This document shows, in pieces, positions 1 through 64,000 of a stretch of 64,000 nt of DNA. Made by a program: the position numbers and the translations under genes. A model generated the notes under the pieces. It was not told the origin of the DNA. It searched no databases and was given only the letters and a program-made list of their open reading frames with translations. The first letter of the stretch is position 1. Each line of letters begins with the position of its first letter. The stretch comes from an uncultured Bacteroidia bacterium (lineage in GTDB: Bacteria; Bacteroidota; Bacteroidia; Bacteroidales; UBA932). The stretch is taken from contig CADBYT010000007.1 of the NCBI GenBank assembly GCA_902798975.1, positions 1 to 64,000 of the forward strand, in the 5' to 3' direction.

Positions 1-1
1 C

Positions 2-979
2 CGGAACCTGGACCGTCAGTTGCATAAGCTTGCCCGGGAATACAATCTGCGTTATTCAAGATATGCTGATGACATCACCTTCAGCAGCAACCGCAACGTG
101 TTCCAAAAAGGAGGAGAGTTCCAGCAGAAATTGGAGGAAATCATCACCGGACAGAACTTCTCCATCAACGAGAAGAAGACCCGCGTCCAAAACAAGAACC
201 AGCGGCAGGAAGTAACCGGTCTCGTGGTGAGCGACCGCGTTAATGTAGCCCGTAGCTACGTCCGTGATTTGGACAACATTCTCTATATCTGGGAGAAGTA
301 CGGCGAAGATGAGGCCTACGCTAAGTTTCTCGTTCACTATACTCCCAAGCAGAATCTCCATAAGAACAGGCCAAACATGGAATCCGTCATTCGGGGCAAA
401 CTCCTGTACCTTAAGATGGTCAAGGGGGCAGACAACGAGGTGTGGAGACGTTTGCAGAGACGATTCAACAGGGTGAGCGGAGCAAAACCTTCTACGGAAT
501 TCGCCACCATCAAATATCGTTATACCATCGCTGACTTTGAGAAGAAGATCGGGCAGGAACTTCAGATAGAAACCAACGACAAGGGCGTGATGCGCGGCTT
601 CTTTACTTTGAATGGCCAGAATACATTCGTCTCGTTCAGCCACTACGCCAGGACGAGAATAACCAACATATTGGCCAAGAACGACCCTGCGCAAATAGAG
701 AAGTTCAAAACCTCATATATGCTCATTTTCTACGAGCAGAACAATTCCGGTTTCTGGCGGATAGAGCGCAAGAGGCAATGGGTGAAAACGCTTTCTGTTG
801 ATGATTTGGATACAGATGCCGTGTTGGAACAGATACTGGCTGTCACGGTAGAGCCCAATGAAAACGCTGACGCAACGCCCGCGGTCGGAAAGAATACCGA
901 CGAAGTACTGGCTTCGTTAATAGATACCGATTTTGACTTAAAAACACTCGATGAATGGGACAAGATAAGAAGCAGTTGA
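2..979 (+). CDS. Reverse transcriptase, retron/DRT type, 5' end outside window
   Basis: The frame is open from base 2, so the gene starts left of the window; the in-frame TTG at 20 lies inside the palm and is not a start. The visible part begins just before the catalytic box: RYSRYADDITFS contains the YADD motif of RNA-directed DNA polymerases. It is followed by the VTGLVVSDRVNV segment and an RGKLLYLKMVKG helix region, which in family knowledge belong to the retron/DRT side of bacterial RTs rather than to group II introns. No maturase or HNH domain follows. Instead there is a C-terminal extension of about 150 residues (from about residue 160 of the visible part) that I do not recognise. The 3' end overlaps the next gene by 25 bases, which implies translational coupling. 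Any retron ncRNA would lie upstream and cannot be seen. RT identity is firm; the subclass is inference. Confidence 0.88.
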   Translation, partial: RNLDRQLHKLAREYNLRYSRYADDITFSSNRNVFQKGGEFQQKLEEIITGQNFSINEKKTRVQNKNQRQEVTGLVVSDRVNVARSYVRDLDNILYIWEKYGEDEAYAKFLVHYTPKQNLHKNRPNMESVIRGKLLYLKMVKGADNEVWRRLQRRFNRVSGAKPSTEFATIKYRYTIADFEKKIGQELQIETNDKGVMRGFFTLNGQNTFVSFSHYARTRITNILAKNDPAQIEKFKTSYMLIFYEQNNSGFWRIERKRQWVKTLSVDDLDTDAVLEQILAVTVEPNENADATPAVGKNTDEVLASLIDTDFDLKTLDEWDKIRSS

Positions 980-1974
980 CAAAACTTCTTGCTTTCGTCA
1001 AGGAACTCTACGACCATCCCGACAACAAGGAATTTGCTGCCGGGATTCAGGCTATTGTTATGGCAGATTCACAAGAAAGCAGAGATTCTAGATTTGATGA
1101 AATCTATGAGTACTGCATTGAAAACAATGCACGGAAGCAAGCCTATGCTGTTTATAGCAGGTTCCCGATAAAAGAAATTGCCGGGAAACTGTCTGAAGAT
1201 TATCTTTTGATGGAAAGTTTTAAAAGGAGGGGAGACTTTCTGAATTTCTCAGCGCAGTTGTTTAAGCAAATAGAAGGCATAGCAAACTATATATGCAAGA
1301 TGGATGCTTATAACCGCGCTTTTGCTAGCCTGATAAACTCGCCCGCATTTACTATGTATAATCCCGACACCCCCATGTCCATTTTCACGAGAAACATAGC
1401 GTCTCCCGCCGTTAAGAAGCTGGTTTTTGGTGAGTATGACAAAACAAAGGATGGAAAAGATAAAACCGGAATTAACATAAGTCAGCAGTATATTCTGGAT
1501 AAAATCAAAATCGCACTATATCTGGGCGGTTACGCTACTTGTTTGTTCTCATCAACTGAGTTTAACAATTTTGCATATGAAATCTCTAATGTCTATCAAA
1601 TAAGATGTGAAGCAGACCATAGCGGGAATGAGCGGAGTCCAAAACAAGAAACGGTATTCCAAGCTATCATCGCTGATCAGGATGGTTATTATTCAGTTTT
1701 TTTGAAACTTCTGCATTTCTTTATTGACAAGATTTCTGAGGGGTACTTGCGCCGGCAAGAAGTCTTTGATTATGCTTCAAATCTATCAGTAGAAGAATTG
1801 CATGGTGTTGTCACCAGTGCCCTTCCCGGTGCTTTGTATATTAAATGCGAAGGGCTACAATCCGAACTGGTTCCCACAAGTGCCTATAATCGAGGTTCTA
1901 AGTTCGAAAATGGGATGAAACTACTCGTTTCAAAAAAAGGAGGGACAATAATTCGAGTCGTACCCGAAGAATAA
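955..1974 (+). CDS. HEPN-like protein coupled to the reverse transcriptase
   Basis: A 339-residue protein whose ATG lies inside the end of the RT gene. The middle and C-terminal parts are helical, and residues 217-222 read RCEADH, an Rx4H signature typical of HEPN ribonucleases, in the context YQIRCEADHSG. An upstream helix around residues 99-113 (AQLFKQIEGIANYI) carries the glutamate often seen in the first HEPN helix. The last 40 residues form a small beta-rich tail. There is no signal peptide or membrane segment. In family terms HEPN proteins are toxin or effector RNases in defence systems. The overlap with an RT suggests an RT-controlled effector, but that role is inferred. Other possibilities are a non-catalytic helical scaffold or an RT partner of unknown function. 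Codon use is AT-rich like the rest of the island. Confidence 0.6.
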   Translation: MGQDKKQLTKLLAFVKELYDHPDNKEFAAGIQAIVMADSQESRDSRFDEIYEYCIENNARKQAYAVYSRFPIKEIAGKLSEDYLLMESFKRRGDFLNFSAQLFKQIEGIANYICKMDAYNRAFASLINSPAFTMYNPDTPMSIFTRNIASPAVKKLVFGEYDKTKDGKDKTGINISQQYILDKIKIALYLGGYATCLFSSTEFNNFAYEISNVYQIRCEADHSGNERSPKQETVFQAIIADQDGYYSVFLKLLHFFIDKISEGYLRRQEVFDYASNLSVEELHGVVTSALPGALYIKCEGLQSELVPTSAYNRGSKFENGMKLLVSKKGGTIIRVVPEE

Positions 1975-2022
1975 TGAGGCTTACTATCTGGATTATAAGC
2001 CCCATCATACAAGGATGTATCG

Positions 2023-4878
2023 CTATCGAATAGTCCAGCGCAAAATGAACATCTCTTCAGCAGAGACGGAATTAACCATACTCTTTTCCAGACTGTCTAT
2101 CTGTTCTTCTGATTTTGCATTATAATAATCCCTTGCTTCGTTGCATTTGATCTGAGCGTCATTAAGCTTCTTACTTAATGACATCTCAATCCGCTTGAGC
2201 TCAATCCGTTCTGAGGTGGAAGTCGCTTTGCGAGCGGCTCTTCGATTGGCTTGTAATTGTTTTCGTAAAGATATAACCTCGTCTTCAAGCGGGAACATAT
2301 TATCATCTGCCCAGGCATAAAGCTTATCGATTTCCGCATTCAAATAGGTTTGCATCCGCTCGGCCAAATCCTTTTTATATTCAGAGAGAATATCTTTAAA
2401 GGCCGTATTCAGCTCCATTGTAACATCTGATGGAATAAGGGCGTCCTTCTCGCTAATGACATCAAGCTCAAGGAGTTTCTTCCCAAAATCATCGGGAGTC
2501 AACTCACCACTATCTGAGACTCCGCAGATTAAAAGTTCTTCTTCATTGTCGTGTTCGTTACTAGCAACCACCTTATAACCAACACAATACCCGCTCTCCC
2601 CTTTGAATTGTTCGAGAGTAGCAGAGTGATATGGATAACCACTCAGATCAAAAACGCAACTAGTCGGCATTAACGAAATAATGCCTGCTTGGTCGAGTAT
2701 ATATTGACCAAGTGGCGTTCCTACTCGCAATTGTATGGTTTCCGCCCCTTTAATAAGTGAATAACGCCCCGGTTCTACATTGCTGATCTCGTCCACTAAT
2801 GTAAAACTGTGACCCGCTTCATCAATACTTTCTATATGATTCTTGAGAACTGAAATAGCAAGTTCCCATAAATGCTTATTATACTGGCTAATACGACCCG
2901 AATCAATGGCTTGTCGGCTTTTAAGTTTTTTAACGACATCTTCATCAAAATGTTCTAGAAGGGCATTCTTAGTTTGCTTCATCCGTTCAGAGATGATATC
3001 TTCAAGCTCCTTCTGTAATTCATCAAACGCCGCATTGATTTCTGCTTCAGTCCTGCAAGATTGGTAAATGGCATTAAGTCTCTTCTCGAAATCAATATTA
3101 GACTCTATGGCACCAAGGATTTCGTCACTGCTTCCAAATACGCCATCAAAGAGATTAAACTTGGAGTTCAAAAGCTCATAGACTCTTCGATCTGCTGCAT
3201 TTGACTGATTCACGAAATTGACAACAACTACATCATGCTTCTGGCCATAGCGATGACAACGACCAATGCGTTGCTCAATACGTTGAGGATTCCAGGGCAT
3301 ATCATAATTGACGACCATTGAGCAGAACTGAAGGTTGATACCTTCTGCACCGGCCTCTGTTGCAATCATGATATCAGCTTCTTCTTCGAAGTAATCAGTA
3401 AGAGCCTGTTTTTTGTCTATTAATGGATCTCCGGAAACCCTGTCACTTCCTTTATGACGTGATAGCCAACGACTGTAAATCGCCTTTGCCTCGGGTGAAG
3501 AGTTCGTCCCATTAAAACATACTATTCTCCCTTCGTAACCGTGACTATCAAGATATGATTTAAGATAATCCTGTGTTCGGCAACTTTCCGTGAATATCAA
3601 TGCCTTCTTATAAGCTCCAATAGCTTCCATTTTCTTGAAAGCCAGCGCCAGCGCCTGGACAAGAGCTTTGGCTTTACTTTCTTCACCAACACTTTTTGCC
3701 AGATTAATGAAACCTTCTAAGTCTTTTATCTCTGAACGCATGGCATTCTCTGCCATACCCTTAGAGGAGAGCTCTTCCGGGATATCCCAGTTTGCATCAT
3801 CGACATCATCTTCGTCCAAGATCTCATCATCTTCTGCCAAAGCGTTAATCAGGTTCTTCACCTGACCAGTTGCCAGATATTCTTCAACTCGCTGCTTGAG
3901 TTTACCAAGAGTAAAACTAAGAGCATAAGATGATGACGCCATCACTTTCCGGATAGTGATACTCATCAGGGGTCGAATAACCTCCGGAATAGCAAATAGA
4001 AACGGTCTGGAAAGATAATCGGTTATCTGGTCATACAGATTCTGTTCTTCAGGATTCAATGTAAAGTCCTGGACCATTGCCGTCCTCTTCGTGTATCTTA
4101 CGTATTCTTGGACTTGTCGGCGGAGTGTTCTCTGAACAATGTTCTGCAGGCGGCCCTTTAATTCTCCAAAACGAGCCGCGTCACGGGTAGATACTGCATT
4201 ATACTCGTTGGAAAAATTGTCAACATTTGAGAAATACTGTCCATCTATAATACTGACAAGTCCATACAACTCGTTGAGATTATTCTGCAAAGGAGTTGCC
4301 GTTAGCAGCACCTTTTTGTATGGCATCAATGAGGCTCGAATTGCCGCCGCTATCTTATTCTTTTTCTTAAAGACATTCCGCAGTTTATGAGCTTCATCCA
4401 AGACCACCAAATCCCATGGCACTCTGTGTATTTCATCAGCGTGCTTTGCCGCAAACTGGTATGAACAAATTATGATATTTTCCTGTTGGAACGGGTCTCT
4501 TTTCAAGGAAAACAGTTCATCATATACAGAGCGGACGATAACAGAAGAAGGGAGATAAAATTTGTCTCGAAGCTCTAAGTTCCACTGATTCCTCAAAGAA
4601 GCAGGAACAATAATAAGTATCCTCCTTTTGTGCTCAGCCCAGCTTTGGGACAAGATGATACCTGCCTCTATCGTTTTCCCAAGACCCACCTCGTCAGCAA
4701 GAATAGCGCCTTTGCTCAGTGGGGACTTAAAAGCAAATAGAGCCGCGTCTACCTGGTGTGGGTTTAAATCCACTCTGGCTTCCGAGAGAACTCCAGTGAA
4801 TCTAGAATCGTCTCCCGTGGACTTCTTGTGGCTGATGTCCCAGGCAAAATACTTCTTCTGAAGAGGTGTTAAGTACAT
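2023..4878 (-). CDS. SNF2-family helicase of a Zorya-like operon (ZorD/ZorG position)
   Basis: A 951-residue SF2/SNF2 ATPase. Motif I is DEVGLGKT (Lys68), motif II is DEAH (161-164), motif III is LTATPLQNN, and the second RecA domain carries ATEAGAEGIN and QRIGRCHRYGQ (motifs V and VI). This is the RapA/HepA-like branch. After the motor comes a long region rich in charged coiled coil (about 790-940). I see no nuclease motif, unlike ZorD of type I Zorya, which in literature knowledge carries a nuclease domain. It is the last gene of a four-gene operon, six bases after the GHKL-DUF3883 gene. The expected role is remodelling or translocating on invading DNA. The downstream neighbour, the RT-HEPN pair, converges on it. 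Confidence 0.9.
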   Translation of the reverse strand: MYLTPLQKKYFAWDISHKKSTGDDSRFTGVLSEARVDLNPHQVDAALFAFKSPLSKGAILADEVGLGKTIEAGIILSQSWAEHKRRILIIVPASLRNQWNLELRDKFYLPSSVIVRSVYDELFSLKRDPFQQENIIICSYQFAAKHADEIHRVPWDLVVLDEAHKLRNVFKKKNKIAAAIRASLMPYKKVLLTATPLQNNLNELYGLVSIIDGQYFSNVDNFSNEYNAVSTRDAARFGELKGRLQNIVQRTLRRQVQEYVRYTKRTAMVQDFTLNPEEQNLYDQITDYLSRPFLFAIPEVIRPLMSITIRKVMASSSYALSFTLGKLKQRVEEYLATGQVKNLINALAEDDEILDEDDVDDANWDIPEELSSKGMAENAMRSEIKDLEGFINLAKSVGEESKAKALVQALALAFKKMEAIGAYKKALIFTESCRTQDYLKSYLDSHGYEGRIVCFNGTNSSPEAKAIYSRWLSRHKGSDRVSGDPLIDKKQALTDYFEEEADIMIATEAGAEGINLQFCSMVVNYDMPWNPQRIEQRIGRCHRYGQKHDVVVVNFVNQSNAADRRVYELLNSKFNLFDGVFGSSDEILGAIESNIDFEKRLNAIYQSCRTEAEINAAFDELQKELEDIISERMKQTKNALLEHFDEDVVKKLKSRQAIDSGRISQYNKHLWELAISVLKNHIESIDEAGHSFTLVDEISNVEPGRYSLIKGAETIQLRVGTPLGQYILDQAGIISLMPTSCVFDLSGYPYHSATLEQFKGESGYCVGYKVVASNEHDNEEELLICGVSDSGELTPDDFGKKLLELDVISEKDALIPSDVTMELNTAFKDILSEYKKDLAERMQTYLNAEIDKLYAWADDNMFPLEDEVISLRKQLQANRRAARKATSTSERIELKRIEMSLSKKLNDAQIKCNEARDYYNAKSEEQIDSLEKSMVNSVSAEEMFILRWTIR

Positions 4879-4884
4879 AGATTG

Positions 4885-7800
4885 CTAGGGTCTAGGCAGT
4901 CGTTCAATTTTTATTCCGTATTCCGGTGATGCGGCATCAAACTCCTCAATCCTTGCTTTCCTCCAGTAGTCCTTAGCGATCTTCTGGCAGTCCTTTTTAA
5001 GCCTTGAATCTGCTTCATAATCTGCCTCGGCGCCATAAAGGTCACGAATGCGCTCATAAGACTTTGTCAATTCAAGATCTGCCAATGAAATACGAACGAT
5101 ACGGAATGGTTCGTCAGGATGCTTCTGCATGAAAGCATTTTGTGATTTATGAATATAGAGAGGAACTGCCTCCTCTTTGAAGGAGTACAGATTCGTTTTC
5201 ACATCGACGTACAGAGTTGGACGAGCATCTGTTGCTGGAAGCATAAAGTCATAATCTCCTACACCATGTGACGCTGCATAATCGTACTTTATGTCGTTAT
5301 TCTCAAGATACTGTTGATAGATGAGCTCACCGATGTAGCCGATAGTCTTACGAACCTTTGACTCCATCGATTCATCGTCATCCTGGAAGTCCTCAAGAAG
5401 ATTCTTGATCTTGTCTTTATTCTCGGCTACTGTCTTGAGCTCCTCTTCAGTTAGCCCATCGAGAATGTCTTTGACCGTGTCTAGGTTGTCATTGAGTTTG
5501 TTCAAGGTGTTTTCTCCGAGTTTGCCAGCCATCTCGACGGCCTTCTTCTCATTCTCATCAAGGGCGTTCGGGTCGATACCATTCTCGACCATATCGACGT
5601 AGATGCTCTGCAGCGAGATGAACGGGTTCTTGAAGAAATCCTGAGCCTTGGCAACCCTTTCGAGAGTTTTCATCTCGGTGAGTTCTTCGGCATTGGGATG
5701 TTGTATAACAACGGTCTTGGCATCCTTGTCGAACCCGAAGAGGTCGTTACGTGAAGAAATCTTCAGAGCCTCATTCCCAGAGGACTCGTCAGTGACAGTT
5801 ATGACAATGTTTACAGGTTGTTCACTGATGAAAATCCTTACGCCTTCGCTCTCGTCGGTTGTCCTCCACTGCGTGTAAACCTTCGCTCCCCATTCCTGGT
5901 ACTCTTTCTTCTCGGCCGTGGTATTGATGCGGTAGCGGGTGTAGAAATTGAGGTTTTGACGGGTGAAATAGTTGAGGTTGTAACCGCCAATCTTATGCTG
6001 ACGGAAAAAACTCTTCAGGGTGGGCTTGTTCTCAATTTGGACGGTGTTGTTATAGACGTTGTCGAACTCCATCAGGACCATCTCTTCGTCTAGATATTCG
6101 AAGGACAGGATCATGTGCGACATCCCGTCCTGCTCCTTTTCGAAGGTCGGTGTGTATCGGAAAACTGGAATGTCGTCTGTGTCTTCAGGAAGCCTGTCGA
6201 GGAGGGTCTTGAGAGTATCAAACCGAGAATCAGTATACATGAAAGGAATTTTGTATTGCTGATTCACTATCCATTGTACGGTTCTCGAGAGCCGATCTGC
6301 GTCCTCCACCACGCCGTTGAAAGCGAGGAAGGGCAAGCCATCATGAATGGCGTTACGGATGGCAATATAGTCGTCTGCGACCGTATGTAATCCTTTCAGA
6401 AGGCTGATGGCTTTCTGCGGGTCTTTTGCGATCCAATTGAAGATATCGACGGGTAGTTTCTCTTCGTCCAGAAGGAGGCCCTCATCGGCGTACACCTGCA
6501 GCTCCTTGTTAAATCCCGCCATCTTGAAGTACTCATCGAAGCCGGCGAAGTTGTTCTCACCGATCATCACCAAAGCGTCAGAGAGGGGAGTGTCATCGCT
6601 AATCTCCAGCTCCTTGTATTCGCACTTCTTTTGGATGGAGTAATCCAGGCAGAAACGGAGCTGCTCGAGGTCGAGATAGCAGTTATGGAGCTCATCATAG
6701 ATGTCCTCCGGAGATAGCTCTTCCTGGTTGTTAGCGTAGACTGTGCTCCGGAAAGCCGGGGCATCAGGGATGCATGCAAGGAATTTGTCGACAAGCTCGT
6801 TTTCCGTCTTGCTGTCGTGGATGAGCTTGTAAAGGTCGTAATCGGTGCCGTTGAAGCGTACCATGTCCGATTTGATGGAATCCGGAAGCCGCTCTCCATT
6901 GAACATGATAAGCTTCAGGAGCTTCTCCCTGTAATCATAATTGCTTCCGCCTTCGGAGATCTTCGTCATGGCATAGCGGATGACCTGCCATTCGGGGTCT
7001 TCCTCGGCGATATCATCATTTACATAGAGGTTGGGGAGACGGTTGAAATATGCAGTTACTATGGCCTCGTTATGCTTTCGTGCGACAGGAAGCAGTTTTG
7101 GGAGCTGTCCCGGATGGATCTTTGTGATGACGGACTCCATCATCTCGTGAGAGGTGGTAAGCTCGAATTCGGCCAACTGTGACCTGTCGAAGTAACGGCA
7201 GACCTCAGGAGAGATGCGGCAATACCTGATGGTGTCAAGGGCCTGGTCAATCGCCTCGGACTCAATGGCGCATGTATAGTTGGTCTCGTTCAGGAGCTTA
7301 ACGATGCGGTAATTGTTCTCACTCTGCTGAGTGACCTTGAAGCTCTTGAGAATCCTCGTTCCAGCAACACTGACGATACAGCCCAGAAGGCGGGAATCCA
7401 CAATGGCTCCCTGGCCGATGATGTCTCCGATGGAGGCTCCTTCAGTCTCGAAAGGAGCTTCAGAGAGGATCTTCTTGAACTGAAAGGGGACAATGGAATA
7501 CCCCTTCGTCTCGGCGAACATGGCGATGCGATCATACTGTTCGCTATCTAGATGCTCGTCCTTAAGGAGGAAGGTTTTGTTTGTTGTGGGTACACCATCA
7601 ACGTCAAGGTATAAATGAAGACGGTCGCTTGGCTCTTCGGCATCTTTATAGACACTAATAATGTCCTTTAAGTATGCCTGATGCTGTGTGCCCCAGTCGG
7701 GGAGGGTGGTGAGTTCGTCAAAGTTATCCAAGAGCCAATTCCAGATCTCTTTCTTGCCGGTGATGAAAAGGTCATTGAGGCCTTCGACATTAGGTATGTA

Positions 7801-9846
7801 GCCATAGGCACAGTAAGAATCAAACAGGATAGTGTCCTTCGGCTTTTGACGGAGCATCTGTTTGAAAGGCCTGTACTTGCCATCCGGTCCTTGGAAAAGA
7901 GATACAAAATCCTTGAGCGCCTTTTCTGCTCTTGAGAAGCGCTTGGCGTCCACAAGGACGCGGCAAGCTACGTCCACACTGTCGTCTCCGTCCCTATAGA
8001 AATCGATCCTCTTTACAATCTTTTGAACATTGATGGTTCCGTTATTGCTGGTTCCGTCCTGACTCAAGAAACTGATAGGGCCGAGGATATACTCGACTTT
8101 GAGGCTGCGGTCAAGATGCTCATGTCCCGCTTTCTCGTCATAGAGAAGGACTGGATTATCGGCAGAAATAACCTGCTCGAGGCTATAGACGTTGCCTTTA
8201 TTAGTTCTCAGGAGAGGTTTGCTGAAAAGATCCGCGTCCTCCTTACTGAACTTCACGAAATGCTCGTGGAACTTAAGGTAATCCTCTTTGGGGAGGTTCG
8301 CTATCCATGCGGCGAGTTTGGACTTGTCTGCTGCCAGAAGAACCTCTTTCAAGGGCCAAGGCTCTGCCTTGATGCCGAAATTTGTAAGTTCTTTCTTGGC
8401 GATATCCTCGCTTATCCACTGGTATTGAGTAATGCCGACTTGCGATAGCGGAATCAGCTTGCTAAGATCATTAGGCGTGCGGACCTTTTCCTCGGGGAGA
8501 TATGATCCTTCCTGCGTCTTGACATTCTGCTTGAAGAACGGGCCGAAGACGTTGTAGAAGGGCTCCCTAATAAATAGAACGTCTTCTTTCTTCAAAGGAT
8601 GGGACGCAATGATGGCATCGTAAAGGTAGTGGAACTGTTCAGGGTTGTGGGCCCTGGTGTTTTCCACCTGTTCAAGGAGATTCTTGAAGGCCTCCTTTAA
8701 TTGAAGGCTGGTTTTATGGGTGTCATTGATTCTCTGACGACTGTCATCAGGTTCAAAGTTCTGGGAATCAATGATGAATCCTAGATTATAACGAGCTTCG
8801 GTTATTGGGAGAGTCTTGTACAGGGAAACAACGCCGTCTTTGGCGAAGTCCGGATTGAACGCGAACTGGTAAGAGAACTTTTCTTCCGCATCCGGGAGTT
8901 TGTAATTGATAGGCAGGTATTGAACATTGTGCTGCATCTCAACTTCCTGATTGTTCACAAGAATGCGTTCAAGGTGCCTTCCGTGGTTCTTTTCCTTGTC
9001 TGCTGTTAGGGCGGCGAAACCGCCAAGACGAGAGAGTACCTTTTTGATGTTTCCTTCGTCCGCAATGGCTTCGCTCTGACCTTTACCGAGGGGAACGATA
9101 AGTGCAGATCCCGTGTTAAGGCGGACGATGCTACGCTTGGGATTGACGAGACGTTCGAAAGCGGCACGGATATCACTGAACTCCCTATCGGTAAAAAACA
9201 CATCGTCAACACCTGGTGCAACTGGGTAGTATGTCATGAGAATTTTACATACAAGGAGATCAGGCTTTTCAGCATAAGGATCCGTAAGTGTCCATTCGGA
9301 CTCCGTCTGGAAACGGAAGTCAGACAATTGATCGGGGTTCCCCCAACTGACAAGATAAGGCCCTTTCTTCTCTTGTTTGATGGCCTTGATAAGGAGGGAT
9401 CGATTACTTGCCAAGCCCTTATCGGGAATCAGAGTGTAGAGTAGTTTTGAGCCCTTACCGAACTCCCCGCTTTTGGTCTCGTCGCCGGCCTTGGGAGATT
9501 TGCCTTTGGTAAGAAAATTAAAAAGTTGCCCGTCGGGGAGTTTTGTTTTGTGATCCCAAAAATCGGTATAAAAAGGAATGCCGTTATTAAGTATAATGAG
9601 ATAGCTCTCATCGAAATAAAAACATAGAGAATCCGCATGAGCATCAAAAGCATTCTGAACGAACTCGTAAAATAGCTGTTCTTCGGAATCCTTCGCGAAA
9701 CTCGCTACTTCCCGTATTGTTGTATCCAACTGCTGGGTAACTCCATAAATACGCTCAAGAAACGGCTCTTCATCCGTCCCCAAGAGCGAAAGGCTTGACC
9801 CAGGGCAATATCCTTTTAGATATTTCTCTATGTCGCGAATCTTCAT
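4885..9846 (-). CDS. Giant GHKL ATPase with C-terminal DUF3883 nuclease-like domain
   Basis: A 1,653-residue cytosolic protein. The N-terminus has a sacsin/Hsp90-like GHKL ATPase: N-box EFVQNAFDAHAD (Glu61, Asn65, Asp68), a variant G1 box LNNGIPF at 86-92, and the glycine loop GEFGKGSK at 127-134. The C-terminal 150 residues match the DUF3883 pattern: Glu1507 in YIGELIYQQYL, GDYDF (Asp1533) and YVDVKT (Asp1548, Lys1550), a PD-(D/E)XK-like nuclease core. The roughly 1,200 residues between are unrecognised. It lies one base after the ZorB-like gene and six bases before the helicase, so it is co-transcribed with them. ATP-dependent sensing coupled to DNA cleavage is a reasonable inference. It replaces the ZorC of type I Zorya; from memory, a DUF3883 protein (ZorF) marks type III, which I could not verify here. 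Confidence 0.82.
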   Translation of the reverse strand: MKIRDIEKYLKGYCPGSSLSLLGTDEEPFLERIYGVTQQLDTTIREVASFAKDSEEQLFYEFVQNAFDAHADSLCFYFDESYLIILNNGIPFYTDFWDHKTKLPDGQLFNFLTKGKSPKAGDETKSGEFGKGSKLLYTLIPDKGLASNRSLLIKAIKQEKKGPYLVSWGNPDQLSDFRFQTESEWTLTDPYAEKPDLLVCKILMTYYPVAPGVDDVFFTDREFSDIRAAFERLVNPKRSIVRLNTGSALIVPLGKGQSEAIADEGNIKKVLSRLGGFAALTADKEKNHGRHLERILVNNQEVEMQHNVQYLPINYKLPDAEEKFSYQFAFNPDFAKDGVVSLYKTLPITEARYNLGFIIDSQNFEPDDSRQRINDTHKTSLQLKEAFKNLLEQVENTRAHNPEQFHYLYDAIIASHPLKKEDVLFIREPFYNVFGPFFKQNVKTQEGSYLPEEKVRTPNDLSKLIPLSQVGITQYQWISEDIAKKELTNFGIKAEPWPLKEVLLAADKSKLAAWIANLPKEDYLKFHEHFVKFSKEDADLFSKPLLRTNKGNVYSLEQVISADNPVLLYDEKAGHEHLDRSLKVEYILGPISFLSQDGTSNNGTINVQKIVKRIDFYRDGDDSVDVACRVLVDAKRFSRAEKALKDFVSLFQGPDGKYRPFKQMLRQKPKDTILFDSYCAYGYIPNVEGLNDLFITGKKEIWNWLLDNFDELTTLPDWGTQHQAYLKDIISVYKDAEEPSDRLHLYLDVDGVPTTNKTFLLKDEHLDSEQYDRIAMFAETKGYSIVPFQFKKILSEAPFETEGASIGDIIGQGAIVDSRLLGCIVSVAGTRILKSFKVTQQSENNYRIVKLLNETNYTCAIESEAIDQALDTIRYCRISPEVCRYFDRSQLAEFELTTSHEMMESVITKIHPGQLPKLLPVARKHNEAIVTAYFNRLPNLYVNDDIAEEDPEWQVIRYAMTKISEGGSNYDYREKLLKLIMFNGERLPDSIKSDMVRFNGTDYDLYKLIHDSKTENELVDKFLACIPDAPAFRSTVYANNQEELSPEDIYDELHNCYLDLEQLRFCLDYSIQKKCEYKELEISDDTPLSDALVMIGENNFAGFDEYFKMAGFNKELQVYADEGLLLDEEKLPVDIFNWIAKDPQKAISLLKGLHTVADDYIAIRNAIHDGLPFLAFNGVVEDADRLSRTVQWIVNQQYKIPFMYTDSRFDTLKTLLDRLPEDTDDIPVFRYTPTFEKEQDGMSHMILSFEYLDEEMVLMEFDNVYNNTVQIENKPTLKSFFRQHKIGGYNLNYFTRQNLNFYTRYRINTTAEKKEYQEWGAKVYTQWRTTDESEGVRIFISEQPVNIVITVTDESSGNEALKISSRNDLFGFDKDAKTVVIQHPNAEELTEMKTLERVAKAQDFFKNPFISLQSIYVDMVENGIDPNALDENEKKAVEMAGKLGENTLNKLNDNLDTVKDILDGLTEEELKTVAENKDKIKNLLEDFQDDDESMESKVRKTIGYIGELIYQQYLENNDIKYDYAASHGVGDYDFMLPATDARPTLYVDVKTNLYSFKEEAVPLYIHKSQNAFMQKHPDEPFRIVRISLADLELTKSYERIRDLYGAEADYEADSRLKKDCQKIAKDYWRKARIEEFDAASPEYGIKIERLPRP

Positions 9847-9847
9847 G

Positions 9848-10624
9848 CTAGAAATTAATATACGGGATTATCTGAATGACAAATGTTTTGTTTCTATTTT
9901 CCCCCTCTGGGTCTTGAGAAGAATACTTATATCGATGTTGACCACCAAATCCGGCACCACTCACAAACAATTCACCCGGATATACATGAGAGGTGTCAAC
10001 CTTTGTGGCAGATTTAGCCGGGTCATTATAAAGCAAATCGGCAAGGATGCCTTTTTTTCGCCACAGTTCTACAACGGTGAGTGCCCGCTTATAACTGTTT
10101 TCTAATCCTTGTTTCCATGCTGCTGGATTGTTCTCCGGTGTAACCCAATCCGCCCCTCCATTTTGGAGGTTGTTGGCAAGACGTCCTTCAACTATTACCT
10201 TGAATTTGACACCAGTGGTCTTCGTAAATTGCGTAAGAATTGAATCCAACTCTTTCCCCGCATTCATCAGCGGCTCAATATATTCCGGCCTTATGTTCTC
10301 GAAATCATTTGCGGTAAACTGAACATCAATCTTACACTCAAAACGCTTATACTCCTCATTATACCGGAAGTACTCCGAATTGAGGGACTTCTGAGCGTCT
10401 TGGAACTGCCGAATCTTTTCATACAACTCAGCATTGATGATGATATCATTGACATTTGCCTCGGTGATGCCTTTCTCATGGTATAGGTCAACATAGACTT
10501 TATAGCTTGAATAGGCTACCAAGCTTGCGATGATGAACACAATCAGGAACCCGGACATAAGGTCCGTATAGTTCTGCCAGAAATTGTGTTCTTCGCCGTC
10601 GTTATGAAAGTTCAGTCGTCTCAT
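9848..10624 (-). CDS. zorB: ZorB-like MotB/OmpA-family inner-membrane protein
   Basis: A 258-residue protein with one N-terminal transmembrane helix (about 22-40). This is preceded by the MotB/ExbD-type segment NYTDLMSGFLIVF, whose Asp21 sits where the proton-binding aspartate of flagellar-type stators lies. The periplasmic part (about 85-258) has an OmpA/MotB-like arrangement: VQFTANDFENIRPEYI (beta strand then helix), a VIVEGRLAN strand and SYKRALTVVELW. It overlaps the ZorA-like gene by four bases. Together the two would form a stator-like motor complex anchored to peptidoglycan, the membrane part of Zorya defence. The assignment rests on gene order plus the aspartate and topology. Confidence 0.85.
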   Translation of the reverse strand: MRRLNFHNDGEEHNFWQNYTDLMSGFLIVFIIASLVAYSSYKVYVDLYHEKGITEANVNDIIINAELYEKIRQFQDAQKSLNSEYFRYNEEYKRFECKIDVQFTANDFENIRPEYIEPLMNAGKELDSILTQFTKTTGVKFKVIVEGRLANNLQNGGADWVTPENNPAAWKQGLENSYKRALTVVELWRKKGILADLLYNDPAKSATKVDTSHVYPGELFVSGAGFGGQHRYKYSSQDPEGENRNKTFVIQIIPYINF

Positions 10625-11991
10625 TTGGCGCTAATTCTGGAGAGGACGGATTCAAGTCTTTCGAGAGTAGCAATAGCACTACTCAATGACTCTATGCGCA
10701 TCACTATAGCCTCCATATTGGTCTCCTTGTCTTCAATAAGTTTGACAGCCTTTTGGACACTCTCATTGGTCTGACCGACTTCTTTTAGGCTTGTGTTTAC
10801 GGTAACAAGTCCCTTCTCGACCCTCTCGTTGAGATCGTGAGCGTTCTTAACTGCATCTCGGTACGACTCGGAAACCTGTTCATAATTGGAGATAATGCTG
10901 GCTGACTTGTCATCGATGAACTCATAAGCTTCCTGGAGCTTGCCAATGTTCTCGACAAGGGCTTCTTTGAGGACCTTGATCTGCTCACCAACTCCATTGA
11001 TGATAGAAGTCGTTGTCTCGGAGAGAGAACTGCTCATCTTGGCGATGAGTTCTTCATTGAACTTGTTCTGTTCTTTTGATGCCTCCATATGTAACGATAG
11101 GGAATCGTCAGCGAGTTTCTGGAGGGACTCGTTCTGCTTACGAGTGAGTTCTTCAATGCCAGAGACAGTATCGGTCTTAAGATTCGCCACAGCAGTAGCA
11201 AGGGTTTCTTTAATGGCCGCCAAATCGGCTGTTGATGCGTCTGTCATAGTCTTTACAGACTCATTGTGGGCATCTATAATACCCTTGGCGTCTTCACCGA
11301 GTTTCTTGGTAATATTCTCGAGAATCTCGCGACTCTGAGTGTACTGCGTCGTGCCGAAATTAGACACCCTCTCTTCAATAGTGGTGTTCATGGCCTCAAA
11401 TGTCCCCTTCATCTTATCCATGAAAGTATCCACGAAGGTGGACAGAATAGCACTCTGGGCCACAATACTATCATTGAGTTTGTCGTTGTTGGCGGAACTG
11501 ACCTCCATTAACTGCTGAACATGCTCATCCACCGCTTGGAGAGCGGTCTCTGGGTCTTTATACTTAAGGGTTCCGACAAGAGCAGCATCTTCGAAAGCAA
11601 ATCTAATCTTGGCATAAATTGTCGCGAAAAAGGCAAAGACTAGACCATAAATAGAGGTAGAAAACGCCGGAATAAGATCTGCGATGATTCTCCTTAAATC
11701 TAGACCCCCGGACGTTTTTGCCGCTTCTGCTACGGTCATCCCCAGATCAGACGATGCAATTGTTTCGGCAGAAATGCCTGCCAAGGAATAACAAATAGCG
11801 CAAAAGGTTCCCAGAATACCAAGCGAGGTGAAAAGGCCTGGCATAGATGTAAGAAGAGTACGGGATTTCGTCCTTTTGTAGTAAATTGAGAATACGACGA
11901 GAACAATGATGTCCAACGACAGAATAAGCTCATTCCACCAATTGGCCCAAGGAATCAGCGTTCTTAAAAAATCGCCCATATTTAAATGCAA
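10621..11991 (-). CDS. zorA: ZorA-like MotA/TolQ-type motor protein with long coiled-coil tail
   Basis: A 456-residue protein. Hydrophobic segments lie at about 20-37, 52-72 and 102-126, with the MotA/ExbB-like stretches PGLFTSLGILGTF and AFSTSIYGLVFAFFATI. From about residue 150 to the end it is almost continuous amphipathic, coiled-coil-forming sequence, as expected for the long cytoplasmic tail that distinguishes ZorA from flagellar MotA. It is the first gene of the operon. A second ATG four codons downstream (11,979) is an equally possible start. Family knowledge: ZorA pentamers around a ZorB dimer form a proton-driven rotor whose tail signals phage infection to cytosolic effectors. Here those effectors would be the GHKL-DUF3883 protein and the helicase. 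Confidence 0.86.
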   Translation of the reverse strand: MHLNMGDFLRTLIPWANWWNELILSLDIIVLVVFSIYYKRTKSRTLLTSMPGLFTSLGILGTFCAICYSLAGISAETIASSDLGMTVAEAAKTSGGLDLRRIIADLIPAFSTSIYGLVFAFFATIYAKIRFAFEDAALVGTLKYKDPETALQAVDEHVQQLMEVSSANNDKLNDSIVAQSAILSTFVDTFMDKMKGTFEAMNTTIEERVSNFGTTQYTQSREILENITKKLGEDAKGIIDAHNESVKTMTDASTADLAAIKETLATAVANLKTDTVSGIEELTRKQNESLQKLADDSLSLHMEASKEQNKFNEELIAKMSSSLSETTTSIINGVGEQIKVLKEALVENIGKLQEAYEFIDDKSASIISNYEQVSESYRDAVKNAHDLNERVEKGLVTVNTSLKEVGQTNESVQKAVKLIEDKETNMEAIVMRIESLSSAIATLERLESVLSRISAK

Positions 11992-12270
11992 TAGAGTCTT
12001 GAGTGTAACGAAATATATTCTGGTAACAATCTAAAATATAACCACAAAATTACATCACACTGGCGAACTGTAAGTTCGCAGAGGAAGGCGTTGTGGCAAT
12101 AGTTTTAATTGTCCCATTGGATAAGAACAAATATAAGAAATGTTTCGTTGCGAAAGTAAGGTTCCTATTCTATTTGAGGAAAGAATTGGTTATCACTGAA
12201 AGAGACCCTGAATGCATTATCGTCTTCTTCTAATAAATCGTAGACAATCCTGCTTAGAAAACAAGGCTAT
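11992..12270 (-). promoter_or_regulatory. Upstream region of the Zorya-like operon
   Basis: 279 AT-rich bases without a supported gene. On the minus strand there are two TAnnTTTG-type -7 candidates, TAATTTTG (12,052-12,045) and TATATTTG (12,135-12,128). Neither has a clear -33 TTTG. A small hairpin, GCGAAC-N5-GTTCGC, sits at 12,064-12,080. These are pattern matches only. Confidence 0.4.
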
Positions 12271-13218
12271 TTACCACAATGAAATAGCTGCCTCTTCTAT
12301 TTTTGCTTTAAACAATGCATAATCCTTTTGGCTTTCAATTATAACGAGGTCTTTGATAACAAGTCCAGTAGTACTCTTTAATCCAATTAATTTCGCTATT
12401 CCTGGATAGCCATTTTCCACAATCTCACGGTTTGCGGAAAATGAGTCTGTTTTATATTCTTCATTTGATGGGAAATGAACAACACCAAGAGTTCGATTTA
12501 GTTTGCCAAAAGCCTTAATCGTATATTTAGATCCGCCGTCTATGGAACTTTGAACAAGGATCAATCCCAAAGAAAGACCAGCTTGAATGCGACTGACCTT
12601 GCTACCAGAGAACTGGTCTTCTTTTTGGGTAGGTTCAAATTCTGAGACAATAAGACCGCCAGCATCAAGGACATCTTTAATGATTGCAGCGTGAGAGGCA
12701 GTGCAGGTGTCTGTATAATTAAGTCCTCCGGAAATCACACCAACAGCATTATGAATGATGTGGCCGTCGACGTATATTGCATGCTCGTCAATTCCTTCAA
12801 CTAAACCGTTGCAAATTGAGAAATGATTCGAAAAATGCTTCCCTAACCTTTCCGCTATTCTGTTGCCTAAGTTTGAAGAATGACGTGTCCCGATGATAGC
12901 TACTGGCTTTTCCAATAAAGACTCATCTCCGAGCATATATAACACAGCAGGAGGATCGCTTATTGCTTTGAGCGAAGCGGGGTAGCTGCTTTCGGATATG
13001 TTGACAATCTTATATCCTTTGTCCTGACACTCTTTGATAATGCTATCGGCTCTCTTTAGGAAACGACTGGGCTCGTATGAATCGTCTACTTCAATATTTG
13101 CAGACGACACAAAACTCTCCACAGAAGAACCCATAACAATCTGATTGATGTTCTTCTTGATAAAGGCATTGCCAATACCTTTAACCATTGACAATGCTAT
13201 GATGTCCCGTGTGTTCAT
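12271..13218 (-). CDS. DprA/Smf-like (SLOG-fold) protein, accessory paralogue
   Basis: A 315-residue protein with an N-terminal helix-hairpin-like segment (KGIGNAFIKK) and a DprA Rossmann domain. VAIIGTRHSSNLGNRIAE corresponds to the DprA phosphate loop, ICNGLVEGIDEHA to the SGLARGID motif with Ser replaced by Asn, and SRIQAGLSLGLILVQSS to the RNRIIAGLS segment. Canonical DprA loads RecA on single-stranded DNA in natural transformation, but this copy is divergent, lies in a defence island and overlaps an unusual HAD-PRTase gene by four bases. The same fold (SLOG) includes nucleotide-binding sensors and nucleosidases. A role as sensor or enzyme in a nucleotide-based defence pair is therefore inferred. 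The substitution in the ligand loop argues against a housekeeping dprA. Confidence 0.78.
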   Translation of the reverse strand: MNTRDIIALSMVKGIGNAFIKKNINQIVMGSSVESFVSSANIEVDDSYEPSRFLKRADSIIKECQDKGYKIVNISESSYPASLKAISDPPAVLYMLGDESLLEKPVAIIGTRHSSNLGNRIAERLGKHFSNHFSICNGLVEGIDEHAIYVDGHIIHNAVGVISGGLNYTDTCTASHAAIIKDVLDAGGLIVSEFEPTQKEDQFSGSKVSRIQAGLSLGLILVQSSIDGGSKYTIKAFGKLNRTLGVVHFPSNEEYKTDSFSANREIVENGYPGIAKLIGLKSTTGLVIKDLVIIESQKDYALFKAKIEEAAISLW

Positions 13219-14492
13219 AAAATGTTTTCAGTATACCCGCACCCTTGTCCCCCGTATTGGGGTGGCGTACATGAATAAAAACGACTGCCGTCATTACGAC
13301 GGATTTTTATAAGCATCTCCTTGCCGCATCGGGGGCAAATCTTCCCGTTATATACTGGAAGGATCATTTGGAACATCGCAATGACAATCACATTAACCGC
13401 ACCGAGTTCCCGAAGTTTCCCTATAGCATAAAAAGCTGTTGCTCCTGTAGTAAGCTGGTCATCAAGAACGATGATACTCTTCCCTTTAATGTCAACGGAA
13501 TCGTCCACCTGCAAGTATTGATTGAGGAATTCTTGACGCTCTTTGTATAGATTCCTCTCCCTTAATGATCCTTGACCTTGCTCAAGCCACCTAAATAAAG
13601 TCACCTTAGGAATAGACGTATCAATAAGATCAAATATTTCCTTCATTTTGTTAGGAGGTTGGGTGGTAGATTTGTCTGTCAGATACGTAAAAACGTCCCA
13701 GGAGTACATTCTGTTGGCAAGAATGCCATCAAGATAAAACTTAACGCCGTCAGCGAGGGTCTGTAAAAAAGATTGAGGTCTGTTAGAATTGGAAATCTGA
13801 AAATACTTGTCTGCTCTTGCAAACTGGTCGCAAGATCCCTGCTCTTGTCTGGCCAGACATCTTATTATTCCGAAACTTCCATCTTTATATCGTATGTCGG
13901 AGAACCTTATGGCTATGTTACTGATGAAGCCGGAGAAAGCAGCCTCGATACTGGGCAAATGCCCCATCGGATTATTTAGTATGTCACGGACTTCATTGAA
14001 ACTTTTTGCGTAAAAGGTTGGCCCCATCTTTTGATTTCCACGCTTGTCGCCGACACCGTCCCGAACACTAATGTTTTCTTCCTTTACGATATATTGCATC
14101 AGAAGAATCGTCATAATACCAAGTCTACGTCCTGTTTCGATGTCTAGTTTTGTATCGCCTATGAAGAAGCATTGCGATTTGTCCTGAAGCAATGCTTGAA
14201 CATCAGGCTTTGTGGCGATAAAAGAATTGAGTTTTACTGTGTTCGGTTTATCCGCCAGTTCTATTCCTTCCAAACCGAAAAGAGCTTTGAACTTATTGAC
14301 ATAACGCGGGTGAGAATCAGAAACTAGTATAATAGTATGGCCAGAATTCCTGAAGTCACGTATAAAATCCATCGCCCCGAAAAATAGATGGACACGGGAA
14401 ACATCGACCTCCGCTTGCCCATCCCTAAAAGGCGCCCAGGAAGGATGAGTTGTATCGGTAAGGGTTCCGTCAAGGTCGACAAAAATAAGCAT
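13215..14492 (-). CDS. HAD phosphatase - phosphoribosyltransferase - zinc-ribbon fusion
   Basis: A 425-residue three-part protein. Residues 1-135 are a HAD hydrolase: motif I FVDLDGTLTD (Asp5, Asp7), motif II Ser58, Lys87 and motif IV GDTKLDIETG (Asp113, Asp117). After a middle region of about 190 residues comes a type I phosphoribosyltransferase with the PRPP loop IIVLDDQLTTGATA (Asp344, Asp345, Thr348-Thr349), as in ComF and purine PRTases. The end holds four cysteines (386, 389, 408, 418) in a topoisomerase-I-type zinc ribbon that could bind nucleic acid. The gene overlaps the DprA-like gene by four bases, so the two are made together. ComF-like PRTase plus DprA recalls competence, but the HAD domain and island location point to nucleotide-modifying defence chemistry. 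That function is inferred. Confidence 0.75.
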   Translation of the reverse strand: MLIFVDLDGTLTDTTHPSWAPFRDGQAEVDVSRVHLFFGAMDFIRDFRNSGHTIILVSDSHPRYVNKFKALFGLEGIELADKPNTVKLNSFIATKPDVQALLQDKSQCFFIGDTKLDIETGRRLGIMTILLMQYIVKEENISVRDGVGDKRGNQKMGPTFYAKSFNEVRDILNNPMGHLPSIEAAFSGFISNIAIRFSDIRYKDGSFGIIRCLARQEQGSCDQFARADKYFQISNSNRPQSFLQTLADGVKFYLDGILANRMYSWDVFTYLTDKSTTQPPNKMKEIFDLIDTSIPKVTLFRWLEQGQGSLRERNLYKERQEFLNQYLQVDDSVDIKGKSIIVLDDQLTTGATAFYAIGKLRELGAVNVIVIAMFQMILPVYNGKICPRCGKEMLIKIRRNDGSRFYSCTPPQYGGQGCGYTENIL

Positions 14493-14509
14493 ATCAAAAA
14501 TGATTTCTA

Positions 14510-14517
14510 CAAAGATA
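14510..14517 (-). promoter_or_regulatory. Putative -7 box for the HAD-PRTase/DprA-like operon
   Basis: On the minus strand 14,517-14,510 reads TATCTTTG, a perfect Bacteroidota TAnnTTTG box, 18 bases before the start codon at 14,492. No convincing -33 TTTG is seen at the usual distance. Confidence 0.5.
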
Positions 14518-14553
14518 CTGATTATTCCTCATAGGACGATATCTTTTGTATCC

Positions 14554-14742
14554 TTAGTGGTATTTGGCGATGTGAAGAAACCTCTGCTTCAACTTGGGCG
14601 AGGATTTTACGATGCTTTCTGGCCTGTTTTCGCGCACATTCTCGGCTCTTGCGCATTTGTCCTTTGCGGTCCATAACTCGGCCTCTATGCGGGCGATGGT
14701 GGCGTCACGGTTCTTCTGTGACAGTTTGTAACCTGCTGATTC
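14554..14742 (-). pseudogene. Possible gene remnant at the island edge
   Basis: A minus-strand frame is open from the nuclease junction down to a TAA at 14,556-14,554. It reads as a charged, helical C-terminal tail (for example KNRDATIARIEAELWTAKDK, ending HIAKYH). It has no start codon or upstream part here, as if its front was lost when the nuclease sequence was joined. A second minus frame starting MDRKGQMRKSRE is also open, so the true frame is uncertain. I do not recognise the product. Confidence 0.3.
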
Positions 14743-14747
14743 CGAAC

Positions 14748-15332
14748 ATGGTGGCCTACGAGCTGACTGCCGAAGAACTTGACGGCAACGTCCCCCGGGC
14801 CAGATCTTTCAGCATGGACCTGAGCTACCACGGCCGCCAGGCGATGCGCGAGGACTACAGCAACACCGGCTGGGACAAGGGCCACATGGCTCCTTCGGCC
14901 GACATGAAATGGTCGCAGACTGCGATGACCGAAAGCTTCTACCTGACCAACATCTGCCCGCAGAATCCCGACCTGAACGGCCGTGACTGGCATACTCTCG
15001 AGAACCGTGTGCGCGACTGGGCGCGCCAGTACGGCCGCGTCTGGGTGGTCTGCGGCCCGCTCGTACAGGACAATCATTACGGAACAATAGGGGAGCGACA
15101 GGTCACGATCCCAGACGGCTTCTTCAAGGCCGTCCTGAGACGGGAAAGCGACGGCTCCTTCCGCGCCATCGCCTTTATCTTCGAAAACAACTCCATCCGC
15201 CAGCCTCTCAAGGACGCCGTCATCACGGTGGATGACCTTGAAGTTCTTGCCGGCTACGACCTCTTCCCGAACCTGGACGACACCATCGAAGAAGTCGTCG
15301 AATCCACCGCCTTCTGGGAAGCCTGGCGTTAG
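14748..15332 (+). pseudogene. DNA/RNA non-specific endonuclease (NUC1 family), 5'-truncated
   Basis: The sequence from the ATG at 14,748 encodes the body of a NUC1/EndA-type beta-beta-alpha-metal nuclease. The catalytic box is DKGHMAP, with His as general base and Lys where Arg is usual. The metal-binding segment TNICPQNPDLNGRDWHTLE and VWVVCGPL follow in the right order. Relatives in Bacteroidota are secreted proteins with a signal peptide and about 60-80 residues before this point. Here the frame continues upstream only as Arg/Cys-rich sequence (from 14,649) that does not look coding, and the base composition changes at the same place. I therefore read it as a gene that lost its 5' end, probably at the island insertion. 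It could still be translated from the internal ATG as a cytoplasmic fragment. Confidence 0.75.
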
Positions 15333-15335
15333 CCT

Positions 15336-16252
15336 TCAGAAATCTTTAATCCTTTTCAACAACTCCTCCGGGTTTAGATCGAGCATGAGGGAAAAGGCGA
15401 ACCACTTTTTGCCGAGGTCTTGCAGGGAGGCGCCGACGTGGTAGACCTTGTCGTCTATGATGAGAAAGCGGTCATGCGCCTTATTGAAGGGATATACATC
15501 AATAGGGATATATTGCGCGTTGTGCTTTTTGATATCCAGCTTTAACTGCGGCGTTATCTTTTGGGTATAGATGGTTGCCGTGACGGAGGGTGCTCGCTTA
15601 TCCAAAATGGTCAGCACGGATTCGTCTACGTAATTGTCAATCAAGACAATTTGGGATTCTGCGCTTTTTATCAGGCCCGATACAAATTGGTAGGCGTCGA
15701 AGACCTGTCCATCTAGAAGATGTTTTGCTTGGGAATAACAGACCGTTCCTCGAGTTTGTCAAATAGCAGTTCTATTTTATTGTCCGTTTCTAATTGCTTT
15801 TGTTCCACTTGACCAAGTCGTTGGAAAATCTGAGCGTTTGTGGCAATAAAATGACGCATGGCGACAAAGGCATCCATGATTCTAATACTTATATCAATGG
15901 CTTCATCGCTATGTAAAACTGAGGAAAGCATCGCAACCCCTTGTTCGGTAAAAGCGTATGGCGGGTTGGGGCTATGCTTCAACGAATTCAACCTATCGCA
16001 TTTTGCGATAAGTTCATCAGTCTCACATGGGGTTAGTTTGAAACGAAAAGATTCCGGGAATCTTCGAATATTCCTTTTGACTTGTTCGTTTAATCTATAT
16101 GTTGGGACACCATATAGTGCGGCCAGGTCTTTGTCAATAATTACTTGAACTCCCCGTATCTTCAGAATTCGATCCTCAATCAATCTCTGGGGTAACGTCT
16201 GCGATTCTATCGACAGGTCGTTGGCATTCTTTTTTCTATTTTTCTTTTCCAT
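15336..16252 (-). pseudogene. ORF6N-domain protein with PLD-like C-terminus, broken by a frameshift
   Basis: The first part (16,252-15,713, start MEKKNRKK; the longer TTG start overlaps a TACATTTG promoter box at 16,269-16,262) is an ORF6N DNA-binding domain: ILKIRGVQVIIDKDLAALYG, then YAFTEQGVAMLSSVL. It ends at a TAG right after PKQNIF. The next frame carries on with LDGQVFDAYQFVSGLIKSAE and LIDNYVDESVLT, then a PLD-like half-site KAHDRFLIIDDKVYHVGAS, down to 15,336. Intact relatives read from one part into the other without a break. Between TTC (15,718-15,716) and GAT (15,713-15,711) only two bases remain, so one base is missing. It is either a real frameshift mutation or a sequencing error. 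The protein would be a DNA-binding regulator or nuclease often found with mobile DNA. Confidence 0.8.
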
Positions 16253-16412
16253 CGCCGGATGCAAATGTATCAGGGTAAATATACGAGGAAAATAATAAGA
16301 AAAAGAATATTAATCGTTTAATATATAAACTACTGACACACAGCTGGTTGCGCGAGCACTGCGTGATATAAAAACGTATTTTTAAGGTGGTAAATAGTGG
16401 CTTTAATTATTT

Positions 16413-17204
16413 CTACACCGTATACTTGCAAACAATCTCACTGAGAATCCTATGATTCTCTAAGCTATTCGCCCCGACAAGTATGGTCGGGCCGTCGAAG
16501 TGGAGGCGGGCGCCGGCGCGGCCGGTGAGCACGCCGCCGGCTTCGGTCAGGATGAGGTAGGCGGCGGCGTAGTCCCAAGGCTGGATGCGGTATTCGAAGA
16601 AGAGCTCACACAGGCCGCAGGCCATGTAGCAGAGCTCGATGGCGCAGGAGCCGAAGCGACGGACATCGTTGCATTTCTTGTAGGCTTCCAGGATGATGGC
16701 GCTGCAGGCCTCCGCGTGCTCTTTATGATATAAACACAGCGCCGTGAGCAGCATGCTCTGCTCGAAGGGCCGGTCGGAGACATGGATGGGCTGCCCGTTG
16801 AGGCGCGAGCCGCCGCCCTTGACCGCGTCGAAGAGCTGGTCGTGATAGGGATTGTACACCACGCCGAGCAGGATCTCGTCGTCGCCACGAAGGGCCACGG
16901 AGATACAGCATTCCGGGATCTGGCGGGCGAAATTGGCCGTGCCGTCGATGGGGTCCACGATCCAGACGTATTCGTGCTGCGTGTCCAGCAGATCATTCTC
17001 TTCGCCGAGGAAGCCCGAGCCCGGCAGCAGCGCGCGCAGCTCCTGATAAAGGAAGTCCTGCACGGCCAGGTCGGCGCTGGTGCAGAGGTTTGTGACGGAG
17101 CCCTTGGTCTTGACCAGCAGATGCTCCCGGTCCATCATCAGCCGGGACGCTTCCCGGACGGTCGCCTGTACCCGGGGAAGCAGCAGATTCAGATCCAGTT
17201 GCAT
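16413..17204 (-). CDS. Inositol-monophosphatase-family phosphatase
   Basis: A 263-residue Mg-dependent phosphatase of the IMPase/CysQ/SuhB superfamily. The signature WIVDPIDGTANFARQIPE is the IMPase motif 1, with Asp-Pro-Ile-Asp as metal ligands. GEEND before it supplies the metal-binding Glu, and RIQPWDYAAAYLI is the C-terminal WDxAA motif. I start at MQLDLNLL because the longer reading (17,222) runs into the end of the preceding gene. It is the last gene of the nadE operon. The substrate cannot be told from sequence (inositol phosphate, 3'-phosphoadenosine phosphate or NADP-type compounds). The operon with NAD synthetase makes a nucleotide substrate plausible but unproven. Confidence 0.88.
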   Translation of the reverse strand: MQLDLNLLLPRVQATVREASRLMMDREHLLVKTKGSVTNLCTSADLAVQDFLYQELRALLPGSGFLGEENDLLDTQHEYVWIVDPIDGTANFARQIPECCISVALRGDDEILLGVVYNPYHDQLFDAVKGGGSRLNGQPIHVSDRPFEQSMLLTALCLYHKEHAEACSAIILEAYKKCNDVRRFGSCAIELCYMACGLCELFFEYRIQPWDYAAAYLILTEAGGVLTGRAGARLHFDGPTILVGANSLENHRILSEIVCKYTV

Positions 17205-17214
17205 AGTCAAAATA

Positions 17215-17625
17215 TTATTCAACCATCGTGGCCATCATGGCCTCGTAGAGGGCGGGGAAGCGCTCGGCGATGACGGCCGGACGGCCGCCGTCGAAGAAGC
17301 AGTGGGTGCTCTCGGCGGTGCAGACGATCTTGCCCGCCACGCGCATCGTATAGGCGATGATCAGCTTGACTTCGCTGAGAGATTTGACCTTGACCTCCAC
17401 TTCAATCACGTCTTTGAAGGTGGTGGTTTTCTTGTAGTTGACGCTCACGCCGACAACGGGGGAGACGATCCCCTCGGCCTCCATGCGGTCGAAGCCGTAG
17501 CCCAGCTGGTCCAGCCAGTCGATGCGGGCTTCTTCCATGAAGCGGATATAGTTGGAATGATGGGTGATGCCCATCTTGTCGGTCTCGTAGTATTTGACTT
17601 CGTGCAGGTAAGGTTTCGTCGTCAT
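17215..17625 (-). CDS. Hotdog-fold acyl-CoA thioesterase (YbgC/FadM family)
   Basis: A 136-residue single hotdog domain. YYETDKMGITHHSNYIRFME is the 4HBT signature, with the catalytic Asp in the ETDKMGITHHSNY box. The length matches the 4-hydroxybenzoyl-CoA thioesterase family. It hydrolyses acyl-CoA or acyl-ACP thioesters; the exact substrate is unknown. Its start overlaps the end of the symporter gene by four bases, and the inositol-phosphatase gene follows 10 bases after its stop, so it is an internal gene of the operon. Confidence 0.87.
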   Translation of the reverse strand: MTTKPYLHEVKYYETDKMGITHHSNYIRFMEEARIDWLDQLGYGFDRMEAEGIVSPVVGVSVNYKKTTTFKDVIEVEVKVKSLSEVKLIIAYTMRVAGKIVCTAESTHCFFDGGRPAVIAERFPALYEAMMATMVE

Positions 17626-19034
17626 GATTTGCGCTTTTTGGAAACGGAGGATTCATATTCCCGCAGGGCCTTGATGGCTTGCGGACAGAGGAGGATCAGC
17701 ACGATGACGTTGATCCAGGCCGTCAGGCCCACGCCCACGTCGCCCAACTGCCAGATGACGTTGGTCTCGTGCTGGGCGCCGAAGATGACCATCGCCAGCA
17801 GCGAGAAGCGGAAGATCCAGATGCAGACCTGTTCTGTTTTCTTCTTTTCCGGCCGGTCCGCAAAGATCTGCATGATGCTGGACTCGCCGTAAAAGTAGTA
17901 GGCCATCACGGTCGTGAAGACGAAGAACACGAGGGCGATGCTCACGAAGGTGCTGCCGAAGCCCGTCAGGACGGAATCCACGGCCGCCTGCGTGTAGCCC
18001 ACGTAGTTGTCGCCAAGCTGCGGCGCACCGGCCACGAGCAGCTCGCCCGTCTTGGCGTCGAGGATGTTGTAGGTGCCCGAGCAGAGGATCATCAGGGCCG
18101 TGGCCGTGCAGATGAGCAGCGTGTCCACGTAGACCGAGAAGGCCTGCGCGAGGCCCTGCTTGGCGGGGTGCGAGACGGCTGCGGAAGCGGACACGATGGC
18201 GCCGCCGCCCTGGCCGGCCTCGTTGGAGAAGATGCCGCGCTTGACGCCCATCATGATGGTGGAGCCGAGGATGCCGCCCGCCACGGGCTGGATGCCGAAG
18301 GCGCCGTCGAAGATGGCCTTGAACACACCCGGCACGGCGTCCAGGTGCTGGGCGATGACGACCAGTGTGATGATGATGTAGCCCAGGGCCATGAAAGGAG
18401 TTACGATTGAGGCCACGCGGGCAATGCTCTTGATGCCGCCGATGATCACGAGGCCCAGCAGAAAGGCGAGGCCGAGCCCGGAAACGAGCGGGGAGAGCTG
18501 GAAGGAATTGTCCAGCGCACCGGCCATTCCGTTGGCCTGCACCGTGGGCAGGAAGGTGCCGTAGCCCACCAGGACCAGGACGGAGAAGAGGATGCCCAGC
18601 CAGCGGCGTTTCAGTCCCTTCTCGATATAGGACGCAGGTCCGCCGCGAAAGCCCGTGGCGTGGTGGAATTTGTATTTCTGGGCGAGGGTGGACTCCACGA
18701 AGGCCGTGGAAGCACCGAAGAAGGCGATGATCCACATCCAGAAGATAGCGCCGGGGCCGCCCAGGGCGATGGCCGTGGCCACGCCGACGATGTTGCCCGT
18801 GCCCACGCGGCCCGACAGGGCGACGCAGAATGCTTCGAATGAGGATATACCGTGCTGCCTGCCGTCCGGCGACTTCTCCGCGCGGGCGAACAGCGAACGG
18901 ATCATCAGTCCGAAACGGCGCACCTGCACGAAGCGGGTCCTGACGGAAAAGTAAAGACCGGCTCCCACCAGGAGCACGACCAGGGCGGGGCTCCAGATGA
19001 TGTCGTTGAGGACGGAGACGATTCTCTCGAACAT
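17622..19034 (-). CDS. Alanine/glycine:cation symporter, AgcS family
   Basis: A 470-residue integral membrane protein with about ten hydrophobic helices. Family signature segments are GRVGTGNIVGVATAIALGGP followed by FWMWIIAFFGAST, and GVKRGIFSNEAGQGGGAI, a hallmark of sodium:alanine symporters (AgcS/AlsT/DagA). It imports small amino acids with Na+ or H+. It sits three bases after nadE and overlaps the thioesterase gene by four bases. Length and topology are normal. Confidence 0.92.
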   Translation of the reverse strand: MFERIVSVLNDIIWSPALVVLLVGAGLYFSVRTRFVQVRRFGLMIRSLFARAEKSPDGRQHGISSFEAFCVALSGRVGTGNIVGVATAIALGGPGAIFWMWIIAFFGASTAFVESTLAQKYKFHHATGFRGGPASYIEKGLKRRWLGILFSVLVLVGYGTFLPTVQANGMAGALDNSFQLSPLVSGLGLAFLLGLVIIGGIKSIARVASIVTPFMALGYIIITLVVIAQHLDAVPGVFKAIFDGAFGIQPVAGGILGSTIMMGVKRGIFSNEAGQGGGAIVSASAAVSHPAKQGLAQAFSVYVDTLLICTATALMILCSGTYNILDAKTGELLVAGAPQLGDNYVGYTQAAVDSVLTGFGSTFVSIALVFFVFTTVMAYYFYGESSIMQIFADRPEKKKTEQVCIWIFRFSLLAMVIFGAQHETNVIWQLGDVGVGLTAWINVIVLILLCPQAIKALREYESSVSKKRKS

Positions 19035-19037
19035 TGC

Positions 19038-20972
19038 TTAGTCAGTGAGCTTCCACCAGGTTTCCAGGTCGGACGGGGCGCGCCAGTCGCCGCGCGGCGA
19101 GAGGGACACGGAGCCGACCTTTGGCCCGTCAGGCAGGCAGGAACGCTTGAACTGCTGCTGGAAGAATCGCTTCAGGAAGGTCTCCAGCCATTTCCGTAGG
19201 GTGGCGTCGTCATAGACGCCCGCGAAGGCCTTGCGGGCCAGGAAGAGCAGCTTGTCGGGGCCGGCGCCGGAGCGGAAGAAATGGTAGAGGAAGAAGTCGT
19301 GCAGCTCGTACGGGCCCACGGTATCCTCGGTCTTCTGGGCGATCTTGCCCTCCTTGTCGGCGGGCAGGAGTTCGGGGCTGATCGGGGTGTCCACGATGTC
19401 CAGCAGGGTTTTGTGGATGTCGCCGGTGGCGTCGAACTTGTTGTCGGCCGCCCAGCGGACCAGCGTGCGCACCAGGGTCTTGGGGACGCTGGCGTTGACG
19501 CCGTACATGGACATGTGGTCGCCGTTGTAGGTGCACCAGCCGAGGGCGAGCTCGGAGAGGTCGCCCGTGCCGACGACGATGCCGCCTTCCTTGCCGGCGA
19601 TGTCCATCAGCAACTGCGTGCGCTCGCGCGCCTGGGAATTCTCGTAGGTGAGGTCGTGCTTGTTCTCGTCCTGGCCGATGTCGGCGAAATGCTGCCGGAC
19701 GGCGGGGACGATGGAGACCTCGCGGGCGGTGATGGCGAGTTCGCGCATCAGGTCCACGGAGTTGTCGTGGGTGCGGTGCGTGGTGCCGAAGCCGGGCATG
19801 GTGACGCCGATGATGTTCTCGCGCGGGATGCCGAGGGTGTCGAAGGCCAGCGCGGTCACCAGCAGCGCGAGGGTGGAGTCCAGGCCGCCGGATACGCCGA
19901 GCACGGCCTTCCGGCAGTGGATGTGCTCCAGGCGCGTCGTGAGGCCCGCCACCTGGGCGGCGAGGATTTCGCGGCAGCGTACGCCGAGCGCCTCCGGGTC
20001 GCCCTGCGGGACGAAGGGATGCGGCTCCACGTAGCGGAGCAGCTCCGCTTCGAAGTCGGTCGGGGCGGCTTCGCCCGCGTCCTGGACGCAATAGGGGGGC
20101 ACCGGGCCCTCGAAGCCGAAACTGTGCTCCTTGGCGCGTAGCGTCTCCAGGCGCTCGACGTCCACGTCGGCGATGATGAAGCGGCTGCCGCGCGCGAAGC
20201 GTTTGCCCTCGGCGAGGAAGGAGCCGTTCTCGCAGATCAGCGAGGAGCCGGCCCAGACGAGGTCCGTGGTGGATTCGCCTTCGGCGCAGGAGCAGTAGAT
20301 GTAGGCGGCATAGAGCCGGGAGGCAGTGGCGCCCACGAGGCTCTTGCGGTATTCGTGCTTGAACAGGTATTCGTTGCTGGCGGAGAGGTTCAGGATGAGC
20401 TGCGCGCCCGCGATGGCGGCCTGCGAGCAGGGCGGAACGGGCACCCAGAGGTCCTGGCAGATCTCGATGGCGACCGTCGCTTCGCCGATGCGGAAGAGCT
20501 GGCGCGTGCCGAGGAAGATGTCTTCCTGGCCCGCGAAACGGATACGCGCGCCGCCGCAGGGGAGGGCGCGCGCCGGGGCGAACCAGCGCGGCTCGTAGAA
20601 TTCATTGTTTCCGGCGAGGTAGCTCTTGGGCACGATGCCGAGGATGCGGCCTCCGCGGGCCGCAACGGCGCAGTTGAAGAGGCGTCCGGCATGGCGCACC
20701 GGCGTGCCGAAAACGACCAGGGCATCCAGTTTCGCCGTCTTGGCTACGATCTCTGCCACGGCCGACTCGGCATCCGAGAGCAGGCGGTTCTGGCCGAAGA
20801 GGTCGGCGCAGGTGTAGCCGGTGACGCTCAGTTCCGGGAAAACGATGACGGAGGGCCGCTGCGCTTTCAGGTCCTGGCACAACTGAAGGATCTCCCGGGC
20901 ATTCGCCGCCGGGTCGGCCACGTGGACACGCGGCATCGCCGCCGCCACACGGATCAATCCAAGATGCTTCAT
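19038..20972 (-). CDS. nadE: Glutamine-dependent NAD+ synthetase
   Basis: A 644-residue two-domain enzyme. The N-terminal nitrilase-type glutaminase has the Glu in FPELSVTGY, the Lys in VPKSYLAGNNEFYE and the Cys in VAIEICQDLWVP. The C-terminal synthetase has the P-loop VSGGLDSTLALL and GTGDLSELALGWCTYNGD. It amidates deamido-NAD+ to NAD+ using glutamine. The start MKHLGLIR is preferred over a start 12 codons upstream because a TATCTTTG -7 box ends six bases before it, so the longer reading would lie inside the promoter. First gene of a four-gene operon. Another glutamine user next to the glutamine synthetase cluster. Confidence 0.95.
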   Translation of the reverse strand: MKHLGLIRVAAAMPRVHVADPAANAREILQLCQDLKAQRPSVIVFPELSVTGYTCADLFGQNRLLSDAESAVAEIVAKTAKLDALVVFGTPVRHAGRLFNCAVAARGGRILGIVPKSYLAGNNEFYEPRWFAPARALPCGGARIRFAGQEDIFLGTRQLFRIGEATVAIEICQDLWVPVPPCSQAAIAGAQLILNLSASNEYLFKHEYRKSLVGATASRLYAAYIYCSCAEGESTTDLVWAGSSLICENGSFLAEGKRFARGSRFIIADVDVERLETLRAKEHSFGFEGPVPPYCVQDAGEAAPTDFEAELLRYVEPHPFVPQGDPEALGVRCREILAAQVAGLTTRLEHIHCRKAVLGVSGGLDSTLALLVTALAFDTLGIPRENIIGVTMPGFGTTHRTHDNSVDLMRELAITAREVSIVPAVRQHFADIGQDENKHDLTYENSQARERTQLLMDIAGKEGGIVVGTGDLSELALGWCTYNGDHMSMYGVNASVPKTLVRTLVRWAADNKFDATGDIHKTLLDIVDTPISPELLPADKEGKIAQKTEDTVGPYELHDFFLYHFFRSGAGPDKLLFLARKAFAGVYDDATLRKWLETFLKRFFQQQFKRSCLPDGPKVGSVSLSPRGDWRAPSDLETWWKLTD

Positions 20973-20977
20973 AGACG

Positions 20978-20985
20978 CAAAGATA
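20978..20985 (-). promoter_or_regulatory. nadE promoter -7 box
   Basis: The minus strand reads TATCTTTG at 20,985-20,978, with a TTG about 20 bases upstream (-33). It lies immediately before the nadE start, giving an almost leaderless mRNA. It matches the Bacteroidota TTTG-N19-TAnnTTTG pattern and decides the nadE start codon. Confidence 0.7.
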
Positions 20986-21082
20986 GCGGATTTGCATCTT
21001 CTATGCAAGACTATCCGCCAAGACGCCGAATTGCATTATAAAAGAGGTATAATAAAATCTTTTAAAAAGTTTTGAAAAACTC

Positions 21083-21111
21083 TTGCATTTCCAAATTTTC
21101 TTCGTAACTTG
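21083..21111 (+). promoter_or_regulatory. Promoter of the glutamine synthetase leader
   Basis: TTG at 21,083-21,085, 19 bases of spacer and TAACTTG at 21,105-21,111 match the Bacteroidota -33/-7 pattern. Transcription would start about ten bases later, ahead of the leader ORF at 21,140. Confidence 0.6.
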
Positions 21112-21139
21112 CACTCGAATTTTGGTTCAAGAAACAGTG

Positions 21140-21214
21140 ATGCGCACGTTCAATAATAATAACCAGAAGCAGTCTCAGAATCAGCAGGTCCTGAGAGCTT
21201 CTCTGTGCGTATAA
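21140..21214 (+). CDS. Gln/Asn-rich leader peptide of glutamine synthetase
   Basis: A 24-codon ORF, too short for standard gene calls, in the untranslated region of glnN. Its peptide begins MRTFNNNNQKQSQNQQ: five Gln (all CAG) and five Asn codons within residues 5-16. Such codon clustering in front of a gene that makes glutamine is the hallmark of a ribosome-mediated attenuation leader. The codons just downstream (21,196-21,205) can base-pair with the 5' arm of a strong hairpin. The peptide itself probably has no function beyond being translated. Translation has not been shown. A second mini-ORF (21,262-21,330) runs through the hairpin and looks incidental. Confidence 0.6.
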   Translation: MRTFNNNNQKQSQNQQVLRASLCV

Positions 21215-21301
21215 CACCAGCCGATGCGGCACATGAAAAAAAGAAGCGAACATAACAACAAATGAATATCAGAGAGGCTGGTCCGGTGGACCAGCCTCTC
21301 T
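21196..21301 (+). promoter_or_regulatory. Candidate attenuator with alternative hairpins upstream of glnN
   Basis: A perfect 14-bp stem with a 3-base loop is formed by 21,271-21,284 and 21,288-21,301 (AGAGAGGCTGGTCC and its complement). Its 5' arm (21,270-21,279) can instead pair over 10 bp, with one G-U, with AGCTTCTCTG at 21,196-21,205 inside the leader ORF. That same leader segment can also pair with AGAAGC (21,242-21,247) and GCACA (21,229-21,233). These are mutually exclusive folds of the kind used in attenuation. The weak point is that only a broken T-tract (ACTTTAG) follows the hairpin, so it is not a textbook terminator. Confidence 0.5.
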
Positions 21302-21341
21302 ACTTTAGTAGGGTATTAGTTAGTTTTTAAATAGTGTAATT

Positions 21342-23516
21342 ATGGACAGATTTGATTTGGTTAAGGAATCCTTCGAACGGAAAGAGGTTCCGGCAGAAGT
21401 CCCCGCTGGCAAGACTTCCGATTATTTCGGCGAACTGGTGTTCGACCGCAAGAAGATGTGCAAGTACCTCGACGCTGAGAGTCTGCACGCCTTGCTTGAC
21501 TGCATCGAGGGTGGTCACGCTCTCGACCGCAAAACTGCCGACGGCGTCGCCAAAGGCATGAAGGAATGGGCCATGGAACATGGCGTTACCCACGTCACCC
21601 ACTGGTTCCAGCCGCTGACCGAAGGCACTGCCGAGAAACACGACTCCCTGATCGATTATGACGGCAAGGGCGGCGTGATCGAGACCTTCGACGGCAAGAT
21701 GCTTGCCCAGCAGGAGCCGGACGCTTCTTCCTTCCCGAGCGGCGGCATCCGCGCCACCTTCGAAGCCCGTGGTTACACTGCCTGGGATCCGACCTCCCCG
21801 GTCTTCATCCTGGACGATACCCTCTGCATTCCGACTGTCTTCATTTCCTATACCGGCGAGGCCCTCGACTACAAGACCCCGCTCAAGAAGGCCCTCAAGG
21901 CCGTCAGCGACGCTGCCGTGCCTATCTGCAAGCTCTTTGATCCGTCTGTGTCCAAGGTCTATTCCTACCTGGGCTGGGAGCAGGAGTACTTCCTCGTGGA
22001 CGAGGCGCTCTACGCCGCCCGCACGGACCTGATGATCACCGGCCGTACCCTGTTCGGACACAATTCCTCCAAAAACCAGCAGCTGGACGACCACTATTTC
22101 GGCGCCATTCCGACGCGCGTGGCCGCCTTCATGCGTGACCTGGAGATTGCCGGTCACCGCCTGGGCATTCCCATCAAGACCCGCCACAACGAGGTGGCCC
22201 CGAACCAGTTCGAGCTCGCGCCGATCTATGGCGAGACCAACCTTGCCAATGACCAGAACCAGATCGTGATGAACCTGATGGGCCGTATCGCCCGCAAGCA
22301 CGGCTTCGTGGTGCTCCTGCACGAGAAGCCTTTCGACGGTGTGAACGGTTCCGGCAAGCACAACAACTGGTCGCTCGGCACCGACAAGGGCGCGCAGCTG
22401 CTCGCTCCGGGCAAGGATGCCAAGGGTAACCTGCAGTTCGTCACCTTCTTCGTGAACGTGCTCGCGGCCGTGCAGAAGCACAACGCCCTGCTGAAGGCCT
22501 CCATCGCCAGCGCCACCAACGCCCATCGTCTGGGTGCCAACGAGGCGCCGCCCGCAATCGTGTCCGCCTTCCTCGGCCGGACGATGACCGAGGTGCTGCA
22601 CAAACTTCTGGAGGTCCCTTCCGACACCCCGATCGAGATCGCGGGCAAGAAGAGCAAGAGCGTCGGCCTGGTGGAGATTCCGGAAGTCTTCGTGGACAAC
22701 ACCGACCGCAACCGCACCTCGCCGTTCGCCTTCACCGGCAACCGCTTTGAGTTCCGCGCCGTGGGTTCCTGCGCCAACTGCGCCGGTGCGATGACCACGC
22801 TCAACGCCGCCGTGGCCGAACAGCTGATCGCCTTCAAGGCCGACGTGGAGCAGGAGATCGCCAAGGGAAAGAAGGTCAATGTGGCCATCATGGATGCCCT
22901 CAAGCCCATCATCAAGTCGGTGCTCGGTACCGTCTGCTTCGACGGCAACGGCTACAGCGAGGAGTGGAAGAAAGAGGCCGTCAAGCGCGGTCTGGATGTG
23001 GAGACCAACGTCCCGAAGATGTTCTGCGAGTTCACCAAGCCCGCCGCCATCGAGATGTTCACCAAGACCGGCGTCTATACCGAGAAGGAACTCGAAGCCC
23101 GCAACGAGGTGAAGTGGGAGACCTATGTCAAGAAGGTCCAGATCGAATCCCGCGTGATGGTGCGCATGGCGCTCAACCATATCATTCCCGCGGCGCTCGA
23201 ATACAAGGCCAAGCTCCTGCAGGAAGTGGCTCTCGCGAAGTCCATCTACGGCAACCTCGACGGCTGCGCCACCGAGCTCAAGATCCTCGACGACATCAAC
23301 AAGTATGTGGAGGAAGTCCGCGTCAAGGCGAGCGCCATGAAGGAAGCCCGCAAGGCCGCAAATGCCATCGAGGATGGCTACGAGCGTGCCCTCGCGTACC
23401 ACGAGATCGCCGAGAGTCTCTTCGCGCTGCGCCGTCCGATCGACAAGCTCGAGGAAGTGGTGGACAACAAGATGTGGCCGCTGCCGAAGTACCGCGAAAT
23501 GCTCTTTATCAGCTAG
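21342..23516 (+). CDS. glnN: Glutamine synthetase type III
   Basis: A 724-residue enzyme of the long GSIII class typical of Bacteroidota (types I and II are about 450 and 350 residues). The N-terminus MDRFDLVKESFERKEVP, THWFQPLTEGTAEKHDS and FPSGGIRATFEARGYTAWD are GSIII segments. NEVAPNQFELAP, GVNGSGKHNNWSLGTD and NRTSPFAFTGNRFEFRAVGS carry the substrate and metal-binding residues. It makes glutamine from glutamate, ammonia and ATP in the cytosol. It heads a run of nitrogen genes and is preceded by a Gln/Asn-rich leader with alternative hairpins, which suggests control by charged tRNA-Gln. glutamate synthase follows 41 bases downstream. Confidence 0.96.
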   Translation: MDRFDLVKESFERKEVPAEVPAGKTSDYFGELVFDRKKMCKYLDAESLHALLDCIEGGHALDRKTADGVAKGMKEWAMEHGVTHVTHWFQPLTEGTAEKHDSLIDYDGKGGVIETFDGKMLAQQEPDASSFPSGGIRATFEARGYTAWDPTSPVFILDDTLCIPTVFISYTGEALDYKTPLKKALKAVSDAAVPICKLFDPSVSKVYSYLGWEQEYFLVDEALYAARTDLMITGRTLFGHNSSKNQQLDDHYFGAIPTRVAAFMRDLEIAGHRLGIPIKTRHNEVAPNQFELAPIYGETNLANDQNQIVMNLMGRIARKHGFVVLLHEKPFDGVNGSGKHNNWSLGTDKGAQLLAPGKDAKGNLQFVTFFVNVLAAVQKHNALLKASIASATNAHRLGANEAPPAIVSAFLGRTMTEVLHKLLEVPSDTPIEIAGKKSKSVGLVEIPEVFVDNTDRNRTSPFAFTGNRFEFRAVGSCANCAGAMTTLNAAVAEQLIAFKADVEQEIAKGKKVNVAIMDALKPIIKSVLGTVCFDGNGYSEEWKKEAVKRGLDVETNVPKMFCEFTKPAAIEMFTKTGVYTEKELEARNEVKWETYVKKVQIESRVMVRMALNHIIPAALEYKAKLLQEVALAKSIYGNLDGCATELKILDDINKYVEEVRVKASAMKEARKAANAIEDGYERALAYHEIAESLFALRRPIDKLEEVVDNKMWPLPKYREMLFIS

Positions 23517-23557
23517 TGTAACTTGCAGTCAGTTAGACACTAAGAAAGAAAAACCAA

Positions 23558-26500
23558 ATGAAAACCGGTCTATATGATCCGGCATCGGAACACGATGCCT
23601 GTGGGGTTGGTATGGTCGTCAACATCCGTGGCGACAAGACCCATGAGCTGGTCGACAATGCCCTGACGGTGCTCGAAAACATGAGCCACCGCGGCGCCGA
23701 GGGCGCCGACGGGAAGTCGGGCGACGGAGCCGGCATCATGGTCCAGATTCCCCACGAATTCATTCTCCTGCAGGGTATCCCCGTTCCGGAGAAGGGACGC
23801 TACGGTACCGGTCTGGTCTTCCTGCCCAGGGAAGCCGGCAAGCGCGAGCGCATCCTGGAGTCCATCCGCGCGGAGGTTGAGCACGAAGCTTGCGTGCTCA
23901 GCCATATCCGCGAGGTCCCGGTCAATTCCGGCTGCCTGGGAGAAGAGGCGGCCAAGGGAGAGCCCTACACGGCACAGATCTTCGTGACCAGCGCGGAATT
24001 CATGGAAGAAGCGGACCTGGAGCGCAAGCTCTACCGCATCCGCAAGCACGTCGAAAGGCTGGGGGAGGACGGCTACATCTGCTCCCTCTCCACCCGCAAC
24101 ATCGTCTATAAGGGCATGCTGACGAGCCGCCAGCTGCGCGAGTACTACACGGACCTCACGAGCCAGTGGTTCACGAGCGCGATGGCCATCGTCCATTCCC
24201 GTTTCTCGACCAACACCTTCCCGCAGTGGAGCCTGGCGCAGCCGTTCCGCATGCTCTGCCACAACGGCGAGATCAACACCATCCGCGGCAACCGCAGCTG
24301 GATGCAGGCCCGCCAGAGCGTGCTGGGCTCGGGCGCGCTGGGCGACATCGGCGACCTCACGCCCATCATCCAGCCGGACATGAGCGACTCCGCCAGCCTG
24401 GACAACGCCCTGGAATTCCTGACCCAGAGCGGCCTCAGCCTGCCGCAGGCCGTCGCCGTGCTGATGCCGGAGAGCTTCGACGAGACCAACCCGATCTCCG
24501 AGGACCTGCGCGCGTTCTATGAATATCATTCCATCCTGATGGAGCCCTGGGACGGTCCTGCCACGCTGCTCTTCAGCGACGGCCGTTACGCCGGCGGTAT
24601 CCTGGACCGCAACGGCTTGCGTCCGGGGCGCTACACCATCACCAAGCGAGGCCTGCTGGTCGTCGCGAGTGAAGTGGGCGTGCTGGATTTCGATCCGACC
24701 GAAATCGAGTGCAAGGGCCGCCTGGAGCCCGGCAAAATGCTCCTCGTGGATACGAAAGAAGGCAAGATCTGGTATGATGCCGAGATCAAGGAGCGGCTGG
24801 CCACGGAGCATCCGTACCGCAAGTGGCTCTCCGCCGGCCGCATACAGCTCGAAGACCTGCACAGCGGCCGCAAGATCGAGCATAACGAAGCCGACCTCCT
24901 CCACAAGGAGCTCCTGTTCGGCTGCACGGCCGAGGACGTGGAGAACGCCATCAAGCCCATGTGCGAGAAGGGGATCGAGCCCACTTCTTCGATGGGCAAC
25001 GACACCCCGCTGGCCGTGCTGACGGAGCGTCCGCAAAGCTTCTTCAACTATTTCCGGCAGCAGTTCGCCCAGGTGACCAATCCGCCCATCGACTCCATCC
25101 GCGAGCAGATGGTGATGTCCCTGTTCGAGTATATCGGACGCGTGGGCACGGGCATCCTGACCCCGGACGAGGACAACTGCACGCAGCTGGACCTGCTCTG
25201 CAACATCCGTTACAAGGGATTCAATACGGTCAAGCTGCCGATGCTGTTCGAGTGCGCCGCCGACACGACGGCCGCCGCGAACAACCTGCGCCGCGCCCTC
25301 GACGGACTCTGCCGGAAGGCCGAGAAATGCGTGAACGACGGCGTGAACTACATCATCCTGTCCGACCGTGACGTGGATGAGACGCATGCGCCCATCCCTT
25401 CGCTGCTGGCTGTCAGCGCGGTGCACCACCACCTGATCGCCGCCGGCAAGCGCGTGCAGACGGCGCTGATTGTCGAGAGCGGTGAAATCCGTGAGACGAT
25501 GCATGCCGCGCTGCTGCTCGGCTACGGTGCCTCCGCCATCAACCCGTACCTCTCTTTCGCCATCATCTCGAGCCTGGCGCACGGCGGCAAGATCCAGCTG
25601 AATTACGCCACGGCCCGCACCAACTACATCGAGGCGATGAAGAAGGGCCTGCTGAAGATCATGGCCAAGATGGGCATTTCCACCATCCGCTCCTACCGCG
25701 GCGCCAAGATCTTCGAGAGCATCGGCCTGGATGAAGGCCTGCTGCGCGAGTACTTCGGCACAGAGCGCTCGACCATCGGCGGCATCGGCCTGGAGACCAT
25801 CGCCCGTGACGCAATGTGGTTCCACGCACAGGCGTACGCCGATGCGGCGAAGACCGACTTCCTGCCCAATGTGGGTCAGTTCCATTACCGCAAGGGCGGT
25901 ATCGTCCATGCCTGGAACCCCGAGACGATCTCCTCGCTGCAGATCGCCACGCGCCTGGGCAGTTACAAGAAATTCAAGGAGTTCACCGGCGCCGTGGACG
26001 GCAAGGCGGATCTCCTCTTCCTGCGCGACCTGCTGGACTTCAAGCGGGGTACGCCCGTCGACATCGACCAGGTGGAGCCCGTGGAAGACATCGTCAAGAG
26101 GTTCGTAGTGAGCGCCATGAGCTTCGGCGCCCTGAGCATCGAGGCCCACGAGGCCATCGCCCTGGCGATGAACCGGCTCGGCACCCGTTCCAACACGGGC
26201 GAAGGCGGTGAGGACAACGAGCGCTACCATAGCGACGTGGACGGCGTGTCGCTGTCCAGCAAGACCAAGCAGGTGGCATCCGGGCGCTTCGGCGTCACGG
26301 CGGAATACCTCGTCAACGCCGAGGAAATCCAGATCAAGGTCGCCCAGGGCGCCAAGCCCGGCGAGGGTGGCCAGCTGCCGGGATTCAAGGTCAACGCCAT
26401 CATCGCGAAGACCCGCAACTCCATCCCGGGCATCTCCCTGATCTCCCCGCCGCCTCATCATGACATTTACTCCATCGAGGACCTCTCGCAGCTGATCTTC

Positions 26501-27997
26501 GACCTCAAGAACGTCAACCCGGCCGCCGCCATCAGCGTCAAGCTGGTGTCGGAGAGCGGTGTGGGTACGATCGCGGCCGGCGTGGCCAAGGCGAAGGCGG
26601 ACCTGATCGTCATTTCCGGCGCCGAAGGCGGTACCGGAGCCTCCCCGGCATCCTCGATGCGTTTCGCGGGCATCAGCCCGGAAATCGGCCTCTCCGAGGC
26701 GCAGCAGACGCTGGTGCGGAACGGACTCCGCAGCCAGGTGCGCCTGCAGGTGGACGGCCAGCTGAAGACCGGCCGCGACGTCATCCTGATGTCGCTGCTG
26801 GGCGCGGACGAGTTCGGTTTCGGCACCCTGCCGCTCATTGTGCTCGGCTGCGTGATGATGCGCAAGTGCAGCCTGAACACCTGCCCCACGGGCGTGGCGA
26901 CGCAGGATCCCGAGCTGCGCAAGCATTTCCTCGGCAAGGCCGACTACCTCGTGAACTATTTCACCTATCTGGCACAGGAGGTGCGCGAATACCTCGCCGA
27001 GATGGGCTACACCAAGCTGTCCGACATCGTCGGGCACACCGAATTGCTTCTCCGGAAGCCAATCGACCCGTCTTCCAAGGCGGCGCGGGTTGACCTGTCC
27101 CGTGTCTTATTCAAGGAAGACGGATCGTGCGGCTGGTCGGGAGCTGATTTCCATACCCTCCCGCCGGTGCGCGACCTCGAGATCATCAAGGCGGCCCAGC
27201 CGGCCATCGAGTGGAAGGAAGAGATCAGCCTGGAATATCCGATCGCCAACACCGATCGCGCCACGTGCACCATGCTGAGCGGCCGCATCGCGGCCAAGTA
27301 CGGCGCCGAGGGCCTGCCGGATTCGACCCTGAACATCAAGTTCAAGGGCTCCGCCGGCCAGAGCTTCTGCGCCTTCCTCGCAGGGGGCGTGAACGTGCGC
27401 CTCGAGGGCGAGGCCAATGACTACGTCGGCAAGGGTCTGAGCGGAGGCCGGGTGGCCATCCGTCCGTCCGCACGCGCCGCTTTCAAGGCCGAGGACAACA
27501 TCATCGCCGGCAACACCTGCCTCTACGGCGCCACGGGCGGCGAAATGTATGTCGCCGGCCGCGCGGGCCAGCGCTTCGCGGTCCGCAACTCCGGCGCCAG
27601 GGCCGTCGTGGAAGGTGCGGGCGACCACTGCTGCGAATACATGACGGGCGGCCGCGTGGTCGTCCTGGGACCCGTGGGACGCAACTTTGCGGCCGGTATG
27701 TCCGGCGGCATCGCCTACGTCTATGACCCCGGGCATGTGTTCGACTACTATTGCAACCTGGACATGGTCGAGATTTCCCTCGTGGACGACAAGCTCGACC
27801 GCAGGGAGCTGCACGAGCTGATCCGCCAGCACTATCTCTACACCGGGTCCAACCTGGCGCGGACGCTGCTGGACGACTGGACCCGCTCCGTCGACGACTT
27901 CATCAAAGTCATTCCGATCGAATACAAGCACGTTCTCGAGCAGGAGCGCCTGCGCGGCCTGGCAGAGAAGGTGCAGCATCTCCAAATCCAATATTGA
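23558..27997 (+). CDS. gltB: Glutamate synthase, large (alpha) subunit
   Basis: A 1,479-residue GOGAT alpha subunit. The catalytic Cys15 of the N-terminal glutaminase lies in EHDACGVGMV, so a short propeptide is probably removed. The central and FMN-binding synthase domains follow (SFGALSIEAHEAIALAMNR, GEGGEDNERY, GGTGASPASSM). The 3Fe-4S cysteines are in CSLNTCPTGVATQDP, and the C-terminal GXGXG beta-helix domain has repeated Gly motifs (KGLSGGRVAIRP, YGATGGEMYVAG, YMTGGRVVVLG). It converts glutamine plus 2-oxoglutarate to two glutamates, with electrons delivered by the small subunit encoded six bases downstream. Full length. Confidence 0.97.
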   Translation: MKTGLYDPASEHDACGVGMVVNIRGDKTHELVDNALTVLENMSHRGAEGADGKSGDGAGIMVQIPHEFILLQGIPVPEKGRYGTGLVFLPREAGKRERILESIRAEVEHEACVLSHIREVPVNSGCLGEEAAKGEPYTAQIFVTSAEFMEEADLERKLYRIRKHVERLGEDGYICSLSTRNIVYKGMLTSRQLREYYTDLTSQWFTSAMAIVHSRFSTNTFPQWSLAQPFRMLCHNGEINTIRGNRSWMQARQSVLGSGALGDIGDLTPIIQPDMSDSASLDNALEFLTQSGLSLPQAVAVLMPESFDETNPISEDLRAFYEYHSILMEPWDGPATLLFSDGRYAGGILDRNGLRPGRYTITKRGLLVVASEVGVLDFDPTEIECKGRLEPGKMLLVDTKEGKIWYDAEIKERLATEHPYRKWLSAGRIQLEDLHSGRKIEHNEADLLHKELLFGCTAEDVENAIKPMCEKGIEPTSSMGNDTPLAVLTERPQSFFNYFRQQFAQVTNPPIDSIREQMVMSLFEYIGRVGTGILTPDEDNCTQLDLLCNIRYKGFNTVKLPMLFECAADTTAAANNLRRALDGLCRKAEKCVNDGVNYIILSDRDVDETHAPIPSLLAVSAVHHHLIAAGKRVQTALIVESGEIRETMHAALLLGYGASAINPYLSFAIISSLAHGGKIQLNYATARTNYIEAMKKGLLKIMAKMGISTIRSYRGAKIFESIGLDEGLLREYFGTERSTIGGIGLETIARDAMWFHAQAYADAAKTDFLPNVGQFHYRKGGIVHAWNPETISSLQIATRLGSYKKFKEFTGAVDGKADLLFLRDLLDFKRGTPVDIDQVEPVEDIVKRFVVSAMSFGALSIEAHEAIALAMNRLGTRSNTGEGGEDNERYHSDVDGVSLSSKTKQVASGRFGVTAEYLVNAEEIQIKVAQGAKPGEGGQLPGFKVNAIIAKTRNSIPGISLISPPPHHDIYSIEDLSQLIFDLKNVNPAAAISVKLVSESGVGTIAAGVAKAKADLIVISGAEGGTGASPASSMRFAGISPEIGLSEAQQTLVRNGLRSQVRLQVDGQLKTGRDVILMSLLGADEFGFGTLPLIVLGCVMMRKCSLNTCPTGVATQDPELRKHFLGKADYLVNYFTYLAQEVREYLAEMGYTKLSDIVGHTELLLRKPIDPSSKAARVDLSRVLFKEDGSCGWSGADFHTLPPVRDLEIIKAAQPAIEWKEEISLEYPIANTDRATCTMLSGRIAAKYGAEGLPDSTLNIKFKGSAGQSFCAFLAGGVNVRLEGEANDYVGKGLSGGRVAIRPSARAAFKAEDNIIAGNTCLYGATGGEMYVAGRAGQRFAVRNSGARAVVEGAGDHCCEYMTGGRVVVLGPVGRNFAAGMSGGIAYVYDPGHVFDYYCNLDMVEISLVDDKLDRRELHELIRQHYLYTGSNLARTLLDDWTRSVDDFIKVIPIEYKHVLEQERLRGLAEKVQHLQIQY

Positions 27998-28003
27998 CGC
28001 CTT

Positions 28004-29356
28004 ATGGGAGACTACAAAGCATTTTTGACGATACCCCGCAAGGAAGCCGGCTACCGGCCGATTCACGACCGTATCCTGGATTTCGGGGAAGTGGAGCAGA
28101 CGCTCAATGAAGGTGACCGCCGGCTGCAGGCGTCCCGCTGCATGGATTGCGGCGTGCCGTTCTGCAACTGGGCCTGCCCGCTGGGCAACCGTCCGCCGGA
28201 GTGGAACGATGCCGTGTACAAGGGGGATTTCGAGCTGGCCTACCGCCTGCTCAACGCCACCAACGACTTCCCGGAGTTCACCGGGCGCGTGTGCCCGGCC
28301 CTCTGCGAGAAGGCCTGTGTGCTGAATCTCACGATGCACGAACCGACGACCAACCGCGAGAACGAGGCGGCCATCACCGAGATCGCGTACCGCGAGAACT
28401 ATGTCCGTCCGGTGGCGCCCGAACGCAACGGACGCAAGGTGGCCGTGATCGGTGCGGGCCCTTCGGGCCTGGCCGCGGCCAATCAGCTGAACCGCCGGGG
28501 CTACACCGTGACCGTGTTCGAGAAGAACGAGAAAGCGGGCGGTCTGCTGCGTTTCGGCATTCCGAACTTCAAGCTGAACAAGACCGTGATCGACCGGCGC
28601 ATCGCGCTGATGGAAGAGGAGGGCGTTAGCTTCCGCTACGGCGAAGAAGTGGCACCGGACGCGCTGCCGAAGGGATTTGACGCGTATGTCATCGCCACCG
28701 GCACGCCGACCGCGCGTGACCTGCCCGTGCCCGGGCGCGAACTCAAGGGTGTGTATTTCGCCCTCGAGCTGCTCTCGCAGCAGAACCGTGTCCTGTACGG
28801 CGCCGAGTTCGACGCCGCGCACCGCGTGACCTGCAAGGGCAAGGACGTGCTCGTGATCGGCGGCGGCGACACCGGCTCCGACTGCATCGGAACGGCGCAC
28901 CGGCAGGGCTGCAAGTCCGTGATGCAGATCGAGATCATGCCCAAGCCGCCGGTGGGTCCCGACGACCCGGCGAACCCCTGGCCGAACTGGCCGCGCACGC
29001 TGAAGACTTCCTCTTCGCACGAGGAGGGCTGCGTGCGGCGCTGGAACATCAATACGCTCCGTTTCGTGGGCGAGAAGGGCAAACTGACGGGCGTCGAAAT
29101 CCAGCCCATTGACTGGAAACCGAACCCCGAGGGCGGACGCCCGCTGATGGTTCCGGCCGGCGAGCCGGAGCTGGTCAAGGCGGACATCGTGCTGCTGGCC
29201 ATGGGCTTCCTGAAGCCGCAGCTGCCCGAGGTGGGGAAGAACGTGTTCTTCGCCGGCGACGTTGCGAGCGGCGCTTCGCTGGTGGTCCGCGCGATGGCTT
29301 CCGGCCACGCGGCGGCCGACGCCGTGGACGCTTATTTCCGTAAACCGAAGAAGTAA
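28004..29356 (+). CDS. gltD: Glutamate synthase, small (beta) subunit
   Basis: A 450-residue flavoprotein. N-terminal cysteines CMDCGVPFC and CPALCEKAC bind 4Fe-4S clusters. AVIGAGPSGLAAANQLNRRG is the FAD-binding Rossmann motif and VIGGGDTGSDCIGTA the NADPH-binding one. It passes electrons from NADPH to GltB. The last base of its TAA stop is the first base of the pyrG start codon, so the two genes are translationally coupled. Length is typical of GltD. Confidence 0.96.
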   Translation: MGDYKAFLTIPRKEAGYRPIHDRILDFGEVEQTLNEGDRRLQASRCMDCGVPFCNWACPLGNRPPEWNDAVYKGDFELAYRLLNATNDFPEFTGRVCPALCEKACVLNLTMHEPTTNRENEAAITEIAYRENYVRPVAPERNGRKVAVIGAGPSGLAAANQLNRRGYTVTVFEKNEKAGGLLRFGIPNFKLNKTVIDRRIALMEEEGVSFRYGEEVAPDALPKGFDAYVIATGTPTARDLPVPGRELKGVYFALELLSQQNRVLYGAEFDAAHRVTCKGKDVLVIGGGDTGSDCIGTAHRQGCKSVMQIEIMPKPPVGPDDPANPWPNWPRTLKTSSSHEEGCVRRWNINTLRFVGEKGKLTGVEIQPIDWKPNPEGGRPLMVPAGEPELVKADIVLLAMGFLKPQLPEVGKNVFFAGDVASGASLVVRAMASGHAAADAVDAYFRKPKK

Positions 29357-30978
29357 TGGCTACCAAGTACATATTCATCACCGGAGGCGTGGTCTCCTCG
29401 CTGGGCAAGGGCATCATCTCCGCCAGCCTCGGCAAGCTGCTGCAGGCACGCGGATTCAAGGTGACCATCCAGAAGTTCGATCCCTACATCAACATCGATC
29501 CGGGCACGCTGAACCCTTACGAGCACGGCGAGTGCTACGTGACCGCCGACGGCATGGAGACCGACCTGGATCTCGGTCACTATGAGCGCTTTACGGGTAT
29601 CCGTACCACGCGGGAGAACTCCATCACCACGGGCCGCATCTACAAGACCGTGATCGACCGCGAGCGCCATGGCGACTACCTGGGCAAGACCATCCAGGTG
29701 GTGCCCCACATCACCGACGAGATCAAGCGCCGCATGCTCCGCCAGGACGTGAAAGGGGAGGAGCTGGACTTCGTGATCACGGAAGTGGGCGGCACGATCG
29801 GCGACATCGAGAGTGCGCCGTTCATGGAGGCCATCCGCCAGCTGCGCTGGCAACTGGGACGCGACGCCGTGTGCGTGCACCTGACCTATGTGCCCTTTCT
29901 GAAGGCGGCCGGCGAACTGAAGACCAAGCCGACGCAGCATTCCGTCAAGGAGCTGCAGGGAATGGGTATCCAGCCGGACATCCTCGTGCTCCGCACGGAG
30001 CAGCATCTCGACGACGGCCTGCGCATGAAGGTGGCTTCCTTCTGCAATGTGGACCTGGAGTGCGTGGTGCAGAGCGAGGACCTGCCGAGCATCTACGAGG
30101 TGCCCGTGAACATGCAGCGCCAGGGGCTCGACGCGGCCATCCTGCGCAAGATCGGCATTCCCGTGGGGGAGACGCCCGCGATGAAGTCCTGGCATGATTT
30201 CCTGGACAAGCAGCGGAGCGCGAAGCGCGAGGTGCATGTGGCTCTGGTGGGCAAGTATGACCTGCAGGATGCCTACAAGAGCATTCGCGAAAGCCTGAAC
30301 CTGGCCGGCATCTACGACGAGGTGAAAGTGAAGATCCACTTCGTGGGCAGCCAGGGGATCACGCGGGAAAACGTGGCGGAGCAGCTGGCCGGCATGGCCG
30401 GTATCGTGATCTGCCCGGGCTTCGGCCAGCGGGGCATTCCCGGCAAGATTGTCGCTGCGGAGTATGCCCGTACGCATGATATTCCCTGTTTCGGCATCTG
30501 CCTCGGCATGCAGATGATGGTGATCGAGTTCGCGCGCGACGTCCTCAAGCTGGAGGATGCCGACAGCAGCGAGATGAATCCGAATACGCCGAACAACGTG
30601 ATCGACCTGATGGAGGAGCAGAAGAACATCACCCAGATGGGCGGCACCATGCGGCTTGGCGAGTATCCGTGCGAGCTGCGCGAGGGCAGCCGGGCGCTGG
30701 AGGCGTACGGCGGCAAGGCTTCGGTCCGCGAGCGTCATCGTCACCGCTACGAATTCAACAACCGCTATCGCGCTGATTATGAGACGGCCGGAATGAAGTG
30801 TGTGGGCGTGAATCCGGAGGCCGACCTCGTCGAGGTCGTCGAGATTCCCGAGCTTCGCTGGTATATCGGTACGCAGTTCCATCCGGAGTACAGTTCCACC
30901 GTTCTACGTCCGCATCCGCTCTTTGTCAGTTTCGTCAAGGCCTGCATCGCGCAGGCGTCTGACCTCGGTCGACAGTGA
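29356..30978 (+). CDS. pyrG: CTP synthase
   Basis: A 540-residue enzyme with the amidoligase domain first (GGVVSSLGKGIISASLGKLL ATP/UTP site; DPYINIDPGTL) and a class I glutamine amidotransferase domain last. The latter has the nucleophile elbow CFGICLGMQMMV, and His-Glu of the triad lie in GTQFHPEYSS. It forms CTP from UTP with glutamine nitrogen. It starts at the gltD stop codon, an unusual but sensible link between glutamine supply and a glutamine consumer. Full length. Confidence 0.97.
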   Translation: MATKYIFITGGVVSSLGKGIISASLGKLLQARGFKVTIQKFDPYINIDPGTLNPYEHGECYVTADGMETDLDLGHYERFTGIRTTRENSITTGRIYKTVIDRERHGDYLGKTIQVVPHITDEIKRRMLRQDVKGEELDFVITEVGGTIGDIESAPFMEAIRQLRWQLGRDAVCVHLTYVPFLKAAGELKTKPTQHSVKELQGMGIQPDILVLRTEQHLDDGLRMKVASFCNVDLECVVQSEDLPSIYEVPVNMQRQGLDAAILRKIGIPVGETPAMKSWHDFLDKQRSAKREVHVALVGKYDLQDAYKSIRESLNLAGIYDEVKVKIHFVGSQGITRENVAEQLAGMAGIVICPGFGQRGIPGKIVAAEYARTHDIPCFGICLGMQMMVIEFARDVLKLEDADSSEMNPNTPNNVIDLMEEQKNITQMGGTMRLGEYPCELREGSRALEAYGGKASVRERHRHRYEFNNRYRADYETAGMKCVGVNPEADLVEVVEIPELRWYIGTQFHPEYSSTVLRPHPLFVSFVKACIAQASDLGRQ

Positions 30979-31125
30979 TCTGCCCGAGACCGACGGAACC
31001 TAAGCTCCCCAAAGCTCTTTAAATATCTGATTGATAGTTACTTGCAAATTGGAGACAGTTTGCTTGCCAGGGGATATTATTGTTTGTTTGAGAGTTGTTT
31101 CACCAATTAATAGTTAGTTAGTAGT

Positions 31126-31473
31126 ATGAAAAAGATTGAAGCAATCGTCCGCAAGACGAAGTTCGAGGAGGTCAAGGAGGCCTTGCTCGGCGCAGACATC
31201 AACTGGTTCGAGTACCACAACGTGCATGGTATCGGCCAGAGCCGCCAGGAGCGCATTTATCGTGGTGTCCAGTATTCCACGGACGTGATCGAGCGCGTGG
31301 CGTTGACCATCGTGTGCCGCGACCAGTTTGTCGACCCGACCGTGAAGGTCATCCTCAAGACTGCCTCGACGGGCGAGATTGGTGACGGCCGTATTTTCAT
31401 CAGCGATGTGATCGACACCTGGTCCATCCGCACCGGTGAGCACGGCGACACGGTCCTGCGGGACAAGAAGTAG
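31126..31473 (+). CDS. glnK: Nitrogen regulatory protein PII
   Basis: A 115-residue PII protein. The start MKKIEAIVRKTKFEEVKEAL and the T-loop segment RQERIYRGVQYSTDV are clear. The second Tyr of YRGVQY is the position uridylylated in proteobacterial PII. TASTGEIGDGRIFISDV is the C-terminal PII signature that helps bind ATP/ADP and 2-oxoglutarate. It senses carbon/nitrogen balance and, as the neighbour of amtB 37 bases downstream, most probably plugs the ammonium channel when nitrogen is plentiful. In this context glnK is a better name than glnB. The upstream 147 bases hold a GCAAA-N10-TTTGC palindrome (31,044-31,063) of unknown meaning. Confidence 0.95.
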   Translation: MKKIEAIVRKTKFEEVKEALLGADINWFEYHNVHGIGQSRQERIYRGVQYSTDVIERVALTIVCRDQFVDPTVKVILKTASTGEIGDGRIFISDVIDTWSIRTGEHGDTVLRDKK

Positions 31474-31510
31474 TTGTTGTTAGTAGTAAAAACCTTTAAA
31501 TGAATGCCTT

Positions 31511-32731
31511 ATGGAAGAATTAGCCATATCTCTCGATACCGTCTGGATGTTGTTGGCCGCGATGCTGGTTTTCTTTATGCAACCGGGCTTTGCGCTGTGC
31601 GAGGCGGGCTTCACCCGCAGCAAGAACACGGCGAACATCCTGATGAAGAACTTTGTTGATTTCATGTTCGGCTCCCTGCTGTTCTGGTTTGTCGGTTTCG
31701 GCTTCATGTTCGGCAGCGACGGCGCCGGCTTCATCGGTGCCCCCAACTGGGGTGACCTGTCTTTCTACAAGAGTGACCTGCCCGTGGAGGGCTTCCTGAT
31801 CTTCGAGACCGTGTTCTGCGCCACCTCTGCCACAATCGTGAGCGGTGCCATGGCGGAGCGTACGAAGTTCTCCATGTACCTGGTCTACAGTGCTTTCATT
31901 TCCCTGTTCATCTATCCGATCGAGGGTCACTGGACCTGGGGCGGCGGCTGGCTGTCCGAACTCGGATTCCACGATTTCGCCGGTTCGGCGATCGTGCACA
32001 GCGTGGGTGGCGTGCTGGCCCTGATCGGTGCAATCGCACTCGGTCCCCGGATTGGCAAGTATTCCCCGGACGGCAAGAGCCGCGCCATTCCCGGCCACAA
32101 CCTGACCCTGGCCGCCCTCGGCGTCTTCATCCTCTGGATGGGCTGGTTCGGCTTCAACCCGGGTTCGCAGCTGGCTGCATCCGGCGAGGTGAACCGTACG
32201 GCGATCTCGCACGTGTTCCTGACCACCAACCTGGCGGCTGCCGCCGGTGGCGTGGCGACCATGTTCCTGACCTGGATCAAGTACGGCAAACCGTCCCTCT
32301 CCCTGCTGCTCAACGGCGTGCTGGCGGGTCTGGTCGGCATCACGGCGGGCTGCGATGTGGTGTCTCCGCTCGGTGCGGTCATCATCGGCCTGGTCTGCGG
32401 CACCGTGCTGGTCTTCGCTATTGAATTCATCGACCGCAAGCTGCATATCGACGACCCGGTGGGCGCCTCCAGCGTCCATGGCGTCTGCGGCATCCTCGGC
32501 ACGCTGATGACGGGCCTGCTGGCCACGGACGGCGGCCTCTTCTACGGCGGCGGCTGGCATTTCCTCGGCATCCAGACCCTCGGCATCGTGGTCATCGACC
32601 TCTGGGCGGCCGCGACCGGCATCCTGCTCTTCTTCGGCATCAAGAAGCTCCACGGCCTGCGTGTCGGCAAGCGTGTTGAAGAGGAAGGCCTCGACATCTA
32701 CGAGCACGGCGAAAGCTGCTACAACGTTTAA
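31511..32731 (+). CDS. amtB: Ammonium channel AmtB
   Basis: A 406-residue membrane protein with about 11 hydrophobic helices. Amt family segments are FFMQPGFALCEAGFTRSKN, FCATSATIVSGAMAER, DFAGSAIVHSVGGVLALIGA (first pore His) and DPVGASSVHGVCGILGTLM (second pore His). It conducts ammonium across the inner membrane and is normally gated by the PII protein encoded just upstream. An outer-membrane protein gene follows 12 bases after the stop. Confidence 0.96.
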   Translation: MEELAISLDTVWMLLAAMLVFFMQPGFALCEAGFTRSKNTANILMKNFVDFMFGSLLFWFVGFGFMFGSDGAGFIGAPNWGDLSFYKSDLPVEGFLIFETVFCATSATIVSGAMAERTKFSMYLVYSAFISLFIYPIEGHWTWGGGWLSELGFHDFAGSAIVHSVGGVLALIGAIALGPRIGKYSPDGKSRAIPGHNLTLAALGVFILWMGWFGFNPGSQLAASGEVNRTAISHVFLTTNLAAAAGGVATMFLTWIKYGKPSLSLLLNGVLAGLVGITAGCDVVSPLGAVIIGLVCGTVLVFAIEFIDRKLHIDDPVGASSVHGVCGILGTLMTGLLATDGGLFYGGGWHFLGIQTLGIVVIDLWAAATGILLFFGIKKLHGLRVGKRVEEEGLDIYEHGESCYNV

Positions 32732-32743
32732 ATGGAAGAGATT

Positions 32744-33451
32744 ATGAAAAAGCTATTGATAACTGTCCTTGCGCTGCTGCTCCTCGGAGCGGCAGCCGGC
32801 AAGGCCCAAGATAAAGTGGAAACCTCCGTCAGTATGGACTTCGTGAATGATTATGTCTGGCGTGGCCAGCATCTGGGCGACGTGTCGCTGCAGCCGTCCC
32901 TGGAGGTCAGCTTCAAGGGCCTGTCCCTGGAAGCCTGGGGATCCGTCGGCCTGTCCACCCCGACAGACACGAAGGAGCTTGACCTGATCCTGGGTTATAC
33001 GATTGGCGGATTCAACATCACGGTGACCGATTACTGGTTCAATGCGGGTCCCGACCCGACTTGCAGCTATTTCAAGTATGGTTACGGCGTCACGAACCAT
33101 GTGTTCGAGGCTACTGTCAGCTATGATTTCGGCTTCGCCTCAATCCTGTGGTCCACCAACTTCGCCGGCAACGATTTCACCGCGGAAGGGAAGCAGGCGT
33201 ACAGCAGCTATTTCGAGCTGAACGTCCCTTTCAGCCTCGGTGGGGTTGACTGGACGGCCACGGCCGGCGCGGTCCCGTTCGCGACGGATTTCTATGGCGC
33301 GGAGCGCTTCGCCGTCACCAACCTGATGCTGACGGCGGCGAAGGACATCCGGATCACGGACAGTTTCTCGATCCCGGTGTTCGCGCAGCTGGCTGCCAAT
33401 CCCTACGCCTCGAAGCTCTACCTGGTATTTGGTTTCACCCTCGGAATTTAA
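32744..33451 (+). CDS. Outer-membrane beta-barrel protein linked to amtB
   Basis: A 235-residue protein starting MKKLLITVLALLLLGAAAG with a signal peptide cut near KAQ (the longer reading from 32,732 only adds MEEI). The mature part consists of alternating hydrophobic/polar strands with aromatic girdles (SMDFVNDYVWRGQHLGDVSL, SLEAWGSVGLSTP, FNITVTDYWFNAG) and ends in an odd-residue hydrophobic strand YLVFGFTLGI, as outer-membrane barrels do. The WRG motif resembles TorF-type putative porins. Being co-transcribed with amtB suggests a role in passage of ammonium or another small nitrogen source across the outer membrane; this is inference. Confidence 0.8.
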   Translation: MKKLLITVLALLLLGAAAGKAQDKVETSVSMDFVNDYVWRGQHLGDVSLQPSLEVSFKGLSLEAWGSVGLSTPTDTKELDLILGYTIGGFNITVTDYWFNAGPDPTCSYFKYGYGVTNHVFEATVSYDFGFASILWSTNFAGNDFTAEGKQAYSSYFELNVPFSLGGVDWTATAGAVPFATDFYGAERFAVTNLMLTAAKDIRITDSFSIPVFAQLAANPYASKLYLVFGFTLGI

Positions 33452-33455
33452 TCAT

Positions 33456-33568
33456 CGTCATCCCCGGCTTGTCCGGGGATCTCAAACAAGCAACGTCATC
33501 CCCGGCTTGACCGGGGACCTCAAACAAGCAACGTCATCCCCGGTTTGACCGGGGATCCAAATCAACAA
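33456..33568 (+). repeat. Three tandem copies of a palindromic repeat
   Basis: Units start at 33,456, 33,494 and 33,532, each 37-38 bases. The core CGTCATCCCCGGCTTG then CCGGGGAT forms a small hairpin, followed by a CTCAAACAAGCAA spacer in the first two units. Changes between copies are few. Related cores occur at 39,958-39,988, 40,007-40,034, 59,273-59,298 and 59,661-59,689. It is a REP-like dispersed element, placed between the barrel gene and asnB. Confidence 0.85.
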
Positions 33569-33572
33569 GATT

Positions 33573-35237
33573 ATGTGTGGAATAGTCGGAATATTCAATG
33601 TCGCGGAGCAGTCCGATGCCCTGCGTCGCAAGGCTCTGGAAATGAGCCGCAAGATCCGACATCGCGGGCCGGACTGGAGTGGCATCTGGTGCGGCGGTAG
33701 CGCCGTGCTGGCCCACGAGCGCCTGAGCATCGTGGACCCGAAGTCGGGTGGCCAGCCGCTCAATTCCCCGGACGGGAAACAGGTGCTGGCAGTGAACGGC
33801 GAGATATACAACCACCAGGAGATCCGCCGCCGCTACGCCGGGAAATACGAGTTCCAGACGGGTAGCGATTGCGAGGTCATCCTCGCGCTCTACCGCGACA
33901 AGGGACCGGATTTCCTGGAGGAGCTCAGCGGCATCTTCGCCTTTGCGCTCTACGATGCGGAGAAGGACGCGTTCCTGATCGCCCGCGATCCCATCGGCGT
34001 GATTCCCCTGTACATCGGCTATGATCCGGACGGGAAGATCTACGTCGCTTCCGAGCTGAAGGCCCTGGAGGGGCAGTGTGAGCGCTACGAGCCCTTCCTC
34101 CCAGGACACGTCTACTGGAGCCGGGAGCCGGGCGTAAAGTGCTGGTATACCCGCGACTGGATGTCTTACGACGCGGTCAAGGACAACCCCGCCGACCCGG
34201 CGGAGCTCCGTGCCGCGCTGGAGGCGGCGGTGAAGCGCCAGCTGATGTCCGACGTTCCTTACGGTGTATTGTTGTCCGGAGGTCTGGATTCTTCGGTGAT
34301 CTCGGCCATCGCCGAGAAATTCAGCGCCATGCGCATCGAGGATGATTCGAAGACGCGGGCCTGGTGGCCGCGGCTTCACTCCTTCGCCGTCGGCCTGAAG
34401 GGCGCCCCGGATCTGGAGAAGGCGCGCGTGGTTGCAGAACACATCGGTACTGTACATCATGAGATTAACTATACCATTCAGGAGGGCCTGGACGCGATTC
34501 GCGACGTGATCTACTTCACGGAAACCTACGATGTGACGACCGTCCGCGCCTCCACGCCGATGTATCTGCTGGCACGCGTGATCAAGTCGATGGGTATCAA
34601 GATGGTGCTCTCGGGTGAGGGCGCCGACGAGATCTTCGGCGGCTATCTCTATTTCCACAAGGCGCCGGACGCCAGGGCCTTCCACGAGGAGACGGTGCGC
34701 AAGCTCTCCAAGCTCCACCTTTACGATTGCCTGCGGGCCAACAAGAGCCTGTCGGCCTGGGGTGTGGAGGGCCGCGTGCCTTTCCTGGACAAGGAGTTCC
34801 TGGATGTGGCGATGCGTCTGAATCCGTCGGCCAAGCTCTGCCCGGGCAAGACCATCGAGAAGCGCATTGTGCGCGAGGCCTGCGAGGATCTGCTGCCGGC
34901 CGAGGTGGCCTGGCGGCAGAAGGAGCAGTTCTCCGACGGAGTGGGCTACAGTTGGATCGACACGCTGAAGAAGATCACGTCCGAATCGGTAACCGACGAC
35001 CAGATGCTGCATGCCGCGGAGCGTTTCCCGATCCACACGCCGCAGAACAAGGAGGAGTATTATTACCGGAGCATTTTCTCAGAGCTCTTCCCAAGCAATT
35101 CTGCCGCTCTGTGCGTGCCGAGCGAGGCCAGCGTGGCCTGTTCGACCGCCATCGCGCTGGAGTGGGACGCCGCTTTCAAGAACATGAACGATCCGAGCGG
35201 CCGTGCCGTCGCCGGCGTGCACGAGCACGCGCTTTAG
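33573..35237 (+). CDS. asnB: Asparagine synthetase B (glutamine-hydrolysing)
   Basis: A 554-residue class II amidotransferase. Cys2 in MCGIVGIFNV is the glutaminase nucleophile, and AVNGEIYNHQEIR is a conserved glutamine-site segment. The synthetase domain has the PP-loop VLLSGGLDSSVISA and LSGEGADEIFGGY. It makes asparagine from aspartate with glutamine nitrogen and ATP. It is the last gene of the nitrogen cluster, separated from the barrel gene by the tandem repeats. Its 3' end overlaps the convergent secreted-protein gene by four bases, and a terminator follows at 35,300. Confidence 0.96.
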   Translation: MCGIVGIFNVAEQSDALRRKALEMSRKIRHRGPDWSGIWCGGSAVLAHERLSIVDPKSGGQPLNSPDGKQVLAVNGEIYNHQEIRRRYAGKYEFQTGSDCEVILALYRDKGPDFLEELSGIFAFALYDAEKDAFLIARDPIGVIPLYIGYDPDGKIYVASELKALEGQCERYEPFLPGHVYWSREPGVKCWYTRDWMSYDAVKDNPADPAELRAALEAAVKRQLMSDVPYGVLLSGGLDSSVISAIAEKFSAMRIEDDSKTRAWWPRLHSFAVGLKGAPDLEKARVVAEHIGTVHHEINYTIQEGLDAIRDVIYFTETYDVTTVRASTPMYLLARVIKSMGIKMVLSGEGADEIFGGYLYFHKAPDARAFHEETVRKLSKLHLYDCLRANKSLSAWGVEGRVPFLDKEFLDVAMRLNPSAKLCPGKTIEKRIVREACEDLLPAEVAWRQKEQFSDGVGYSWIDTLKKITSESVTDDQMLHAAERFPIHTPQNKEEYYYRSIFSELFPSNSAALCVPSEASVACSTAIALEWDAAFKNMNDPSGRAVAGVHEHAL

Positions 35238-35887
35238 CGGACGATCCGGTCTCCCGGCGTCACCGCTACCCGCGGAATGGGCGTATTTCCGAACGAAGGG
35301 CCTCCTGGACTGACCAGGAGGCTTTTTTGGAAGTCCTCCCAGCTGACCATCACGGTTTTGTAGGTGCCGGTGGCGAAGTCGTATTCGGTCTTGATGGTCT
35401 GGGGGAAGTTTTCAGGGGAGTAGGGGTTGTCGTACGGGGCCATGCCCGGGGTCTTGGCGTAGACGAAGGGGTTGGAGTGGTTCATCAGGGGGACGTACCC
35501 TTCCCGATAGCCGAACGGGGCGGACAGGAAGAGGCTCAGCACCCAGAACAGGGCCTGTTCTTCTTTCGAGTAGTGCGGCATGCGGTACCACGTGAGGTTC
35601 TGGTCTACGGACTGTCGTACGGCGTAGAAGGTTCGGGCGTTGATGCGTGCGGCGCGTTGTTCTTTGGTTTCGAAGGGGTTGAGCGGGGCGTAGAGGGGAG
35701 ACAGCGCCTGGATCATCGGCCCCGGAATGGGGTTCAGCAGGGTCGGGAAGGGTTTCGGCCGTGTGCTCAGGCTGTCCTCCGCTTCGAGGATGGGTCCGTC
35801 CAGGACGGTAACGGGAATGTCCTGCGCCCCGAGGCGCACCATGCCTGCTGCAAGCACCAGGACCGTAACGAGAAATCTCCTGCTCAT
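35234..35887 (-). CDS. Secreted protein of unknown function
   Basis: A 217-residue protein starting MSRRFLVTVLVLAAGMVRLG, with a clear signal peptide ending near LGAQ; the upstream open frame to 36,064 is not coding-like. The mature part has a proline-rich stretch (RPKPFPTLLNPIPGPM) and aromatic segments (WYRMPHYSKEEQALFWVLSL, FGYREGYVPLMNHSNPFVYA). I recognise no family. It converges on asnB, and the asnB terminator lies inside its C-terminal codons. A minus-strand promoter at 36,766-36,773 is far upstream and seems to serve a small RNA instead. Confidence 0.7.
   Translation of the reverse strand: MSRRFLVTVLVLAAGMVRLGAQDIPVTVLDGPILEAEDSLSTRPKPFPTLLNPIPGPMIQALSPLYAPLNPFETKEQRAARINARTFYAVRQSVDQNLTWYRMPHYSKEEQALFWVLSLFLSAPFGYREGYVPLMNHSNPFVYAKTPGMAPYDNPYSPENFPQTIKTEYDFATGTYKTVMVSWEDFQKSLLVSPGGPSFGNTPIPRVAVTPGDRIVR
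35300..35328 (+). terminator. asnB terminator, inside the convergent gene
   Basis: GCCTCCTGG (35,300-35,308), a five-base loop and CCAGGAGGC (35,314-35,322), then six T. A clean intrinsic terminator for asnB, 60 bases after its stop, located within the coding sequence of the opposite-strand secreted protein. Confidence 0.85.
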
Positions 35888-36660
35888 AACGTCCCTCCCT
35901 ATTCTCAAATACTGTGCCTTCGCGTCGTTCGCCGGCCTTCCCTTGCGGGCGGACGGGAATTCAATGACCGTGGGGCATTCCCCCCGGACCCCCTGTGTCA
36001 CTTCGTTCCGGACAAGTTTGCCGAAAAACCAATTCCCGCTCCGCCCTCCACAACACCCCCGCACGACCGGCGAATCTCCTTCTGCCGCCAGGGGCCACAG
36101 ACCCTTGATTTACCCCTCGCGACGGAAAATTACGGTTGCCAGGGGCAAAATGGGGTGTTATAGCCCTTGGGAGGAGATTCCGGGAGCAGAGAAGGGCCCC
36201 AGCGCTCCAGGAATGCGAAAAATACTGTCGCAGGGAGCAATAATAGCCTCTATTGCTCCCGGAACAATGTCAGTAGCGGGCAGGACCTGGCACCACCGTC
36301 GGGCGTGCGCCCGTCGGTTACGAGCAATTTCCGCTTTCGAGCATTGGAGGGCTCGACGCGGAGTGCTCGTTGCCGACAAGTGAGGTAGCTGCCCGCCCCA
36401 CGCCTAATCGGGTATCTCGGTGTCGATTTTGGTCGTTTTCGACGCCGACTCAGGTTTTAAAAGTTGGGTCGGCATCGTTTTCGGCCTTTTTCGATGCCAC
36501 CCCCAGAGAATTCTTTAGGGGTTGCATCGATTTTGGCCGATTTTGGTTCCGACTAGGCAGGCGCGGGCGCGAGCGAGCCCACCAAAGAGCTCGCGCAGCG
36601 TCTCGCGCCAAGCGCCGAGCCGTGTATCGCGAGGCGCTGGTGCCCATATAGACCGGTGAC
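35888..36660. other. Noncoding stretch with unidentified repeats and palindromes
   Basis: About 770 bases with no frame I accept as a gene. It contains a hairpin with arms GGGAGCAATA and TATTGCTCCC (36,233-36,260). Three related units follow, built on CGATTTTGG-CG or CGTTTTCGGCC cores, at 36,417-36,449, 36,467-36,498 and 36,523-36,551. An imperfect 38-base palindrome centred on GAATTC lies at 36,492-36,529. Candidate frames here are Arg/Pro/Ser-rich and unlike neighbouring proteins. It may hold a degraded mobile element or a structured RNA; I cannot decide. Confidence 0.5.
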
Positions 36661-36760
36661 AAAAAAGTAAGCCGTCAGGTAACGGCTTTGAAAATGGGGC
36701 TCGGACCAAATAATTGGGAGGGTTGTCATCCCTTCAAACGAATTCCCCTTCGACGAATCC
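36661..36760 (-). ncRNA. Candidate small RNA of about 100 nt
   Basis: On the minus strand a promoter is seen: TTG at 36,795-36,793, 19 bases of spacer and TACCTTTG at 36,773-36,766. About 80-100 bases later comes a hairpin with arms AGCCGT and ACGGCT (36,687-36,670), followed by six T on the minus strand (36,666-36,661). No convincing ORF is enclosed. It lies just after the thiL operon and reads the same way. It matches no RNA family I know. A short transcript from an internal promoter ending at a terminator for thiL is the alternative. Confidence 0.45.
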
Positions 36761-36807
36761 TACTGCAAAGGTAGGGATTATTTTCAAATGTGCAAGGCAG
36801 AAACTTA

Positions 36808-37788
36808 TCACTTCCCTTTTTTGAAATGATCGAAGCCGGAGAAGGAGGAGGCGGGGGCGCCGCGCCAGGTGATTTCGGGAGTGCCGTGGGCGCGGTCGGT
36901 GATGCGGCCGATGACGAAGTGGGGGATGGTCAGCAGCATTTCCGCCTGGGGCGTGCAGGTAAAGAGCAGCTCGTAATCCTCGCCGCCACAGACCGCCAGC
37001 TCGGCCGGATTCCAACCGAAACGCTGGCAGACATGCTTCAGCGCCAGCGAGAACGGCAGGGAAGCCAGATTGATCTCCGCATTCATCTCCGACGCTTCCA
37101 GGATATGCATCAGGTCGGAACCGATACCGTCGGAAATATCCATCATCGCATGCACGCCCAGGTTGAGCCGCAGCTGTTGCCCTTCCACGACGCGCGGCAT
37201 CGGGCGATAGTGCCGTTCAATCAGTTTCTGCACGTCCGGATCGTGCTCCACGCTATCCAGGACGGCTTTCAAGCCCGCGGCGGAGTCGCCCAGGGGGCCC
37301 GTCACGCAGATCAGGTCGCCCTTCTTCGCGTCGCTGCGCTTGCGGACGGTCGCGTACGGCGCCTCGCCGAGCACGGTCACATTGATGCAGATGCGGTCGG
37401 GCGAACCTGTGGTGTCCCCGCCCAGCAGCGGCGTGCTGAAGCGTTCGGAGACGTCGGCGTAGCCGCGCAGGAACTCATCCAACCACTCGGAATCGGTTGA
37501 AGCCGGCAGTGCGAGGGACAGGAAGGTGCCCGTGGGCTGCCCGCCCATCGCGGCAATGTCGCTGAGATTGACGGCGGCGGACTTCCAACCCAGGTCGTAG
37601 GGGGGAATCCTGTCAAGCAGGAAATGCGTACCTTCGACCAGCATATCCGTGCTGACGAGCGTCTGGTGGCCGGTATTCTGCGGCAGAACGGCGCAGTCGT
37701 CGCCGATGCCCGTCATTCCGTCCGGGGCGGGGAAGCGTTCGCGAATCTTCGCGATGAGACCGAATTCTCCGAGCTCTGACAGTTTCAT
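36808..37788 (-). CDS. thiL: Thiamine-monophosphate kinase
   Basis: A 326-residue ThiL/PurM-fold enzyme. MKLSELGEFGLIAKIRERF is the usual ThiL N-terminus. GIGDDCAVL, STDMLVEGTHFL and AVNLSDIAAMGGQPTG carry the Mg- and ATP-binding residues. MMDISDGIGSDLMHI and VCGGEDYELLFTC are ThiL signatures. It phosphorylates thiamine phosphate to thiamine diphosphate. It starts two bases after the MBL-hydrolase stop and is the last gene of a five-gene operon. Confidence 0.95.
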   Translation of the reverse strand: MKLSELGEFGLIAKIRERFPAPDGMTGIGDDCAVLPQNTGHQTLVSTDMLVEGTHFLLDRIPPYDLGWKSAAVNLSDIAAMGGQPTGTFLSLALPASTDSEWLDEFLRGYADVSERFSTPLLGGDTTGSPDRICINVTVLGEAPYATVRKRSDAKKGDLICVTGPLGDSAAGLKAVLDSVEHDPDVQKLIERHYRPMPRVVEGQQLRLNLGVHAMMDISDGIGSDLMHILEASEMNAEINLASLPFSLALKHVCQRFGWNPAELAVCGGEDYELLFTCTPQAEMLLTIPHFVIGRITDRAHGTPEITWRGAPASSFSGFDHFKKGK

Positions 37789-37790
37789 GG

Positions 37791-38660
37791 TTATCCTCCG
37801 ATGACAAGCCCGTCCCAGGCCGGATGCACGTGGGGCGGCAGCATGGCCGCAAAGTCCTCGTGCCGGGGCAGCTGGTGGGACAGGTGGGTGATATATGATT
37901 CCCGGGCGCCGACCCGCTCGAAGAAATCGAGCGTTTCCTGCAGCGAGGGATGCGAGTGATGGTCGCCGATCTTGACGCAGCCGAGCGTGACATATTCCAC
38001 GCCCTTGAGTTTCTCGTACTCCGCCTCGCTGTCCAGCATCTTGATGTCGGTCAGGTAGGCGATGTTGCCGAAACGGTAGCCCAGCACGGAGGTCTTCTTC
38101 TCGCGGTGGTGCCAGCCGCGGATGGGAATCACCTCCACGGAGCTGTCCGGTGCCGGGTGCGGCGGCAGATGGTGGTAGCCGAAGCCATGCTCCCAGGAGA
38201 GGACTTCCTCGCCCGCGTTGGAATGCACCGTGATGGGCAGCGCGGGGTCGATCAGGTGGACGCGCCACTCCGGGGCGCCGGGATACTTCTCCTCCGCGAA
38301 GGCGTAGCCGTATTCCCGCCGGAGGGTGGTTTCCACGTAGGGCTCGCACCAGATGTTGACGGGGTGAAGCTCCGCCAGGTTAAAGGCGCGGATGTCGTCC
38401 AGACCGCCCGTATGGTCCTTGTGATTGTGCGTCAGCAGGATGGCGTCCAGGTGGTGCACGTCGTGCTGCAGCATCTGGGCGCGGAAATCGGGCCCGGCAT
38501 CCACCAGGATGGTCAGACCGCCGTATTCGACCAGCACGGAGGCCCGCATGCGCTTGTCGCGCGGATCCGCCGAGCGGCACACCTCGCAGTCGCAGGCGAT
38601 CATCGGAATGCCGGACGAGGTGCCCGTGCCGAGAAATGTCAGTTTCGCTTTCTTTTCCAT
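37791..38660 (-). CDS. MBL-fold metallohydrolase, PhnP-like
   Basis: A 289-residue metallo-beta-lactamase-fold enzyme. LGTGTSSGIPMIACDCEVC contains the TSSGIP loop and extra Cys typical of PhnP-type phosphodiesterases. The metal-binding HxHxDH is in LTHNHKDHTGG, and later His residues occur in GDHHSHPS. Relatives cleave cyclic phosphodiesters or process nucleic-acid ends; the substrate here is unknown. It is closely packed in the operon, two bases from each neighbour. Confidence 0.88.
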   Translation of the reverse strand: MEKKAKLTFLGTGTSSGIPMIACDCEVCRSADPRDKRMRASVLVEYGGLTILVDAGPDFRAQMLQHDVHHLDAILLTHNHKDHTGGLDDIRAFNLAELHPVNIWCEPYVETTLRREYGYAFAEEKYPGAPEWRVHLIDPALPITVHSNAGEEVLSWEHGFGYHHLPPHPAPDSSVEVIPIRGWHHREKKTSVLGYRFGNIAYLTDIKMLDSEAEYEKLKGVEYVTLGCVKIGDHHSHPSLQETLDFFERVGARESYITHLSHQLPRHEDFAAMLPPHVHPAWDGLVIGG

Positions 38661-38662
38661 GT

Positions 38663-39916
38663 TCAGTCTATGACAATGTCCACCAGCGTATTCACCAGCG
38701 CCGGGTCGTAGGGGCGCGCGATGCGGATGTAGTTGCCGGTGTATCCCTCCATCATCCCGTCGTGGACGGTGGATTCGAAAAGGACGCGCTCGGGTATGCC
38801 CCGGTTCTGCGCGCGGAAATCTTCATGCAGGCCCCGGCAGAGCTCTTCCAGCACGGCCACGCGGTGCTTCTTGACGCTTTCCTCCACCTGTCCGGGCATG
38901 GACGCGGCCGGCGTGCCGGGACGCCGGGAATAGGGGAAAACGTGGATAAATGCCGGGCGGATGCGCTCGATGAACTGGAAGGTCTCCTTGAAAAGCTCCG
39001 GCGTCTCGCCGGGCAGGCCCACCATCACGTCAATCCCGAAGAAGACCTTCGGCGCGCCGGGTCGCTCCATCTTGCGGCGTATCATCTCGATGCGCTCCGC
39101 GAAGAAGGCGGTGTCGTAGTGGCGGCCCATGCTGGCGAGCAGCGTGTCGGAGCCGGTCTGGAGCGGGATATGGAAATGCGGCTGGAACTTGGTGCCGGAG
39201 GCGATCCAGTCCACGATTTCCTCCGTCAGGAGGTTGGGCTCGATGCTGGAAATGCGGTAGCGCTCGATGCCCGCGACCTCGTTCAGGGCCTTCAGCAGGT
39301 CGAGGAAGCTTTCGCCCGTCGTGCGCCCGAAATCGCCCGTGTTCACGCCTGTGAGCACGATTTCCCGGACGTCCTCCGCCGCGATCTTCTCCGCCTGGCG
39401 GACGCATTCGGCGATGGGGAGGTTGCGGCTCTCGCCGCGGGCGTAGGGGACCGTGCAGTATTTGCAGTAGTTGTTGCACCCGTCCTGGACTTTCAAGAAG
39501 GCGCGGGTGCGGGATTCGGCGGAGGAATAAGCCGGGAAGCAGGGGGCTTCCGGCGAAGCCACAGGAATCGTATCCAGTCCCAGCAGTTTCAGCGTTTCCT
39601 GCACCACCAGGCCCTTCTCGGCGGCGCCGAAGACGCGCGATACGCCTTCAATCTGCTCGATCTCGCGCCGGCGGAGCTCCGCGCTGCAGCCGGTCACGAT
39701 GATCCGGGCTTCCGGATGGAGGCGGTGCATCTTGCGGACAAGGTTGCGGGATTTGCTGTCGGCCGTGGCCGTGACGGAACAGGTGTTGATCAGGCAGACG
39801 TCGGCGCTTTGCCCCCAGGGCACGACCTCCAGGCCCGCGGCCAGGAAGCCGCGTTCGTAGGTCGCCGTCTCGGCGAAATTGAGCTTGCAGCCCAGGGTCA
39901 ACAGCGCGATTTTCAT
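38663..39916 (-). CDS. mtaB: tRNA t6A37 methylthiotransferase MtaB
   Basis: A 417-residue radical-SAM methylthiotransferase. The N-terminal UPF0004 domain starts KIALLTLGCKLNFAET, with cluster cysteines in GCK, INTCSV and VTGCSAE. The radical SAM CxxxCxxC is GCNNYCKYCTVPYARG. It turns t6A37 into ms2t6A37 in tRNAs reading ANN codons, in line with tsaD (which makes t6A) being encoded nearby. The start at 39,916 is chosen because it follows the preceding stop by one base. Members with this length and motif order are MtaB rather than MiaB. Confidence 0.93.
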   Translation of the reverse strand: MKIALLTLGCKLNFAETATYERGFLAAGLEVVPWGQSADVCLINTCSVTATADSKSRNLVRKMHRLHPEARIIVTGCSAELRRREIEQIEGVSRVFGAAEKGLVVQETLKLLGLDTIPVASPEAPCFPAYSSAESRTRAFLKVQDGCNNYCKYCTVPYARGESRNLPIAECVRQAEKIAAEDVREIVLTGVNTGDFGRTTGESFLDLLKALNEVAGIERYRISSIEPNLLTEEIVDWIASGTKFQPHFHIPLQTGSDTLLASMGRHYDTAFFAERIEMIRRKMERPGAPKVFFGIDVMVGLPGETPELFKETFQFIERIRPAFIHVFPYSRRPGTPAASMPGQVEESVKKHRVAVLEELCRGLHEDFRAQNRGIPERVLFESTVHDGMMEGYTGNYIRIARPYDPALVNTLVDIVID

Positions 39917-39917
39917 G

Positions 39918-40688
39918 TCAGGCGAGCAGGATGAAGACGCAGGGGCGCTTGCCGATCGGAGATTCGCCGGTCGAGCCGGCGAATGACGAATTGGAGCCGG
40001 CTCTATCGTCATTCCGGGCTTGACCCGGAATCTCTTTCCGCCACTGCGCGATGGTTTTCGTCTGGATGAACTGCGTGGAGAGCGTGATATCAGCCGCCAC
40101 GCAGAGTTGCGTGGAAGGGGAGAGCGTCTGCAGCATGTCGGCGAACAGGGCGTCGTTGCGGTAGGGGGTTTCGATGAGGATCTGGCTCTGGATGAGCGTA
40201 CGGGACTGCTTTTCCAGCTCCTTGAGCGCGGCGCGGCGTTCGTCCGTCTTGGCGGGGATGTAGCCGCGGAAGGCGAAGGACTGGCCGTTCAGGCCGGAGG
40301 CCATCAGGGCCAGCATGAGCGAGGAAGGACCGACCAGCGGGACGACTTCGATGCCGTGCCGGTGGCAGAGGGCCACGAGGGCGGCGCCGGGGTCGGCGAC
40401 GGCCGGCAGGCCCGCTTCAGACATCAGGCCGACATCCCGGCCGTCGAAGAGGGGCAGCAGGGCCTCCACTTCCGCGGGTGTCGTATGCTCGTTGAGCACG
40501 TGGAAATCCAGCTCGTCAATGTGGCCGCGCAGCCCGTAGCGGGACAGGAAACGGCGCGCGGTGCGGAGTTCCTCCACGACGAAGCAACGCAGGCCGCAGG
40601 CCGTCTCCAGGACGCTCTGCGGCAGGGTTTCGGCGGGTTCGGCGTCACCGAGCGGAGTTGGTATCAGGTAGAGTTTCCCCGGATTCAT
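39918..40688 (-). CDS. RsmI-like SAM-dependent methyltransferase with repeat-derived tail
   Basis: A 256-residue tetrapyrrole-methylase-fold protein. GKLYLIPTPLGDAE is the N-terminal strand, GLMSEAGLPAVADPGAALVA the SAM-binding segment, and VVPLVGPSSLMLALMASG follows. This is the Bacteroidota form of the 16S rRNA 2'-O-methyltransferase RsmI family (exact target unproven). The start MNPGKLY is used; the frame is open further upstream inside tamB from a TTG. Near the C-terminus, after TIAQWRK, about 26 residues (EIPGQARNDDRAGSNSSF and onward) are encoded by two copies of the palindromic repeat inserted in frame, before the normal end KRPCVFILLA. Core folds are intact, so it is probably functional. 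Confidence 0.85.
   Translation of the reverse strand: MNPGKLYLIPTPLGDAEPAETLPQSVLETACGLRCFVVEELRTARRFLSRYGLRGHIDELDFHVLNEHTTPAEVEALLPLFDGRDVGLMSEAGLPAVADPGAALVALCHRHGIEVVPLVGPSSLMLALMASGLNGQSFAFRGYIPAKTDERRAALKELEKQSRTLIQSQILIETPYRNDALFADMLQTLSPSTQLCVAADITLSTQFIQTKTIAQWRKEIPGQARNDDRAGSNSSFAGSTGESPIGKRPCVFILLA
39958..40034. repeat. Two palindromic repeats inside the RsmI-like coding sequence
   Basis: Copy one at 39,958-39,988 (GATTCGCCGG-GCCGGCGAAT core) and copy two at 40,007-40,034 (CGTCATTCCGGG then CCCGGAATCTC) are variants of the repeat found in tandem at 33,456. They lie in opposite orientation, head to head, and are translated in frame. Confidence 0.8.
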
Positions 40689-43600
40689 TTTCAATGTGGA
40701 TGACAACTTGTTCTGTGAATTTCTCCGCGTCGAGCAGCTCCAGGGCCTGGCGGCGCCTCTTCGGCACGAAGACGTTGCGCACGAAGTCCCTGAAAGTGGG
40801 ATACTCCTTCTGGAAGCTCACGCCGATGCCGTTGCGCTGCGAGTAGTCCAGGTAGTTGGTGAACTCGTCGGCGGAGTGGGAGAAGACGTTGAAGCGGAAC
40901 TTTCCTTCGGGGTCGAGTTTGACCTGGAGGTCGAGGTTGCCCATGAAGTCGCCGCCGGTGTTGCCGGTAGAGTAGCGCCGGTTACCGAAATTGCCGCCCA
41001 CGATCACGCGGTTGTCGAAGAGTTCGGTGGACAGGGAGATGTCGAAGAGGTTCTCGCCCGAGCGCATCTCCTGGTAGCCGAAGCCCACGTCCACCGGGAT
41101 CTGCAGGCGCTGGAGGACGTTGTTGATCTGTCCGGACATCATCTCCATCACGTTGGAGAACAGCAGGTTGCTCTGCGTGAACACGCCCGAGTTCTCGTCG
41201 GGCAGGAAGGAACCGAGGAGCAGGAGGGAGACGAACTGCTTCTGCACCTTGTCGGTGGTGCTCAGGGCTGATTCGACTGCCATGCGCGTGGTCGGGTCGA
41301 GGTCCGGCACGTCGATGGACAGGTTCAGGCTCGGCGCGCGGAGTCGGTCGCCTACGTTGATGATGCAATCGACCTGGCGGCGGGAGAGGTTGTCCGTGGC
41401 CAGGATCGGGTCGAGCGAGGTGCGCAGCCCGTAGGTGGCGGTGATGTCGAGCTCGGTGTTCATGATGTCGCCGCCGAACTTGACGGAGCTTCCGCGCTGG
41501 ACGGAGAAGGATTTGGACAGGACGCCAGGCAGGACGAACTGGTAGGTACCTTCGTTGATGTTGTAGTCGCCGTTCAGGTCGAACAGGGCGCGGGTGGGAC
41601 GCAGGGTGATGTTGACCGTGCCCTGGCCGTTGGCGGAGGCCACGTTGCCGGCTTCCTTGTCGATCTCGGCGAAGGCGCGCACGCCCGGCAGGACGGTTAC
41701 GCGCGCATGGACGGTTACGTCGGCCGGCGTCTTGGTTTTCTTGTGCAGTTCTGCCAGCATTTCCTCGTAGGGATCGAGTTCCCGCACGGGCTGGGTGAAG
41801 GTAAGCAGCTGGGTGTTGCCGGAGGAGGCGAGGGCGCCGGACATGGGCACGTGGACATTGCCGTCGCCGGAAGTGGTGACGGTGGCGTTCACGACCAGGG
41901 TGCTGACGGGACCGCGCGCGGTGGCGGTGCCGGTGGCGCGCAACAAGCCGTAGAAAGGCTGGCCAAGCCGCTCGGGTGCATCCAGGACTTTCAGGTTGTT
42001 GAAGTCCACGCGCCCGTCCACGTTGAAATCTTTGAGGTGCTCGTAGCGGAGGGCGCCGTTGACGGTCATCATGCCGTCGTCGTCATCCCGGATGGCCAGA
42101 CCGTCCAGGTAGCAGCCGTGCTCGTCCACGCGGATGGGGCCGTTGACCGTATACGGCACGCCGGTCAGGCCCACGTGCACAAAGGCGTCGTCGATGTGGA
42201 GGTCCTGGCTGTAAGGGACAGGGTCGTTCGCCGGGCCCGTGACGCTGATCGATCCGCTGATGCCGCCGCCCACCTCCGTGATGATGTCGGGCAGGAAACC
42301 CGTAGCTACGGCGAGGGGGAATTTGTCGAAGCGGGCCGTGAGGTCCAGGCGCTTCTCCTGAACGAAATAGCTGCCGCCGACGCGGAAAGCGTCCCGGCCT
42401 TCGATTACGTCGCGCAGCAGGATGCCGAGCTCCTTGCCTTCATTCTGCCATTGGCTGGTAAGCACCATGGATCCGGCGTCCGCGCCACTCAGGCGAAGGG
42501 TGTCGAGCCGGAAGTCCATCTCCATGCCGAAGGCCTTGTCCGGGCCGGAATACAGGCTCGCGTTGCCGTTCATCTTGCCTTCGATGCCGATGGGCTCGGT
42601 CATGAACGTGTCGATGAGCGCCAGGTCGAAGCGGTCCATTGTCAGCGAGAGCGTGTCGTTCTGGTCCGGGGAGATGCCGCCGTCCACCAGCAGGCGCTGG
42701 GCGCCGTTGCTGATCAGGAAGTTGTCCAGATGGATTTCCTTGCCGTGGAGGAGGATGTCGGCGGGGGCGAAGGCCCAGGTGTCGTCGCCCGTCATGATAT
42801 AGGATCCGACGGGGTGTGCCTTCACGCAGAGGATGTCCTCCTCGTCGCGGTAGAGCCGGCCGTCGAGTTCGATGGTGGCTTCTCCGCCCGTGCCGGAGAA
42901 ATTGTCATAATGGACGCCCAGCGAGAGGTGGTTGTCGTCGGCGCCGGCGATGACGGTCGGGTTGAGCATGGCCATGTTCCCGGCCCGCAGCTCGGAGCTG
43001 AGGATGCTGGCGAGCAGGGCTTCGTGGCGGTTGTCGAGGCGCAGCTCGACATTGCGCAGGTAGTTCTTGTCGAAGGCGATGCGATCCGAACTGATTTGTC
43101 CGTCCAGCAGGCCCTCGTCCGTCACGTTCAGGACAAGGCCGGTGTTCTCGGCGATGAAGGCGCCGGGGGCGAAGCGGGCCAGCAGCGGGCGCGTGTCGTG
43201 GAAGTTCAGGTCCACCTGGTAGTTGCCGCAGCCGTCGGGGACGTATTCATCGGTATAGAGGGCGGAGAGGTCGCGTCGCAGGGTGATTCCCTGGAGGTCC
43301 CGGACGAAATGGGTCACGGGCCGGTCGCCCCGGAAGTGGCCGTCGAGGAAGTCGGCGGTCAACTTGATGTCCTGCCAGTCTCCGTCCGTATTGGCGTCCA
43401 CGAGGATGTCCCCGAGGGGGAGGGTGCCATCGTTGTCGATCAGGCGGAGGTTCGAGATTCGGACGTCGCCGTCGAAGCGCTCGCCGGTCCGGACCACGTC
43501 GGCATGAAGGCCGGTGGCCACGCGGGAGAGTTTGCCGCCGGCGTCAAAGCCGAGGGCGGCCAGGTTAGCTTCGGAAATGGTGCCGTCGATGCGGTAGCGC

Positions 43601-45216
43601 GCCTGTCCGTCGCGGGGCTCCAGGTCCGCGAGGCCGCTGAGGTCGAGCCGCAGCAGGGGATCGCTGCTCTGGATGCGGCCTTCGGCCACGCCGTCGTTCA
43701 GCGAGCCTGTGACGCGTATGTCGTGGAAATCGTGCCCGAGGGCGCGGATGCGGTCGATGTGCAGGGAGTCGAGCCGGGCGTCCGGCAGGCCGGAGGAGCC
43801 CAGGACGGCGCGGAGACTGGTGCGGACGTTGGCGGCTCCCAGGAAGTCGACGCCGAGCATGTCGCCCAGGTCAAGTTCGCGGGTGACCAGGTTGAGGGCC
43901 AGGTCGATGGGGCGGACGGGATCGACGGCGTTGTTGACCTGCCCCGTCAGATTGAATTCTCCGATGGCGCTCTGCATCAGGACGTCCACGTCCAGGTTGT
44001 TGAAGGGGCCGGTGGCCTTGGCCTGGATGGTCATCGGGACGTTGTGCGCGATACTGCCCAGCTGGGGGGCCGGCTTGTCAGGGGAGAGGCCGCCCAGGAA
44101 GTTGGAGATCCCGGTTGTCGTGCCCGTCAGGTCGGTCAGTTTGGCGTCCAGCAGGGCGTTGCTCAGGTCGGGGAGTCCGCTGATGTGGGCATCCACGGTG
44201 GAGGCTACGCCGGAGCTTGTTTCCGTGAAAATGAGGCGGTCGACGAGCAGGTTGTTGACAAGGCCGCTCACATGGCCGCGCCGGGTTTCCAGAACGAGCG
44301 GGCTTCCGACAAAGGAACCGGTGAAATACGCCAGGGTCTGCAGCGCGATGGAGGAGCGCTGCAACTCGACCTCGATGCCGATCGTGTTGACGAAGTCGGA
44401 CATGTCCGAAAGTTCGTCGTAGTCCAGCGACAGGGAGCGCAGGCGCAGGTCGGACCAGGGGTCGCGCAGGTGGAGATCTTCGAAGAGGGCGCCGTCCACA
44501 AGTCCGAAATCGACGCTGGAAGAGAGATTATCGATGACGTAGCCGGAGCGCTCCCGGGCCGAAAGGCGGTCGATGAAGCCGGAGATCTTGGCGTCCGCCA
44601 TGCGGAAGTTGTTGATGACCAGGTCCAGCGTCAGGTCCAGGTTGTCGAAATTGATGCCGTAGCCCTTGTAGGTGCCCTTGTCCGGGAGGAAGCTGTTCAT
44701 CCGAAGTCGGAAGTCCTTGATGCGCAGCTTCTTGATATCGAATAGATTGTCCCGGCTCGGGGGCTGTCCGGTCGATTTGAGGTGGAAGATGCGGGAGAGG
44801 TTGTCCTTGTACTCCTGGCCCGGCTCCGTGACGAGGTGGAAGCCGCCGCCTTCGATGGTCACGCGTCCCATGTGGAGGCCTTCCTTGCGGAAGAGGCCGC
44901 CGAGGGAGAAGGTGGCCGTGATGATCTTGGCCTGGAAGACGGTGTCCGCGGGCCACCAACCGCGCTGGTATTCGTCCTCGAAATAGGGCATGCGGTCGAT
45001 CAGCTTGATGTTGCGGATCACGAGCACGCCGGAGGTCATGACCTTGAGTTCGTCGTACTGCACGCGGCCGTCCATGATGGCAGCCAGCTGATTGAGAGCC
45101 ACTTTGGACAGGCGGGTCTGGATCATCGGCGTCTGGATGGCCACGAAGAACGCCATTACCAGCACTGTCAAAAAGCCGACAATGCGCGCGATGATATATC
45201 CCGTTTTCCTGTACAT
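40645..45216 (-). CDS. tamB: TamB-family translocation/assembly protein
   Basis: A 1,523-residue envelope protein. An N-terminal membrane anchor (IIARIVGFLTVLVMAFFVAI) is followed by long beta-rich repeats and a C-terminal DUF490/TamB domain (about 1,100-1,500; segments such as YNINEGTYQFVLPGVLSKSF, DIMNTELDITATYGLRTSL and FVSLLLLGSFLPDE). Family knowledge: TamB-like proteins bridge the inner and outer membranes and move phospholipids or assist barrel assembly. It heads a five-gene operon, and its 3' end overlaps the RsmI-like gene by 44 bases. Full length for Bacteroidota. Confidence 0.93.
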   Translation of the reverse strand: MYRKTGYIIARIVGFLTVLVMAFFVAIQTPMIQTRLSKVALNQLAAIMDGRVQYDELKVMTSGVLVIRNIKLIDRMPYFEDEYQRGWWPADTVFQAKIITATFSLGGLFRKEGLHMGRVTIEGGGFHLVTEPGQEYKDNLSRIFHLKSTGQPPSRDNLFDIKKLRIKDFRLRMNSFLPDKGTYKGYGINFDNLDLTLDLVINNFRMADAKISGFIDRLSARERSGYVIDNLSSSVDFGLVDGALFEDLHLRDPWSDLRLRSLSLDYDELSDMSDFVNTIGIEVELQRSSIALQTLAYFTGSFVGSPLVLETRRGHVSGLVNNLLVDRLIFTETSSGVASTVDAHISGLPDLSNALLDAKLTDLTGTTTGISNFLGGLSPDKPAPQLGSIAHNVPMTIQAKATGPFNNLDVDVLMQSAIGEFNLTGQVNNAVDPVRPIDLALNLVTRELDLGDMLGVDFLGAANVRTSLRAVLGSSGLPDARLDSLHIDRIRALGHDFHDIRVTGSLNDGVAEGRIQSSDPLLRLDLSGLADLEPRDGQARYRIDGTISEANLAALGFDAGGKLSRVATGLHADVVRTGERFDGDVRISNLRLIDNDGTLPLGDILVDANTDGDWQDIKLTADFLDGHFRGDRPVTHFVRDLQGITLRRDLSALYTDEYVPDGCGNYQVDLNFHDTRPLLARFAPGAFIAENTGLVLNVTDEGLLDGQISSDRIAFDKNYLRNVELRLDNRHEALLASILSSELRAGNMAMLNPTVIAGADDNHLSLGVHYDNFSGTGGEATIELDGRLYRDEEDILCVKAHPVGSYIMTGDDTWAFAPADILLHGKEIHLDNFLISNGAQRLLVDGGISPDQNDTLSLTMDRFDLALIDTFMTEPIGIEGKMNGNASLYSGPDKAFGMEMDFRLDTLRLSGADAGSMVLTSQWQNEGKELGILLRDVIEGRDAFRVGGSYFVQEKRLDLTARFDKFPLAVATGFLPDIITEVGGGISGSISVTGPANDPVPYSQDLHIDDAFVHVGLTGVPYTVNGPIRVDEHGCYLDGLAIRDDDDGMMTVNGALRYEHLKDFNVDGRVDFNNLKVLDAPERLGQPFYGLLRATGTATARGPVSTLVVNATVTTSGDGNVHVPMSGALASSGNTQLLTFTQPVRELDPYEEMLAELHKKTKTPADVTVHARVTVLPGVRAFAEIDKEAGNVASANGQGTVNITLRPTRALFDLNGDYNINEGTYQFVLPGVLSKSFSVQRGSSVKFGGDIMNTELDITATYGLRTSLDPILATDNLSRRQVDCIINVGDRLRAPSLNLSIDVPDLDPTTRMAVESALSTTDKVQKQFVSLLLLGSFLPDENSGVFTQSNLLFSNVMEMMSGQINNVLQRLQIPVDVGFGYQEMRSGENLFDISLSTELFDNRVIVGGNFGNRRYSTGNTGGDFMGNLDLQVKLDPEGKFRFNVFSHSADEFTNYLDYSQRNGIGVSFQKEYPTFRDFVRNVFVPKRRRQALELLDAEKFTEQVVIHIENESGETLPDTNSAR

Positions 45217-45262
45217 AGTACTTGTAATCTACAAATATACGAATTTCTCCGCGCATTTTTGC

Positions 45263-45270
45263 TATCTTTG
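45263..45270 (+). promoter_or_regulatory. tsaD promoter -7 box
   Basis: TATCTTTG, 19 bases before the tsaD ATG, in the 73-base divergent spacer between tamB and tsaD. It matches TAnnTTTG and excludes a start further upstream. Confidence 0.65.
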
Positions 45271-45289
45271 CCGGGTAATTCAATATCAG

Positions 45290-46312
45290 ATGGCAGACAT
45301 TATTCTCGGCATAGAATCTTCCTGCGACGACACCTCGGCGGCCGTCATCCGCGACGGGTGGCTCCTGTCCAACGTGATCGCCAGCCAGGACGTGCACCGG
45401 GCCTTCGGCGGCGTGGTGCCGGAACTGGCCTCCCGCGCCCATGAGCAGAACATCGTGCCCGTGGTCAGCGAGGCCCTCGCGCGTGCCGGGGTGAAGGCGT
45501 CCGAGCTGACGGCAATCGCCTTCACGCGCGGCCCGGGCCTGCTCGGTTCGCTGCTGGTCGGGACCTCTTTCGCCAAGGCCATGGGCCTGGCGCTGGACAT
45601 TCCCATCGTGATGGTGAACCACCTGCAGGGCCACCTGCTGGCCGATTTCATCCGCCAGCCGGACAAGCCCGTCCGGGAGCCGTCGTTCCCGTATCTCTGC
45701 CTGCTGGTCAGCGGCGGCAATTCGCAGATCGTCCGCGTGGACGATCCGCTGCATTTCGAGATCCTGGGCCAGACCATCGACGACGCGGTGGGGGAGGCCT
45801 TCGACAAATGTTCCAAGATGCTGGGCCTGGGCTATCCCGGCGGCCCGGTCATCGACCGCCTGGCGAAGGAGGGCGATCCGATGCGCTTCAAGTTCGCCAA
45901 GCCGCACATCGAGGGGCTGGATTACAGCTTCAGCGGCATCAAGACCTCGCTGCTCTATTTCGTCCGCGACGAGATGGCGAAGGATCCGGACTTCCTGGAA
46001 AAGAACAAGGAGGACCTCTGCGCCTCGTTCCAGAAGACCCTGATAGACATCCTGCTGGACAAACTGATCAAGGCCGCGAAGCAGACCGGAATCAAGGAGG
46101 TGACGATAGGCGGCGGCGTGTCCGCCAACAGCGGGCTGCGCGCCCGCATCGAGGCCGAAGGCCGCAAGCGCGGCTGGAATACCTACCTTCCGGAATTCAA
46201 GTTTACGACCGACAACGCGGCGATGATCGCCATCGCCGGATACTATCATTACCTGGCCGGGGAGCGCACGCCGCTGGATGTGGCTCCGGTGTCCAGAATG
46301 TCCGATTTCTAA
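45290..46312 (+). CDS. tsaD: tRNA t6A37 threonylcarbamoyltransferase subunit TsaD
   Basis: A 340-residue ASKHA-fold protein. ILGIESSCDDTSAAVI, SRAHEQNIVPVVSEAL (metal His residues) and GPGLLGSLLVGTSFAK are TsaD signatures, followed by MVNHLQGHLLA, LLVSGGNSQIV and the C-terminal TDNAAMIAIAG. It transfers threonylcarbamoyl to A37 of tRNAs together with TsaB/TsaC/TsaE. The start ATG at 45,290 follows a TATCTTTG box. It is first in a three-gene plus-strand operon. Confidence 0.97.
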   Translation: MADIILGIESSCDDTSAAVIRDGWLLSNVIASQDVHRAFGGVVPELASRAHEQNIVPVVSEALARAGVKASELTAIAFTRGPGLLGSLLVGTSFAKAMGLALDIPIVMVNHLQGHLLADFIRQPDKPVREPSFPYLCLLVSGGNSQIVRVDDPLHFEILGQTIDDAVGEAFDKCSKMLGLGYPGGPVIDRLAKEGDPMRFKFAKPHIEGLDYSFSGIKTSLLYFVRDEMAKDPDFLEKNKEDLCASFQKTLIDILLDKLIKAAKQTGIKEVTIGGGVSANSGLRARIEAEGRKRGWNTYLPEFKFTTDNAAMIAIAGYYHYLAGERTPLDVAPVSRMSDF

Positions 46313-46318
46313 TTGATT

Positions 46319-47881
46319 ATGAAGGAGTTCGAGATCGTTTGTCCGCTTACGCGCGAGCCGCGTCTCAAGGAAATCGAGGCGAAGGCCGGCGGCTGGAAAT
46401 GGGTGCTGAAGAAGCGCTCCATCGATGCGCGCAAGGAACCGGTCTGGCGCTATCAGTACGAGGCGTACGGGCCGGAGGAGAGCTATGTCCCTTACGAGCT
46501 CCCGGACTATCTCGACGTGCACGACGCGGAGCCGGTCATCATCGTCGGCGTCGGTCCTGCCGGGATGTTTGCGGCGCTCAAGCTTCTGACGCTCGGCCTG
46601 AAGCCCGTCATCCTGGAGCGGGGCAAGAATGTGCACGATCGCAAGTTCGACATGGCGAAGCTCTCGCGCGACGGCATCGTGGATCCGGACTCCAATTATT
46701 GCTACGGCGAAGGCGGCGCGGGCGCATTTTCCGACGGAAAACTCTATACGCGCTCCTCGAAGCGCGGCGATCTCCGCGAGGTGCTGCACCAGCTGGTGAA
46801 GTTCGGCGCCTCGAAGGATATCCTCATCGACGCGCATCCGCACATCGGTTCCGACAAGCTTCCCGTCGTCGTCGAAAACATCCGCAATTTCATCATCGGG
46901 CACGGTGGGGAATACCACTTCGGTGCGAAAGTCATCAGCATCGCCCCTTCGTCGCTTCCCGGCAGCCAGCCTCGTCAGACGTCCGCTCCGCTTGCGATGC
47001 TTGTAAGGACGGCGGACGGGAAGGAATACAGGGCCCGGAAGGTGATCCTGGCGACGGGCCATTCGGCGCGCGATGTTTACGAAATGCTGCAGGCGTCGGG
47101 CGGTGCGCTGGAAGCGAAAGGATTTGCGATGGGCGTGCGTGTGGAGCATCCGCAGGAGAAGATCAACTGGTGCCAGTACCACGGACAGTGGAAACCGGGC
47201 GTGCCGGCGGCGGAGTATTCCTTTGTCGAGCAGGTCGACGGGCGCGGCGTATTCTCCTTCTGCATGTGCCCCGGCGGCATCCTGGTGCCCTCTTCGACGG
47301 AGGAGCGGACGGTCGTGCTGAACGGCATGTCGAACTCCGGCCGCAGCGGCAAATTCGCCAACGCCGGCGTCGTCGTCCAGATCGAACCGGAAGACGTGCC
47401 CGGCGAGGGCCCTTTCAAGCTGATGGATTTCCAGCACGCGGTCGAGCGGCGGATGTACGACGCCGCGCAGTCGCTGGGTGCATCGAACCCGATGGCCGCC
47501 CCGGCGCAGCGCATGGAGGATTTCTGCCTCGGAAAGGTCTCCAAGACCATGCCGCCGACCAGCTACCATCCCGGCGTGGTGAGCGCCCCGCTGCACGAAC
47601 TGCTGCCGCCCATCGTGGCGCAGCGCCTCCAGAAAGCATTCCCGCGCGTGAAGATGCGCAACTACTATACGAACGCCGCGCTCCTGCTCGGCGTCGAATC
47701 CCGCACCTCCTCGCCGGTCCGCATTCCGCGGGACGCGGAGACGCTCGAATACGTTTCGCTGCCGGGCATTTTCCCCTGCGGGGAAGGCGCCGGCTACGCG
47801 GGCGGCATCGTTTCCAGCGCGCTGGACGGCATCAACGTGGCCGAGGCTGTAGCCCGGTCGTTTAAAACGGAACAGGTATGA
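46319..47881 (+). CDS. FAD-dependent dehydrogenase, COG2509 type
   Basis: A 520-residue flavoprotein. The dinucleotide-binding motif is VIIVGVGPAGMFAALKLLTL, and GEGGAGAFSDGKLYTR, ILATGHSARDVYEML and the C-terminal GEGAGYAGGIVSSALDG match the uncharacterised COG2509 family often annotated as NAD(P)/FAD-dependent oxidoreductase. The N-terminal 80 residues carry the family's small alpha/beta extension. The substrate is unknown. The ATG at 46,319 is preferred to the in-frame TTG at 46,313. It overlaps the next gene by four bases. Confidence 0.88.
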   Translation: MKEFEIVCPLTREPRLKEIEAKAGGWKWVLKKRSIDARKEPVWRYQYEAYGPEESYVPYELPDYLDVHDAEPVIIVGVGPAGMFAALKLLTLGLKPVILERGKNVHDRKFDMAKLSRDGIVDPDSNYCYGEGGAGAFSDGKLYTRSSKRGDLREVLHQLVKFGASKDILIDAHPHIGSDKLPVVVENIRNFIIGHGGEYHFGAKVISIAPSSLPGSQPRQTSAPLAMLVRTADGKEYRARKVILATGHSARDVYEMLQASGGALEAKGFAMGVRVEHPQEKINWCQYHGQWKPGVPAAEYSFVEQVDGRGVFSFCMCPGGILVPSSTEERTVVLNGMSNSGRSGKFANAGVVVQIEPEDVPGEGPFKLMDFQHAVERRMYDAAQSLGASNPMAAPAQRMEDFCLGKVSKTMPPTSYHPGVVSAPLHELLPPIVAQRLQKAFPRVKMRNYYTNAALLLGVESRTSSPVRIPRDAETLEYVSLPGIFPCGEGAGYAGGIVSSALDGINVAEAVARSFKTEQV

Positions 47882-48459
47882 AAAAGGTCGCTTGTGTCGG
47901 AGACAGCATTACCTGGGGATTCACCATCCTGAACCCCAAAAAGCACGGCTATCCCGCTGTGCTGCAGCACCTCCTGGGAGAGGAATACGAAGTGCGCAAT
48001 TTCGGTTACAACGACGCGGCGGTGCGCTTCGACGCGGACACGCCCTATGTCAAAAAGCGCGTGTACCGCGACAGTCTGGACTGGAACCCCGACACCGTCA
48101 TCCTGATGCTCGGCACCAACGACACCAAACCCTGGAACTGGAATGCGGAGATCTTCCAGCGCGACTACGGGCGCCTGGTGGATTCCTATCTCGCGCTCCC
48201 TTCGCATCCGCGGGTCGTGCTCGTGGCGCCCATCCGCATCTTCCGCGTCTTCAACGTTCCCAGCCTTATTCTCAATCCGGATGTCCTGGAAGAGGAAATC
48301 CGCCCGGCGATCCGCAAGATAGCAGTACAGAAGGGCTTGGAACTGATCGACCTGCAGCCACTTTTCGGCAACGCCCATTTTTGCCGTGACGGCATTCATC
48401 CCCAGCGCCGCGGCGCCCGAATGCTTGCTGAAACGATTTATTCCCAGATACTTAGATAA
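47878..48459 (+). CDS. SGNH/GDSL-family hydrolase
   Basis: A 193-residue hydrolase with the SGNH blocks in order: GDSITWGF (Ser nucleophile), an Asn block in RNFGYNDAA, LMLGTNDTKPW (Gly and Asn of the oxyanion hole) and DGIHPQRRG (Asp-His dyad). No signal peptide, so cytosolic. Substrates in this family range from acetylated sugars to lipids; none can be assigned. Its ATG overlaps the end of the FAD gene by four bases. Confidence 0.88.
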   Translation: MKKVACVGDSITWGFTILNPKKHGYPAVLQHLLGEEYEVRNFGYNDAAVRFDADTPYVKKRVYRDSLDWNPDTVILMLGTNDTKPWNWNAEIFQRDYGRLVDSYLALPSHPRVVLVAPIRIFRVFNVPSLILNPDVLEEEIRPAIRKIAVQKGLELIDLQPLFGNAHFCRDGIHPQRRGARMLAETIYSQILR

Positions 48460-49728
48460 TTAGATGACGCCGCTGCCGAGCATTTCGCCGTCGGGTGCAT
48501 ACCAGACCGCGAACTGACCGGGCGTAATGCTGCGCTGCGGCTCGTCGAAGCGGATGAAGAGGCCATTCTCGCGCATCAGCAGGGTGGCATCCTGGAGCGG
48601 CTGGCGGTAGCGGATGCGCACGCGGTAGCGCCGGTTTTCGCCAATCTGCATGGCTTCGGACGGGCGGATCCAGTGGATCTCGTCCGGGGCGATGCGCAAG
48701 CACCCGCGCAGCAGGCCGGGGGGGGTTTCTCCTTCGCCCACATAAATGATATTCCGCTCAATGTCGGTTGCAAGCACGAAGACCGGGCTGGCGTGGCCGC
48801 CGATGCCCAGGCCCTTGCGTTGGCCGATGGTGTAGAACTGCGCGCCCTCGTGGCGGCCGATGCGCTTTGCCCAGGGATTCACCTTGTCGCGCGTCTTCTT
48901 GACATGCTTCTTACCGGAGCGGTAGGTCTCCGTCTCGAAACGGATATCGCTATAATCCAACGGTGTAGATAACTCCAGCAATTCGCTGTCCGTCAGTTCG
49001 ATGCCCTTGGCGAGCAACTCCCGGTCGCGGGCATGTTTCGCGCTGTCCGCGTAGTACGCGTCGAACACCTCGACCACGTCGCCTTCGACGCTCTTCAGCT
49101 TCTGCTGGAGGAAGACCGGCAGGTCCACCTTGCCCACGAAACAGATGCCCTGCGAATCCTTTTTGTCGGCGGAGGGCAGGTCCGCTTCCTTCGCGAGGCG
49201 CCGCACTTCCGGCTTGAGCAGATTCCCGATGGGGAACATCGCCTTGCTGAGCTGCTCCTGGTTGAGCTGGCAGAGGAAATAGCTCTGGTCCTTGTTGGGG
49301 TCGCTGCCTTCGAGGATGCGGCAGCTTCCGTCGGGGAGGGTCTCCTTGCGGCAATAGTGGCCCGTGGCCACGCAGTCCGCTCCCAGGTGCTGCGCCGCCT
49401 GCAGGAAGGCATCGAACTTGATCTCGCGGTTGCAGAGGACGTCCGGGTTGGGGGTGCGTCCGTGGGCGTATTCGTCGAAGAGATAGTCTACGACGCGCTG
49501 CCGATACTCCTTGCTCAAGTCAATGAAATAGAAGGGGATACCAATCTTACGGGCGACCATCTCCGCCACGAATTTGTCTTCTTCCCATTCGCAGTCGCCG
49601 TGGAGCGTGCCTTCGGTGTCATGCCAGTTCTGCATGAACATGGCGAACACGTCGTAGCCCTGCTGCTTGAGCAACAGGGCGGCCACGCTGGAGTCCACGC
49701 CTCCGGAAAGACCGACGCAAATCTTCAT
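48460..49728 (-). CDS. mnmA: tRNA-specific 2-thiouridylase MnmA
   Basis: A 422-residue PP-loop thiouridylase. The start KICVGLSGGVDSSVAALLLK is the PP-loop. Catalytic cysteines lie in PDVLCNREIKF and KKDSQGICFVGKVD, and IGQRKGLGIGGH marks the C-terminal barrel. It makes s2U34 in tRNA-Lys, -Glu and -Gln. It is longer than the usual 360 residues because of an insert of about 50 residues (DAYYADSAKHARDRELLAKG and onward) after the second Cys region, as seen in some Bacteroidota. Convergent with the SGNH gene. Confidence 0.95.
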   Translation of the reverse strand: MKICVGLSGGVDSSVAALLLKQQGYDVFAMFMQNWHDTEGTLHGDCEWEEDKFVAEMVARKIGIPFYFIDLSKEYRQRVVDYLFDEYAHGRTPNPDVLCNREIKFDAFLQAAQHLGADCVATGHYCRKETLPDGSCRILEGSDPNKDQSYFLCQLNQEQLSKAMFPIGNLLKPEVRRLAKEADLPSADKKDSQGICFVGKVDLPVFLQQKLKSVEGDVVEVFDAYYADSAKHARDRELLAKGIELTDSELLELSTPLDYSDIRFETETYRSGKKHVKKTRDKVNPWAKRIGRHEGAQFYTIGQRKGLGIGGHASPVFVLATDIERNIIYVGEGETPPGLLRGCLRIAPDEIHWIRPSEAMQIGENRRYRVRIRYRQPLQDATLLMRENGLFIRFDEPQRSITPGQFAVWYAPDGEMLGSGVI

Positions 49729-49736
49729 TTCGGGGG

Positions 49737-49773
49737 CAAAAATACCGAAATTTCAAGATAATTACTAACTTTG
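49737..49773. promoter_or_regulatory. Divergent -7 boxes for mnmA and cdd
   Basis: On the minus strand TATTTTTG (49,744-49,737) lies eight bases before the mnmA start. On the plus strand TAACTTTG (49,766-49,773) lies 22 bases before the cdd start at 49,796. Both fit TAnnTTTG. Confidence 0.55.
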
Positions 49774-49795
49774 AGTGATTAAACCACACGGGCTT

Positions 49796-50269
49796 ATGAC
49801 CAATCGGGAGATTCACATTACGTACGAAGAATACGCATCCATCGAAGAGCTGAACGCGGAGGACCGCGAACTGGCCGTGGAGGCCATCAAGGCCATGCAG
49901 GGCGTCTATGCGCCGTATTCCAATTTCCATGTGGGTGCGGCGGTGCGGATGTCCGACGGGTCGATCGTGCATGGCGCCAATCAGGAGAACGCCGCTTTCC
50001 CGTCCGGGCTCTGCGCCGAGCGGACGGCGATGTTCGCCGCCGGCGCGCTCTATCCCGACAAGGATATGGTCAGCATTGCGCTGGCAGGCGGCGCGTTCGG
50101 GCGTCTGGGCAAGGAACCGGCGACGCCCTGCGGGGCCTGCCGCCAGGTGATGGCGCAGTATCAGGCCAAGTCCGGCAAGCCGATGTCGGTCATCATGATC
50201 TCGGCGGACAAGATTTGGAAATTCGAGAAAGTGGATGATATTCTTCCGCTCATTTTCAACAGCATTTGA
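49796..50269 (+). CDS. cdd: Cytidine deaminase
   Basis: A 157-residue homotetrameric-type cytidine deaminase. APYSNFHVGAAV, then ANQENAAFPSGLCAERTAMF with the zinc Cys and catalytic Glu, and TPCGACRQVMAQ with two more zinc Cys. It deaminates cytidine or deoxycytidine to uridine in pyrimidine salvage. The ATG at 49,796 (MTNREIH) is chosen because the longer frame overlaps the TAACTTTG promoter box. Confidence 0.93.
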   Translation: MTNREIHITYEEYASIEELNAEDRELAVEAIKAMQGVYAPYSNFHVGAAVRMSDGSIVHGANQENAAFPSGLCAERTAMFAAGALYPDKDMVSIALAGGAFGRLGKEPATPCGACRQVMAQYQAKSGKPMSVIMISADKIWKFEKVDDILPLIFNSI

Positions 50270-50289
50270 TTTTTTACTATATTTGCATC

Positions 50290-50386
50290 GGGAAAGTCGT
50301 ACACGACCAGCTCCCTCTGAATTCCCCCAGGACCGGAAGGTAGCAAGGGTAGGAGGTCGTAGCGGTGCGATGTGCTAAGCTTTCCC
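50290..50386 (+). ncRNA. ffs: Signal recognition particle RNA, small bacterial type (4.5S)
   Basis: The conserved SRP core is present: CCAGGACCGGAAGGTAGCAA carries the GGAA tetraloop and the symmetric internal loop that bind Ffh. The ends GGGAAAG (50,290-50,296) and CTTTCCC (50,380-50,386) pair, and a T-run (50,387-50,392) terminates. A TATATTTG -7 box lies at 50,278-50,285, directly upstream. About 97 nt, normal for the short form. Confidence 0.93.
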
Positions 50387-50405
50387 TTTTTTGTTTTCTT
50401 TCGGA

Positions 50406-51935
50406 ATGAAATCGGAGATTGTCATCATTGGCGGGGGAGCGTCCGGCCTGATGGCGGCCTATCACGCCGCCCGGACTCTCGTGGATGCCGGTCAGGCGGC
50501 GCAGGTCACGGTGCTGGAGAAGATGCCGCGGCCGGCCCGCAAGGTGATGATCACCGGCAAGGGACGTTGCAATTTCACGAATGTGAAGGACTGGAACGCC
50601 TTCTCCGGGCACGTTCGCTCGAAGGCGAATTTCGTCAAGTCCGCTTTCTATAATCTGCCGTCGCAGGCTGTCGTGGACTGGTTTGAGTCGTTTGGCATGC
50701 CGACCGTCGTCGAGCGCGGCGACCGCGCCTTCCCGGCCTCCTACCACGCTTCCGACGTCGTCGATACGCTCGTCAACGCCTGCCTCTCGCTCGGCGTCAA
50801 ACTCGAAACCGACGCCGAAGTCGCCAGCATTTACTCTCTGCCGGAACCTCCCGGAACGGAGGAGGCAGTCTCCTCTGAAAACCGTAGCCACCCTCGGCTT
50901 CGTAAGAGGGAGGGGCCCGCTGACGAAGTCAGTGGGAGGGGTCCGGCGCAGCCGGACGTTTTCAGAGGGGAGCTGCCTCGAAGTGAAGGAGGGTTCCGGG
51001 TAGAACTGACTGACGGACGGGAGTGGAAGTGCCAGAAGGTGATTGTGGCGACGGGCGGCCTGAGCTATCCGACGACGGGCTCGACCGGTGACGGACTGCG
51101 CTGGGCGGCGGAGCTGGGACACCATATCGTGCCGACGTTCCCGTCCCTGACGGCGCTCGTCCCGAGAGGATACAAATTGCAGGAAGACAAAGACTTGCAT
51201 ATCGACCGCAGCACGCCGCTCAGCGAGCTGGGACAGGCGCTCTGCGGGGTGCAGCTCAAGAATATCCAGCTGTCGCTGCTGATCGAAGGGACGGAGGCGG
51301 ACAGCGAGTTCGGAGACGTCGATTTCACCGACGGCGGACTCGAAGGGCCGGTGGGCTTCCAACTCAGCCGCAAGGCCGTCAAGGCGCTCGTCAACGGCTC
51401 CCGCGTCAGCCTGCTGCTCGACCTCAAGCCGGGCGTGGACCTGACGGAACTAACGGTGCGCGTCAAGGCGCTGTGGGAGGAGATCAACAAGGATCCGCGT
51501 TCGCGCGGAGTGCGCGAAAAGGAACGCTGCCGCATCCTGCTGGGCAAGCTGATGCCGCGCGAGCTCATTCCCGGCTTCATGGCCACGCATCCAGAGATCA
51601 TCACAGTGGAGCGGCGGGGGAGAGCCGACACCAAGGTGTGGGTGAACCTGGTCAGCATTGCCAAAGCGCTGAAAGCCTGGCAATTCGACATTGCCGGCTA
51701 CGTCGGTTACGAGCGTGCGGTCGTCACCGCCGGCGGCGTGTCGACGGACGACTTCGTCGCCAAGACAATGGAGTCGCGCATCGTCCCCGGCCTCTACCTC
51801 TGCGGCGAAGTGCTCGACATCGACGCCGACACGGGCGGCTACAACCTCCAGCTCGCCTTCGCCACCGGCGCCCTCGCCGGCCGCAGCGCTGCCAAATCGC
51901 TAACAAACAGGAATTATGCTGAAGAGATTAAGTGA
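50406..51935 (+). CDS. BaiN/HI0933-type NAD(P)/FAD oxidoreductase with in-frame inserted element
   Basis: A 509-residue flavoprotein. EIVIIGGGASGLMAAYHAAR is the FAD-binding motif, KVMITGKGRCNFTN is the family hallmark, IVATGGLSYPTTGSTGDG the second conserved segment and YLCGEVLDIDADTGGYNLQ the C-terminal one. This is the HI0933/YhiN/BaiN family of unknown or bile-acid-related reductases. Between about residues 153 and 195 the sequence is low-complexity Pro/Arg/Glu-rich and encoded by an inverted-repeat element (50,862-50,979) that relatives would not be expected to have. The frame is kept, so the protein may still fold around a surface loop. It starts 20 bases after the SRP RNA. Confidence 0.88.
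   Translation: MKSEIVIIGGGASGLMAAYHAARTLVDAGQAAQVTVLEKMPRPARKVMITGKGRCNFTNVKDWNAFSGHVRSKANFVKSAFYNLPSQAVVDWFESFGMPTVVERGDRAFPASYHASDVVDTLVNACLSLGVKLETDAEVASIYSLPEPPGTEEAVSSENRSHPRLRKREGPADEVSGRGPAQPDVFRGELPRSEGGFRVELTDGREWKCQKVIVATGGLSYPTTGSTGDGLRWAAELGHHIVPTFPSLTALVPRGYKLQEDKDLHIDRSTPLSELGQALCGVQLKNIQLSLLIEGTEADSEFGDVDFTDGGLEGPVGFQLSRKAVKALVNGSRVSLLLDLKPGVDLTELTVRVKALWEEINKDPRSRGVREKERCRILLGKLMPRELIPGFMATHPEIITVERRGRADTKVWVNLVSIAKALKAWQFDIAGYVGYERAVVTAGGVSTDDFVAKTMESRIVPGLYLCGEVLDIDADTGGYNLQLAFATGALAGRSAAKSLTNRNYAEEIK
50862..50979 (+). mobile_element. MITE-like inverted-repeat element within a coding sequence
   Basis: 118 bases bounded by imperfect inverted arms 50,862-50,882 and 50,958-50,979 (GAGGCAG and CTCTGAAAAC matching in complement). 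Inside are smaller hairpins: CCCTC/GAGGG, and GTCCGGC-GCA-GCCGGAC (50,941-50,957). No transposase. Being translated in frame is unusual. The exact ends and any target duplication are unclear. Confidence 0.6.
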
Positions 51936-52893
51936 TTTTCTGAGCTCCAAGGCCAGTCTGTTTATCATTCTGACCGCCGTGGTCACCTTCTTCTTCCCCC
52001 AGCTTTTTGCCTGGGTCAAGGGGGACATGCAGACCATCATCCTGGGTATCATCATGCTCACCATGGGACTTACGCTGACGCCGCAGGACTTCAAACTCCT
52101 GGCAAAGCGTCCGTTCGACATCCTCATCGGCGCCGCGGCCCAGTTCACCATCATGCCGCTGGTGGCGTTCTCGCTCTCCTGGCTCTTCAGCCAGGTGCCC
52201 GCCTTCGCGCCGTATAGCACGGCGATGGCCATCGGCATCATCCTCGTAGGCTGCTGCCCGGGCGGCGTGTCGAGCAACATCATGTCCTTCCTCTGCAAAG
52301 GCGACGTGGCCTATTCCGTGGGCATGACCTGCGCCTCGACGCTGCTGGCGCCCGTGCTCACTCCGCTGCTGGTGCTGGCGCTGGCCGGGGAGCGGGTGGA
52401 CGTGGATGCGTGGGGAATGTTCCGCCAGATCCTCATCGTGACCATCATCCCCATCGCCATCGGCTTTTTCCTGAACGTCTGGCTTGGCCACAAGGAGGTG
52501 TTTCGTAAGATCCAGGGCTGCATGCCGGGCGTGTCGGTCATCTGCCTGGCCTGCATCGTGGGCGGCGTCATCACCACCGTTCATGATCCGCTAGTGGAGA
52601 ATGGTCTGGTCCTGTTCCTGCTGACCTTCGGTATGGTGTTCTGCCACAACACCATCGGTTATGTACTGGGTTACCTGGTGGGGACGCTGTTCCACTTCAG
52701 CACCGCCAAGAAACGCACGATTTCCATCGAGGTCGGTATGCAGAACGCCGGCCTGGGCACCAACCTGGCCATGACCTTCTTCGTGGCCAGCAATCCGATG
52801 GCCGTCGTGCCCTGCGCCATCTCCTGCGCCTGGCACAGCATCAGCGGCACCATCCTGGCCAATATTTTCGCACACCGTCAAGTCAACCAGTAA
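51916..52893 (+). CDS. Bile acid:sodium symporter-family (BASS) transporter
   Basis: A 325-residue membrane protein with about nine or ten helices. GIIMLTMGLTLTPQDFKLL, GIILVGCCPGGVSSNIMSFL and EVGMQNAGLGTNLAMTFF are the BASS/ASBT family segments that carry the sodium- and substrate-binding residues. Bacterial members carry bile acids, pantoate or other organic anions; the substrate is not evident. Its start overlaps the end of the flavoprotein gene by 20 bases. The pairing with a BaiN-type flavoprotein invites a bile-acid idea, but both families are broad. A terminator follows. Confidence 0.9.
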   Translation: MLKRLSDFLSSKASLFIILTAVVTFFFPQLFAWVKGDMQTIILGIIMLTMGLTLTPQDFKLLAKRPFDILIGAAAQFTIMPLVAFSLSWLFSQVPAFAPYSTAMAIGIILVGCCPGGVSSNIMSFLCKGDVAYSVGMTCASTLLAPVLTPLLVLALAGERVDVDAWGMFRQILIVTIIPIAIGFFLNVWLGHKEVFRKIQGCMPGVSVICLACIVGGVITTVHDPLVENGLVLFLLTFGMVFCHNTIGYVLGYLVGTLFHFSTAKKRTISIEVGMQNAGLGTNLAMTFFVASNPMAVVPCAISCAWHSISGTILANIFAHRQVNQ

Positions 52894-52909
52894 CACCATA
52901 AAGAGAATA

Positions 52910-52941
52910 AAAAAGGCCCGCAGTTTTGCGAGCCTTTTTTA
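52910..52941 (+). terminator. Terminator after the BASS transporter gene
   Basis: AAAAAGGC-CCGCA and TGCG-AGCCTTTTTT form a hairpin with a T-run. It can work on both strands, so it may also end the convergent metallopeptidase transcript. Confidence 0.8.
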
Positions 52942-52955
52942 TAAGCAGGGTTAAA

Positions 52956-53822
52956 TTACAGCTGGTTATACGCCGGGCTGAAGGTGTCGCCTTCAGCCGG
53001 GTTGCCGGTGCGGAAGCCCTTCATCAGCCAGCGGGAGCGCTGGTCGGAGGTGCCGTGGTTGAAGGTCTCCGGCGTGGCGTAGCCTCGGGCCTTCTTCTGC
53101 AGGTAGTCGTCGCCGATCTTGGACGCGACGGCCAGGCCTTCCTCAATGTCTCCCGGCTCCAGGGAGTTGTACATCTGGTTGTCGTGGTAGGCCCACACGC
53201 CGGCGTAGAAATCGGCCTGCAGCTCCAGCCGGACGCTGATCTGGTTGCTCTCCTTCTCGCTGACGCGCTGCATCTGCTGGTGTGCGCTCTGCAGCGTGCC
53301 GAGCAGATACTGCACGTGGTGTCCGACCTCGTGGGCGATGACATACGCATACGCGAAGTCACCGTCCGCGCCGATCTGCTGCTTCATCGTGGTGAAGAAG
53401 GAAAGGTCGATGTAGACCGTCTGGTCAGCACTGTTGTAGAAAGGCCCCATCTGGGCGGAAGCAGTGCCGCTGCCGGTCTGCACATAGTCATTGTAAAGGA
53501 CCAGCTTCGGCGGGTCGTAGAAACGGCCGTTCTGCTGGAAAATCTTGGTCCATACGTCTTCCGTGCCTGCCAGGATCTGCTTGGTGAATACGGCGAGCTC
53601 TTCCTCTTCCGCAGTCGGGGTGCGGCCGCTTGGACTGACGATTTCCGTGCCGCTCATACTACCCATTTGCCCAATCACTTCCGTGGGGTCGCCACCCAAC
53701 AGGAGCGTGATCAGTCCGACAATAATGAGGCCGCCCAGGCCGATGCCGCCGGCCGTTTTGCCGACGGACATACCACGCCTGTCATCGACGTTGGTACTCT
53801 GTCTTCTTCCGTCAAGTTGCAT
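52956..53822 (-). CDS. Neutral zinc metallopeptidase, YpfJ family
   Basis: A 288-residue protein of the putative neutral zinc metallopeptidase family. The N-terminal part is polar with one membrane segment (IGLGGLIIVGLITLLLGG, about 27-44). The active site HEVGHHVQ (about 166-173) is followed by the NQISVRLELQADFYAGVWA glutamate region, and FNHGTSDQRSRWLMKG is the typical C-terminus. It is probably anchored in the inner membrane with the peptidase domain outside. Target proteins are unknown. Confidence 0.92.
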   Translation of the reverse strand: MQLDGRRQSTNVDDRRGMSVGKTAGGIGLGGLIIVGLITLLLGGDPTEVIGQMGSMSGTEIVSPSGRTPTAEEEELAVFTKQILAGTEDVWTKIFQQNGRFYDPPKLVLYNDYVQTGSGTASAQMGPFYNSADQTVYIDLSFFTTMKQQIGADGDFAYAYVIAHEVGHHVQYLLGTLQSAHQQMQRVSEKESNQISVRLELQADFYAGVWAYHDNQMYNSLEPGDIEEGLAVASKIGDDYLQKKARGYATPETFNHGTSDQRSRWLMKGFRTGNPAEGDTFSPAYNQL

Positions 53823-53844
53823 AGTATCTTGGTTATGTTGAACA

Positions 53845-53872
53845 CAAATATAGCTATTTATTGTTATATTTG
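53845..53872. promoter_or_regulatory. Divergent -7 boxes between the metallopeptidase and YARHG genes
   Basis: TATATTTG on the minus strand (53,852-53,845) faces the metallopeptidase start at 53,822, and TATATTTG on the plus strand (53,865-53,872) faces the gene starting at 53,918. Both are exact TAnnTTTG matches, 12 bases apart. Confidence 0.6.
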
Positions 53873-53917
53873 GCCCAACAATTGTTATTATCCGATTAAT
53901 ACACTAAGCTCACAATT

Positions 53918-54904
53918 ATGAAACGTATATTGCTTATTGCTCTTTGTATGTTGGCTGCCATCAGCCTCCATGCGCAGCCTCTCGGGCCCGGGACCCGTTG
54001 GTTCGACGGCAGAAATATGTTTGTAGCCAGCGAACATGACGGCAAGATCACGTTGACTTCCGCCGATGACGGCGGTAAGACCAAGTTTGTACTGAACCCC
54101 ATTCCTGACCAGATGGACTGGTTCACGCTGGATGGGGAGAACACCAACTCCGTTATCCTCAGCCAGATCACCCTGGCCAGCCTGACCGAAGATGAAGGCC
54201 GGAAGATGCTGGTGATCTACCAGGGCGGCATGGTTGCCAAACTCTTCGAGCGGACGGCTCTTTCATCCGACGAAATCATCGACGAGCGCTGGTATCCCAC
54301 GGTGCGGGGCAAATACAGCTGCACGACGCCGGAGGGCAAGGTCCTGGCCGTCACGGTCGGCGACGACATCATCACCATCGACGGGGAGACCGTTGGCTAC
54401 AAGATGGTGAAGAGCAACGGGGCTCCGCTGGATGTCGTGGATATTCAGGACGGTGTCGGGAAAGGTGCCTGGCACTTCGTCAGGACCATTGACGGATTCA
54501 ACGTCTATCGTTCCAAGCTGAATGCAACCGGTGAATATGAGGAGCTTTACGACGAGGTGGACGACCGTCCCTACGTGCTGAACTGGGCGGATCCCACCCA
54601 GAGCCGCTGGTCCTACCTCTCGGAGGTGTTCATCATCCCGATCTATTACACGAAAGAGTCTCTGCGCCTGATTCGCAATCACATCCTGGCGCAGCACGGA
54701 TACGTGTTCCGCGACAAGCAGCTCAAGGAGTATTTCAAGACCCAGCCCTGGTACAAGCCGGGCAAGGACAACGATTCCATCAACCTCAATTTCATCGAGC
54801 AGATGAACATCTCCCGCATACAGGGCGAGGAGTCCAAGGCGGATGAGGAACGGAACCGGGTCACGGAAGAAGTTCCTGGCATTAAAAACGTGACGAATCA
54901 ATAA
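53918..54904 (+). CDS. Secreted YARHG-like domain protein, copy 1
   Basis: A 328-residue protein with signal peptide MKRILLIALCMLAAISLHAQ. The middle is beta-rich with no known family. Residues about 250-295 (KESLRLIRNHILAQHGYVFR, then YFKTQPWY) match the YARHG domain pattern, a short extracellular domain of unknown role in Bacteroidota. It ends in a charged tail. The stop codon shares one base with the start of a paralogue, so the two are translated together. Confidence 0.75.
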   Translation: MKRILLIALCMLAAISLHAQPLGPGTRWFDGRNMFVASEHDGKITLTSADDGGKTKFVLNPIPDQMDWFTLDGENTNSVILSQITLASLTEDEGRKMLVIYQGGMVAKLFERTALSSDEIIDERWYPTVRGKYSCTTPEGKVLAVTVGDDIITIDGETVGYKMVKSNGAPLDVVDIQDGVGKGAWHFVRTIDGFNVYRSKLNATGEYEELYDEVDDRPYVLNWADPTQSRWSYLSEVFIIPIYYTKESLRLIRNHILAQHGYVFRDKQLKEYFKTQPWYKPGKDNDSINLNFIEQMNISRIQGEESKADEERNRVTEEVPGIKNVTNQ

Positions 54905-55869
54905 TGAAAAGATTATCTCTTCTGATTGCCAGTCTTGCGGCCGTCCTGGGCCTGCAGGCGCAGACCATCCCGTCCGGATCTGAGTGGTTCACTGGCGGCA
55001 TGCAGTACGAGGCCACCCGCCACGCCGACGGCAGCGTCACGATGTACATGATGAACGAAGGTGAGGAGACAGAATACACCATCACGCCTGTCAGCGGGAA
55101 GCCCGGCCAGTATACCGGAAAGAACTTCGCCGACGAGACGGTCACCTACAGATTGATCCAGCGTGCCGGACAGACGATCCTGGCCCAGTATGACCCGCAA
55201 GGCCATCTCGAAGAGGTCATGGAATTGACGGACCGGCAATTCGAAGAGAACCTGCTCACCCGCTTCTTCCACCGGATTTGCGGCATCTATTCTTTCTCCG
55301 ATCCGGAATCCGGCAGCACGCCGCTTGTCATCGGACAGCATACCGTGACGGTGAACGGCGTGACATCTCGTTCCAAAGCCCTGACTTTCAACGGCTATCC
55401 GATGGATATCCTCGATATCGAGGACGGCCCCTGGAAGGGAATGTGGCACTTCGTGATGACCGCCAGCGGGTTGAATGCCTATCGTACCCGGATTGACGAG
55501 TACGGCATGAGCGAGGACATTGACGAGAAGCCGGTTACCCTGGTCTGGAACGACCCGGACCGCGGGCGCTGGGATTTCCTCTCGCAGGATTTCGTGAGCC
55601 GTCTGCCGTACACGAAGCAGACGCTCCGTATCATGCGGAACGCCATCCTGGCCAAGCACGGCTATGTTTTCAAATCCGAAGATTTGAAGTTGAAATTTGA
55701 GTTCGAGCCCTGGTACAAAGCGATTGCTGACAATGCTGCAATCCAGCTTTCTCTGATCGAGGAAATGAACATCGCGATGATCCAGGCGGAAGAAGCCAAG
55801 TCGAACGACGCCCGCTATGTCACCGAAGAGGAACCCGGCTTCAAGCGCTATCAGGATTACGATGAATAA
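54904..55869 (+). CDS. Secreted YARHG-like domain protein, copy 2
   Basis: A 321-residue paralogue of the preceding protein: signal peptide MKRLSLLIASLAAVLGLQAQ, a PSGSEWFTGGM start like PGTRWFDGRNM in copy 1, the shared block MDILDIEDGPWKGMWHFVMT against VVDIQDGVGKGAWHFVRT, and the YARHG-like TKQTLRIMRNAILAKHGYVF with FEFEPWYK. Moderate divergence shows an old tandem duplication. Function unknown. A strong terminator follows 10 bases after the stop. Confidence 0.75.
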   Translation: MKRLSLLIASLAAVLGLQAQTIPSGSEWFTGGMQYEATRHADGSVTMYMMNEGEETEYTITPVSGKPGQYTGKNFADETVTYRLIQRAGQTILAQYDPQGHLEEVMELTDRQFEENLLTRFFHRICGIYSFSDPESGSTPLVIGQHTVTVNGVTSRSKALTFNGYPMDILDIEDGPWKGMWHFVMTASGLNAYRTRIDEYGMSEDIDEKPVTLVWNDPDRGRWDFLSQDFVSRLPYTKQTLRIMRNAILAKHGYVFKSEDLKLKFEFEPWYKAIADNAAIQLSLIEEMNIAMIQAEEAKSNDARYVTEEEPGFKRYQDYDE

Positions 55870-55878
55870 TGGATAGCG

Positions 55879-55910
55879 AAAAAAGCCTGGCGAACCGCCA
55901 GGCTTTTTTT
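55879..55910 (+). terminator. Terminator after the YARHG pair
   Basis: AAAAAAGCCTGGCG, loop AACC, and CGCCAGGC in register followed by seven T: a bidirectional intrinsic terminator. Confidence 0.85.
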
Positions 55911-55966
55911 AACCATCCTGTCATGAAACAGGTATCCAGCAAAACGCCGATATACGCGTTCTGCGT

Positions 55967-56115
55967 GGACACCTCCCCCTGGTTTTTGCCCAAATGGGGA
56001 GTTTTGAGGGGGAGGTGTCCAATCCTACGGCGCAGGATGCCGGTTTTGTGGACACCTGTCGACGGAAGGCACCAGCGCCTCCTATCTATAAGGGGGCTAA
56101 GCCGCCCCCTATAAC
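55967..56115. repeat. Palindrome-rich spacer
   Basis: The 420 bases between the YARHG pair and the tRNA hold no gene I accept. GGACACCTCCCCCT (55,967-55,980) and its complement (56,007-56,020) form a 14-bp inverted repeat with a 26-base loop. A third partial copy, GTGGACACCTGTC, lies near 56,048. TATAAGGGGGC and GCCCCCTATA form a second hairpin near 56,087-56,112. It looks like debris of MITE-type repeats. Confidence 0.6.
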
Positions 56116-56288
56116 CCCCTGCGCCGCTCGAGTCCCTTTCCAACTTTGCTTGTGCAAAGTCACGGGACCGCGTCGGTCGGCTGGTGCCGACTTGATGCCA
56201 CGCACCCATGGGCTCGCTCCTCGCCGGCGCCCGCCACAAATCAATAGAAGGCGACCAATAATCACTTATTAGTCGCCTTCCTTGTTCG

Positions 56289-56361
56289 AGCCACTTAACA
56301 GACTTGAACTGTTGACCTGCGCGTTACGAATGCGCTGCTCTACCGACTGAGCTAAAGTGGC
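56289..56361 (-). tRNA. tRNA-Thr (anticodon CGU)
   Basis: The minus strand folds as a cloverleaf: acceptor GCCACTT with AAGTGGC, D-arm GCTCAGTCGGTAGAGC, anticodon loop TTCGTAA (CGU) and T-arm ACAGTTCAAGTCTGT. CCA is not encoded. The anticodon stem has an A-C mismatch next to the loop. Confidence 0.93.
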
Positions 56362-56398
56362 AATGGGATTGCAAAGGTAGTAAAAATAATGAAATCTC

Positions 56399-57691
56399 CT
56401 ACTCGTCCGCGCGATTTTTCTTGTGCGTCATGATTTCCAGGACCATCTTGTCCGTCTCCTGCATGCCCACGGATCCCAGGCGCGTCAGGTTGTGGATGCA
56501 GCGGTCCACGTCTTCCTCGATCAAGCCTTCCACGCTGCTGACCGAATGGTTCTGCACAGCCAGCATGGCGCTCAGCACGGCGGTGGAAACGCCGCTGCTG
56601 ACTTTCAGCGCGCAACTTGGTTTGGCACCGTCACAGACCATGCCCGCGAGGTTGGCGATCATGTTCTTCACACTGTAGGAGACCTGCTCGTAGCCGCCGC
56701 CCATGAGGTAGGTCATGCCGCAGCTGCTGCCGGTCGAGGCCACCACGCAGCCACACAGGCAGCTCAGGCGTCCGAGACTCTGCTTGATGTAGATGGCCGT
56801 CAGGTGGCTCAGCACGAGGGCGCGTGTCAGCTCTTCTTCCGTATTATGATTCTCGCGTGCGAAGACCACCACCGGCAGGGTGGCGGCGATGCCCTGGTTG
56901 CCGCTGCCGGAATTGCTCATCACCGGAATCATAGCGCCGGCCATACGCGCATCGCAGGCGCAGGACGTGGCGCTGATGATGTGGCTGAAAATGCTGTCGC
57001 CCATGATGCCCTTACCGAGCGGGCGCGAGAGCGTCTTGCCGAGTTCGTGGCCGTAATTGCCCTTCAGGGCCTCTTCGGCAGCAGCCTCGTTGAGACGGCG
57101 GGATTCGTTGATGAATTCCAGGTCGGCAAGCGGCGCCGTGGTAGCGAATTCGAAGACCCGGCGCAGCGTCAGGTCGTTCTCGGCGGCTTCCGCCTCCTGG
57201 CTGCCCAGCTCCGCGCGGCGGTCCACCGTGGGGCTGCACGGGCCCTCAAGGTACACCAGGCGGGTGTGGTCGCGTGCGATGACGGCCTTGGAACTGCGGC
57301 CCTCCGCGCGGCAGTTCACCTCGATGTAGAGCACCTCGTCGCTGGATGTCGTGAGGCCGATGGAGATGCGGTCTCCGGCCAGCCAGGCATTCGCATCCGC
57401 GACGGCTTCCGGACAGACGTCCTTCAGCACTTCCAGCTGGTATGCGCTCTTGCCGATCAGGGCGCCCAGGGCGATGGCGATCGGCAGGCCGGTCATCCCC
57501 GTGCCGGGGATACCCACGCCCATGGCGTTCTTGAGCATGTTGGCGCTGAGCGAGACATCGACGCGTTCCGGCCTGCAGCCGAGGGCTTCCTTGGCATAGG
57601 CGGTACAGAGCGCCACCGCGGCGGGTTCGGTGCAGCCGACGGCCGGCACCACTTCCCGCTGGATGAGGGCAATGATTTGTTCGTTGGTCAT
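56399..57691 (-). CDS. L-cysteine desulfidase / serine dehydratase alpha-like protein (CyuA/UPF0597 family)
   Basis: A 430-residue protein. VVPAVGCTEPAAVALCTAYA, VGIPGTGMTGLPIAIALGAL, MSNSGSGNQGIAATLPVV and LCGCVVASTGSSCGMTYLMG are hallmarks of the CyuA (YhaM) family, with cysteines that bind a 4Fe-4S cluster as in iron-sulfur serine dehydratases. Characterised members split cysteine to pyruvate, sulfide and ammonia; serine or other substrates are possible. The start MTNEQII at 57,691 is supported by a TAACTTTG box immediately upstream. Single-gene unit next to tRNA-Thr. Confidence 0.88.
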   Translation of the reverse strand: MTNEQIIALIQREVVPAVGCTEPAAVALCTAYAKEALGCRPERVDVSLSANMLKNAMGVGIPGTGMTGLPIAIALGALIGKSAYQLEVLKDVCPEAVADANAWLAGDRISIGLTTSSDEVLYIEVNCRAEGRSSKAVIARDHTRLVYLEGPCSPTVDRRAELGSQEAEAAENDLTLRRVFEFATTAPLADLEFINESRRLNEAAAEEALKGNYGHELGKTLSRPLGKGIMGDSIFSHIISATSCACDARMAGAMIPVMSNSGSGNQGIAATLPVVVFARENHNTEEELTRALVLSHLTAIYIKQSLGRLSCLCGCVVASTGSSCGMTYLMGGGYEQVSYSVKNMIANLAGMVCDGAKPSCALKVSSGVSTAVLSAMLAVQNHSVSSVEGLIEEDVDRCIHNLTRLGSVGMQETDKMVLEIMTHKKNRADE

Positions 57692-57697
57692 GATGGG

Positions 57698-57705
57698 CAA
57701 AGTTA
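57698..57705 (-). promoter_or_regulatory. -7 box of the CyuA-family gene
   Basis: The minus strand 57,705-57,698 reads TAACTTTG, six bases before the ATG at 57,691, giving an almost leaderless transcript. Confidence 0.6.
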
Positions 57706-57748
57706 CACTTTTTCTTCGTATCTTCGCATTAGTTAGTAACGGCAAACC

Positions 57749-59011
57749 ATGCATCTCTCCGGGAAACTTCTGATTCTTCTGCTGGCCCTGGCGGCTGTCC
57801 AGCTGGGCGCCCAGGACCTGACGCACTACAAGCGCGTCGTCAAGGAGCTGAGCTCCGCCAAATATCAGGGACGCGGCTACGCCTGCGGCGGAGCCAACAA
57901 GGCCGGGAAATACCTGGAGAAGGAATACCGCAGGGCCGGGGCCGACGAAGTCCTGCTGCAGCCGTTCTCCATCGACATCAATACCTTCCCCGGGAAAATG
58001 TCTCTCTGGGCTGACGGGAAGCGGCTGACGCCCGGCGTGGACTTCGCCATGCGGGAATATTCTCCCGGCGTGCGCGGCGAATTCCCGGTCTACCATGTGG
58101 ACACGCTGAACTTCGACATCGAGCGGATGTTCGCTGATCTCGCGAAACCGGAATACGCGGACGCGCTGGTCTGCTGCGACTTTTGGTTCGCCTACCGGCA
58201 CAAAGAGCCCTTCGCACGCCTGCAGAAGGCGGGAGCATGCAACAACGCGGGTCTCATCCAGACCTGGACCTCTCCCATCAAGTTCTACAAAGCTTACGGT
58301 GAGAAAATTGTGGACAAACCCATCATCTGGGTGACGCCGGAGGCCATCGCAGGCGTTCAGAAAGTCCGCGTGGACGTGGAGAACAAGTTCCTGCCCGGCT
58401 ACGGGCTCTTCAACGTCATCGCCAAGGTCTCCGGCGCGCGCCACGACAGCTGTTACGTCTTCACCGCGCACTACGACCACCTGGGCAACCTGGGCCGCAA
58501 GGTCTATTACCCCGGCGCCAACGACAACGCGTCCGGTACCGCCGCCCTCGTCACGCTGGCAGCCTATTATGCCAAGAATCGGCCGCAGTTCGACGTCTAC
58601 TTCCTCTCCTTCTCGGGCGAGGATGCCAACCTGCGCGGCTCGGAGTACTTCGCCAACCATCCCGTCGTGCCGCTGGAGCGAATCAAATACCTGTTCAACC
58701 TGGACATGATCGGCGACAACAACCCCGTGCAGTACTGCGAAGTGAGCGACGTCGGCATGCGGGGTTTCGCGCTCTTCGAGCGGATTAACGGCGAGAAGAA
58801 GTATTTCCAGGCCCTGAACCGCGGCGAACTGGCCGCCAACAGCGACCATTACCCCTTCGCCACACGCGGCGTGCCCTGCATCTTCCTGGAGAATGAGGAC
58901 GGCGACGCCTTCCCATTCTACCACACCATCTACGACAGCTGGGAAAACGCCGTTTTCGACAGCTATGAGCCCGTTTTCAAACTGGTTACCGAGTTCATAT
59001 CCCGATTCTGA
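57749..59011 (+). CDS. Secreted M28-family zinc aminopeptidase
   Basis: A 420-residue protein with signal peptide HLSGKLLILLLALAAVQLGA. The M28 core shows the zinc ligands in order: His and Asp in FTAHYDHLG, Asp in YPGANDNASGTAALV, Glu in SFSGEDANLRGSEYF, Asp in FNLDMIGDN, and the final His in ANSDHYPFATRGVP. It removes N-terminal amino acids from peptides in the periplasm or outside. Its stop overlaps the next start by one base. Confidence 0.92.
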   Translation: MHLSGKLLILLLALAAVQLGAQDLTHYKRVVKELSSAKYQGRGYACGGANKAGKYLEKEYRRAGADEVLLQPFSIDINTFPGKMSLWADGKRLTPGVDFAMREYSPGVRGEFPVYHVDTLNFDIERMFADLAKPEYADALVCCDFWFAYRHKEPFARLQKAGACNNAGLIQTWTSPIKFYKAYGEKIVDKPIIWVTPEAIAGVQKVRVDVENKFLPGYGLFNVIAKVSGARHDSCYVFTAHYDHLGNLGRKVYYPGANDNASGTAALVTLAAYYAKNRPQFDVYFLSFSGEDANLRGSEYFANHPVVPLERIKYLFNLDMIGDNNPVQYCEVSDVGMRGFALFERINGEKKYFQALNRGELAANSDHYPFATRGVPCIFLENEDGDAFPFYHTIYDSWENAVFDSYEPVFKLVTEFISRF

Positions 59012-59778
59012 TGAAGCTTCTCCAGGAAATGCTGTCCCATGCCGACCCGACGCAGGTTGCAGGCCTGTCCCGCTTCTTCAAGACGGGGCCGGGACAGTAT
59101 GGCGAAGGCGACCGGTTCCTCGGCATCAAGGTGCCCGTGACGCGCGACGTGGTGAAGGAATGCTGGCGGCAGATGAGTTTCGACGAGCTCGAGACCTGCG
59201 TCACGAGCGAATTTCACGAAGTGCGCCTCGCCGCCCTGCTCACCCTGGTGGAGGTCTTCCGGCATGCGAAAAGATCCCCGGTCAAGCCGGGAATGACGCA
59301 GGAAGCGTGCGTCGATTTCTACCTCGCCCACACCGCCTTCATCAACAACTGGGATCTCGTGGACCTGTCCTGCTATCCTCTGCTGGGAGTCTGGCTGCTG
59401 GACAAGGACCGCACGCTGCTGTACGAGCTCGCTCGCAACGGCAAAACCCTCTGGGAGCAGCGCATCGGCATCGTCAGCACCATGACCTTCATCCGCCACG
59501 GACAGCTGGACGACACCTTCGCCATCGCGGACATTCTCCTGCATCACCCGCACGACCTCATCCACAAGGCTGTCGGCTGGCTCCTCCGCGAAGCCGGCAA
59601 ACGCAACAAAGCCGCGCTGGAAGCTTACCTGACATCCATCAAGCCAGATAGCAATCCCACCGTCATGCCCGGCATCGACCGGGCATCTCAGCCCCGCTAC
59701 AAGCAGATGCCGCGCACAATGCTCCGCTACGCCATCGAGAAATTCCCCGAAACGCAGCGTCAGGCCTATCTCAGATAG
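59011..59778 (+). CDS. DNA alkylation repair (AlkD-like HEAT-repeat) protein with repeat insertions
   Basis: A 255-residue helical protein of the AlkD family: GPGQYGEGDRFLGIKVPVTR, FHEVRLAALLTLVEVF, FINNWDLVDLSCYPLLGVWL and HKAVGWLLREAGKRN are typical. AlkD excises N3/N7-alkylated purines. Two in-frame copies of the palindromic repeat are translated: one in KRSPVKPGMTQEA (59,273-59,298), replacing an inter-helix loop, and one in NPTVMPGIDRASQPRY (59,661-59,689) near the C-terminus. The helices on either side are intact, so activity may be kept. Translationally coupled to the M28 peptidase gene. Confidence 0.88.
   Translation: MKLLQEMLSHADPTQVAGLSRFFKTGPGQYGEGDRFLGIKVPVTRDVVKECWRQMSFDELETCVTSEFHEVRLAALLTLVEVFRHAKRSPVKPGMTQEACVDFYLAHTAFINNWDLVDLSCYPLLGVWLLDKDRTLLYELARNGKTLWEQRIGIVSTMTFIRHGQLDDTFAIADILLHHPHDLIHKAVGWLLREAGKRNKAALEAYLTSIKPDSNPTVMPGIDRASQPRYKQMPRTMLRYAIEKFPETQRQAYLR
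59273..59298. repeat. Palindromic repeat in the AlkD-like gene (first copy)
   Basis: GATCCCCGG-TCAAG-CCGGGAATGACG, the reverse orientation of the 33,456 repeat, in frame with the gene. Confidence 0.8.
59661..59689. repeat. Palindromic repeat in the AlkD-like gene (second copy)
   Basis: CGTCATGCCCGG-CATCGA-CCGGGCATCTC, same family as the copy at 59,273 but opposite orientation, also in frame. Confidence 0.75.
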
Positions 59779-59780
59779 TT

Positions 59781-61187
59781 TTACTTTTGTTTCTGTACCT
59801 TAGACACGATGTTGATCAGGACCGTGCCGAGGATTCCGGCGCAGAGGGAGCCCATCAGGACGGCGATCTTGCCGGCGTCGCGCAGGTGCGCCAACACGTC
59901 GGGTGCCTGCTCGCCGAAGGAGAGGGTGTCCACGAAGATGGACATGGTGAATCCGATACCACCCAGGCAGGCCACGGCGAAGAACATCGGCCAGGTGGCC
60001 TTCTCCGGCATGGCGCCGACCTTGAGCTTGATGGCGATCCAGCTGAACAGCGTGATGCCCACCGGCTTGCCGAGCAGCAGGCCCAGGAAGATACCCATTG
60101 AGACGCTACCGAGCAGGAGGTCATAGCTGAATACGTTGAAGTAGGAGAGGTCCGTAATCTGCACGCCGGCGTTGGCCAGGGCGAAGACCGGCATAATCAG
60201 GTAATTCACCCATGGGGTCAGGGCGTGCTCCACGCGGTAGCTCATATCCATCGAACGGTGTGCTACGCGCTCGAGCCGGCGCAGGGCGTGCTTCTGCGGC
60301 CCGTTGGGGAAGGGTTCGTCGTCGATGCCGTCCATATCCTCGAGCATCCGGAGGTAGTGGTTGCGCTTGTGGATGTACTGCGCCTTGTTGTAGCGCGAGG
60401 TGGCCGGAATGAGGAAGGCCATCACGACGCCGGACATCGTGGCGTGGATGCCGCTGTAGAAGAACAGGGCCCACACGAGGATGGCGCAGAACAGGTAGGG
60501 GAACATGTGCTTCTCGCCGATGCGGCGGAGCAGCAGCGTGAACAGGATCACGAGCACGGCGATGCCGAGCAGCGGGAGATTGATCTGTCCGCCGTAGAAA
60601 ATGGCCACCACCAGGATGGCGATGAGGTCGTCCGCGATGGCAAGGGCCGTCAGGAAGACCTTCAGGGAGACGGGGACCTTCGGCCCGAGCATCGAAAGGA
60701 TGCACACGGCGAAGGCGATATCCGTGGCGGTCGGGATGCCCCAGCCGCTGGCGGCCGCGGTGCCGTGGTTGATCAGGGTATAGATGAGTGCCGGGGCGAT
60801 CACGCCGCCAAATGCGGCGATGACCGGCAGCATGGCTTTCTTCGGGGAGGAAAGCTCTCCGTGCGCCACTTCGCGGCGGATTTCCAGGCCCACCGTGAAG
60901 AAGAAAATGACCATCAGGATGTCGTTGATGAACTTTTCGACGGTCAGGTCACGCGGGAAGAGGAGGTCGACGGCGCCGTCCGGGCTGTAGAGATGCAGCT
61001 GCATGTGCGTCTCCAGGATATCGTGATAAAGGTCGCGGGTGAAGGGGAGGTTGGCGAGCAGCATGGCCACGATGACGCAGGCCATCAGCAGGACGCCCTG
61101 AAACCAGGGCTTGTTGGACAGCCGTCCGCTACGCCGGTTGAATTCGAAGACACCCTTGTTCCAGGTGTATATCGGGATGAGTTTCAT
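59781..61187 (-). CDS. nhaA: Na+/H+ antiporter NhaA
   Basis: A 468-residue membrane antiporter with about 12 helices. The functional Asp-Asp pair lies in LTALAIADDLIAILVVAIFY. FFFTVGLEIRREVAHGELS, GWGIPTATDIAFAVCIL and the C-terminal GGIGFTMSIFVDTLSF are NhaA signatures. A hydrophilic insert of about 60 residues (HKRNHYLRMLEDMDGIDDEP and onward) makes it longer than the E. coli protein, as is common in Bacteroidota. The ATG at 61,187 is used rather than the upstream TTG. It trades Na+ for H+ in pH and salt homeostasis. Confidence 0.95.
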   Translation of the reverse strand: MKLIPIYTWNKGVFEFNRRSGRLSNKPWFQGVLLMACVIVAMLLANLPFTRDLYHDILETHMQLHLYSPDGAVDLLFPRDLTVEKFINDILMVIFFFTVGLEIRREVAHGELSSPKKAMLPVIAAFGGVIAPALIYTLINHGTAAASGWGIPTATDIAFAVCILSMLGPKVPVSLKVFLTALAIADDLIAILVVAIFYGGQINLPLLGIAVLVILFTLLLRRIGEKHMFPYLFCAILVWALFFYSGIHATMSGVVMAFLIPATSRYNKAQYIHKRNHYLRMLEDMDGIDDEPFPNGPQKHALRRLERVAHRSMDMSYRVEHALTPWVNYLIMPVFALANAGVQITDLSYFNVFSYDLLLGSVSMGIFLGLLLGKPVGITLFSWIAIKLKVGAMPEKATWPMFFAVACLGGIGFTMSIFVDTLSFGEQAPDVLAHLRDAGKIAVLMGSLCAGILGTVLINIVSKVQKQK

Positions 61188-61198
61188 ATACAAAACAA

Positions 61199-61229
61199 GC
61201 TACCTTTGCAATCGGGGCGCAAAGGTAGC
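61199..61229. promoter_or_regulatory. Inverted pair of TACCTTTG boxes upstream of nhaA
   Basis: GCTACCTTTGC (61,199-61,209) and its exact complement GCAAAGGTAGC (61,219-61,229) are 9 bases apart. The minus-strand copy, 33 bases before the nhaA start, is a good -7 box. The plus-strand copy points into the convergent spacer side and has no gene to serve. It could also be an operator for a dimeric regulator. Confidence 0.5.
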
Positions 61230-61253
61230 AATTCCTAAATTATTTTCAAAACT

Positions 61254-62114
61254 CTAAAACAGCTTGCCGTTCCACTTGGCTGCAAGCCGTTCCCGCTTGA
61301 ATTGTTCTTCGAGTCTGGCGAACTGGGCTTTGGTGTCCAGCGTGAAGCTGCCCTGCTGGATCCAGGAGTAGTAGGACGGCTCGGTTTCCCACACCATCCG
61401 GGCCGTCTTGCCCTTGTGCTTGCCGAAATTGATGAAGATTTCGCCCTTGTCGTCCCGGATCAGGTGGCCGGAGAAATCGACGTATTTTTTGCCGACGAAG
61501 GAGGCGAGGGCGTTGATGTCGTTCTTGAGCACCTGCTCGCGGTATTTGTCCGGTTCCTTGTAGCGGTCCAACTGGGCCTTGAGCACTTCGTAGGTGGCCA
61601 GGGTGTCGGCCTCGGCGCTGTGGGCGTTCTCGAAGTCCTCGCCGCCGCAGTAGAAGCGGTAGGCGGCGCGCAGGTTGCGCGGCTCCATCGTATGGAAAAT
61701 GTTCTGGACGTCGACCATCAGCGGCGCGTGCAGGTCCACGTGCAGGTCCTTGCCGGCGAGCTTGACGCGCTCGAATTCCTCGGCCAGCATGGGCAGGTCG
61801 AACTTGGCGGAATTGAAGCCCGCCAGGTCGCTGTCCTGCAGCCAGGAGGCCACTTCGTCGGAGAGTTCGAAGAAGGTGGGGCAGCCGGTCAGGTCTTCGT
61901 CCTTGATGCCGTTGACGGCGGACGCCTCCGGATTCATGGGACGCTGGCGGTTGCGCAGGTAGTCCCAGGGCTTGATGCGCCAGGTCTTGACGCGCTCCCC
62001 GCCGTCCGGAAACACCTTGACGAAGCTGAGTTCGACGATGGAATCTTCAGGAATGTTCAGGCCGGTGCTCTCGATGTCGAAGAAGAGCAGCGGCCGGGTC
62101 AGGTTCAGCTGCAT
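61254..62114 (-). CDS. DnaQ-like 3'-5' exonuclease
   Basis: A 286-residue DEDDh exonuclease. FFDIESTGLN has the first Asp-Glu, GFNSAKFDLPML the second Asp, and NAHSAEADTLATYEVL the His-Asp of ExoIII. The C-terminal 90 residues add a small domain (FINFGKHKGKTARMV, a KHKG-type segment also seen in DUF3820-like tails). It degrades DNA or RNA 3' ends. Encoded four bases after dnaN, so it may act with the clamp or serve as a proofreading or processing nuclease. Not a stand-alone epsilon subunit by any direct proof. Confidence 0.88.
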   Translation of the reverse strand: MQLNLTRPLLFFDIESTGLNIPEDSIVELSFVKVFPDGGERVKTWRIKPWDYLRNRQRPMNPEASAVNGIKDEDLTGCPTFFELSDEVASWLQDSDLAGFNSAKFDLPMLAEEFERVKLAGKDLHVDLHAPLMVDVQNIFHTMEPRNLRAAYRFYCGGEDFENAHSAEADTLATYEVLKAQLDRYKEPDKYREQVLKNDINALASFVGKKYVDFSGHLIRDDKGEIFINFGKHKGKTARMVWETEPSYYSWIQQGSFTLDTKAQFARLEEQFKRERLAAKWNGKLF

Positions 62115-62118
62115 AGGC

Positions 62119-63240
62119 TTACGATACCATGATCGGCATCAGGATGCCGCAGATCTTTTCGCTCTCTTCTTCCTCCTCGGCCGGGACGATCAGCGCGGCG
62201 CGGCGCGGGTCGGCGAATTTCATCACCACGGTGCCGCAACTCATGTTGGAAAGGATCTCGATGAGGAAGGAGGACTTGAAACCGATGCCCAGCTCGCCGC
62301 CGTTGTAGTCGCATTCGAGCTTCTCGTAGGCCGCCAGGGCGAAGCCCAGGTCCTGGGCCGTGATTTCGATCTGGCCGTTCTTGAGGTCGAATTTGATGTG
62401 GTTGGAGGCCTTGTTGGCGCAGACGGCCACGCGGCGCACCGTATTGAGCAGCTGGTTGCGGTCGATCTTGAGGATGTTGGCGTTGTTCTGCGGGATGACC
62501 TTGCGGTACTCCGGGAATTTGCCGACGATCAGGCGGCAGACCATCATCGTGCTGCCGAAGGTGAAGACCACGGTGGAGGAGTCGAAGGCGATCTGCACGT
62601 CCTCGTCATCTTTGTCCAGGATGGACTTCAGCACGCTGGCCGGCTTCTTGTGCAGGATGAAGGAGGACTTCTCCGCGACCTTGAAGGCGCGCGTGGTGTA
62701 GCAGATGAGCTTATGCGAATCGGAGGCCACGAGCGTGGTGCTCTCCGGGTCCATGTCGAAGAAGATGCCGTTCATCGCGGGACGCATCTCGTCGTCGGCG
62801 GTGGCGTAGATGGTGCTGCCGATGGCTTCCGTGAGCACGGAGGCGGGTACGGTGGCCGACAGCGCGTCGCTGCTCGCACCCTTGATTTCGGGATAGTCCG
62901 CGGCAGGGAAGAAGGGCAGGGAGGAATTACCGTTGCTCCAGATGCACTCGAAGGAGCCTTCGCCGGCGGTCTTGATCGTGATGGGCTGGTCCGGGAGGGC
63001 TTTCAGCAGGTCCATCATCTGACGGGCGGGCACGGCGATGCTGCCTTCATCGGCAATGCTGTCCACGGCGACGACGGTGCGGAGGGTGAGCTCCTGGTCG
63101 GAGGCGGTGACCTCCAGCTGTCCGTCCTTGAGGACGAAGAGGAAGTTCTCCAGGATGGGGAGGGCGGTCTTGGCGGGAATCGCCTTGGAAACATCAAGAA
63201 TGCCCTTGAGCAGTCCGGCGCTAGAAACGTTGAATTCCAT
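62119..63240 (-). CDS. dnaN: DNA polymerase III sliding clamp (beta subunit)
   Basis: A 373-residue beta clamp with three repeated domains. MEFNVSSAGLLKGILDVSKA is the N-terminal strand-helix, VVAVDSIADEGSIAVPARQM and FPEYRKVIP are conserved clamp segments, and LMPIMVS is the usual hydrophobic C-terminus (like the PMRL end of E. coli). It encircles DNA and tethers polymerases. The start MEFNV at 63,240 is chosen over 63,279 because a TAAATTTG box lies between 63,277 and 63,284. dnaA is not adjacent, so this is not an obvious origin region. Confidence 0.96.
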   Translation of the reverse strand: MEFNVSSAGLLKGILDVSKAIPAKTALPILENFLFVLKDGQLEVTASDQELTLRTVVAVDSIADEGSIAVPARQMMDLLKALPDQPITIKTAGEGSFECIWSNGNSSLPFFPAADYPEIKGASSDALSATVPASVLTEAIGSTIYATADDEMRPAMNGIFFDMDPESTTLVASDSHKLICYTTRAFKVAEKSSFILHKKPASVLKSILDKDDEDVQIAFDSSTVVFTFGSTMMVCRLIVGKFPEYRKVIPQNNANILKIDRNQLLNTVRRVAVCANKASNHIKFDLKNGQIEITAQDLGFALAAYEKLECDYNGGELGIGFKSSFLIEILSNMSCGTVVMKFADPRRAALIVPAEEEEESEKICGILMPIMVS

Positions 63241-63276
63241 ATCAGTCTTTTTAAATAATTCGAATATTCGTTCTCG

Positions 63277-63284
63277 CAAATTTA
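63277..63284 (-). promoter_or_regulatory. dnaN promoter -7 box
   Basis: The minus strand 63,284-63,277 reads TAAATTTG, matching TAnnTTTG, 36 bases before the dnaN start. Confidence 0.6.
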
Positions 63285-63356
63285 CGAATTAATTCTTGGA
63301 TTTTGGCATGTATTTTGACTTTTTACCGAGCGGACAAAATTTTAAATGCAACATAT

Positions 63357-64000
63357 ATGAAAAAAGGTTTTCTGACTGTGGTCATCTCCATTCTTCTGAG
63401 TGGCCTGACCGCGTACGCGATCGTGAAGTCCTCGACTCCCGCCCAGGGTGAGAGCCAGCCCATGGTTTATTCCTCCGACGGCCAGGCCGTGCGGACTGTC
63501 AATTTGTCACTTTCCGATTATCCCGACTTTACCTATGCGGCCGAGAACGCCGTCGAGGCGGTGGTCTACGTGAAGGTAACCATCAAGCCCCAGCAGCAAC
63601 AGCAGCAGATCGACCCGTTCTTCCGTTTCTTCTTCGGCGACGAATATGGTTACGGCAACCGTGAACGCCAGGGCAGCGGCTCCGGCGTCATCATCCGCCA
63701 GGACGGCTACATCGTCACCAACAACCATGTCGTCTCCGGCGCCACCACCATCCAGGTCACGCTGAACAACAACAAGACCTACGATGCCACCGTGATCGGC
63801 ACCGATCCGGCCACGGACGTCGCCCTGATCAAGATCGACGCCTCCGGCCTGCCGACCCTGCAGTTCGCCGACTCCGACAAGCTCCGCCTGGGCGAGTGGG
63901 TGCTGGCCATCGGCAGCCCGCTGGGCGAGGAGCTCCGCTCCACGATCACCGCCGGCATCGTCAGCGCCAAGGGCCGTTCGATGCCCAATTACAATGGTGA
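63357..64000 (+). CDS. DegP/DegQ (HtrA) family serine protease, 3' end outside window
   Basis: The first 214 codons are present. The start MKKGFLTVVISILLSGLTAY is a signal peptide or anchor. A Gln-rich linker with FRFFFGDEYGYG follows, as in Bacteroidota Do proteases, then the trypsin-like domain with the catalytic His in IVTNNHVVSGA and Asp in TDVALIKID, and LGEWVLAIGSPLG. The catalytic Ser and the PDZ domains would lie past the right edge. A periplasmic quality-control protease. Divergent from dnaN. Confidence 0.92.
   Translation, partial: MKKGFLTVVISILLSGLTAYAIVKSSTPAQGESQPMVYSSDGQAVRTVNLSLSDYPDFTYAAENAVEAVVYVKVTIKPQQQQQQIDPFFRFFFGDEYGYGNRERQGSGSGVIIRQDGYIVTNNHVVSGATTIQVTLNNNKTYDATVIGTDPATDVALIKIDASGLPTLQFADSDKLRLGEWVLAIGSPLGEELRSTITAGIVSAKGRSMPNYNG

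What the first reader, a model, noticed from the sequence alone, without database searches (positions are those of the whole stretch)
12271..14492. DprA-like protein paired with a HAD-phosphoribosyltransferase-zinc ribbon fusion
A four-base overlap ties a divergent DprA/SLOG protein (NGLVEGID in place of SGLARGID) to a single polypeptide holding a HAD phosphatase, a ComF-type PRTase and a topoisomerase-like zinc ribbon. It combines a nucleotide- or ssDNA-sensing fold, PRPP chemistry and a dephosphorylating domain inside a defence island. It could deplete or modify nucleotides on infection. I know of no characterised system with this three-domain fusion.
Basis: partly seen in the sequence, partly recalled or inferred. 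Interest (0 to 1): 0.8.

Follow-up and report, generated by a model that had tools for sequence, protein, structure and literature searches.

The report
Divergent ShosTA-like defence gene pair
Two overlapping genes in a bacterial defence island look like a distant relative of ShosTA, a known anti-phage toxin–antitoxin pair, in a form that keeps an apparently intact phosphatase domain and adds a zinc finger, neither of which the best-studied ShosT toxin has.

Summary
In detail: minus-strand ORFs 13215-14492 (425 aa: HAD, PRTase, C4 zinc ribbon) and 12271-13218 (315 aa, DprA-like) share an ATGA overlap in a low-GC defence island. But the fusion is not unknown. The structurally solved toxin ShosT is an HAD-like/PRTase fusion beside a DprA-like antitoxin, and the three-domain form with DprA occurs in phage PfAC02a (deposited as ShosT), a Psychrobacter plasmid and rhizobia. 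The window effector aligns end to end with a profile of four such relatives (hhalign 99.4%, 382 columns), and that branch aligns with ShosT (98.6%, 324 columns). A housekeeping ComF aligns only at the PRPP loop. The window protein alone does not reach ShosT beyond that loop, and PADLOC's ShosA/ShosT models also hit this genome's own dprA and comF. All 7 full-length genome-scan loci have an adjacent dprA.

What differs: HAD motifs I and IV are intact here and in 19 of 27 partner proteins (9 from one lineage), but degenerate in the solved ShosT.

Best reading: a divergent member of an HAD-competent, zinc-ribbon branch of the ShosTA superfamily, probably acting by abortive infection through PRPP/nucleotide chemistry. 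Mechanism inferred.

The parts
13215..14492 (-). ShosT-like effector (425 aa), first gene of the pair
   Evidence: aligns end to end (382 columns) with a profile of four HAD-PRTase relatives, probability 99.4, E 2.6e-21.
14076..14492 (-). HAD domain, about residues 1-139, with Asp6, Asp8, Ser58, Lys95, Asp113, Asp117
   Evidence: Giving Ser58 (Thr in relatives) to motif II is recalled knowledge of HAD enzymes.
13353..13676 (-). PRTase core, about residues 273-380, PRPP loop VLDDQLTTGAT with Asp344/Asp345
   Evidence: The domain start is approximate.
13221..13343 (-). C4 zinc ribbon, residues 384-424 (Cys386, 389, 408, 418)
   Evidence: PF01396 19.8 bits, below its cut-off of 32; all four Cys invariant in alignment A3.
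13215..13218 (-). ATGA stop/start overlap joining the two genes
12271..13218 (-). ShosA-like DprA/SLOG protein (315 aa), second gene
   Evidence: PF02481 110 bits; match to solved ShosA 9vzo_A, E 1.3e-19; profile with six relatives matches P2 ShosA, probability 99.7.

Best explanation
The pair is a strongly diverged member of the ShosTA superfamily of DprA/PRTase toxin-antitoxin defence modules, in a branch whose effector keeps an apparently competent HAD phosphatase and carries a topoisomerase-type C4 zinc ribbon. Shown here: the overlapping gene pair, domain order, intact motifs, conserved pairing in relatives, and a defence-island setting. Inferred: in uninfected cells the DprA-like protein binds or counteracts the effector. 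A phage-caused disturbance of replication or transcription, or exposed ssDNA, releases it. The PRTase then uses PRPP to make an aberrant nucleotide product or to drain a purine/PRPP pool. The HAD dephosphorylates the product and so drives the reaction. The zinc ribbon holds the enzyme at ssDNA. DNA damage and growth arrest block phage production (abortive infection). Membership of the superfamily about 0.85; toxin-antitoxin style defence about 0.75; nucleotide-level PRTase chemistry about 0.55; HAD acting on the PRTase product about 0.35.
For: Window effector to branch: a profile of four relatives that leaves the window out matches it at 99.4%, E 2.6e-21, 382 columns (control with the genome's own ComF 91.2%, E 1e-6, 37 columns). 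Branch to ShosT: 98.6%, E 5.5e-16, 324 columns from the HAD start to the PRTase end (controls ComF 91.7%, 47 columns, and DprA profile 0.3%). The solved ShosT (8zvb, 8zvc, 8zvd, 9w2p, 9w2q) matches the 424-aa protein of phage P2_4C9 end to end and ShosA 9vzo/8zva matches its DprA neighbour. A P2-like phage DprA+PRTase system protects against T7 and lambda (PMC9122126, passages; that it is this same protein was not checked). ShosT is described as PRTase and pyrophosphatase disturbing purine pools, with ShosA counteracting it (review PMC12593503 on Pu et al. 2025, passage). In the related RqlH the PRTase domain is needed for toxicity, D663A removes most of it, and RqlI (DprA-like) restrains RqlH and needs that domain to bind (PMC4670107, passages). 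Adjacent dprA in 7 of 7 full-length genome-scan loci. HAD motifs I and IV intact in 19 of 27 partner proteins. Defence neighbours in the window.
Against: The window protein on its own matches a four-member ShosT profile only at the PRPP loop (50.5%, 57 columns), BLASTP with P2 ShosT sees 43 residues, and a narrower window-plus-rhizobial profile scored hardly better against ShosT (95.1%; 97.0%) than against ComF (93.9%). The link therefore runs through the branch. PADLOC is not diagnostic: the genome's own dprA scores better on ShosA (3.7e-50) than the window protein (5.1e-38), and its own ComF scores better on ShosT PDLC03962 (29.6 bits) than the window effector (24.6 bits). The full-length ShosT model PDLC03012 matches neither the window effector nor the PfAC02a one. 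Identity to fused relatives is 21-29%. The window DprA has the longest branch of the tree. The RqlH PRTase domain alone is not toxic. The studied ShosT has a degenerate HAD, so its mechanism need not carry over. Nothing was tested at the bench, and the primary mechanism paper could not be read.
Confidence: 0.75

Rival explanations
1. A natural-transformation module: DprA and a ComF-like PRTase that handle incoming ssDNA, with an HAD fused on.
For: DprA and ComF are competence proteins; the PRTase part matches TIGR00201 at 3.2e-5, below cut-off; PADLOC and profile scores do not separate it well from ComF at the PRPP loop.
Against: The genome has another dprA (C4) and a proper comF (C10). The locus lies in a low-GC island among defence genes. 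No competence gene was recognised among the neighbours looked at in relatives, which include Kiwa, SIR2, SoFic, TrlF-like ATPases, an integrase and a transposase, but also ordinary genes such as thiC, an omptin and an ABC transporter.
Confidence: 0.05
2. A signalling module of the Ter kind: PRTase and HAD make a nucleoside-like messenger that the DprA/SLOG protein senses.
For: Ter systems pair PRTases and HAD phosphoesterases, proposed to make nucleoside signals (PMC7824862 and PMC5512222, passages); SLOG proteins are proposed nucleotide-ligand binders (recalled).
Against: No TerB/TerC/TerD protein was recognised among the neighbours scanned; in characterised relatives the DprA-like protein restrains or counteracts the PRTase.
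Confidence: 0.1
3. The HAD and zinc ribbon make it a DNA-end enzyme (a polynucleotide 3'-phosphatase type) and the PRTase is a regulatory PRPP sensor.
For: The zinc ribbon resembles the topoisomerase DNA-binding kind (below cut-off); the PfAC02a relative weakly matches PNK3P (21 bits, cut-off 22); DprA relatives bind ssDNA (PMC9122126, passage).
Against: The HAD is degenerate in the solved ShosT, so it cannot be the effector of the whole superfamily; in RqlH the PRTase is needed for toxicity.
Confidence: 0.1

Closest known systems
ShosTA of an E. coli P2-like phage (P2_4C9; ShosT PDB 8zvb/8zvc/8zvd/9w2p/9w2q, ShosA 9vzo/8zva; PADLOC PDLC03012/PDLC02997)
   Same: Two genes; HAD-like then PRTase in one polypeptide of nearly the same length (424 vs 425 aa); DprA-like partner; mobile DNA.
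   Different: P2 ShosT has Ser and Ala in place of the two HAD motif I aspartates and no zinc ribbon; its dprA comes first, here it comes second; the window protein alone matches only at the PRPP loop.
ShosTA of Pseudomonas phage PfAC02a (OR790968)
   Same: HAD-PRTase-zinc ribbon fusion followed by DprA, same gene order, intact HAD motifs; annotated ShosT/ShosA in the record (PMC11878078, passages).
   Different: Two zinc ribbons, genes do not overlap, about 24% identity in alignment A2.
HAD-PRTase-zinc ribbon + DprA pairs of rhizobia and kin (S. fredii, Bradyrhizobium, Mesorhizobium, Ensifer, Pseudolabrys)
   Same: All three domains, intact HAD motifs, adjacent dprA.
   Different: dprA comes first; no 4-base overlap; 25-29% identity.
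PsyrTA / RqlHI
   Same: PRTase-dependent toxicity restrained by a DprA-like partner (PMC4670107, passages).
   Different: The effector carries a RecQ-type helicase, absent here; PADLOC PsyrT did not match the window effector at 0.01.

Membership tests
ShosTA superfamily | Two adjacent genes, PRTase effector plus DprA-like partner | tested here: met
ShosTA superfamily | Effector homologous to ShosT beyond the PRPP loop | tested here: met
   Met through the branch: window to branch 99.4%, 382 columns, branch to ShosT 98.6%, 324 columns, with ComF and DprA controls. Not met by the window protein alone and barely above ComF with a narrower profile.
ShosTA superfamily | Partner is ShosA rather than a housekeeping DprA | tested here: inconclusive
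   PADLOC ShosA does not separate the two; the tree puts the window DprA with partners of intact-HAD effectors, but on a very long branch.
ShosTA superfamily | Intact PRPP-binding motif | tested here: met
   VLDDQLTTGAT, Asp344/345.
ShosTA superfamily | Toxic effector neutralised by the partner; protection from phage | not testable with these tools
   Needs expression and plaque assays.
P2-type ShosTA (degenerate-HAD branch) | Match to the full-length ShosT model PDLC03012; Ser in HAD motif I | tested here: not met
   No match to PDLC03012; Asp6/Asp8 intact. So it is not filed in this branch.
PsyrTA / RqlHI | RecQ-like helicase fused to the PRTase | tested here: not met
   No helicase match in the 425-aa protein.
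Competence DprA/ComF | The genome's dprA and comF | tested here: not met
   Another dprA and a proper comF lie elsewhere; window neighbours are defence genes.
Ter stress/immunity system | TerB/TerC/TerD components nearby | tested here: not met
   None recognised among the proteins scanned between 20 and 16264.

The most novel reading that the evidence does not exclude
ShosTA systems fall into two biochemical kinds. In one, represented by the solved ShosT, the HAD is dead and the PRTase acts alone. In the other, seen here, a live HAD and an ssDNA-binding zinc ribbon are coupled to the PRTase, giving a two-step enzyme that works on DNA itself: it adds a phosphoribosyl group at exposed ssDNA and trims the phosphate to leave a lasting adduct, which the DprA partner prevents or repairs on host DNA.
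Probability: 0.1. Interest if true: 0.75.

Novelty: new variant of a known kind. Interest (0 to 1): 0.38.

Why it matters
The solved ShosT carries an HAD domain without its catalytic aspartates, so its role there looks structural. The branch described here keeps the HAD active-site motifs, and the DprA partners of the two HAD states separate on a tree (strongly for the degenerate side, weakly for the intact side). That turns a vague question (why is an HAD fused to a PRTase toxin?) into a direct comparison of live and dead HAD versions. It also corrects the idea that the fusion is an uncharacterised system, and shows that two PADLOC models used to call ShosTA (ShosA and the short ShosT model) score this genome's ordinary dprA and comF better than the window pair.

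Tried and rejected
Searches that led nowhere: viral contigs with P0002 and with P0003 gave no relative; plasmids with P0002 gave none. Full-length relatives near the host: in 395 genomes of the phylum 4 matched, own included, and the three others are 60-66-residue PRTase matches. In 200 relatives 76 matched the profile at 1e-10, but every listed match other than the window's covers at most 166 of 430 positions, that is HAD or PRTase alone. In 393 genomes of the order 2 matched, own included; the other is a stand-alone HAD in a PRTase-DprA-HAD cluster. These genome sets overlap in part. Of the 12 loci from the single genome-contig scan, 5 were dropped from the pairing count because only the HAD part matched; no DprA was found in them.

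Neighbourhoods viewed by annotation. DprA hits: of 16, 10 show an HAD, PRTase or RecQ-type partner, 4 none recognised (P. aeruginosa plasmid L011, Legionella, Fusobacterium, SopEPhi), 2 carry no annotation and were not examined (L019, L030). PfAC02a-effector hits: of 6, 4 have DprA (in R. beringeri, seen, it lies in two frames) and 2 show none annotated (an IS-cut fragment, L023; a lone HAD at a record end, L025).

PADLOC's ShosA and ShosT hits were first taken as support and then discounted after controls with the genome's own dprA and ComF. The first profile comparison with ShosT was discounted after ComF scored nearly as high and was replaced by broader profiles. The winged-helix domain was tried as a mark of housekeeping DprA and rejected: Pfam does not see it in the genome's own dprA. 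A strict test that the 16 rows labelled intact-HAD form one clade was rejected (p-AU 0.00127), probably because an unlabelled P. aeruginosa plasmid DprA (L011) falls inside the group. The labels were set after an earlier tree had been seen, which lacked the own dprA because my pattern missed it; one E. coli row (L014) was labelled from its near-identical neighbour, not from its own motif.

In print: the search 'ShosTA', 'haloacid dehalogenase', 'zinc ribbon', 'DprA' (3 of 4 needed) gave 0 papers. The library is partial and the primary ShosTA paper (Pu et al. 2025, Nat Commun 16:3141) is not in it, so absence from print is not claimed.
Full report
What is there. Two minus-strand ORFs overlap by ATGA: 13215-14492 encodes 425 aa and 12271-13218 encodes 315 aa. 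The 425-aa protein has an N-terminal HAD domain over Pfam's cut-off, and a PRTase region and C4 zinc ribbon that are below Pfam's cut-offs on their own but are plain once relatives are aligned: Asp6, Asp8, Lys95, Asp113, Asp117, Asp344, Asp345 and four Cys are invariant in the window protein and four diverse relatives. The 315-aa protein is a DprA Rossmann/SLOG protein with a diverged signature, NGLVEGID.

Setting. In 1-kb steps GC is 39-47% over most of 1001-14000 (50% between 6001 and 8000), then rises; from 17 kb to 30 kb, the end of the profile, it is 59-67% except for one step of 52%. The next genes on the same strand are ZorA-like, ZorB-like, TmtA-like and a DrmD-like helicase. A reverse transcriptase of the retron/defence kind is cut by the window start. 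A DNA/RNA non-specific endonuclease and PDC-S05 proteins lie on the other side. No tRNA was found in 1-20000. The genome has another dprA on contig 4 (E 5.3e-62) and a 255-aa comF on contig 10 (E 2.9e-18, below the family's curated cut-off, which only 2 of 14 control genomes reach). This argues against the pair being the genome's competence DprA/ComF.

What it is, and what does not show it. PADLOC names the partner ShosA (5.1e-38) and weakly names the effector ShosT (4.7e-6, residues 333-377). Neither call is diagnostic. The genome's own dprA scores 3.7e-50 on the same ShosA profile, and dprA genes of Legionella and Fusobacterium beside ordinary genes score 4e-66 and 2.8e-66. The genome's own ComF scores 1.4e-7 on the short ShosT model, better than the window effector. 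The full-length ShosT model matches the P2 protein and a P. fragi one but neither the window effector nor the PfAC02a one. A first profile of the window effector with six rhizobial-type relatives matched a two-member ShosT profile at 95.1%, E 3e-8, over 307 columns and a four-member one at 97.0% over 280 columns, but the same profile matched the genome's ComF at 93.9%, E 1.6e-7, over only 36 columns at the PRPP loop, so these scores rest mostly on that loop. The window protein alone against four ShosT proteins also aligns only there (50.5%, 57 columns), and BLASTP with P2 ShosT sees 43 residues.

What shows it. A profile of four other HAD-PRTase proteins (PfAC02a, Psychrobacter, Ensifer, R. 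beringeri), made without the window, aligns with the window effector end to end, 382 columns, at 99.4% and E 2.6e-21, against 91.2%, E 1e-6, 37 columns for ComF. The same branch profile with the window included aligns with four ShosT proteins over 324 columns, from the HAD start through the linker to the PRTase end, at 98.6% and E 5.5e-16, against 91.7% and 47 columns for ComF and 0.3% for a DprA profile. Two further negative controls of the first profile gave 0.2% and 0.3%. A stand-alone HAD from a Sinorhizobium PRTase-DprA-HAD cluster matches the intact-HAD profile at 99.0% but the degenerate ShosT profile only at 8.5%. The solved ShosT, with five PDB entries, is the 424-aa protein of the P2_4C9 phage (977 bits end to end), an HAD-like domain followed by a PRTase. 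The DprA profile aligns to P2 ShosA at 99.7%, which by itself does not separate ShosA from other DprA.

Relatives. Pseudomonas phage PfAC02a carries HAD-PRTase-two zinc ribbons followed by DprA, annotated ShosT and ShosA, next to Kiwa (PMC11878078, passages). A small Psychrobacter plasmid has the same order. In rhizobia DprA comes first. One genome-contig scan gave 12 loci; 7 hold the full-length fusion and all 7 have DprA directly upstream, while the other 5 match only the HAD part. PRTase, DprA and HAD also occur as separate genes in that order (Sinorhizobium, Segatella, and one genome of the window's order). A Deinococcus plasmid has an HAD-DprA fusion, with no PRTase recognised. E. coli plasmids have one protein with HAD and PRTase motifs and a RecQ-type helicase beside DprA. 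Of 10 neighbouring proteins chosen around seven fused loci (six genome loci and S. fredii), PADLOC matched 5 (SIR2, SoFic, two TrlF/Ppl-like ATPases, and an ABC protein that is probably an ordinary transporter) and 5 not at all. Pfam on nine of those ten also showed an integrase, an IS110 transposase, an omptin, a DUF6119 protein and thiC. None is a competence gene, but not every neighbour was scanned, and one of the seven genome loci (L035) was not.

HAD state. Of 27 partner proteins compared by motif, 19 have motifs I and IV intact (9 of them one close rhizobial lineage), 5 (P2, NT-25, S. alkalisoli, P. fragi, Bermanella) have Ser for the nucleophilic Asp and a changed motif IV, and 3 show no motif I by my pattern. 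Motif IV of the E. coli, Bermanella and P. fragi proteins was read by eye from printed sequences. Thirteen of 27 have a CxxC pair of the zinc ribbon and 12 of 27 have all three domains; 9 of those 12 are the one rhizobial lineage. On a 29-row tree of the DprA partners the degenerate-HAD group (5 rows) is one clade with support 100/99. The intact-HAD group (16 rows) lies on one side of a branch with support 76/72 (74% of bootstrap trees), not counting unlabelled rows. A strict one-clade test of the intact group failed (p-AU 0.00127), probably because an unlabelled row falls inside. The window DprA has the longest branch (3.14), so its place is unsure.

How it most likely works. Published for relatives: a P2-like phage DprA+PRTase system protects against T7 and lambda, with abortive infection proposed (PMC9122126, passages). 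ShosT is reported as a PRTase and pyrophosphatase that disturbs purine pools and leads to DNA duplications and death, ShosA counteracts it, and T7 Gp0.7 triggers it (Pu et al. 2025, known here only through a passage of the review PMC12593503). RqlH toxicity needs its PRTase and is largely removed by D663A, though the PRTase domain alone is not toxic, and RqlI needs that domain for binding (PMC4670107, passages). By homology the window pair should be a PRTase effector restrained by its DprA-like partner. The live HAD and zinc ribbon are extra. The likeliest role of the HAD is to dephosphorylate the PRTase product, and of the zinc ribbon to hold the enzyme on ssDNA. Both are inference. The degenerate HAD in the studied ShosT means the reported pyrophosphatase activity cannot simply be given to a normal HAD active site there.

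Novelty. The kind of system is known and the three-domain form has been deposited under the ShosT name. What I did not find stated, in a partial library, is the split between intact and degenerate HAD branches. The window member is a rare outlier of the intact branch: full-length matches were found only in its own genome among 395 phylum, 200 near and 393 order genomes, sets that overlap in part.

Noticed in passing
window 2023-11991 (minus strand): Four tightly packed genes: ZorA-like (456 aa), ZorB-like (258 aa), TmtA-like sacsin-ATPase (1653 aa, PADLOC TmtA 5.8e-177) and a DrmD-like SNF2 helicase (951 aa). Of 200 near genomes 4 have the TmtA-like protein, own included; the 3 others keep the same four genes in the same order, and no DprA was found in the 17-18 kb fetched around each. 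It looks like a conserved Zorya-like system in which a TmtA-type protein stands where Zorya I has ZorC (PMC11890865, passage); perhaps worth a finding of its own.
   Followed up: partly
L075 12264-14402 and L076 12627-14762: In two of those relatives an ORF of 711-712 aa lies directly upstream of the ZorA-like gene on the same strand; in L075 it is a UvrD-like helicase, L076 was not scanned. In the window the ShosTA-like pair sits at that place.
   Followed up: no
window 2-1974: A reverse transcriptase of the retron/defence kind (YADD motif, cut by the window start) followed by an overlapping 339-aa protein with no PADLOC or Pfam match.
   Followed up: no
window 15336-16264: Two ORFs match successive parts of one PADLOC PDC-S05 profile (ORF6N protein), so this gene may be interrupted. 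Not mended.
   Followed up: no
L020 5222-6755 and L065 3279-4812: On NT-25 and S. alkalisoli plasmids a second, different DprA gene with a small neighbour on the same strand lies tail to tail with ShosTA; the NT-25 neighbour has a PRPP-loop motif.
   Followed up: no
L014 and L026: E. coli plasmids carry DprA next to one large protein with HAD, PRTase and RecQ-type helicase parts, a bridge between ShosT and RqlH/PsyrT; in L026 it is followed by an IS1 element.
   Followed up: partly
PADLOC profiles PDLC03961, PDLC02997 and PDLC03962: The ShosA models score ordinary DprA proteins highly and the short ShosT model scores an ordinary ComF, so ShosTA calls resting on them alone may be false.
   Followed up: yes
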